Source: a virus
Reading direction: 5' to 3' (one strand)
Virus record (IMG/VR): IMGVR_UViG_3300046804_003195
Span: 1-25,941 of that record
Length of the DNA: 25,941 bases
Shown: in pieces, positions 1 through 25,941 of the stretch
Layout of the letters: each line of letters opens with the position of its first letter
Numbering within the stretch: position 1 is the stretch's first letter
Notes under the pieces: generated by a model
What the model was told of the DNA's origin: nothing
The model's input: only the letters and a program-made list of their open reading frames with translations
Database searches by the model: none
Program-made: the position numbers and the translations under genes

Positions 1-1139
1 TGTTGATTCATAGGATAACACGTGCTCCAGAAAGAAGGATATTCTACACAAACGTTGGAGCGATTCCACCAAATGAGGTTGAGAACTATGTTCAGAGGAT
101 GATCAATAAGATGAAAAAGACTCCACTAATCGATCCACAGACTGGAAACTACAACTTAAAATATAATCAGCAAAACCTTCTAGAAGACTTCATCGTTCCA
201 GTAAGAGGCAATGATACTTCTACAAGGATTGACACGGCAAAAGGTCTCGAGTACAATGCGATAGAGGACGTGGTTTACTTCAGAGAAAAGCTGTTTGCTG
301 CGCTGAAGATACCAAAGGCGTTCATGGGATACGAAAAGGATCTCACAGGTAAAGCTACATTGGCCGCAGAAGACATCAGATTTGCTCGCACGGTAGAAAG
401 ATTGCAAAGGATCATAGTATCAGAGCTCAAGAAGATAGCACTGGTTCACCTATATGCAAACGGATATACGGACGAGGGCATGGCAAACTTCACGCTAAGC
501 CTCACAAACCCGTCTATCATATACGATCAGGAGAGGATTGCAATGTTCAAAGAGAAGATTGATTTGGCAGCACAAGCAGTTGAAGGCGCAATACTTCCAA
601 AAGAATACGTGTGGGAAAACATCTTCCATCTTTCTCCAGATTCATTCGGTGAGCTTGAAGATATGATAGTACAGGATCAAAAGAACAAATTCAGATACGA
701 CCAGATAGAGACAGAAGGAAATGATCCACTTGAATCTGGAACTGCGTTTGGAACTCCTTCTCAGATAGCTGGATTATACGGAGGCAAGGAAGTGCTAGAT
801 GTACCAGCTGGATATAATGAGAAGAATCCAAATGAACCTGTAAAGATGCCAGGAAGACCAGAGAAATATAAGTCTATTATAGGCACAGATAAAAGTGCAT
901 TTGGCAGAGATCCTATAGGCAGAAAAGGGGCAACATCAAATATAGAGCGTGGGGAAGATAAAGTGGAATATAAAGGAGGACCATTAAGCTTTGAAAGTAC
1001 GATGGCTGTTTATCTACAAAATAAAGAAGGTTTATCAAAGATGTTTGGAGCAAAGAAAGTAACGCTATTTGAAGACAAGACTGAGACTGGTGGACTATTA
1101 GACGAAACAAACATTAAAGACGATTTAGTCGAGGGATAA
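1..1139 (+). CDS. gp20: Portal protein, gp20-like (5' truncated)
   Basis: This is the dodecameric portal of T4-like phages, which sits at one head vertex, nucleates prohead assembly and is the channel for DNA packaging. The window starts inside the gene: the frame is open from base 3, and its first codon (TTG) is unlikely to be the true start. About 378 residues are visible, against about 520 in T4 gp20, so roughly the N-terminal third is missing. The motif HRITRAPERRIFY followed by an acidic ...LEDFIVPVRG segment and EDVVYFREKLFAALKIP is the family's central signature. The C-terminal 100 residues (GRPEKYKSIIGTDKSAFG onward) are polar and look like a variable tail. It is followed after 34 bases by a promoter-like box and the next head gene. 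Identity is confident; only the 5' end is lacking. Confidence 0.93.
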   Translation, partial: LIHRITRAPERRIFYTNVGAIPPNEVENYVQRMINKMKKTPLIDPQTGNYNLKYNQQNLLEDFIVPVRGNDTSTRIDTAKGLEYNAIEDVVYFREKLFAALKIPKAFMGYEKDLTGKATLAAEDIRFARTVERLQRIIVSELKKIALVHLYANGYTDEGMANFTLSLTNPSIIYDQERIAMFKEKIDLAAQAVEGAILPKEYVWENIFHLSPDSFGELEDMIVQDQKNKFRYDQIETEGNDPLESGTAFGTPSQIAGLYGGKEVLDVPAGYNEKNPNEPVKMPGRPEKYKSIIGTDKSAFGRDPIGRKGATSNIERGEDKVEYKGGPLSFESTMAVYLQNKEGLSKMFGAKKVTLFEDKTETGGLLDETNIKDDLVEG

Positions 1140-1145
1140 TTACAT

Positions 1146-1153
1146 ATATTTAT
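1146..1153 (+). promoter_or_regulatory. ATATTTAT box upstream of the 282-aa head gene
   Basis: An ATATTTAT octamer lies in the 34-base gap after the portal gene, with its first base 28 bases before the next ATG. It matches the box found before nine other genes in the window. A late-promoter -10-like role is inferred. Confidence 0.5.
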
Positions 1154-1173
1154 AGGTAGAACTGATTCAATTC

Positions 1174-2022
1174 ATGGCATCATTCAAACATTCAAAATAT
1201 CGAAATTCTGGCATACTGTTCGAGCTACTAGTTAGACAAACTACAGCCGATCTTATAGCCAATAGAGACTCTAAAGCGGTGAAGATACTGAAGAAGTATT
1301 ACACAAACACAGAGCTTGGCAAGGAGTACGCTTTATATAACAATGTAATAACAAGTCCAAAGTTATCAGAGTCAAAGGCAGAGATGCTGATATCGACTAT
1401 TATAGAGCAATACAAGAAGCTAAATAAAGAATCCATACAGAAGCTTAAATACAATCTTATAAAGGAGATCAAAGCAAGCTACGACATAGATGAATTCTTT
1501 AAAGCCAAAGTAGATAATTACAAGACTTTAGCCGCAATATACAATACTCTAGAATCTCAGAATACAAAAGACGTAGATATAAGACAAGTATTCCTAAATA
1601 AGGTAGTTGTACTCGAACATGTTACCAAATCTAAATTGGAAAACATGCCAGTATCAAAATCTATTATGGAAGAATTGATGCAAGAAGACAAAGAGATCAG
1701 GTTGCTTACTTATAAGATTCTGGTAGAGAAATTTAACCAAAAGTATAATAACCTTTCAGGAAGACAAAAAGATGTGCTTAACAACTACATCATAAGCATA
1801 TCAGATACTACAAAGCTAAATCAATACGTAAATACCCAGCTTACAGAGATAAAGTCAGAAATACAGACAATATCTAAAAAGGTGACTGATAAGGTAGTTA
1901 AGATAAAGCTTGATGAGGTAGTAAAGCTAATACAACCAGTAACAAAGATAAAAGACGAGACTATAGCAGGTCTTCTCCAATATATCGATTTAATTGACGA
2001 ACTTAATAAGGTGCACAAATGA
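1174..2022 (+). CDS. Unassigned head-module protein next to portal
   Basis: I cannot assign a function. The 282-residue protein is charged and mostly helical in appearance, Lys/Glu-rich, with no signal peptide or membrane segment. Its N-terminus, MASFKHSKYRNSGILFELLV, resembles what I recall of uncharacterised proteins beside the portal in aquatic T4-like phages. The remainder is predicted long helices, for example around residues 85-130 and 190-280. It lies directly after the portal and overlaps the next gene by four bases (ATGA), which indicates translational coupling. T4 has small prohead-core proteins (gp67, gp68) in this position, so a core or portal-associated role is plausible, but I see no sequence similarity to them. 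The ATG follows an ATATTTAT box by about 20 bases, which supports the start. Confidence 0.8.
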   Translation: MASFKHSKYRNSGILFELLVRQTTADLIANRDSKAVKILKKYYTNTELGKEYALYNNVITSPKLSESKAEMLISTIIEQYKKLNKESIQKLKYNLIKEIKASYDIDEFFKAKVDNYKTLAAIYNTLESQNTKDVDIRQVFLNKVVVLEHVTKSKLENMPVSKSIMEELMQEDKEIRLLTYKILVEKFNQKYNNLSGRQKDVLNNYIISISDTTKLNQYVNTQLTEIKSEIQTISKKVTDKVVKIKLDEVVKLIQPVTKIKDETIAGLLQYIDLIDELNKVHK

Positions 2023-2711
2023 GTGATATGCAATCGATGGTAGACATGCTTCGTATGGATGAGAACGATCAGTCTTATGATGATCAGAAGACGGCAGAAG
2101 AACTCATTGATATGCTTATGGGTATGATCGCTTCAGGTCAGATCACAGTAGATCAAGCAAAAGAGATGATACGTAATGCTCCAGAAAACGTAGATGAGAT
2201 GTCTGCAACTGGAGGTGGAGCTGCAACAGGTGGTGCTACATTTACTCCTGGATCTGGAATGCAATACGCTCAAGCATTGGATCAACCTAAGAAAAAACCA
2301 AAAAAGGAAGTAAAAGATAAAGAACCAAAACTCGCTGCAGGAAAAATCAAACAGAATTATGCAGTGGATCATTTTGGTTTCACTCCAGCCCCTTCAATAC
2401 CAAATCGACCATCAACAGGAGGATTCCAATATAAAGACTTATGGGGAGAATCTGAGAGCTTGCAAGAAAGCTATTCCAAGTTTAAAAAAGCGGCAAGAGA
2501 AAGAAATGGTACAGGTCAATTAAACGCTGGCATAAGCATAGTAAGAAAAAAGCTTGCGGAGGTACATAAAATGATGGAATACCTGGCAACACTGAAAAGC
2601 GATCTATCAACAGCTGGAATGGTAAATGAAACTTCTCACACAAAAAAGTCACTGGCAAAGATGACTGAGATGATAACACAAATCTACGCAAAACACAAAA
2701 AACTCAAATAG
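2019..2711 (+). CDS. Unassigned head protein with capsid-like processed segment
   Basis: This 230-residue protein matches no family I can name. It has three parts. Residues 1-60 are acidic and Met-rich, apparently helical. Residues 61-84 are a Gly/Ala/Thr-rich segment (MSATGGGAATGGATFTPG...). Residues 85-230 are Lys-rich with a predicted helical C-terminus. The Gly-rich segment aligns without gaps to residues 62-85 of the major capsid protein, and in both proteins it is preceded by Glu (residue 60 here, 61 there), the P1 residue used by T4-type prohead proteases. I infer a prohead protein cut after Glu60. The start overlaps the stop of the upstream gene (ATGA), and a short basic ORF follows four bases after its stop. 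It could be a core, vertex or capsid-lining protein. Confidence 0.82.
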   Translation: MSDMQSMVDMLRMDENDQSYDDQKTAEELIDMLMGMIASGQITVDQAKEMIRNAPENVDEMSATGGGAATGGATFTPGSGMQYAQALDQPKKKPKKEVKDKEPKLAAGKIKQNYAVDHFGFTPAPSIPNRPSTGGFQYKDLWGESESLQESYSKFKKAARERNGTGQLNAGISIVRKKLAEVHKMMEYLATLKSDLSTAGMVNETSHTKKSLAKMTEMITQIYAKHKKLK

Positions 2712-2714
2712 TAT

Positions 2715-2843
2715 ATGGCAAAAGCGGGAGCTATAGGTAACGGAAACAAGACAACGTTTGGAGTAAGAAAGAAAGGACAGCCTCAGAAAGCTTACAACAA
2801 ACACACACCAAAGCCAAAGAAATACAGAGGCCAAGGCAGATAA
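2715..2843 (+). CDS. Small basic protein, 42 aa
   Basis: A short ORF runs from ATG 2715 to TAA 2841-2843, tightly packed between the 230-aa head gene (3 bases upstream) and the next promoter-like box. The product starts MAKAGAIGNGNKTTFG and is strongly basic (many Lys/Arg plus Gly, Gln and Pro), with no hydrophobic core. It looks disordered and nucleic-acid or acidic-protein binding. Basic peptides are common inside phage heads, and this one lies among head genes, so it may be an internal or core peptide; that is inference. The exact fit in the gap and absence of another gene on either strand support it being real. Confidence 0.6.
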   Translation: MAKAGAIGNGNKTTFGVRKKGQPQKAYNKHTPKPKKYRGQGR

Positions 2844-2846
2844 TCG

Positions 2847-2854
2847 ATATTTAT
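2847..2854 (+). promoter_or_regulatory. ATATTTAT box upstream of the 402-aa head gene
   Basis: Context is cgATATTTATta, with the first base 26 bases before ATG 2873. It follows the 42-aa ORF's stop codon almost immediately. Same box as at the other late-gene starts. Confidence 0.55.
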
Positions 2855-2872
2855 TATTAAAAATATAGAAAA

Positions 2873-4081
2873 ATGACAGTAGCAAACCTATTTGCGAAAC
2901 ATAAAGCTGGAGAAGTATCTAAAGAGAAGTTCTTATATGAAGTTCGTCGTGATGCTCAGCTTCCATATATAAGCAACTTGACTTCTTATGATGATGCTAT
3001 AAAGATCCTAAAGCAAAAAGGAGTAATTAAAGAAGCAGGCATTCAAAAAGATATAGATGGCACACCTTTACATGCATCAATAGCTCAAATGATGGGTCCT
3101 AATGATCCTTTGGCAAAAAAACATGTTGATGATTGGACTGAGGATGATCACAAAAGATTTTGGCATATAGCGAATATGGTTAAAACTACTGGTAAAGCAC
3201 CAGGACCATTATCTGGACAAAGTAGATTCCCAGTTGATGAATCAGCCTTAAATGAACAAGAGGACCTGTACCACCAGATAGACAGACTCAATCCAATTCT
3301 TGTTAAAAAGGCCGTGAATATGGAACTTGCAAAGCTTCCTATGATCAATGCTGAGATATACCAGAAGACTACAGAGAAGGTAGTTAAAAAGCTTCAGAAA
3401 GATCCTAGAGCATATGATGATGTGCTTGTGTCAAATGCAAAAGAGATACATAAAGTTGACGAGAAGAAAAAAATGGTGCCAGTAAAAGGAGATAGTCACA
3501 AAGATGATCATCACCAAATGAAAACCCCAAAAGGCATTGAAAAGAAACCTAAAGCAAACACAAAAGCTTCTAAGAAAGAAAATAAAAAAGGAAAGCCTGC
3601 CGGAGTAAAGCTCATGGAGGCAATCAAAGATATTCTAAAAAAAAAGCTAACTGAGGACGTACATCATGAATATGGAGTAGGTCAAGGAGTTGATGTTCCT
3701 GAAGGTCATGGTACTATCAAAGGAATGGTCGGAGATACGGTAACGCTGGAGTTTGAAGACGGAAGCCAAAAGGACTATCAGATCAATGCGCTAAACCATT
3801 TCAGAGAAGAGGCAAAGAAACCAAAAGAGGAAATGACTCCAGAGGTAAAAAAGCATGAACCTACGATGGATGAGAAAAAAGATGCAGTGATCAAAAGGGT
3901 GATGGAGCTTCTAAAAAAGAAAAAGAAGATGAAAGAAGTATATGCTACTAAAACAAAAGATGCTGCACAGAATGCTCAAATAAAAAAGACAATAATGCAA
4001 GGATCTCAAAATCAACAATCTGCTCAAGAATTAGTGACTGCATTTGATAAAGGAAAAACAGTAAATATACAAGCATCATAA
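2873..4081 (+). CDS. Unassigned Lys-rich head-module protein with SH3-like segment
   Basis: This is a 402-residue protein of unknown function. Residues 1-55 form a compact N-terminal region with LYEVRRDAQLPYISNLTSYD and a following helix (DDAIKILKQKG), a type of segment I recall from unannotated aquatic-phage proteins. Residues 190-245 are a Lys/His-rich low-complexity linker. Residues about 265-310 (EYGVGQGVDVPEGHGTIKG, then VTLEFEDGSQKDY) look like a small SH3/KOW-type beta barrel. Residues 320-402 are helical and very Lys-rich. There is no membrane segment. It lies between the portal-adjacent genes and the prohead protease, overlapping the protease start (TAATG), so it is probably made with it. 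A prohead-core or DNA-contacting internal protein is the best guess. The A-rich leader and upstream box support this start. Confidence 0.82.
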   Translation: MTVANLFAKHKAGEVSKEKFLYEVRRDAQLPYISNLTSYDDAIKILKQKGVIKEAGIQKDIDGTPLHASIAQMMGPNDPLAKKHVDDWTEDDHKRFWHIANMVKTTGKAPGPLSGQSRFPVDESALNEQEDLYHQIDRLNPILVKKAVNMELAKLPMINAEIYQKTTEKVVKKLQKDPRAYDDVLVSNAKEIHKVDEKKKMVPVKGDSHKDDHHQMKTPKGIEKKPKANTKASKKENKKGKPAGVKLMEAIKDILKKKLTEDVHHEYGVGQGVDVPEGHGTIKGMVGDTVTLEFEDGSQKDYQINALNHFREEAKKPKEEMTPEVKKHEPTMDEKKDAVIKRVMELLKKKKKMKEVYATKTKDAAQNAQIKKTIMQGSQNQQSAQELVTAFDKGKTVNIQAS

Positions 4082-4710
4082 TGAGCAAACAACTTTTAAT
4101 AGAATATTCAACGTTCAAGCCCATAACCAGTCTCAAAGAAGGACTTGGTCGTGGTGGCAACATGATGGTAGTTGGTAAGCTCTCTTCTGCTGATGTTCCT
4201 AATGCAAACAGGAGGATATACCCATACGATATTCTAAGATCACAAGTTCAAAAATACGTAGACGGACCTGTAAAGGAAAAAAGAGCATTTGGAGAACTTG
4301 ATCACCCAGAAGTCAGCATTATAAACCTAAAGAACGTAAGCCATAACATAGTTGAGTGCTGGTGGGACGGAAAAGATCTATACGGAAAAGTAGAGATATT
4401 ACCAACTCCATCTGGAAACATACTGATGACTTTGTTTGAAAACGGTCTTACAGTGGGCATATCTTCTAGAGCAATGGGTTCAGTAAGTCAAATAGGCGAA
4501 GGTCTAGTTCAAGTAGAAGACGATCTTGATATTATATGCTGGGACTTTGTATCAACACCATCTAACTTTGGATCTTATATGCATCCAGAAGGTAAGTCAG
4601 GATTGAAAGAATCGGTAGACTACAGCATAAAAGCAGACAAATACTCAAGGGCAAGCAAATTGATTTCTGAGATTATATGCCTTCAGAGCGGAGTTTGTTG
4701 CATAAATTAA
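4081..4710 (+). CDS. gp21: Prohead core protease, gp21-like
   Basis: This is the serine protease that sits in the prohead core and cleaves scaffold, capsid and internal proteins during maturation, then digests itself. The 209 residues are close to T4 gp21 (212). Family landmarks are visible: NRRIYPYDIL (43-52), the catalytic-His motif GELDHPEVS with His75, and GISSRAMGS with the likely nucleophile Ser128 or Ser129, followed by a conserved DLDIICWDFVSTPS segment. The catalytic assignments follow the family pattern and are not proven. The start overlaps the upstream stop (TAATG), so translation is probably coupled. A strong terminator follows, which separates it from the scaffold and capsid genes. 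In T4, gene 22 follows gene 21 in the same order. Confidence 0.9.
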   Translation: MSKQLLIEYSTFKPITSLKEGLGRGGNMMVVGKLSSADVPNANRRIYPYDILRSQVQKYVDGPVKEKRAFGELDHPEVSIINLKNVSHNIVECWWDGKDLYGKVEILPTPSGNILMTLFENGLTVGISSRAMGSVSQIGEGLVQVEDDLDIICWDFVSTPSNFGSYMHPEGKSGLKESVDYSIKADKYSRASKLISEIICLQSGVCCIN

Positions 4711-4733
4711 GCCAAAAATAAAAATAATTTTAG

Positions 4734-4763
4734 AAAGTACGCCTTTTTGGCGTATTTTTTTTT
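4734..4763 (+). terminator. Intrinsic terminator after the protease gene
   Basis: A perfect stem TACGCC/GGCGTA (4738-4743 and 4749-4754) closes a five-T loop and is followed by a run of nine T. Upstream A residues can extend the stem. It should end transcription from the portal-protease module before scaffold and capsid. Confidence 0.85.
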
Positions 4764-4792
4764 GATAAAATTTGATTCTCGGAAAAAGTCGT

Positions 4793-4800
4793 ATATTTAT
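4793..4800 (+). promoter_or_regulatory. ATATTTAT box upstream of scaffold-capsid module
   Basis: The box lies 30 bases after the protease-gene terminator, 14 bases before ATG 4807 of a small ORF and 114 bases before the scaffold start. It would restart transcription for scaffold and capsid. Confidence 0.5.
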
Positions 4801-4806
4801 CATCAG

Positions 4807-4938
4807 ATGCATCACTCCCAATATGATGCTAATGAACTAATACGCGATATCGCTCCACATCCCACCAATGAGCGGTTAACAGAATCCAAAAAACTTTTAA
4901 ACAAGTATGGAAAACATTTACACACAGGCTGTTGCTGA
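4807..4938 (+). CDS. Possible 43-aa protein or leader ORF before scaffold
   Basis: This ORF starts at ATG 4807, just 6 bases after the ATATTTAT box, so its message would be almost leaderless. It ends 32 bases inside the scaffold gene in another frame. The product starts MHHSQYDANELIRDIAPHP and is short, charged and probably helical. Residues 22-35, RLTESKKLLNKYGK, resemble residues 20-33 of the major capsid protein (LSVTQRLVKKWAKS), in the part expected to be removed on maturation. It could be a small prohead-core peptide, a remnant of a capsid-type propeptide, or a leader ORF that couples translation to the scaffold. The frame is also open upstream to 4747, but that includes the terminator, so 4807 is preferred. 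It may not be translated at all. Confidence 0.4.
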   Translation: MHHSQYDANELIRDIAPHPTNERLTESKKLLNKYGKHLHTGCC

Positions 4939-6118
4939 TGCAAAAGCAGTTCGTGAAAGCGCCATGGCCAACGCTAAAGCTGCAATTCAGGAAGCATTCG
5001 AGCCTAAAATCAAAGCGATGCTAAAAAAGCACATCGTAGAAACAGAAGGTCTTGAAGAAGAGTACGACGAAGTAGAAGAAGGTAAGCAGGAAATTTCTGG
5101 TTACAATAAGAAAGGTACTCGTATGAAGACAATTAAGCATGCTACTGGATTTGGAAAAGCTCCAGCTCCAAAAGATGCAATTGAAGATCTAGAAGAAGAA
5201 TACGACGAAATGGATGAGATGCATGGTCACGAAGAAGAAATGGACGAAATGGAAATGGCTGACGAAGCCTCTATGGAAGATCCAGGAAATCTAGACGAAA
5301 CTTCTCTTGATGAAATCCTTGCAGAACTTGACGCTCTTGAAGAAGGAGATAGTGAAGAAGATGAGCTGGATGAAGCAAAAGAAGAAGAACTAGACGAATC
5401 TTACGAAATGGACGAGGCTAAAGAAGAAGAGGAAGAAGAAACCGAAACTGAAGAAGATGAAGATGGCGAAGAGTCAGAAGAATCAACTGAAGAAACTAAA
5501 GTGGTTGATATCACACTCGGAGATCTAGTTGACGCAATCAAAGCAGCTATGGCATCAGAAACTCCAGCACCAGAAATGGGAGGAGAAGAAACACCAGCAG
5601 ACGACGACATTTCTCTTGATGAGATCCTTGCAGAACTCGAAGAAGAAATGAAAGACGAAGGTGCAGGTTCTGGAGACTACATGGACGAAGCTAAGAAGAA
5701 AAAAGACAAAGAACAAATCGCTGGACACAAAGGCGCGGCAGTTAAAGCAGCAGAAAAAGAGACTGCATACAAGAAAGAACTGTCTGAAGCTAAGAAAGCA
5801 ATCACAGCAATGAGAGCAGAGCTGAACGAGGTAAATCTCCTTAACGCTAAACTGCTTTATGTAAATAAGATCTTCAAGTCTAAGTCTCTTACAGAAGCTC
5901 AAAAAGTAAAGGTCCTGAATGCATTTGACAAGGCAACCACAGTTAAAGAGGTTAAAAACACTTATAGCATTATCAGTGAATCAATGACTGCAGCGCCTAA
6001 AAAGCAACTTAAAGAGTCTTACGGATTCGCATCTAAGCCAGCAGGAGTAGCTCCAAAAGCAAACACAGTTGAGTCTGATCCTTTCATAGCTAGAATGCAG
6101 AAATTAGCAGGACTTTAA
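4907..6118 (+). CDS. gp22: Prohead scaffold/core protein, gp22-like
   Basis: This is the main internal scaffold around which capsid subunits assemble; it is later degraded by the prohead protease. Evidence is the position between protease and capsid genes, strong negative charge, helical character and a T4 gp22-like C-terminal region: residues 318-346 include KSLTEAQKVKVLNAF, comparable to the LTESQKEKV stretch of T4 gp22. At 403 residues it is longer than T4 gp22 (269), mainly through a Glu/Asp-rich centre (about 90-260). That centre contains a duplicated SLDEILAEL motif (133-141 and 236-244), nearly identical in DNA. Several (hydrophobic)-x-Glu sites could be protease targets. The C-terminus ends ARMQKLAGL, echoed in the 101-aa protein downstream of the tail tube. 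TAA at 4898 blocks any earlier start in this frame. Confidence 0.85.
   Translation: MENIYTQAVADAKAVRESAMANAKAAIQEAFEPKIKAMLKKHIVETEGLEEEYDEVEEGKQEISGYNKKGTRMKTIKHATGFGKAPAPKDAIEDLEEEYDEMDEMHGHEEEMDEMEMADEASMEDPGNLDETSLDEILAELDALEEGDSEEDELDEAKEEELDESYEMDEAKEEEEEETETEEDEDGEESEESTEETKVVDITLGDLVDAIKAAMASETPAPEMGGEETPADDDISLDEILAELEEEMKDEGAGSGDYMDEAKKKKDKEQIAGHKGAAVKAAEKETAYKKELSEAKKAITAMRAELNEVNLLNAKLLYVNKIFKSKSLTEAQKVKVLNAFDKATTVKEVKNTYSIISESMTAAPKKQLKESYGFASKPAGVAPKANTVESDPFIARMQKLAGL
5303..5329 (+). repeat. SLDEILAEL repeat, copy 1 (scaffold)
   Basis: A 27-base segment coding SLDEILAEL is 25/27 identical to the segment at 5612-5638. Both differences are third-position. Confidence 0.8.
5612..5638 (+). 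repeat. SLDEILAEL repeat, copy 2 (scaffold)
   Basis: Second copy of the 27-base scaffold repeat, 309 bases after the first. The near-identity in DNA suggests a recent internal duplication. Confidence 0.8.
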
Positions 6119-6157
6119 TCAAAACAAAAATTTAAACTAAACTAAAAAACACACAAA

Positions 6158-7816
6158 ATGAATCTAGTAAATTCCCTTTTACAGGAGTCTGCACAGAATG
6201 CGTATAGCACGCAGCTGTCAGTAACTCAAAGACTCGTTAAGAAGTGGGCAAAATCAGGCCTTCTTAAGAACCTTAACGAGCACGATTCAAGGACGATGGC
6301 GATGATCCTTGAAAATCAGTCTAAACAGCTCGTAGTTGAGTCATCTACCTCTAATGCAGGTGGTGCAACTCCACAAGCTACATTCACTGCAGGAAACGGT
6401 GAACAGTGGGCAGGCGTGGCTCTTCCATTGGTGCGTAAGATCTTCGGTCAGCTGGCATCAAAAGAGTTCGTAAGCGTACAGCCGATGAACCTTCCTGCTG
6501 GTCTGGTATTCTACCTCGACTTCCAGTATGGTACTTCAGGAAATCCTAACTTTACTCAAAATTCATCACTTTACGGTACGCAATCTGCAAACTTTGGTAA
6601 CTTTGCTACAGGTGGTCTTTACGGTCCTGGTAAGTTTGGTTATTCGTTGAATCTTTTCACAGCATCTACAGCGATAGCAGCAGCAGGTGTAACTTCTGGT
6701 TCATGGGCAGAACTTGGATTTGATTCAACTTATTCATCATCTATAGTAAATCAACAAATTAAAAAAATCCCAATACCAGTAACATCTTTATCTGGATCAA
6801 ATCTATTAGGTGTTAGAGCGTTTACAATAACTTCTGGATCTACTATTGTTCTTGGAGATAATATTCCAGCGGCTACTACAACAGATGGAACTAACGTTTA
6901 CTTCTATGTATCAGCTTCTACAGCGGAAATGACAGGTACTACATCGTATGTTGTACAGTATCAAAAATCTACTGACTTCAATAAGATGGGTGACTTCGAA
7001 GATCGCACTGCAACTCAGGGTGTATCTGTACCGAACGCATATTCTGCTACCTCAATCTCTATCCCAGAGATCAACGTTGCAATGCAGAGCCAGACTATCT
7101 CGGCTAAGACTCGTAAGTTGAAAGCACAGTGGACTCCAGAATTCGCTCAGGACCTGAATGCGTACCACTCTCTGGATGCTGAAGCTGAACTGACTGGTAT
7201 CCTTTCTGAGTACATCACTCTTGAGATCGACCTTGAGGTTCTTGACATGCTGATCGAAAAAGCTCCAACAACTGACTTCTGGTCTGCAAAAGTTGGTAAT
7301 CAGATTAATAGTGGAAATACTGCATTCGATTCAAATACAGCAGGCGTGTTCTACAACCAGATGACTTGGTTCCAGACTATCGGTATCAAGCTGCAGAAGT
7401 TGTCGAACATCATTCACCAGCGTACACTTCGTGGAGGTGCAAACTTCATGGTAATCTCTCCAGCAGTAGCTACTATCCTTGAGTCAATTCCAGGATTCGC
7501 AGCTGATACTGACGGTGCAGCAGACACAATGAAGTACGCTTTCGGTGTACAGAAGATCGGATCTCTGAATAGCCGTTACAAGGTGTACAAGAACCCATAC
7601 ATGACTGAGAACGTGATCCTGTTAGGTTTCCGCGGTAATCAGTTCCTTGAGACTGGTGCTGTATACGCTCCTTACGTGCCGCTGATCATGACGCCTCTGG
7701 TGTACGATCCGAACACGTTCACTCCAAGGAAAGGTATCATGACTCGTTACGCGATGACAATGGTTCGTCCAGAATTCTACGCTAACCTGTTCGTATCTGA
7801 CCTGAATGTAGTCTAA
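6158..7816 (+). CDS. gp23: Major capsid protein, gp23-like
   Basis: This HK97-fold capsid subunit of T4-like phages is made as a precursor. The 552 residues compare with 521 in T4 gp23. Family landmarks include VQPMNLPAGLVFYLDFQYG (about 108-126), TRKLKAQWTPEFAQDL (about 318-333), a GGANFMVISPAVATIL block and the C-terminal GAVYAPYVPLIMTPLVYDP...GIMTRYAMTMVRPEFYANL. The N-terminal 61 residues look like the removable propeptide: a helical SVTQRLVKKWAKSGLL stretch, LENQ, then LVVE with a predicted cut after Glu61. Residues about 165-270 have a different codon choice from the rest and form a probable surface insertion. Codon use elsewhere is strongly biased (ATC for Ile, CTG for Leu), as expected of the most abundant virion protein. 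No promoter-like box precedes it, so it is probably co-transcribed with the scaffold; a terminator follows. Confidence 0.95.
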   Translation: MNLVNSLLQESAQNAYSTQLSVTQRLVKKWAKSGLLKNLNEHDSRTMAMILENQSKQLVVESSTSNAGGATPQATFTAGNGEQWAGVALPLVRKIFGQLASKEFVSVQPMNLPAGLVFYLDFQYGTSGNPNFTQNSSLYGTQSANFGNFATGGLYGPGKFGYSLNLFTASTAIAAAGVTSGSWAELGFDSTYSSSIVNQQIKKIPIPVTSLSGSNLLGVRAFTITSGSTIVLGDNIPAATTTDGTNVYFYVSASTAEMTGTTSYVVQYQKSTDFNKMGDFEDRTATQGVSVPNAYSATSISIPEINVAMQSQTISAKTRKLKAQWTPEFAQDLNAYHSLDAEAELTGILSEYITLEIDLEVLDMLIEKAPTTDFWSAKVGNQINSGNTAFDSNTAGVFYNQMTWFQTIGIKLQKLSNIIHQRTLRGGANFMVISPAVATILESIPGFAADTDGAADTMKYAFGVQKIGSLNSRYKVYKNPYMTENVILLGFRGNQFLETGAVYAPYVPLIMTPLVYDPNTFTPRKGIMTRYAMTMVRPEFYANLFVSDLNVV

Positions 7817-7843
7817 GTTTAACTTAACACAATAGATACAAAA

Positions 7844-7871
7844 CTAAGCCTGGTTTTTACCAGGCTTTTTT
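7844..7871 (+). terminator. Intrinsic terminator after the capsid gene
   Basis: A perfect eight-pair stem AAGCCTGG/CCAGGCTT (7846-7853 and 7860-7867), with a short T-rich loop, runs into six T. It closes the scaffold-capsid unit and is followed 19 bases later by an ATATTTAT box. Confidence 0.9.
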
Positions 7872-7889
7872 ATTTTACACAGGTTCCTG

Positions 7890-7897
7890 ATATTTAT
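7890..7897 (+). promoter_or_regulatory. ATATTTAT box upstream of the 89-aa gene and phoH
   Basis: Context is ctgATATTTATact, 22 bases (first A to ATG) before 7912 and just after the capsid terminator. The 22-base spacing recurs at three other genes. Confidence 0.6.
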
Positions 7898-7911
7898 ACT
7901 AAAACAACAAT

Positions 7912-8181
7912 ATGCCACAAATAGTAGACGGATTAAAAGATCCATATGGTTTAAATAATGGAGCTATATTAAGCGGATCAGTTAATAAGACAGTAGATGC
8001 ATTTTGGTTTTACTCGGTAACTAGTGGAACAAATGCCATTATTAAATTTTCAAATTTAAGTGGTAGTCAAATAAGTGCTTCTTTTGGACAAGGCCAAAGC
8101 ATATATGGAAATATCACTTCAGTAACACAATCTTCAGGATTATCAATAGTATACAGCGGATCGTACTTCCCAGGATATTAA
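7912..8181 (+). CDS. Small beta-rich protein, 89 aa, unassigned
   Basis: The function is not recognised. The product starts MPQIVDGLKDPYGLNNGAIL and is Ser/Gly/Asn-rich with alternating hydrophobic residues (AIIKFSNLSGSQISASF), suggesting a small beta-sandwich or beta-hairpin protein. It lacks a signal peptide or transmembrane segment. It is the first gene after the capsid terminator, with its own promoter-like box, and is followed 24 bases later by phoH with no intervening signal. Position next to the capsid gene would suit a head decoration or vertex protein; similarity in composition to the fibre genes would also allow a tail accessory protein. Neither is demonstrated. Confidence 0.75.
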   Translation: MPQIVDGLKDPYGLNNGAILSGSVNKTVDAFWFYSVTSGTNAIIKFSNLSGSQISASFGQGQSIYGNITSVTQSSGLSIVYSGSYFPGY

Positions 8182-8205
8182 TAGTTTCACACATAAAACC
8201 TAAAA

Positions 8206-8874
8206 ATGACTCAGGTTACAGAACCAAAAAAGCTAAAGAACCCGATAAGGTTCCATATTCAGTTAAATGAAGAGCAGAAGCAAGCAAAGCAAGTTATATT
8301 AGATAACACAATAACGGTTCTAAAAGGTCAAGCAGGATCCGGTAAATCGATGTTGGCAGCGCAAGTTGCATTAGACATGCTCTTTAAGAAGGAAGTTGAA
8401 AAGATAATCCTAACGCGACCAGCAGTTAATTCTGGAGAGGAAATAGGATATCTTCCAGGTGATAAGGATGCCAAATTAGCGCCCTATACCGCAGCCATAT
8501 ACGATAATATGTATAGGTTGTACAATAAAGAGAAAGTAGATAAAGAGCTTTTAGAAGGTAGAATAGAAGTTATACCTCTAGGTTTTATGCGCGGTAGAAA
8601 CTTATCAAATTGCTGTATAGTAGTTGATGAAGGTCAGAATATTACACATAAACAAATGGAACTCCTACTTGGACGTATTTGTAATGGAAGTAAAATGATC
8701 ATATGTGGAGATATTTATCAAGTCGATCTAAAAAATAAAAAAGATTCAGGATTTGATTTTATATGCAAGAACTTTACAAACGTTCCAAAGTTTTCGGTAT
8801 TCACATTAAAGCAAAATCACAGAGATCCTATAGTTGAAGAAATCCTCAAAGTTTACAAGCAGTTTGAGGATTAA
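8206..8874 (+). CDS. phoH: PhoH-family ATPase
   Basis: This is a P-loop NTPase of the PhoH family, common in phages of aquatic bacteria. In bacteria PhoH-type domains are linked to RNA metabolism and phosphate stress; the phage role is unknown. Walker A is GQAGSGKS at residues 41-48, followed by the family's ILTRPAV (68-74) and EEIGYLPGD (78-86). Walker B is IVVDEGQN (138-145), with an ICGDIYQVD strand (166-174) and a C-terminal arginine region (KQNHRDPIVEE). The 222 residues are the minimal single domain, without extra KH or PIN domains. All key residues are present, so it should be active. It is the only non-structural gene recognised in the window. Its 3' end contains a 10-pair hairpin that may be the module's terminator. 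Confidence 0.92.
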   Translation: MTQVTEPKKLKNPIRFHIQLNEEQKQAKQVILDNTITVLKGQAGSGKSMLAAQVALDMLFKKEVEKIILTRPAVNSGEEIGYLPGDKDAKLAPYTAAIYDNMYRLYNKEKVDKELLEGRIEVIPLGFMRGRNLSNCCIVVDEGQNITHKQMELLLGRICNGSKMIICGDIYQVDLKNKKDSGFDFICKNFTNVPKFSVFTLKQNHRDPIVEEILKVYKQFED

Positions 8875-8880
8875 GGTTTT
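8841..8880 (+). terminator. Terminator-like hairpin inside the 3' end of phoH
   Basis: AATCCTCAAA (8841-8850) and TTTGAGGATT (8863-8872) form a perfect 10-pair stem with a 12-base loop. The right arm ends on the first base of the TAA stop. The T tract is short (four T after AAGG), so efficiency is uncertain. An ATATTTAT box follows 16 bases after the stem. Confidence 0.55.
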
Positions 8881-8888
8881 AATTCTTA

Positions 8889-8896
8889 ATATTTAT
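8889..8896 (+). promoter_or_regulatory. ATATTTAT box upstream of the neck-gene module
   Basis: Context is ttaATATTTATtg, first base 22 bases before ATG 8911, immediately after the phoH hairpin. Same box and spacing as at three other genes. Confidence 0.6.
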
Positions 8897-8910
8897 TGTA
8901 AACATTAATT

Positions 8911-10077
8911 ATGTCTAATCCCACACCATGGCCAGGTAGCGCATCATTCACAACAGGTAGTACGCCTTTTGGGTTATACGATACTGACTCAACTTTTGCT
9001 AGTGAATCTGTACAAGTAGCAAATTACTGCGCTAAGAAGTTGGGTTATCCGATGATGGAAGTCGAATTACAAGCAGATCAATTCTTTGCTTGTTTTGAAG
9101 AGGCCGTATCAACATATGCTCTTGAGATATATCAATCTAAAATAAAGGATAATTACTTAGGTCTTGAAGGTTCTCCTACAGGATCTCTACTCAATAATGT
9201 AGTAGTAGTTCCAAATCTAAATACGGTAATCACTATCGCAGATTCATATGGAGCACCTGCGGGTTTAGGAGGAAATGTAAATTGGTATACAGGATCAATA
9301 ACACTAGTACCAGGACAGCAAATATATGATCTTCAGTTGATTGGATCTTCAAGTGGATGGATTCAACCTGGAGATAGGATAGTTGTACAGGAGGTATTTT
9401 ACAGAGGAATTCCAGCGATAAACCAATACTACGATCCATACATAGGAGGCTCTATAAACTACCAGGGCGCAACAGAAAATTTTGGTTGGGCATCATACTC
9501 TCCAGGTCTAAACTTTACATTATTCCCTGTTTATTGGGACATACAGAGGATCCAAGAGATAGAGATGTCAAATACTGTACGTAGAAGTGCATTTACATTT
9601 GAGGTAGTAAACAATAATCTTAAAATATTCCCAGTTCCAGAAATAAGTGGCGTAAATCTTTGGATTCAATATTCGAAGAAAAGTGAAATGGGAAATCCTA
9701 TAATAAATAGCCCATACTCTGGTAGCACTAACTTGGTTGCAAATCCATCTCAGGTGCCTTATGGAACTATAACATATTCTCAGATAAACAGACCAGGAAG
9801 ACAGTGGATATACGAATATACACTGGCATTGGCTTCTGAGCTTCTTGGATTAGTAAGAGGTAAATACTCTCAAGTTCCAGTTCCAGGCTCAGAGGTAACT
9901 TTAAATGGAGCAGATCTTATACAAAAAGGTCAGAATATGCAAGCAGCGCTTAAAGAAAGACTAAGAGAAGAACTGGATTCGATGACAAGACAATCACAGT
10001 TAGAGAGAAAAGCAGCTGAAGCACAATCAGAAAGTGATACCCTAACTAAAGTTCCACTTTTAATATACATAGGATAA
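8911..10077 (+). CDS. gp13: Neck / head-completion protein, gp13-like
   Basis: In T4, gp13 closes the filled head at the portal and, with gp14, forms the neck platform to which the tail joins. The 388-residue product has the pattern I recall for aquatic T4-like gp13: a Gly/Ser-rich start with FGLYDTDSTF (20-29), then ANYCAKKLGYPMMEVELQ (37-54) and FEEAVSTYALEIY. Further on are PGQQIYDL, the central IQRIQEIEMSN region and a helical charged C-terminus (LKERLREELDSMTRQ). T4 gp13 is 309 residues, so this one is longer, mainly in the middle loops. It overlaps the gp14-like gene by one base (TAATG), in T4 order 13-14-15. It is cytoplasmic and then virion-bound, with no membrane segment. Confidence 0.8.
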   Translation: MSNPTPWPGSASFTTGSTPFGLYDTDSTFASESVQVANYCAKKLGYPMMEVELQADQFFACFEEAVSTYALEIYQSKIKDNYLGLEGSPTGSLLNNVVVVPNLNTVITIADSYGAPAGLGGNVNWYTGSITLVPGQQIYDLQLIGSSSGWIQPGDRIVVQEVFYRGIPAINQYYDPYIGGSINYQGATENFGWASYSPGLNFTLFPVYWDIQRIQEIEMSNTVRRSAFTFEVVNNNLKIFPVPEISGVNLWIQYSKKSEMGNPIINSPYSGSTNLVANPSQVPYGTITYSQINRPGRQWIYEYTLALASELLGLVRGKYSQVPVPGSEVTLNGADLIQKGQNMQAALKERLREELDSMTRQSQLERKAAEAQSESDTLTKVPLLIYIG

Positions 10078-10568
10078 TGGCACTATTTGGATCAACAAGA
10101 GATATAACGACTTTTAAATACATCACAAGAGAAGTGGTAGAGAATATCATATCTCAAATGGTGGGATATTATAAGATAGTGCTTGATGCGACAAACGTTA
10201 ATACATACGGAGAAGCCCTAAATAAGACTTACATAGGACCTGTACTAATAAACTGTCTAATATCTAGAGGAGACTTTGAGTTCACACAAACAGATTTTGG
10301 ACCAGATAACACAAGACAAGTCGAGTTCAGATTTTTCAAAGATCACTTAATTCAAGCAAATGTATTTCCAGAAGTAGGAGACGTGATTCTATACAATGAA
10401 CTGTTTTTCCAAGTCGACAATGTAAATGAGAATCAGCTTATATTAGGCAAGGATAACGATTATGCATATCAAGCTGGATTAGAAGGATTTGGATCTTCAT
10501 ACTCTATAATTATAAAAGGACACTACGCTTCTCCAGATGCACTTGGAATAAAACAACAAAGACTATAA
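10077..10568 (+). CDS. gp14: Neck protein, gp14-like
   Basis: This is the second neck protein, expected to act with gp13 in sealing the head for tail attachment. The 163-residue product is shorter than T4 gp14 (256). Similarity is clearest in the C-terminal half: FPEVGDVILYNELFFQVDN (about 97-115) followed by a YAYQAG segment corresponds to the T4 pattern of GDLIYFPMDNSLFEI and YQLGQ. The middle contains FTQTDFGPDNTRQVEFRFF. The start overlaps the gp13-like stop and the next gene begins just after its stop, so the three neck/tail-end genes are coupled. Assignment depends as much on order (13-14-15) as on sequence. Confidence 0.72.
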   Translation: MALFGSTRDITTFKYITREVVENIISQMVGYYKIVLDATNVNTYGEALNKTYIGPVLINCLISRGDFEFTQTDFGPDNTRQVEFRFFKDHLIQANVFPEVGDVILYNELFFQVDNVNENQLILGKDNDYAYQAGLEGFGSSYSIIIKGHYASPDALGIKQQRL

Positions 10569-10569
10569 C

Positions 10570-11829
10570 ATGGCAGGAGGTATACAACAAACAAGACCAC
10601 AAACAAGAAGAGAGTTTATGCAGACTCTTGAAATGCCATATGCGCAACAGTCTCCTGATCCAGTATTTACAGAGCCTCAAAAGCTAGGTCAACCAGAGTT
10701 CAATAGAGCATTGGAATATTCACTGAAGAACAATAAAGAAAAAGTATTCTCAGTTGGTATAAAAGATATCGATGATGCTGTGATGTACTATTTCACTGAG
10801 GTACTTAGACCATCAGTAGTACAAAATAACACAAGAGTAAATGTGCCTATAATGTATGGAACTCCTGAGAATTGGAGCAGCGTACAGGCAGATGGATATC
10901 ACAGGGATCAAAAAGGCAAGGGACTGGCACCTCTTATAATGTTCAAGAGAAACTCAGTGACTCAGAACAGGACTTTAGGAAATAAACTTGATGGTAACAA
11001 TGCACAGAATATTCAGTTTTTCCAAAAGAAATACTCGGCAAGAAACATATACAGTAACTTTGCGGCTCTGAATAATAGATCACCAGAAACAGAGTACTTG
11101 GTATCGATAACTCCAGACTATGTCACAGTAGAATATACATGCATGGTTTGGACCCATTTTGTCGAGCAGATGGATTCTCTTATCGAGTCATTTAACTTTG
11201 CGTCCAGAAGCTACTGGGGCGACCCCACGCGCTTCCTTTTCTACAGCAATATAGATTCATTCACCGACACATTATCGTACGATCTTGGAGACGATAGGCT
11301 GGTTAGAAACAGTTTTACGCTTACTATCAATGGATATCTAGTTCCAGACACAGAAATGAGTAAAATTGCAGGTGCAAGTAAGTCATATGGAGTGTCAAAA
11401 CTGGTATTTGGACTCGAAACAACAAGTGGAACAGAAACAGCAAGTACAGCAGCGAAGAAAACAGGAAGTCCAGCTAAAGGAGCTCTTATAAACGACTCGG
11501 TGAATAACGTGTACAATGTAACCATAAACTCAGGTCAGGTAGATCCAGCAGTATTAGATTACTTGAATAGAAATATACAAATAACTGGATCATATTCAAA
11601 TGCAACTACTGCAACGTTTAATCGAGGTTGGTATACGGCACCATCACCATTAACAACAACAGCAGATAACTTTAGCTTCTTTATAAACGGAAGCTTTGTA
11701 GATAAGCCAGCAATAGTAAGTTTTACTCAAGCAGGATCGGTTTCAACATTAGTAATAGATCCGACAAAACTAGAATACAGTTTAGACAACGGAGATTATA
11801 TCGTAGCAATAGGAAAGTTTACTGATTAA
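10570..11829 (+). CDS. gp15: Tail-terminator / sheath-stabiliser, gp15-like, with C-terminal extension
   Basis: T4 gp15 caps the finished tail tube and sheath and joins it to the neck. Residues about 75-262 carry the family pattern: RPSVVQNNTRVNVPIMYGTP, an ITPDYVTVEYTCMVWTHFVE strand-helix region and a RNSFTLTINGYLVPD motif matching RRIEWSLTFEVNGWMYP of T4. The protein is 419 residues, against 272 in T4. The extra C-terminal 145 residues comprise a Thr/Ala/Lys linker (about 284-305) and a beta-rich domain (FSFFINGSFVDKPAIVSFT, ending DYIVAIGKFTD) resembling small Ig-like or surface modules of other phage proteins. This gene directly precedes the fibre locus, so the extension may be surface-exposed decoration or a docking site. 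Confidence 0.78.
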   Translation: MAGGIQQTRPQTRREFMQTLEMPYAQQSPDPVFTEPQKLGQPEFNRALEYSLKNNKEKVFSVGIKDIDDAVMYYFTEVLRPSVVQNNTRVNVPIMYGTPENWSSVQADGYHRDQKGKGLAPLIMFKRNSVTQNRTLGNKLDGNNAQNIQFFQKKYSARNIYSNFAALNNRSPETEYLVSITPDYVTVEYTCMVWTHFVEQMDSLIESFNFASRSYWGDPTRFLFYSNIDSFTDTLSYDLGDDRLVRNSFTLTINGYLVPDTEMSKIAGASKSYGVSKLVFGLETTSGTETASTAAKKTGSPAKGALINDSVNNVYNVTINSGQVDPAVLDYLNRNIQITGSYSNATTATFNRGWYTAPSPLTTTADNFSFFINGSFVDKPAIVSFTQAGSVSTLVIDPTKLEYSLDNGDYIVAIGKFTD

Positions 11830-11831
11830 AT

Positions 11832-13298
11832 ATGCCACAATTAAGAAATAAACAGTTAGAATATCCATTAAGTGGATCATTTACCGGTAGTTTACTTGGT
11901 ACGGCTTCCTATGCAGATTATTCAACTTCGGCATCATTTGGAATATCTAGTTCGTATTCACTAAGTTCAAGCTATAGTGTAACATCTTCTTATTCTGTAA
12001 ATTCAACTAGTGCTTCATATGCCTTATCAAGTTCAAACTCAATAAGTGCAAGTTATAGTACTACAGCATCATATTCAGTAAGTAGTTCACAGACAGTATC
12101 AAGCTCATATGCTCTAAGTTCATCATACAGTAATACAAGTACATCCGCTTCATACGCACAAACGGCTTCAAATGCTCCAGGGTACCTACCACTCACCGGT
12201 GGAACTATCACAGGAGATTTAACTATTATAGGTACGGGTTCCATAGCATACTTAAATGTAACATACGAATCTGCATCGATAATATACTCTTCAGGATCAA
12301 ACCAATTTGGAGATGCAGCAAATGATACTCAGACACTATATGGATCGGTTATAATACCGACAGGAAGTTTAACTGTGAGTGGAAGCACAACAATCACAGG
12401 ATCTCTAATTGTAACTTCAGGTATAACAGGATCTCTTTTAGGAACTGCTTCGTTTGCTAGTACAGCGTCTTACGTAACAGCGTCAAATGTCTACGGGCCT
12501 TATGGATCTAATAGCATTGTAAGTGCTTCATATGCACTAAGTTCATCCCAAGCACAGAATTCAGTAACAAGTTCTTATGCACTGACAGCATCTTATGTAG
12601 CAAATGCATCATCGTTCCCATTCACAGGTTCGGCAATAATAACTGGATCCCTAATTGTAACAGGATCAGTAACGTCAACCGACGGATTTACTGGAAGTTT
12701 ATTAGGAACATCCTCTTGGGCAAATAACGCAGTAACAGCATCTTATGTCACGGCCTCAAACGTATACGGACCTTATGGATCAAATTCAATAATATCTTCA
12801 TCCTATGCGTTAAGCAGTTCTTATTCGGTATCAAGCTCTTTTACTGTTGCCGCACAAACGGCTTCTTATGTAAACCCTTTATCCCAGAGTGTTATAATAA
12901 CAGGTTCGCTTATTGTATCGGGATCTACAAACATACAAAGCAACACGGGTACTCAGTTTTCTATGAATGCAGATACCCTTTTGATTACGGGTTCTCTCAT
13001 AGTCACTGGATCATCTATATTCACGGGTAGTGTATCAGTTTTAGGCGCAGTAAATGCAACATCGTTCACAGGATCGTTATTAGGGACTGCTTCATACGCA
13101 TCTCAAGCTCTTAGCAGTTCTTTTGCAACTACAGCATCATATTCGGTTACATCTAGTTATTCTTTATCTAGTTTATCAGCATCATATGTTTTATCGTCTA
13201 GTTTTTCAACAACTGCGTCATATGCAATAACAGCTAGCTATGCGATAACAAGTTCATATTCATTTACAGCAAGTTACATAGACGGAGGATTTTACTAA
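11832..13298 (+). CDS. Ser/Ala-rich repetitive fibre protein
   Basis: This is a 488-residue protein dominated by short repeats: a seven-residue pattern of the SSYSLSSSYSVTSSYSV type (about residues 30-110 and 440-485), with interspersed FTGSLLGTASYA and ITGSLIVTGS modules. Such GSL/GTASYA modules are frequent in fibre genes of uncultured aquatic phages and suggest a long trimeric beta-structured shaft; the exact role is inferred. Residues 211-229 and 302-320 are identical 19-residue repeats. There is no signal peptide or membrane segment. It starts two bases after the gp15-like stop and overlaps the next ORF by one base. It opens the 8.4 kb locus of fibre-type genes. It may form the long fibre shaft, with later genes providing tips; that division is a guess. 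Confidence 0.82.
   Translation: MPQLRNKQLEYPLSGSFTGSLLGTASYADYSTSASFGISSSYSLSSSYSVTSSYSVNSTSASYALSSSNSISASYSTTASYSVSSSQTVSSSYALSSSYSNTSTSASYAQTASNAPGYLPLTGGTITGDLTIIGTGSIAYLNVTYESASIIYSSGSNQFGDAANDTQTLYGSVIIPTGSLTVSGSTTITGSLIVTSGITGSLLGTASFASTASYVTASNVYGPYGSNSIVSASYALSSSQAQNSVTSSYALTASYVANASSFPFTGSAIITGSLIVTGSVTSTDGFTGSLLGTSSWANNAVTASYVTASNVYGPYGSNSIISSSYALSSSYSVSSSFTVAAQTASYVNPLSQSVIITGSLIVSGSTNIQSNTGTQFSMNADTLLITGSLIVTGSSIFTGSVSVLGAVNATSFTGSLLGTASYASQALSSSFATTASYSVTSSYSLSSLSASYVLSSSFSTTASYAITASYAITSSYSFTASYIDGGFY
12462..12518 (+). repeat. 19-residue protein repeat, copy 1
   Basis: Codes TASYVTASNVYGPYGSNSI. The amino acids are identical to those at 12735-12791, while 11 of 19 codons differ synonymously. 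Confidence 0.85.
12735..12791 (+). repeat. 19-residue protein repeat, copy 2
   Basis: Second copy of the identical 19-residue segment, 273 bases downstream and in frame, with diverged codons. Confidence 0.85.
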
Positions 13299-14191
13299 TG
13301 CCAATATCATTTTTGAATATAAATAATAGAGGTACTGTAGCATTTCAAAACACAAATGGTACTGGTAGGATCAATGCTATATCACCAGTAACTTCTCCTA
13401 TTTCAGGATCTCCTTGGCAACAACTAAATACAATAACAAGTTATCTTAGAGGATATGTAACAGACTTCAGAAATCCACAGTTTTTTATATATAGATTAGA
13501 TGGTAATATTTACTCTATAACTGATGGAGGAAACGATATGTTTGACGGAGGTAACAGTACTATACCTTGGTTAAGAGCAGGAACTGCATATTGGAATCCT
13601 GGGTCAGGAGTTTATTCAGGTCCACCAGCGCTTCCATATTCAAGTCAATCTGCAACATTAACCGATACTAACTATTATTATATATCTTTTGGGTATACGC
13701 AATCAGCAGGTACATTTCCAGCTGCGCAGAGCGCAATATATCATCCGCTGACAATGCTAGGGGCAAGAAGTGGATCTGGACCTATAGGATGGCAAAAAAC
13801 AGGAAACATTGGAGCCGATGGTGCAGGAAGTATTCAAACAGGAAGTATTTACACAGGATCAGTAGTTAACGGATTTACTGTTTACTCATATTTTAGACAA
13901 ACTTATGGACAATCATCTGATCCAAATATCTGTGACGTTTATATGCTAATGGGACATCCTAATTGGGGATCTGATTTTGGAACTGTAGTATGGTCTGCAA
14001 GTTTGAGCACACAAGGTCAAGGAGGAACTTTATACGCAACTGGATCTGCATCTAATCTATTAGCACTTACAGTATTGTTAAGTAGAACAGGAAGCACTCC
14101 AACAGGTGCAAGTTTACCTATAAGTGCTAGCGATATTACAAATGTAGTCAATAATTACACTCTTAGAATAAAAGAAGCTTTATCTTTTTAG
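13298..14191 (+). CDS. Unassigned fibre-locus protein, 297 aa
   Basis: I do not recognise this protein. It is Gly/Ser/Tyr/Asn-rich and beta-type, with MPISFLNINNRGTVAFQNTN at the start, FRNPQFFIYRLDGNIYSITD near residues 55-75 and a repeated GSIYTGS type of linker around 185-195. Aromatic residues are frequent (Tyr, Trp, Phe), as in glycan-binding or receptor-contacting surfaces. There is no catalytic signature, signal peptide or membrane helix. The start overlaps the stop of the repetitive fibre gene by one base, so the two are probably made in step and may form one structure, for example shaft and tip. It is followed by an ATATTTAT box. Confidence 0.8.
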   Translation: MPISFLNINNRGTVAFQNTNGTGRINAISPVTSPISGSPWQQLNTITSYLRGYVTDFRNPQFFIYRLDGNIYSITDGGNDMFDGGNSTIPWLRAGTAYWNPGSGVYSGPPALPYSSQSATLTDTNYYYISFGYTQSAGTFPAAQSAIYHPLTMLGARSGSGPIGWQKTGNIGADGAGSIQTGSIYTGSVVNGFTVYSYFRQTYGQSSDPNICDVYMLMGHPNWGSDFGTVVWSASLSTQGQGGTLYATGSASNLLALTVLLSRTGSTPTGASLPISASDITNVVNNYTLRIKEALSF

Positions 14192-14192
14192 G

Positions 14193-14200
14193 ATATTTAT
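14193..14200 (+). promoter_or_regulatory. ATATTTAT box upstream of the 1093-aa fibre gene
   Basis: Context is aggATATTTATaac, first base 22 bases before ATG 14215. It is the only box inside the first half of the fibre locus. Confidence 0.58.
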
Positions 14201-14214
14201 AACAAATCCTTTCA

Positions 14215-17200
14215 ATGCCCGATAAAATAATACACTTACGTAGCTTAACGCCTGGCTCTGTGCCTACAACATCTTCTCTTGGAGTTGGTCAGATAGCTAT
14301 TAATGTGCCAGATGGAAAGGCTTTCTTGAGACAATCAGGAAGTCAAGGAGATACTATACAGTCTTTTGTAACTACCAACTCAACTACTACAGGAAGCATA
14401 AATATATCAGGCTCAGTTACTTTAACAGGGTCGCTAAATATATCAGGTTCAACAACGCAAATAGGAAACAACAACCTATTAGGAAACACAACTCTATCTG
14501 GAAGCATAATAATTTCTGGTTCCACTATAGATCCAACTGTACAAATATACGGTAATGTAGAACACAATGGGTATATACGATTCGATCCAGTAAGTACAAA
14601 TATAAACACTTCGATATCAGCCTCATACATTTACGTGTCAGGTTCAACAAATGACTTGTACTTCTCACAGAATGGTAGTGGATTTAATAACGTAACTCGT
14701 CTTAGATGGTTAGAAGGTAACTTATACACAGGTCTTTTAAACGGAGGAAATTTAACTGCTACTGGTACTACAACATATCAAATATCAAGCGGTAGTGGTG
14801 TCATAGTAAATTTGAATGCATCGCTTACAAATAATCCATTTCCAACAATACAATACATAAATTGGGGAAATCTATCTGGAACCATAACTGCTCCAACAAC
14901 TTATGATCAGTCTTTTGTAGCAATTTCAAGCTCTGGTCAAATATACGCTCAAGGAACACCATTTACGGATGGTCAGGTAGATACGTATATTCCAATAGGA
15001 GTCGTACTACATCAGAATCACACAACGATAAACGGTGTTGCAACACAACCAAGCGTAGCGTATGGATGGAAGCAAAGGAGTAACGTATTCATATCTGCTT
15101 TTGGCCCATTAAAGTTAGCTGGATATACATTAGCAGTGAGTAGCTCAGGAGGAGTGAACTCAACAGGCAGCCTCATAGTTGGTAATGGTACTGCATTCTT
15201 AGACGGAGGCAATTATCAAACAGATCCAAATAATCCAGCATACGTAACAGGATCCGGAGCAACTCAGACAAAGATATTTAGATACTACGATTCTGGTTCG
15301 GAATTTGCGTATGATACCGCAAACGGTGCTGGATACGGAGCGATAGATCCAACGCAATACTCAAACAATGGAGTATTAACACTGGTGCCTGGAGCCGGAT
15401 CTAATAGACAGTGGTCCATACAGAGATGCTTTTTCTTCCCTACAAGTCCACTAAGTCCAAAACCCATAGTGGTCTATTACGGCAATGCGACCTATACAAC
15501 ACAGGCAGACGCAATAGCAAATATATCTATTGAACCATTCACAGAAGCACCAAACACGGCAGCAAACGCAATATATTTAGGAGCTCTGATTGTTAGAAAC
15601 GATGCTAATTTTACGAACTCTGCCACCTACAAAATAGTACCAGGTGGATTGTTTAGGTCGGTTGGAGGATCTGGAGGTGGAACTACGGTGACAAATACGT
15701 TAGCAGGTTTATCTGACGTGTCTCTAGGAACTTTATCGTATGGAGACTTACTGATGTACGATAGCACGCATTGGTATAACACAAAAACTTTAAGTGGAAG
15801 TTATACTCTGAGTGGAAGTCTAAATGCTACTGAGGGTATTACTGGATCCATTTTAGGCACTGCATCATACGCAACATACGCGGCAAACGGAGGGGTAACA
15901 CAGCTATTGGCGGGATCTGGAATATCACTGGCTCCAACAAATGGTCTGGGTCAAGTAACCATAACTTCTACAGGAGGAGGAAGTGGAGTATACGGAAATA
16001 CCGCGACTGGATCTTACGGTAGTTTTTATTCTACACAGACGCAAACAGTAGGTATAGCAAACAATCCGTATTCGATGTCTTTCAATAATACAGAAGTTGC
16101 AAACGGAGTTGCGATATCTGGATCAGAAAACACAAAGATAAAGATAACCAATCCAGGATGGTATGATTTACAGTTCTCTGCTCAGTTAAACAAATCTGGA
16201 GTTGGCGCAGGAGTTGTAAATTTTTATATATGGCTTAGAAAAAATGGAATAAACTTAGCGGCAACAAACACTATAGTTCAACAGCAGGGCGGAGCAAACT
16301 CTAGAACTGTAGCTGCATGGAACTGGTTTTTGAACGCTGCAGCCAATGATTATTACGAGATTATGTGGGCTGCTGATGCGACAGATGCAATATTAGAATA
16401 CGTAGCAGCTCCAACAAATGGTCCATCAATACCCTCAGTGATAGCAACTGTAAGCAGAATAGATCAATTCTTAAGCAATACTGGTTCATTTACAGGTTCT
16501 TTTACTGGTGAATTGATAGGTACTGCTTCATATGCAACAAATGGATTAAGCTCATCATACTCAATATCAAGTTCATATAGTTTAAGTTCTTCTTATGCTC
16601 TAAGTTCATCATACTCAATATCGTCATCATATTCAGTAAGTAGTTCTCAAGCAGTATCAAGCTCATTTGCGACTACTGCAAGCTATGTTCTACAATCAGT
16701 ATCAGCATCTTTTTCTAGTACAGCAAGCTTTGTTAATACGCTAAACCAAAATGTTCTAATCACTGGAAGTCTAACAATAGCATCTTCAAGTATAGGTCCA
16801 AATGAAAATACTGTTACTTTAGGTGCTAGGGACACAGCTGGAGAAGGCGGTCAAATTGGATTTAATGCTCCAGGAGGTATTTATACTTCTGCATCTATGC
16901 TTGATAACTATCAGAATAGATTTAGAATACTTAAAGGTACTAATAATGGAAGTACTGAAGAAGTAGCAAGCTGGAATCTTCATACAAAGCAGATGGTCCT
17001 AAATGGATATACGTCTACTACATCATTCCCAGGTACAGCAGCAGCAACATTGGCAGTTGATTCTTCAGGTAATGTAATAACTACAACTGGAGGAGGAGGC
17101 GCATCATTTCCATATACAGGTTCAGCAGTTATCACAGGAAGTCTTATAGTAACTGGAAGTGCAACGTTTACTGATAGCATATTATATGATGCTATACTAA

Positions 17201-17496
17201 TGACATCATCTATAGTAACAACGGCTGGAGGAAATACAACCATATTAACTCAAGCGACTGGATCATATAGAGCAATGTTTGCAAAGTATACAGTACTAAA
17301 TGCTTTAAATGCAAGAGCGGGTGAATTTATGATGGTATGGACTGGTTCAAGTTTTCAATTCACAGATACTTCTACGGTGGATATAGGATCAACAGCAGCG
17401 GTAGCACTTACAGGATCTCTTTCTGGAGCAAATGTATTATTAACTACAGCACCTGGATCTGGATGGACTGTAAAAGTGCAGACAACATACATATAA
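14215..17496 (+). CDS. Large tail fibre protein with C1q/TNF-like domain
   Basis: This 1093-residue multidomain fibre is the largest gene in the window. Residues 1-55 (HLRSLTPGSVPTTSSLGVGQ, AINVPDGKAFLRQ) match the N-terminal anchor seen in many phage fibre and tropism proteins. Residues 60-110 carry GSLNISGS repeats. Residues about 110-490 are mixed beta structure. Residues 493-560 contain the LAGLSDVSLGTLSYGDLLMY module followed by GTASYA. Residues about 595-752 resemble a C1q/TNF-type jelly roll (PGWYDLQFSAQLNKSG ... VNFYIWLRKNGINL). Residues about 757-845 are SSYS repeats like those in the 488-aa protein. The C-terminus has an LGARDTAGEGGQIGFNAPGG module. It is likely a receptor-contacting trimer. 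The jelly-roll call is from pattern only. Confidence 0.83.
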   Translation: MPDKIIHLRSLTPGSVPTTSSLGVGQIAINVPDGKAFLRQSGSQGDTIQSFVTTNSTTTGSINISGSVTLTGSLNISGSTTQIGNNNLLGNTTLSGSIIISGSTIDPTVQIYGNVEHNGYIRFDPVSTNINTSISASYIYVSGSTNDLYFSQNGSGFNNVTRLRWLEGNLYTGLLNGGNLTATGTTTYQISSGSGVIVNLNASLTNNPFPTIQYINWGNLSGTITAPTTYDQSFVAISSSGQIYAQGTPFTDGQVDTYIPIGVVLHQNHTTINGVATQPSVAYGWKQRSNVFISAFGPLKLAGYTLAVSSSGGVNSTGSLIVGNGTAFLDGGNYQTDPNNPAYVTGSGATQTKIFRYYDSGSEFAYDTANGAGYGAIDPTQYSNNGVLTLVPGAGSNRQWSIQRCFFFPTSPLSPKPIVVYYGNATYTTQADAIANISIEPFTEAPNTAANAIYLGALIVRNDANFTNSATYKIVPGGLFRSVGGSGGGTTVTNTLAGLSDVSLGTLSYGDLLMYDSTHWYNTKTLSGSYTLSGSLNATEGITGSILGTASYATYAANGGVTQLLAGSGISLAPTNGLGQVTITSTGGGSGVYGNTATGSYGSFYSTQTQTVGIANNPYSMSFNNTEVANGVAISGSENTKIKITNPGWYDLQFSAQLNKSGVGAGVVNFYIWLRKNGINLAATNTIVQQQGGANSRTVAAWNWFLNAAANDYYEIMWAADATDAILEYVAAPTNGPSIPSVIATVSRIDQFLSNTGSFTGSFTGELIGTASYATNGLSSSYSISSSYSLSSSYALSSSYSISSSYSVSSSQAVSSSFATTASYVLQSVSASFSSTASFVNTLNQNVLITGSLTIASSSIGPNENTVTLGARDTAGEGGQIGFNAPGGIYTSASMLDNYQNRFRILKGTNNGSTEEVASWNLHTKQMVLNGYTSTTSFPGTAAATLAVDSSGNVITTTGGGGASFPYTGSAVITGSLIVTGSATFTDSILYDAILMTSSIVTTAGGNTTILTQATGSYRAMFAKYTVLNALNARAGEFMMVWTGSSFQFTDTSTVDIGSTAAVALTGSLSGANVLLTTAPGSGWTVKVQTTYI
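16546..16740 (+). repeat. Ser-rich heptad-like repeat tract in the large fibre
   Basis: About 195 bases encode tandem SSYS(I/L/V/A)SS units with variable codons. The same repeat type occurs in the gene at 11832-13298 (for example around 11940-12170). Confidence 0.75.
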
Positions 17497-17501
17497 TTCA
17501 G

Positions 17502-17509
17502 ATATTTAT
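17502..17509 (+). promoter_or_regulatory. ATATTTAT box upstream of the three paralogues
   Basis: Context is cagATATTTATaga, 43 bases before ATG 17545, the longest spacing among boxes directly preceding a gene. A seven-pair hairpin occupies the extra distance. Confidence 0.55.
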
Positions 17510-17515
17510 AGATAC

Positions 17516-17539
17516 ATTAGTTGGACAGTGAAAACTAAT
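17516..17539 (+). promoter_or_regulatory. Leader hairpin before the paralogue triplet
   Basis: ATTAGTT (17516-17522) pairs with AACTAAT (17533-17539) around a ten-base loop, ending five bases before ATG 17545. There is no T run after it, so it is not a terminator. It may affect mRNA stability or translation start. Confidence 0.45.
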
Positions 17540-17544
17540 AAAAA

Positions 17545-18408
17545 ATGCCAAATGAATTCGTAGCCCGAAATGGGTTTATCTCAAATAATAATTCTGAAAT
17601 AACTGGATCGATAATTACAACTGGTGGGATATATGGAAATATTACTTCAGCATCCTACGCTGATACTGCTTCTTTTGGAACCTCAGTTTTAACAGCGTCT
17701 TATGTATTATCAGCTATAACATCCTCTTATTCAGATTATGCTGTAACATCAAGCACAACAGTTACTGCGTCAGTATACGCTTTACCTTCATATGCTCCCA
17801 CAGTCGGATTAAATACTTACATATCACCATATTTATGTTGGACAGAAACTACAGGAGCTTTTTTATCACAGCCAATAGGATTAGATAATATAGTAGTTAC
17901 TCCAGTTTTAATAAATAGGACATGTAATTTATTTTCCGTAGGATTATCTTTTGCTTCAACAGCAAGTGGAGTTCCAACAACTGCAAGTTTAGGTTTATAT
18001 AGAGATAATGGATCTATGTTACCAAGTACACTAATACAATCTCTCGGAAACATAGCAACAACTAGTTCAACTCTACAATATATAGAGGTTATGCCTGCTC
18101 CAAGTATATCATTAAATGCAAAGAATATTTATTGGTTAGCATTTGTTGGTGATGCTGCATTAAGAGTAGGAATTCCAACTCATAATAATATGTTATTGAA
18201 TCCTTTATTAGGAGTAGATGTAACAGCAAGTTTTCCAGCTGCTAATACGTTTATTAGTTATAAAAATATTTCTAATTATGTAACAAGATCTGTAGGAAGT
18301 AGTACTACATTACCTTCTACATTGGGACAATCAACAACTACTTATACAATATATTCGTATGACTCTGCATCATCTTATATTGGGCCTATAATAAATGTAA
18401 CATACTAA
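17545..18408 (+). CDS. Adhesin-like fibre-tip paralogue 1
   Basis: This is the first of three tandem related proteins (287 residues). The N-terminal part (MPNEFVARNGFISNNNSEIT, then GSIITTGG and ASYADTASFG) is the short shaft/anchor type shared with the fibre genes. The C-terminal part (about 85-287) is a beta-rich domain with landmarks shared by the three: TPVLINRTC (119-127), GLYRDNGSMLP (150-160), NIYWLAF (194-200) and NPLLG (219-223), ending in VTY. I do not recognise a named family; a receptor-binding or carbohydrate-binding head is the natural reading from position and architecture. It lies behind its own box and leader hairpin and is separated by one base from paralogue 2. The DNA is AT-richer than the capsid gene. 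Confidence 0.8.
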   Translation: MPNEFVARNGFISNNNSEITGSIITTGGIYGNITSASYADTASFGTSVLTASYVLSAITSSYSDYAVTSSTTVTASVYALPSYAPTVGLNTYISPYLCWTETTGAFLSQPIGLDNIVVTPVLINRTCNLFSVGLSFASTASGVPTTASLGLYRDNGSMLPSTLIQSLGNIATTSSTLQYIEVMPAPSISLNAKNIYWLAFVGDAALRVGIPTHNNMLLNPLLGVDVTASFPAANTFISYKNISNYVTRSVGSSTTLPSTLGQSTTTYTIYSYDSASSYIGPIINVTY

Positions 18409-18409
18409 G

Positions 18410-19366
18410 ATGGCAAATGAATTTATAATTAGAGAAGGTTTTTTAAGTAACGGATCTACAACAGTAACTGGATCATTAATTGTGACTTCTGGAATTACAG
18501 GATCGTTAAATACTGCATCATACGCATTTACAGCAAGCTATACTACTAATGCTTTAAGTGCTTCGATAACAACAACAATCACGTCTGCATCATATTCAAC
18601 TACTGCATTATCATCAAGTTATTCTATTCAAGCTTCAAATATAATAGGAACAGTAACAGCATCATATTTACTTCCTCAAAATACAACTACATTATCTAAT
18701 ATAATACTTCCAGGGACTGCTAGTATAGGAGGAATATTATATCCTTTTAATTCAATGACTATATTGAATATTGCACAATTTAACGCTGTTACAAATGCTC
18801 AAGGCACGATATACTTAACTCCGATTGCAATTCAGAGTTCATGCGTACCCATTAAATTAGGCGTAGTAGCAAATACATCATTAGCAAATGCAGGAAGAAT
18901 AACATTAGGAATTTATAGCGGAACAGATAGAATGTTACCAGATGCTCTTTTAACATCTGCGAGTATTTTAAATATAGGAACAATAAGAACTGTATATACT
19001 GGATCTGTATCAAATACGATAACATTACAAAAAGATCAGATATACTGGTTAGCAATGGTAATGTCTGGTTCTGCTGGCGGTAACTCTCAAAATTCTTATG
19101 CTACAAATAACTTTATCTCTAGTACGTCTTGGTTTGGATTTACTCAAAATAGATTATTTAATCCTTTATTAGGCGTACAAATTCCCATAAATACAATTTC
19201 ATTAAGACAAGTAGCATATTATACAACAAGTTCTGCGAATCAATTATTACCGACTACATTACCAAACACAACTTCATCATATACAGTATTAGCATATAAT
19301 AGCAGATCAACTCAAGGAGGTAATAATGCTGGATCAGTCCCATTCCCACCACTTATATTTTATTAG
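18410..19366 (+). CDS. Adhesin-like fibre-tip paralogue 2
   Basis: At 318 residues, this is the longest and most diverged of the triplet. The N-terminus MANEFIIREGFLSNGSTTVT closely parallels paralogue 1, followed by TGSLIVTSG and repeated TASY units. Its C-terminal domain keeps the landmarks in the same order: LTPIAIQSSC (136-145, where the others have RTC), LGIYSGTDRMLP (167-177), IYWLAM (211-216) and NPLLG (251-255). An insertion rich in Ser, Asn and Gly (about 220-245) separates the last two. The change from RTC to SSC and the insertion suggest a different ligand. It starts two bases after the stop of paralogue 1 with no promoter-like box, so it is read from the same message. Confidence 0.8.
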   Translation: MANEFIIREGFLSNGSTTVTGSLIVTSGITGSLNTASYAFTASYTTNALSASITTTITSASYSTTALSSSYSIQASNIIGTVTASYLLPQNTTTLSNIILPGTASIGGILYPFNSMTILNIAQFNAVTNAQGTIYLTPIAIQSSCVPIKLGVVANTSLANAGRITLGIYSGTDRMLPDALLTSASILNIGTIRTVYTGSVSNTITLQKDQIYWLAMVMSGSAGGNSQNSYATNNFISSTSWFGFTQNRLFNPLLGVQIPINTISLRQVAYYTTSSANQLLPTTLPNTTSSYTVLAYNSRSTQGGNNAGSVPFPPLIFY

Positions 19367-19372
19367 AATATT

Positions 19373-20230
19373 ATGGGTAAATTTCAATCTAATCAATTAA
19401 TATCAAAAGATAATTCTATAATATCCGGATCTTTATTAGTATCTGGAAGTATTTTAGGATTAAATTATATATCGGCTTCAAATGTACTAACAAGCTCATA
19501 TGTACTAAATGCTACAACTGCATCATACACAACTACAATATCAATACCTACTTCATCATATACAACTTTTGCAGTAACATCATCAATATCATCTACTGCA
19601 TCATTTGCGCAAGGTCCTATATATGCACCTACAGTAGGAATTGGATATCTTAGTCCAAATTACTATATGGGAATAGCAGATACTTTTACAAATAATGCAA
19701 CTATATATTACCCGGGAGTATTATATTCTCCAATTTTAATAACAAGAACTTGTACATTAACTACAATGTCTATAGTTGGAGGTAATAATGGAGCTGCGGC
19801 GATAACAATTAGATCTGCGATATATTCACAATCAACATCTAGTTTTTTACCTCAAAATTTATTAGCACAAGCATCTGCATCCGTACCTGTTAACTCAGGT
19901 CTTATACAAGTAGCAAACATGCCACTTATTACTCCAATAACGTTACAAGCGGGCAATATATACTGGGTAGCATTTGCATCACCTACAAACTGGAAAATAG
20001 TAGTAGGATCAACAAATAGTGGTCATGCAAACTTTTCCAGTGCAAATCCACTATTGGGCCCAATGTATAGTACTGTAAACGCTCAATTTATTTCAAATAA
20101 TCTAATAGCGTCTGGATCAAATCTAGGGGCAACATTTTTAGCAACTTCTTCTCAGAATATAACAAATTATAGAGCACAACCAAACCAACAATATCCAGTA
20201 TTAATGCCAGTATTAAAAGTAACATACTAA
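19373..20230 (+). CDS. Adhesin-like fibre-tip paralogue 3
   Basis: The third paralogue has 285 residues. The N-terminus (MGKFQSNQLISKDNSIISGS) is shortened but still leads into GSLLVSGS and TASY units. The C-terminal domain is closest to paralogue 1 in length and spacing: SPILITRTC (119-127), SAIYSQSTSSFLP (148-160), NIYWVAF (195-201) and NPLLG (225-229), ending KVTY where paralogue 1 ends NVTY. APTVG (85-89 here) occurs at the same position in paralogue 1. The near-identical spacing with divergent residues between landmarks indicates old duplication and diversification at exposed loops. It follows paralogue 2 by six bases and precedes a 75-aa gene by one base. Confidence 0.8.
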   Translation: MGKFQSNQLISKDNSIISGSLLVSGSILGLNYISASNVLTSSYVLNATTASYTTTISIPTSSYTTFAVTSSISSTASFAQGPIYAPTVGIGYLSPNYYMGIADTFTNNATIYYPGVLYSPILITRTCTLTTMSIVGGNNGAAAITIRSAIYSQSTSSFLPQNLLAQASASVPVNSGLIQVANMPLITPITLQAGNIYWVAFASPTNWKIVVGSTNSGHANFSSANPLLGPMYSTVNAQFISNNLIASGSNLGATFLATSSQNITNYRAQPNQQYPVLMPVLKVTY

Positions 20231-20231
20231 T

Positions 20232-20459
20232 ATGCCTACATACATTCCAGTTTATCAAAGAAAATTAGATCCAGAAACAGGACGACCAATACTTGAACCA
20301 AATGGATTAGAAGTAATGGAATTAGTAAAAATAATAGAAATTCCAGATGAACCAATCTATGATTCTACTCCAGATGGAAATGACTACAGTCAAAATCAAA
20401 ACATAAGTCCAGGAATTGTAGATTTTCCAATAACAGAGGATCCGATTGAAAACCCTTGA
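20232..20459 (+). CDS. Small acidic protein, 75 aa, unassigned
   Basis: This short Pro/Glu/Asp-rich protein starts MPTYIPVYQRKLDPETGRP and has no hydrophobic core, so it is probably extended or partly disordered. It starts one base after the stop of paralogue 3, and its stop lies at the next ATATTTAT box. The phrase LDPETGRPILEPNG recalls short linker-like segments in phage structural proteins but gives no function. It could be a fibre-assembly helper, a common companion of fibre genes in T4-like phages; that rests only on position. Confidence 0.7.
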   Translation: MPTYIPVYQRKLDPETGRPILEPNGLEVMELVKIIEIPDEPIYDSTPDGNDYSQNQNISPGIVDFPITEDPIENP

Positions 20460-20466
20460 TATTTAT
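20459..20466 (+). promoter_or_regulatory. ATATTTAT box upstream of the 78-aa coiled-coil gene
   Basis: Context is ttgATATTTATaga. The box starts on the last base of the preceding TGA stop, 22 bases before ATG 20481. Confidence 0.58.
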
Positions 20467-20480
20467 AGAAAATCAACGTT

Positions 20481-20717
20481 ATGGAAAAACTCACAGCGGA
20501 CGAACTCTCAAGGATAAATCTCATAAGAGAAGATGCACTAGAAATAGCTTCAAAATTAGGAGAATTAGAATTCCAGAAAATATCAATAGAGCTTAAAATA
20601 GACGAGCAAAAAAAGAGGATAAAAGCTCTAAAATCACAAGAAGAAGATATTTTTGAAGAGATAAAGTCCAAATATGGAGATGTTACGATAAATATAGAAA
20701 CAGGAGAAATTTCGTAA
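20481..20717 (+). CDS. Small coiled-coil protein, 78 aa
   Basis: Nearly the whole protein (residues about 5-65) is a charged amphipathic helix (SRINLIREDALEIASKLGEL and onward) with coiled-coil spacing. The ending, KYGDVTINIETGEIS, resembles the YG-x-x-x-(I/L)N-x-ETGE endings I recall from small unannotated proteins of aquatic phages. No function is known to me. It has its own box upstream and another downstream before the sheath gene, so it may be expressed alone. A role as tail-assembly helper is possible. Confidence 0.75.
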   Translation: MEKLTADELSRINLIREDALEIASKLGELEFQKISIELKIDEQKKRIKALKSQEEDIFEEIKSKYGDVTINIETGEIS

Positions 20718-20727
20718 GAAATTACTG

Positions 20728-20735
20728 ATATTTAT
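20728..20735 (+). promoter_or_regulatory. ATATTTAT box upstream of the tail sheath gene
   Basis: Context is ctgATATTTATta, 31 bases before ATG 20759, with an A-rich leader (gaaaaaacaacaacataa) between. Confidence 0.58.
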
Positions 20736-20758
20736 TAGTAGAAAAAACAACAACATAA

Positions 20759-22504
20759 ATGGCTGAAACACTTTTAAGCCCTGGCGTATTTTCGATAGAG
20801 AACGACCAGAGTCAAATAACACAAGGACCGGTTGCTGCAGGAGCGGCTATTATAGGACCAACTGTAACAGGTCCTGTAAATATTCCAACGGTAATAACAT
20901 CTTATTCACAGTATAAAGCAATCTTCGGAGCTGCTTTCATATCTGGTGGTGCATCTTATGAATACCTGACAAGTATGGCGGCACTCGGTTACTTCCAACA
21001 AGGAGGTACTTCACTGCTTGTAACTAGGGTAGCATCTGGATCTTATACTGGAGCAACTGCAAATGTAGGAGCATCAGGATCAATAACTGCATTCACTCTT
21101 GAGACACTATCTACTGGTATTGTAATGAATAACTCAGGTAGCGCTACAAATGGTGCTCTAGCTTCTGGTTCTTCAGCAAACATTAGATGGGAAATCACTT
21201 CTGCAGATTCAGGATCAGGTTACTTTAGTTTAGCTATTCGTAGAGGAGATGATTATCAAAATAGCAAAACAATTCTTGAGACTTGGAATAATCTATCTCT
21301 GGATCCTAATCAGAATAACTACATTGAGTACGTTATAGGAAATCAGACTCAGAATGCAGTAGCAGATCCTACAACAGGAAACTACTACTTACAAACTACT
21401 GGATCTTATATCAATAATAGTAATTATGTAAGAGTTAAATCAGTAGCGCTTCCAACTCCAAACTACTTAAATTCATATGGTCAGCCAAATTCACAATATA
21501 CAAGCTCAATACCGCTTGTAGGTTCAGGATCGATAAATGGAGCATTTGCTGGAGCAACAGGAAATCTTTGGGGTGGACAAGGTATAGCAGCTCTTAAGAT
21601 GTTTGAAAATATTCCTACTTCTGCTGGATCTCAAACAGATAACATCCAAGGTCTAGTACCAACAAACTATGATATAGCAATTAACCTACTTGGAAACACA
21701 GACGCATATAACTTCAATACAATCTATGCACCAGGTATTAACTCACAGAATGCAACATCACAAATCACTGCACTCTTAACTCTGGCGCAAAACAGAGGAG
21801 ATAATATAGCGGTAATTGATCTTGTAGGATATGGTCAAAATATAGGCGTAGTAACAACTGCAGCTCAATCATACGATAATTCATACGGTGCTGCATACTG
21901 GCCATGGATACAAGTAAAATCAGCAGAGACCGGAAAGCTTAACTTTGTTCCAGCTTCTACGATGGTACCTGCAGTTTATGAGTACAACGACAAGATCAGC
22001 GCAGAGTGGTTTGCTCCAGCTGGTTTCACAAGAGGCGGAATGAGCACAGTACTTCAGCCAGAAAGAAAGCTTTCAATCGACGATAGGAACACTCTATACC
22101 AAGCTAAAGTAAACCCAATCGCAACATTCCCAGGAGTTGGTACAGTGATATATGGTCAGAAGACGCTCCAGCAAAAAGCATCAGCACTTGACAGAGTTAA
22201 CGTAAGAAGACTTCTGATAGCGCTTAAGGACTACATCGGTCAGATCGCAGAAGGACTTGTATTCGAACCAAACACTCAGGTAACAAGAAATAAGTTCCTG
22301 AACGCGGTGAATCCATATCTGGCAAGCGTACAGCAGAGACAAGGTCTTTATAGCTTCTCGGTAGTAATGGACGACACAAATAACACTCCATCGGTGATAG
22401 ACAGAAACGAACTGGTAGGTAGCATATACTTACAGCCAACTAGAACTGCGGAATTCATTTACTTAACATTTAACATATTGCCAACAGGCGTAACATTCGG
22501 ATAA
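20759..22504 (+). CDS. gp18: Tail sheath protein, gp18-like
   Basis: This is the contractile sheath subunit that surrounds the tail tube and drives DNA delivery on contraction. The N-terminus MAETLLSPGVFSIENDQS has the SPGV-(F/Y) start characteristic of sheath proteins, followed by GPVAAGAAIIGPTVTGPVN. The C-terminal conserved domain is clear: LYQAKVNPIATFPGVGTVIY (about 446-465), a LDRVNVRRLLIALKDYIG helix, and the final TAEFIYLTFNILPTG strand, which in the family links to neighbouring subunits. The 581 residues compare with 659 in T4; the middle, Gly/Ser-rich region (about 95-280) is the variable protruding part. It precedes the tail tube gene with one gene in between. Confidence is high. 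Confidence 0.94.
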   Translation: MAETLLSPGVFSIENDQSQITQGPVAAGAAIIGPTVTGPVNIPTVITSYSQYKAIFGAAFISGGASYEYLTSMAALGYFQQGGTSLLVTRVASGSYTGATANVGASGSITAFTLETLSTGIVMNNSGSATNGALASGSSANIRWEITSADSGSGYFSLAIRRGDDYQNSKTILETWNNLSLDPNQNNYIEYVIGNQTQNAVADPTTGNYYLQTTGSYINNSNYVRVKSVALPTPNYLNSYGQPNSQYTSSIPLVGSGSINGAFAGATGNLWGGQGIAALKMFENIPTSAGSQTDNIQGLVPTNYDIAINLLGNTDAYNFNTIYAPGINSQNATSQITALLTLAQNRGDNIAVIDLVGYGQNIGVVTTAAQSYDNSYGAAYWPWIQVKSAETGKLNFVPASTMVPAVYEYNDKISAEWFAPAGFTRGGMSTVLQPERKLSIDDRNTLYQAKVNPIATFPGVGTVIYGQKTLQQKASALDRVNVRRLLIALKDYIGQIAEGLVFEPNTQVTRNKFLNAVNPYLASVQQRQGLYSFSVVMDDTNNTPSVIDRNELVGSIYLQPTRTAEFIYLTFNILPTGVTFG

Positions 22505-22506
22505 TC

Positions 22507-23355
22507 ATGGATAAAAATACTGTAGTAAGAATCGCAATACCCTTGTCCCTTTACGAATCAGTGAAGGGCAAGGTTTTAAACGAATCATCAACCTCATCTA
22601 ATCCAGAAATTAAAAAATTAGAAAAGGAATTATTTGATGCGCTTAATGATCCAAAAATAACCGCTCTTATACAAAAGGGTATTGCTAAGATGAAACCAGA
22701 AGATAAAGAAGAATTAGCAAAAGTCACAATGTCAGAGGGAGAAGGAGGTGATTTTTCATCTTTTAAATCTATGGTAGATAAGTTTGTAGATAAAGCGCCG
22801 ATGAAAGAATTTGGAACTCACTATAGTATTAGTGATTTAGAATCTAGTGAAGATAAATCAAAGAGTGAGTTAAGTAAAGCTGCTGGAACAATAATCAAAA
22901 ATGCTGGAAAGGCGAATCTTATGAGTATGGGATTTCTTCCATCAATACTTGCAATAATTACTGATTACATAGGGGGAACTCACATTGTAGATACTGTTGG
23001 TAAAGCAGTTGGTGATGGAAGTGTAGCAGCAATATTATCTGTTGCAGGTGGACTATTAGCAGGTGGAGTGCTTTGGAAAATAGGATCAATGCTAAAAGGA
23101 GAAAAGATTAGTGGAGATGAACCATTATTTGAAGCAATTAAAAAATTCATTAAACAAGACGCTAAAAAAGTAGCTAAGAAAAAGACCACAGATAAAAAAG
23201 CGACTGATATAAAAGAAGAGAAAAAGGAACCATCAAAAGAAGACGCAGAGCTTATAGCAAAGATGGAAAAGATGGCAAAGAGCTCTGATCCAGGAAAAGC
23301 ATACGCAGCAGAACTTTTTTTGAAGACTCTTAAGAAGAAAAAAGCAAAAGCATAA
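22507..23355 (+). CDS. Unassigned protein with two hydrophobic segments and possible processing site
   Basis: This 282-residue protein lies between sheath and tube and starts two bases after the sheath stop. Residues 1-26 are a hydrophobic/helical leader ending KVLNE, followed by SSTSSNPE. The same Glu-Ser-Ser-Thr-Ser occurs at the predicted capsid cut site (residues 61-65 of that protein). Residues about 141-158 (MGFLPSILAIITDYIG) and 172-194 (VAAILSVAGGLLAGGVLWKI) are hydrophobic, long enough for membrane helices, joined by a Gly/Asp loop. Residues 205-282 are very Lys-rich with helical repeats. I recognise no family. It may be a head-packaged protein released on infection, a membrane-active tail protein or a holin-type protein; the lysine-rich tail fits binding to DNA or acidic surfaces. 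Confidence 0.78.
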   Translation: MDKNTVVRIAIPLSLYESVKGKVLNESSTSSNPEIKKLEKELFDALNDPKITALIQKGIAKMKPEDKEELAKVTMSEGEGGDFSSFKSMVDKFVDKAPMKEFGTHYSISDLESSEDKSKSELSKAAGTIIKNAGKANLMSMGFLPSILAIITDYIGGTHIVDTVGKAVGDGSVAAILSVAGGLLAGGVLWKIGSMLKGEKISGDEPLFEAIKKFIKQDAKKVAKKKTTDKKATDIKEEKKEPSKEDAELIAKMEKMAKSSDPGKAYAAELFLKTLKKKKAKA

Positions 23356-23362
23356 TAATTAT
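23355..23362 (+). promoter_or_regulatory. Weak variant box (ATAATTAT) upstream of the tail tube gene
   Basis: ATAATTAT followed by ACTAAAA parallels the ATATTTATACTAAAA context at 7890. It lies 25 bases before ATG 23380 and differs from the main box at one base. Confidence 0.35.
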
Positions 23363-23379
23363 ACTAAAAAGATACTACA

Positions 23380-23868
23380 ATGGCAGGACTATTAGATCCA
23401 TCAGAAATATTTTATACCGCATTTGAACCTACGGTAAGTAATAGGTTCATAATGTACATCGACGGCATCCCTTCATACATGATTAAAAAGGCGTCAGCCC
23501 CTAGTATAGAGATGGGAGAAATCAAGCTCGACCACATCAATACCTACTTCAAGATAAAAGGTAAGGCTGAGTGGAAGGACATGGAGCTCTCTCTATACAA
23601 CCCTATATCACTATCTGGACAAAGAGTATGTATGGAGTGGGTACGTCTACATCATGAATCAGTAACAGGCCGTGATGGTTACTCAGACTTTTATAAGAAA
23701 GACGTAACTCTTGACATAGTTGGTCCAGTAGGTGACATTGTAAGTGAGTGGGTAATCAAAGGCGCATTCATCAAGTCTTTCTCAGCTGGTAACTACGACT
23801 GGTCTACATCAGATCCTACAGAGTTGACACTGACTCTTGGAATGGACTATTGCATCCTGAACTACTAA
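23380..23868 (+). CDS. gp19: Tail tube protein, gp19-like
   Basis: This is the subunit of the inner tail tube through which DNA passes. At 162 residues it matches T4 gp19 (163). The fold pattern is clear: an N-terminal SNRFIMYIDGIPSYMIKKAS strand pair, EIKLDHINTYFKIKG corresponding to the T4 loop, AEWKDMELSLYNP and an EWVRLHHE helix, then the VTLDIVGP..VSEWVIKGAF strands and the C-terminal SDPTELTLTLGMDYC typical of the family. Order sheath to tube matches T4 (18, 19), with one extra gene between them. The A-rich leader is consistent with the start. Confidence 0.92.
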   Translation: MAGLLDPSEIFYTAFEPTVSNRFIMYIDGIPSYMIKKASAPSIEMGEIKLDHINTYFKIKGKAEWKDMELSLYNPISLSGQRVCMEWVRLHHESVTGRDGYSDFYKKDVTLDIVGPVGDIVSEWVIKGAFIKSFSAGNYDWSTSDPTELTLTLGMDYCILNY

Positions 23869-23881
23869 GCAATACCAAAAC

Positions 23882-24187
23882 ATGAACTTACAAGAAATAA
23901 AAAGATTTCAAAAAATAGCCGGTCTTTTAAACGAAAATGAACTAGCAGAGATTTCAACAAAATGGACTTTAGATCAAGCAAAAGCCGCGTATGAAAGTGA
24001 ATATCCAATTTTTTCTCCAGAAACATTAGCTAATTTTTCATACGACAATTTTGATAAGATAACAGGACAACCTTTAGAAGATAGAGATCAAGAGAGTCAT
24101 TTTCCAGAAGAAATATCTGAATTATGTGATGCATACGGGATTAGTGAATTTGATGATGATTTTATGTATTCTTTTGGATATAAATAA
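23882..24187 (+). CDS. Small acidic protein, 101 aa, with targeting-like N-terminus
   Basis: The function is unknown. The N-terminal 18 residues, MNLQEIKRFQKIAGLLNE, form an amphipathic helix ending in LNE and then NELAE. KRFQKIAGL parallels the last nine residues of the scaffold (ARMQKLAGL), and LNE|N is a possible prohead-protease site, reminiscent of the short N-terminal capsid-targeting sequences of T4 internal proteins. The remainder (about 19-101) is acidic and aromatic (SPETLANFSYDNFD, EFDDDFMYSFGYK). It follows the tube gene by 13 bases and is followed by a terminator. I infer a packaged head protein, but a tail-assembly role cannot be excluded. Confidence 0.75.
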   Translation: MNLQEIKRFQKIAGLLNENELAEISTKWTLDQAKAAYESEYPIFSPETLANFSYDNFDKITGQPLEDRDQESHFPEEISELCDAYGISEFDDDFMYSFGYK

Positions 24188-24211
24188 GGTAATACCAAAA
24201 CACCATAAAAA

Positions 24212-24240
24212 AGAAGCTCCACTCAAAAGGAGCTTTTTTC
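24212..24240 (+). terminator. Intrinsic terminator after the tube module
   Basis: AAGCTCC (24214-24220) pairs with GGAGCTT (24229-24235) around an eight-base loop, followed by a T run. It ends the sheath-tube unit. The next 78 bases hold only a promoter-like variant box. Confidence 0.88.
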
Positions 24241-24293
24241 TTTTTAGAGAAATTCAGTTATATTCTTCTGATAGAGGAAAACTCACAACCTCG

Positions 24294-24301
24294 ATATATA
24301 T
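24294..24301 (+). promoter_or_regulatory. Variant box (ATATATAT) upstream of the gp26-like gene
   Basis: Context is tcgATATATATAat, 25 bases before ATG 24319 and 54 bases after the terminator. It differs from the main box at one base. Placement supports a promoter. Confidence 0.45.
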
Positions 24302-24318
24302 AATAAAACGCAGTTACA

Positions 24319-25083
24319 ATGGCAGAACAGAAATTTACGGTTCCAACAGAAATGGTCGGTCTTCCTTCAAAAGGCCTAGTTTACGAAAAATCAAATCCAC
24401 TTTCAGCAGGTGAGATCGAGATGCAGTACATGACAGCAAAGCATGAGGACATCTTAACAAACATTAATAATCTGAAAAATGGTACAGCAATAGAGAAGAC
24501 GCTTAAAGCTTTGATCTCAAGTGATGTGAAATATGATGATCTGATCCTTGGTGATAGAAATGGTCTTCTGATTGCAGCAAGGATCTTAGCATACGGAAAG
24601 GACTACCAATTCAAACTACCACACCCAGAGACAGGAGAAGAAGAAATAGTAAATGCAGATCTTCAGACAATGGAGTATAAAGTCATAGATGAGAGTATAT
24701 TCACTGGAAAGAATGAGTTTGAATTCACACTGCCTTTTTCTAAGAATAAGATCACATTTAAGCTACTTACTGTAGGAGACGATAAACGTATCGATGAAGA
24801 GGCAAAAGGCCTAAAGAAAGCGCTAGGAACTGAGCCAGGAGCGATTAGTCTGAGAATGAAGCACCAGATCACATCAGTAAATGGAGACTACTCAGCAAAA
24901 ACAGTCAGGGAGTTTATCGACACAGCGTTCATGGCAAAGGACTCAGTAGAACTTAGGAAGTATATCAATCAAATCACTCCAGACATATCTACAAAGATCA
25001 CTGTCGCTTTCAAAGACGGAAAGGAGACCGAGGTTGATTTACCAATGACAGCAGAGTTCTTCTTTCCCGGGAGTGGAATATAG
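24319..25083 (+). CDS. gp26: Baseplate hub / tail-assembly protein, gp26-like
   Basis: The 254-residue protein resembles the T4 gp26-type baseplate family (T4 gp26 is 208 residues). The N-terminus, FTVPTEMVGLPSKGLVYEKS, with LPSKG and a following EIEMQYMTAKHEDIL, is the family's recognisable start. Further regions include DRNGLLIAARILAYGKDYQF (about 94-113), FEFTLPFSKNKITFKLLTVG and a C-terminal VDLPMTAEFFFPGSGI. In T4 gp26 takes part in forming the central hub of the baseplate. The last 11 bases overlap an ORF in the +1 frame that resembles gp51, and the putative tape-measure gene comes next. That order is the one used by frameshifted tail-chaperone pairs in other tailed phages, so a chaperone role is also possible. 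Confidence 0.8.
   Translation: MAEQKFTVPTEMVGLPSKGLVYEKSNPLSAGEIEMQYMTAKHEDILTNINNLKNGTAIEKTLKALISSDVKYDDLILGDRNGLLIAARILAYGKDYQFKLPHPETGEEEIVNADLQTMEYKVIDESIFTGKNEFEFTLPFSKNKITFKLLTVGDDKRIDEEAKGLKKALGTEPGAISLRMKHQITSVNGDYSAKTVREFIDTAFMAKDSVELRKYINQITPDISTKITVAFKDGKETEVDLPMTAEFFFPGSGI
25049..25083 (+). other. Possible +1 (or -2) programmed frameshift zone
   Basis: The gp51-like frame is open from just after TGA 25046-25048, and the gp26-like frame ends at TAG 25081-25083, leaving a 35-base shift window. In gp26 phase the codons include TTC TTC TTT CCC GGG (25057-25071). TTT followed by C lets tRNA-Phe move +1 onto TTC, and CCC followed by G allows CCC to CCG. The site is a candidate only. 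Confidence 0.35.
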
Positions 25084-25354
25084 AGCAGTCTACATGCAAG
25101 AGGTTTTCGAGTTAGTCTATCATGGAAATGGTGGATTTAACTGGTTTGACGTCTGGAATATGCCAATTCCTCATCGAAAGTTTAGCCTTAAGAAGATCAA
25201 TGAATTCTTAGGAAAGGTTGAAGAACAGCGCAACCAGCAGCAACAAAAGGTTACAGAGAAGACTGACATGTCAAAGTTTAAGATACCAGACGAGGTCAAA
25301 CAGGCTATGACAAAGGCTCCGGATTTTGTTTCGAAACCAAAGCCTAAGAAGTAG
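25073..25354 (+). CDS. gp51: Baseplate hub assembly protein, gp51-like
   Basis: This is a 93-residue ORF (if started at GTG 25073), overlapping the gp26-like gene in the +1 frame. Its core, VFELVYHGNGGFNWFDVWNM followed by PIPHRKFSLKKIN, matches the pattern I recall for gp51-like proteins of aquatic T4-like phages, where it also follows gp26. T4 gp51 is needed catalytically for hub assembly and is absent from the finished virion. The tail end is Lys/Gln-rich and disordered. The start is unclear: GTG 25073 sits in a GC-rich context unlike other leaders here; ATG 25094 would give 86 residues; or the protein may be produced only as a fusion to gp26 by frameshifting. An ATATTTAT box follows its stop codon. 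Confidence 0.72.
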   Translation: MEYRAVYMQEVFELVYHGNGGFNWFDVWNMPIPHRKFSLKKINEFLGKVEEQRNQQQQKVTEKTDMSKFKIPDEVKQAMTKAPDFVSKPKPKK

Positions 25355-25363
25355 TCATGTTTG

Positions 25364-25371
25364 ATATTTAT
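25364..25371 (+). promoter_or_regulatory. ATATTTAT box upstream of the coiled-coil gene
   Basis: Context is ttgATATTTATacc, 26 bases before ATG 25390, in the 35-base gap after the gp51-like gene. Confidence 0.58.
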
Positions 25372-25389
25372 ACCTATATACACTAGAAA

Positions 25390-25941
25390 ATGGCAAATGA
25401 GAATTTACAAGGTGGAAAACAATTAGTACAAGAGTTAAAAGATGTTATAATTCTTCAAGGGGATTTTCGTGATATACTTAAAGATTCTATAAAGGAACTT
25501 CAAAAAGCTGCAACTTCATATGAAAAAATTAGAAGTAATGTAGAAAGTTTGAATAAATCAACTATTAATACTCGTGAAATTGAAAAAAATATAACAAAGA
25601 ATACAAAAGACAGGTATAATACAACTGAAAAATTAAAAAATCTAAATAGTAAATTACAAGATTCAGAAAAAAGAGAAGCAGCAAATTTTTTAGATAGAAT
25701 AAAAAAAATTCAAGAAATTGAAGCAAAAAGAATAAAAGCTAAACATTTAGGAGATGTTCAAAAGGAGACAGCTTATTCTCGATTACTTAGAATACATGAT
25801 AGTATTTTAGAAAGAGAAAAACAAAGTCTAACTAATGATCAACTTTCATATGCTCAAGCTTTAAAATCAGATAGTTTATACGAAGAAACTGATAAATTAC
25901 TAAAAGATAAACTTAATACTGAGGAACAATTAGAAAAAAGT
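25390..25941 (+). CDS. Long coiled-coil tail protein, probable tape measure (3' truncated)
   Basis: The frame is open from ATG 25390 to the window end (184 codons). The visible part starts MANENLQGGKQLVQELKDVI and is almost entirely charged helix with coiled-coil spacing, rich in Lys, Glu, Asn and Gln, with heptad-like stretches (EKLKNLNSKLQDSEKREA and onward) and no membrane segment yet. Tape-measure proteins have long helical coiled-coil N-termini and are encoded directly after the tail-chaperone pair, which is the position here. In T4 the tail-length protein is gp29, part of the hub. The full length and any lytic domain are outside the window, so the call depends on position and helix character. 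Codons are AT-rich compared with the sheath and capsid genes. Confidence 0.62.
   Translation, partial: MANENLQGGKQLVQELKDVIILQGDFRDILKDSIKELQKAATSYEKIRSNVESLNKSTINTREIEKNITKNTKDRYNTTEKLKNLNSKLQDSEKREAANFLDRIKKIQEIEAKRIKAKHLGDVQKETAYSRLLRIHDSILEREKQSLTNDQLSYAQALKSDSLYEETDKLLKDKLNTEEQLEKS

Follow-up and report, generated by a model that had tools for sequence, protein, structure and literature searches.

A 230-residue protein (orf230) from the head module of a T4-like phage carries, directly after a glutamate in a hydrophobic-x-Glu context, a segment resembling the start of the mature major capsid protein (MCP) of the same phage, and this resemblance recurs across a large group of T4-like phages, most of them uncultured. 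The explanation we favour, while holding it tentatively, is that orf230 is a minor core protein and that its cleavage exposes a mimic of the capsid N-fist, which would dock in capsid N-fist sites. The DNA studied (the window, 25,941 nucleotides) is a 25.9 kb viral contig that carries a head and tail module of the T4 type, in which the head genes are ordered portal, orf282, orf230, orf402, S77 protease, scaffold, MCP; other genes encode a PhoH-like protein, a tail sheath, and others. In MCP comparison, Flavobacterium phage immuto (56%) is the closest isolate, followed by Microcystis phage Mel-JY01 (48.5%). The head proteins on which the argument depends are as follows.

3..1139, + strand: C-terminal part of a gp20-type portal protein, its gene being cut by the start of the window (Pfam Portal_T4, 1.4e-47)
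2019..2711, + strand: orf230, 230 aa, proposed minor prohead core protein with an MCP-arm mimic (homologues in related loci)
4081..4710, + strand: gp21-like prohead core protease of the S77 type, proposed to make the cut (Pfam Peptidase_S77, 1.4e-26; PHROG 207)
4907..6118, + strand: acidic scaffold-like protein at the gp22 position, with many L/I-x-E sites and without the arm segment
6158..7816, + strand: gp23-type MCP, 552 aa (Pfam Gp23, 1.4e-76; PHROG 138)

The MCP of the window has the gp23 fold; T4 gp23 in the PDB was matched at 2.5e-33 by sequence and at 3.1e-7 by fold. For orf230 there was no Pfam match above the curated cut-off, the Gp23 domain included, and no PHROG match, and tblastn of orf230 and of the consensus arm against a phage collection returned nothing. 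The AF2 model of orf230, of low confidence (pTM 0.29), consists of helices at residues 4-53 and 139-229 and a disordered linker, with residues 57-110 disordered between them; a lysine-rich linker precedes the C-terminal helices. The neighbouring orf282 (1174-2022), beside the portal gene, matched no PHROG or Pfam family and is kept across the group (90 ORFs in the fetched loci; gp073 in immuto). The parts of orf230 and of the MCP discussed below are these.

2019..2198, + strand: residues 1-60 of orf230, proposed propeptide (AF2 model with helices 4-39 and 44-53; Glu-60 in V-D-E context)
2196..2198, + strand: Glu-60 codon of orf230 (V58-D59-E60), proposed prohead-protease cut site (hydrophobic-x-E in 53/67 distinct family sites)
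2199..2270, + strand: MCP-arm-like segment of orf230, residues 61-84, MSATGGGAATGGATFTPGSGMQYA (pairwise and profile comparisons)
2433..2705, + strand: residues 139-229 of orf230, helical C-terminal region and the family-conserved part (homologue alignment, AF2 model)
6338..6340, + strand: MCP Glu-61 codon (V-V-E), counterpart of T4 gp23 Glu-65, invariant in 48 aligned MCPs
6341..6412, + strand: MCP mature N-terminal arm, residues 62-85, N-fist-equivalent by profile alignment to T4 gp23*

The reading frames and the similarity are as the preliminary description gave them: residues 61-84 of orf230 align without gaps to residues 62-85 of the MCP with 12 of 24 identical, and in both proteins Glu precedes the shared segment (Glu-60 in orf230, Glu-61 in the MCP). 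The best ungapped pair of 24-residue stretches in the two proteins starts one residue earlier, at both Glu. The local alignment score was equalled by 2 of 2000 whole-sequence shuffles and by 7 of 2000 local shuffles; taken alone the pairwise similarity is moderate evidence, and relatives were therefore fetched for profile tests (31 loci with orf230 and 80 loci with the MCP). Chance convergence of Gly/Ser/Thr-rich linkers through biased composition would be in keeping with these shuffle counts and with the low complexity of the segment, but the profiles argue against it. When the six frames of the window were searched with a profile of 72 MCP arms, the MCP was found at 3.8e-17 and orf230 at 5.4e-7, while the next best match stood at 2.9. 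In hhalign of full-length family alignments the orf230 and MCP families meet exactly at the arm block (prob 93.7, E 1.9e-7), and the arm-to-arm profile score was 34.0, while none of 100 column-shuffled controls scored above 11.2. Profiles of 67 family sites and of the 72 MCP arms retrieve each other across 116 loci: the former found 57 MCP ORFs at E<0.1, with one reversed decoy at E<1, and the latter found 34 orf230-family ORFs at E<0.1 and zero decoys. Just two ORFs classed as neither were matched by the 67-site profile; both follow directly on orf282 in the same locus and probably belong to the orf230 family without having been recognised. Specific F, T, E, Q, and W/Y residues recur in the segment, and no other Gly/Ser-rich protein matched in the whole genomes searched. 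Chance convergence is thus largely refuted by the whole-record, decoy, six-frame, and column-shuffle results and is very improbable. With profiles the sequence evidence for a shared segment becomes strong, and comparison of both segments across relatives indicates a similarity that is real, specific, and long-kept.

Within the group, nearly every locus has at the orf230 position a protein with hydrophobic-x-Glu followed by x-S-x-T-G-rich sequence. The FTxGxGxQ core occurs in 42 of the 67 distinct family sites (at the locus flanked by the portal and S77 prohead protease genes), so that the similarity does recur in homologues; the remaining 25 have only E-x-S-x-T-G-rich sequence and an aromatic residue. 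Short forms of the segment read, for example, E-MSTSGGAGAYNTPYAF or E-MSVTGGGEAYLPG, and both isolates examined, immuto and Mel-JY01, have short forms. When 13 whole phage records, of 47 to 190 kb, were searched with an arm profile built from the family alone, just the orf230-family protein and the MCP were matched (MCP E-values down to 8.6e-9), with no third place in any of the 13, of which 12 gave matches; Mel-JY01 gave no match, and in immuto gp072 alone was matched. A generic motif on many phage proteins is ruled out in the records searched, since just two places match. The segment is also rejected as a general T4-like trait, T4, two cyanophages, and Rhodothermus phage RM378 being without a match in a search that had no positive control of its own, though the same profile had given matches in 12 of the 13 whole records; by eye, the arm segment was not seen in T4 gp67/gp68 or their cyanophage equivalents. 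The sharing between orf230 and the MCP that had been described from the window is real, but it is not confined to two proteins of one phage.

The position of the segment relative to Glu is consistent with proteolytic processing. T4 gp21 cuts after L/I-x-E, taking 65 residues off gp23 and 7 to 65 off virion proteins (PMC9026906). All 95 MCP sequences have [VI]-x-E at the proposed cut. In the orf230 family, L, I, V, M, or F stands at P3 in 53 of 67 sites, against 39% for other Glu of the same proteins, a hydrophobic excess whose nominal p of 2e-11 is too strong, given that the sequences share ancestry and that 14 of the sites were assigned manually. L or I is found at P3 in 31 of the 67 sites; the window orf230 has V-D-E, with Val rather than Leu or Ile. 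The S77 protease gene lies within the same module, and the hydrophobic-x-Glu context of Glu-60 fits cleavage by a prohead protease, which we infer from sequence. The equal length of the two propeptides (60 and 61 residues) had been given weight, but the proposed-cut Glu of the family lies anywhere from residue 10 to 136 (at residues 10-22 in 28 of 67 relatives), so the equality in the window is a coincidence. The term propeptide sharing is likewise a misnomer, as the common part is the segment after the cut, the one that would correspond to the T4 N-fist.

A segment in this position could also be an extended substrate signature, in which each protein has to receive a single, exact cut, open, Gly-rich, Phe/Tyr-containing residues downstream of the cut are needed for protease access, and nothing is mimicked in the mature particle. 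Both segments begin right after hydrophobic-x-Glu and both are predicted to be flexible, as such a signature might be; however, FTxGxGEQ[WY]A, which holds the most-shared residues, stands about 10-24 residues beyond the cut and at no fixed distance from it (the Glu-to-Trp/Tyr spacing is 13-26 in MCPs), and the scaffold, an expected substrate with many L/I-x-E sites, does not have the segment, nor do T4 substrates. This makes the extended signature unlikely. Among the orf230 homologues (L007-L067), those with a short propeptide begin with conserved FNxQFATQxLRxE, which immediately precedes the proposed cut and resembles a capsid-targeting sequence (CTS), and in longer homologues domains are inserted between this start and the cut. 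Elsewhere in the window, a 282-aa protein (22507-23355) has VLNE/SSTSSNPE at residue 26, a putative cut (at the slash) like VVE/SSTSN of the MCP; this protein is another candidate protease substrate, although the arm profiles do not report it.

The two arms change together along lineages. Arms resemble those of the same lineage, following overall phage relatedness: own-genome pairs are more alike than permuted pairs (44.7 versus 36.8, 0/20000 permutations), and no surplus of own-genome similarity beyond phage relatedness was found. Over all arm pairs, the same codon is used at 218 of 477 identical residues, with 208 expected from codon usage. In one locus (L048) the MCP and the core protein share 18 consecutive identical residues with 52 of 75 nucleotides in common and mostly different third positions, and in another (L097) the unusual variant FTSGT-x-GEN-[WY]A is present in both. 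Recent duplication or gene conversion between the orf230 and MCP genes is ruled out, as synonymous codons are saturated; the resemblance is therefore no recent copy, and selection keeps or re-makes the protein sequence, in step by lineage. An old duplication, in which part of the capsid gene became joined to that of a core protein and has since persisted without a function, would explain a similarity limited to one block, as after fusion. It is improbable, because the protein stretch persists despite saturated synonymous sites and changes with the MCP arm by lineage, while a functionless copy would have decayed.

In T4, the N-fist is formed by gp23 residues 66-91 and binds neighbouring capsomers; in the five subunits whose N-fist is turned towards the portal it is disordered (PMC7136217). 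N-terminal regions are disordered in the prohead, become ordered on expansion, and reach the outer surface (PMC9958956). In profile alignment the shared block falls at the start of gp23*, directly after the T4 cut, and by this alignment the shared stretch corresponds to the gp23 N-fist; like the N-fist, which directly follows the cleaved Glu of gp23, it comes right after a Glu and is about 25 residues long. In T4, however, the N-fist is part of gp23, and a second protein with an N-fist was not found in the T4 record. The AF2 model of the MCP is moderate (pTM 0.58) and its arm has no confident fold (pLDDT about 30); with the MCP arm unresolved and the orf230 model weak, the models do not test docking.

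Several T4 head proteins share some features with orf230. The small head-core proteins gp67 and gp68 are encoded between the portal and prohead protease genes and are cut by gp21 (PMC9026906, PMC9958956). The orf230 gene likewise lies between portal (20) and prohead protease (21), as it does at the same locus in relatives, but homology to gp68 was rejected (hhalign prob 0.2), and gp67 and gp68 are degraded to small peptides and, unlike orf230, are without a gp23-arm segment. As in the T4 internal proteins IPI-III and Alt, whose short N-terminal propeptides are removed after x-x-Glu, the proposed propeptide ends in x-x-Glu, and several orf230-family members have a CTS-like length with Glu at 10-22; the IP-type CTS propeptide of T4, ending x-x-E, has 10-19 residues, however, compared with 60 in the window orf230. 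The IPs resemble one another in the propeptide (CTS), whereas orf230 and the MCP do so in the segment after the cut; a limited literature search found no description of a post-cut capsid segment shared with a non-capsid protein. In T4 the same protease also cuts the vertex protein gp24, as is proposed for orf230, but gp24 is a whole-length paralogue of gp23 and orf230 has just the arm, without the Gp23 domain.

In the proposed mechanism, orf230 would be a minor prohead core protein at the gp67/gp68 position, and the gp21-type protease would remove its propeptide after Glu-60, as it would that of the MCP after Glu-61. Residues 61 to about 86, now at the free N-terminus, would imitate the N-terminal arm of the MCP and enter N-fist receiving sites between capsomers, probably those next to the portal and the vertices, where the usual donor is missing. 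In this way the remainder of orf230, its lysine-rich linker and C-terminal helices, would be held at the inside or the rim of the shell, and orf230 would be present in the virion. Weighing against this mechanism are the 25 sites without the FTxGxGxQ core, the short forms in both isolates, an own-genome similarity no higher than expected from relatedness, Val at P3 in the window protein, and an N-fist assignment that depends on alignment to T4. Alternatively, the target of both arms may be a common third partner instead of the capsid N-fist site: the rim of the portal, a chaperone, or a further core protein. The orf230 gene is near the portal gene and correlated change along lineages fits any common partner, but in T4 the equivalent of the arm touches other subunits of the capsid (PMC7136217, PMC9958956) and no candidate partner has been identified, and binding to such a partner seems rather unlikely. 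For N-fist mimicry stated as a general device, a non-capsid head protein with a protease-released N-fist copy would plug capsid N-fist sites and anchor a core protein to the shell, with the arms co-evolving through one common receiving site; this is possible, though somewhat doubtful. A review calls localisation to the core "mysterious" and its structure unresolved (PMC9958956), and the proposal bears on T4-type core-shell contacts and on the filling of portal and vertex sites that miss their regular N-fist partner. An arm common to capsid and core protein offers a direct handle, with a single predicted cut, a single predicted docking site, and numerous natural variants, and if docking is true it would be a natural, protease-controlled attachment of cargo to a phage shell.

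Another head-protein terminus may be copied on other proteins. The sequence R[MF]QKLAG[LI] ends the scaffold proteins of the group (37 matches; 4907-6118 in the window) and starts small ORFs elsewhere (20 matches; 23882-24187 in the window), and it is never found mid-protein; the scaffold of RM378 ends in RIKRLAGL. In immuto it is on two small ORFs as well as at the scaffold end. It is possibly a capsid-targeting sequence. Finally, Ser/Tyr-rich repeats (SSYSxSSSYALSSS, TASYALS, SLLGTASYA) are found in consecutive putative fibre or neck proteins of the window (11832-13298, 14215-17496, and 17545-20230).

Follow-up and report, generated by a model that had tools for sequence, protein, structure and literature searches.

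A gp26/gp51 gene pair ahead of a putative tape measure gene and its probable expression, by programmed +1 ribosomal frameshifting, as a short and a long tail assembly chaperone

The DNA analyzed here, referred to as the window, is a viral genome fragment of 25,941 nt (positions 1-25,941 of the record IMGVR_UViG_3300046804_003195). It carries a myovirus tail module in which genes for the sheath and the tube, a 101-aa ORF and a gp26-like gene are followed by a gp51-like +1-frame ORF and then by a putative tape measure gene, and two overlapping ORFs in different frames sit between the tail tube and the putative tape measure genes (Table 1). The PF12322 domain of the window gp26 scored 40.8 bits against a gathering cut-off of 24.5, and databases annotate the gp26-type gene as 'baseplate hub'. 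For the extension ORF no Pfam or PHROGs family rose above noise. The putative tape measure gene occupies the same place as the annotated tape measure gene of Flavobacterium phage immuto; the tape measure ORFs of two relatives (L008 and L021) matched no tape-measure family. No tRNA genes were found in the window. The 101-aa ORF between the tail tube and gp26 genes (23882-24187) matches no known family.

Table 1. Tail genes and junction features in the window.
Feature	Position	Strand	Basis
Tail sheath gene (context)	20759..22504	+	PF17482; phrog_23, E 1.3e-72
Tail tube gene, gp19-type (context)	23380..23868	+	phrog_4542, E 8.3e-22
gp26-type gene, 254 aa, 28.4 kDa, proposed short chaperone form	24319..25083	+	PF12322, E 2.7e-10; phrog_150, E 7.3e-16
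Last +1-frame stop before the overlap, TGA, 5' limit of any +1 reading	25046..25048	+	sequence
gp51-type extension ORF, +1 frame, stop 25352-25354	25049..25354	+	own HMM from extension alignment
Proposed shift site UUU_CCC in gp26 phase, then GGG 25069-25071	25063..25068	+	TTT 56/56, CCC 55/56 in sub-family A
GTG, start-like, +1 frame, within the overlap; missing in most relatives	25073..25075	+	junction comparison
gp26 TAG stop; +1 reading places TAG inside EYR codons (TAT AGA)	25081..25083	+	sequence
ATG, read as internal Met, fusion residue 259, mid predicted helix	25094..25096	+	leader score; helix 252-267
Putative tape measure gene, start 25390, runs off contig end	25390..25941	+	position; coil-rich sequence

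In gp26 phase, positions 25054-25083 read GAG TTC TTC TTT CCC GGG AGT GGA ATA TAG, ending with the gp26 stop at 25081-25083, and the gp51-like frame overlaps gp26 in +1. This frame is open from 25049 to the stop at 25352-25354 (101 codons), and the distance from the end of the blocking stop to the end of the gp26 stop is 35 nt. 5' of the conserved core of the extension, the only ATG, GTG or TTG codons in the +1 frame are the GTG at 25073 and the ATG at 25094. An earlier note on this DNA had described the +1 overlap with its 35-base stretch, TTC TTT CCC GGG in gp26 phase, and GTG and ATG 25094 as the sole +1 starts; the coordinates and codons were recomputed and found to be correct. Among 24 ORFs of the window, the string TTT CCC GGG was found in-frame once. 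CCC accounted for 11 of 294 proline codons (3.7%) and GGG for 17 of 595 glycine codons (2.9%) in the remaining 23. Together with the recurrence of the overlap in relatives, these figures speak against a chance arrangement.

Relatives were collected by IMG/VR scans with gp26, a gp26 alignment and an extension alignment and by tblastn against named phages, which gave the loci L002-L186; two of these scans kept the best 80 of 597 and the best 80 of 386. The set comprised 187 sequences with 185 closed gp26 ORFs, and the HMM paired an extension with 178. Merging of identical 503-nt junctions left 122 distinct junctions, and merging at 93 nt left 109. The two ORFs overlap in 115 of the 122 sampled junctions, in every case in the +1 frame and in none in another frame, and are separated in the remaining 7. 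The distance from the gp26 stop to the conserved core was 1 modulo 3 in 115/115, despite lengths that ranged from 13 to 64 nt. Among these 115 are Flavobacterium phage immuto, Microcystis phage Mel-JY01 and a 484-kb uncultured phage. A single-frame gp26-51 fusion was found in none of the 122 distinct junctions; the window is a fragment, and its genome may hold a second copy. In the distant loci L024-L028, L030 and L031 the extension is beyond the reach of the HMM and was read by eye, which revealed a +1 extension in Bacillus phage SP-15, Listeria phage LIS04 and Streptococcus phage SagM-GXN1.

The 109 distinct 93-nt junctions comprised 56 of sub-family A, to which the window belongs and whose gp26 ends in FFFP, and 53 of sub-family B (FFWP, FFYP etc.). 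Aligning the junctions of relatives, as the earlier note had proposed, brought out a conserved shift site. In sub-family A it consists of TTT (56/56) followed by CCC (55/56), with L010 and its 48-nt insert as the sole exception; elsewhere in gp26 of this sub-family, CCC makes up 16 of 407 proline codons (3.9%). The sub-family B site is TTT TTT T in 50 of 53 junctions, and the remaining three have CTT T, CTT C or CTA T. Both sites would fit a peptidyl-tRNA-Phe that moves +1, from UUU to UUC or UUU. The median distance from the blocking +1 stop to the proline codon is 17 nt in A and 29 nt in B, and because the stop is so close the +1 entry point is narrow in most junctions.

The codon that slips may alternatively be CCC_G, with tRNA-Pro moving from CCC to CCG as in Listeria phages and with the same product. 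This variant draws on the near-invariant CCC of sub-family A and on four junctions with CCC TAG, which resembles the CCC_UGA sites of those phages, but it leaves unexplained the wobble T of the third Phe codon (56/56), which a CCC shift does not need, and sub-family B, which lacks CCC and has UUU_U at the homologous place. The wobble argument is qualified in that the T is also required by the +1 Phe codon (TTC) if +1 reading began earlier. CCC GGG encodes Pro-Gly in both frames and may be partly kept for that reason, which weakens the case for CCC itself driving the shift; such dual coding would itself still need +1 reading. We consider a shift on CCC possible but rather unlikely. Shifting by -2 was disfavored from the window sequence, since after a move of two bases back the tRNA of UUU would meet UCU and that of CCC would meet UUC. 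When the 40-60 nt downstream of the site were folded in 30 junctions per sub-family, alongside control stretches, no stimulatory structure stood out more clearly than in the controls (mean z for the junctions -0.04 to -0.87).

The T-rich sites also bear on transcriptional slippage, by which the polymerase and not the ribosome would make the long form. This could operate on the runs of 7 to 9 T that occur in sub-family B and in a few junctions of A, but most A junctions have no more than 6 T and the window overlap (25049-25083) holds no base run longer than 3, yet the +1 arrangement is the same. Slippage is regarded as very improbable.

If gp51 were instead a separate protein, it would most simply arise by coupled restart at ATG 25094, 10 nt downstream of the gp26 stop (25083). 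Of the 56 A junctions, 52 have retained an ATG two codons ahead of the core, among them the window's, and for this reason a separate start at ATG 25094 is possible for the window phage alone. The same ATG is present in 1 of 53 B junctions. In B, 49 of 53 junctions have none of ATG, GTG and TTG from the site to the conserved core and 51 have no ATG; in A, 4 of 56 have no ATG 3' of the site. Upstream of the core, the entire +1 ORF is devoid of ATG, GTG and TTG in 21/53 B and 4/56 A junctions (25/109 together), in line with the absent start codon that the earlier note had proposed to look for in relatives. A start codon for the second gene that is conserved across A and B, as coupled overlapping genes require, was not found. 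Selection on the codons between the gp26 stop and the ATG also argues against restart. Over these three codons, 18 of 37 changes in sub-family A were synonymous in the +1 frame against 8.5 (sd 2.0) expected, a figure reached in 0 of 2000 shuffles. The corresponding values in sub-family B were 33 of 96 against 25.5 for three codons (reached in 29 of 2000 shuffles) and 40 of 100 against 27.4 for four codons (0 of 2000); the test uses nearest-neighbor pairs, which are not mutually independent. The sub-family A codons that separate the gp26 stop from the sole conserved ATG evolve as +1 coding sequence.

The leader of ATG 25094 was at the 12th percentile among internal ATGs and that of GTG 25073 at the 13th. 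Median leader scores in sub-family A were -7.8 for the gp51 ATG, -4.7 for internal ATGs, +5.4 for gp26 starts and -0.7 for tape measure starts. However, the annotated window starts at 13298 and 22507, both coupled tightly to an upstream stop, have equally low scores, which is compatible with restart at ATG 25094 and makes the leader argument weak when taken alone. On balance, coupled restart is judged improbable.

The gp26 and gp51 genes lie apart in seven relatives (L012, L013, L063, L180 and L117-L119). L012 and L013 have an insert that resembles an endonuclease remnant. In L063 (3772-4347) and L180 (2400-2975) an intact ORF occupies the +1 site, immediately after the gp26 stop, and the gp51 ATG overlaps the 3' end of this ORF. 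The inserted ORF of L063 is a homing endonuclease of phrog_314 (E 5.5e-8, PHROGs) with no match in Pfam; from its motif, we take it to be of the GIY-YIG type. In L117-L119 a short insert follows in-frame after the stop. The gp51 of all seven has its own ATG, a feature that would suit restart in the window as well, but this ATG lies upstream of the FP..EYR segment and not at the counterpart of ATG 25094. None of the seven has kept CCC; all read CCA or CCG, then GGA. Relatives with the two genes apart, each with a proper start, had been named in the earlier note as evidence against a frameshifted pair. They do exist, but in the gp26 tree they nest inside the +1 clade at no fewer than two places, which together with the lost CCC and the inserts marks them as natural losses. 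The fusion is therefore dispensable in some lineages, and since the window sits among such relatives (nearest L010, L013 and L117), loss and regain by recombination near it is possible. L010 and L015 keep the +1 overlap with a 48-nt insert (L010:3763-3830) that lies between the gp26 end and the extension and contains a second FFPG, and, as a point against the frameshift reading, have CCA at the site; this insert is like the 3' end of the L011-L014 insert (EYQHCPFFPGPEYR versus EYIHCPFFPSLEYR). A ribosome hop over the L010/L015 insert, which has FFPG on both sides, was considered and rejected, as the repeat is its sole support and a UUU_C shift or a start at ATG ATG is equally adequate.

Programmed +1 ribosomal frameshifting probably yields gp26 (28.4 kDa) and gp26-51 (39.2 kDa, 344 aa) as a short and a long tail assembly chaperone; the computed mass of the fusion agrees with the 37-39 kDa predicted beforehand. 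The earlier proposal of a frameshifted chaperone pair is the best fit to the relatives, given the +1 frame of all overlapping junctions, and this frameshift reading, which rests on comparative evidence, is well supported. The gp26 and gp51-like ORFs would form one coding unit that is read in two ways. Most ribosomes would stop at the gp26 TAG and release the short chaperone, and a fraction would slip +1 at UUU_CCC. Probably it is the peptidyl-tRNA-Phe that would move from UUU to UUC (25064-25066), while the ribosome waits at the rare, slowly decoded CCC codon. Decoding would then continue in +1 with CCG (25067-25069) GGA GTG GAA and join gp26 to the gp51-type extension. Both forms would serve as chaperones of the tape measure protein, the product of the following gene, and the extension would be expected to recruit tail tube subunits by analogy with lambda gpG/gpGT. 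We infer the occurrence and efficiency of the shift, the identity of the slipping tRNA and the chaperone function.

A structure of the fusion was predicted with a mean pLDDT of 87.3, the ten-residue means being mostly 93-98 in the gp26 part and 59-85 in the extension. A predicted helix (residues 252-267) begins at the first post-shift residues and passes through Met259, so that a restart at this candidate start codon would begin mid-helix, which is a further point against it. When the fusion model was re-aligned with 992 chains (Foldseek candidates), the HK97 tail assembly chaperone 2ob9 came first with Z 5.4 (80 residues, rmsd 3.7, model residues 1-93), followed by Z 4.1 for the next row. Residues 1-101 against 107 chains gave Z of at least 5 only for 3fgx (6.0), 3klu (YqbN, 5.9) and 2ob9 (5.3), with the next at 2.0. 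We take 3fgx and 3klu to be tail chaperones of the same class as HK97 2ob9. Foldseek against the PDB returned nothing at E<=0.001 for either the fusion or its N-terminal domain, and a PDB sequence search with the gp26 alignment and T4 gp51 returned nothing of note. The modeled N-terminal domain of gp26 resembles a chaperone fold at middling Z scores of 5-6, below 8, and the likeness is suggestive only.

The link to the G/GT chaperones drawn in the earlier note is favored by this model, in which the N-terminal domain is closest to the HK97 chaperone and the two like structures. A passage in a review describes lambda gpG/gpGT as an overlapping ORF pair before the tape measure gene with a short and a frameshifted long form (PMC5009743). 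Lambda shifts -1, whereas the window pair is in +1, as are all overlapping junctions of its relatives, so the X_XXY_YYZ pattern of -1 sites does not apply to it. No sequence match of the window pair to lambda-type chaperones was found, the match to the HK97 chaperone being at the level of the fold only. The same review gives +1 shifts at CCC_UGA and CCC_U sites in the Listeria phages PSA, A118 and A500 and mentions a tail protein of the haloarchaeal myovirus HSTV-2 as 'very likely +1' (PMC5009743). The Listeria cases extend capsid and tail shaft proteins, whereas the window case extends a chaperone; HSTV-2 shares the +1 direction with the window but is an archaeal virus.

T4 gp26 and gp51 both matched PF12322 (8.8e-64 and 3.9e-52) and phrog_150. 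T4 gp51 has a C-terminal extension and also matched phrog_634, the family of a separate 55-aa ORF of KVP40. From these matches, the two T4 proteins are regarded as paralogues, with gp51 as the long form in one gene; the genes lie on opposite strands. Short and fused long tail assembly chaperone genes in T4-like phages are attributed to Vladimirov, Gautam and Davidson (Virology 2022, as cited in PMC10885494 and PMC12846349). The window gp26 shares PF12322 with both T4 proteins, but T4 has two separate genes and the window one gene plus a +1 extension. The remark in the earlier note that T4 is not known to use a frameshifted pair needs correcting in that the two T4 genes are paralogues, gp51 being the long form, as PMC10885494 reports from Vladimirov et al. 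By hhalign the gp26 alignment was not significant against single T4 gp26 or gp51 (E 0.36 and 0.32), and the family link to T4 rests on PF12322 and phrog_150. The extension of the window clade matched T4 gp51 directly but weakly (E 0.079), at the right residues, and did not match phrog_634. The +1-branch and -1-branch extensions matched each other at E 1.4e-5, and the -1-branch extension matched T4 gp51 residues 205-243 at E 1.9e-5.

The -1 branch comprises seven phages (KVP40, the cyanophages S-SM1, P-SSM5, S-RIM14 and ACG-2014j, and Cr30 and phiN3) with TTTTTTC or TTTTTTT at the Phe-Phe codons. As in the window, a short extension ORF follows gp26 in a different frame, and this frame stays open through a Phe-Phe site close to the end of gp26; unlike the window, these phages use the -1 frame and have a T TTT TTY heptamer in 7/7. 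Poly-T signals for -1 shifting are noted for T4-like chaperone genes in a passage of PMC12846349. In the gp26 tree the T4 rows and KVP40 are on long branches. Xanthomonas phage XacN1 and Stenotrophomonas phage RAS14 (L030, L031) have a -1 extension after T TTT TTT A; this pair is placed near the +1 branch with weak support.

Across this chaperone family the gp26/gp51 extension is likely expressed in four ways at one junction. The modes we favor are -1 shifting at U UUU UUY in the cyanophage/KVP40 branch, +1 shifting at UUU_Y, a duplicated gene with a built-in extension in T4, and two separate genes. The +1 UUU_Y mode would include the Flavobacterium, Microcystis, Bacillus SP-15 and Listeria LIS04 phages, and the separate-gene mode would have arisen once homing endonucleases had invaded the +1 site. 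The direction of the shift appears to have reversed about a single Phe-Phe codon pair, with the two-form arrangement largely preserved.

According to a passage in the review cited above, the frameshift mechanism of tail chaperones is conserved 'except T4', and T4 is listed as the long-tailed phage without a frameshifted tail chaperone (PMC5009743); the relatives point to such a state in the same gene family. The direction found here, +1, is the less usual one. Natural variants are many and include losses after homing-endonuclease insertion, so the switch in shift direction and the need for a covalent fusion become testable. No report of +1 frameshifting in gp26/gp51 was found in the literature searched, although the Virology 2022 paper, known through its citations, may mention it. 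The sources cited already cover the chaperone role of this family in T4-like phages as well as -1 shifts in some of its members; the +1 branch with its natural losses is added here.

Expression by frameshift would also account for gp51 being missing or shortened in the public records of immuto, SP-15, LIS04 and ACG-2014j. The extension is annotated with 36 and 39 aa in immuto and SP-15 and is absent in LIS04 (L021, L026, L027). In Synechococcus phage ACG-2014j (L192:2430-2662) gp51 is unannotated, and a -1 ORF with TTTTTTC has no start before its conserved part. A possible further -1 case is L025 (LR756511, a 595-kb uncultured phage), in which the open -1 frame at the gp26 end reads DEFKFWRYLMDEQFFF...
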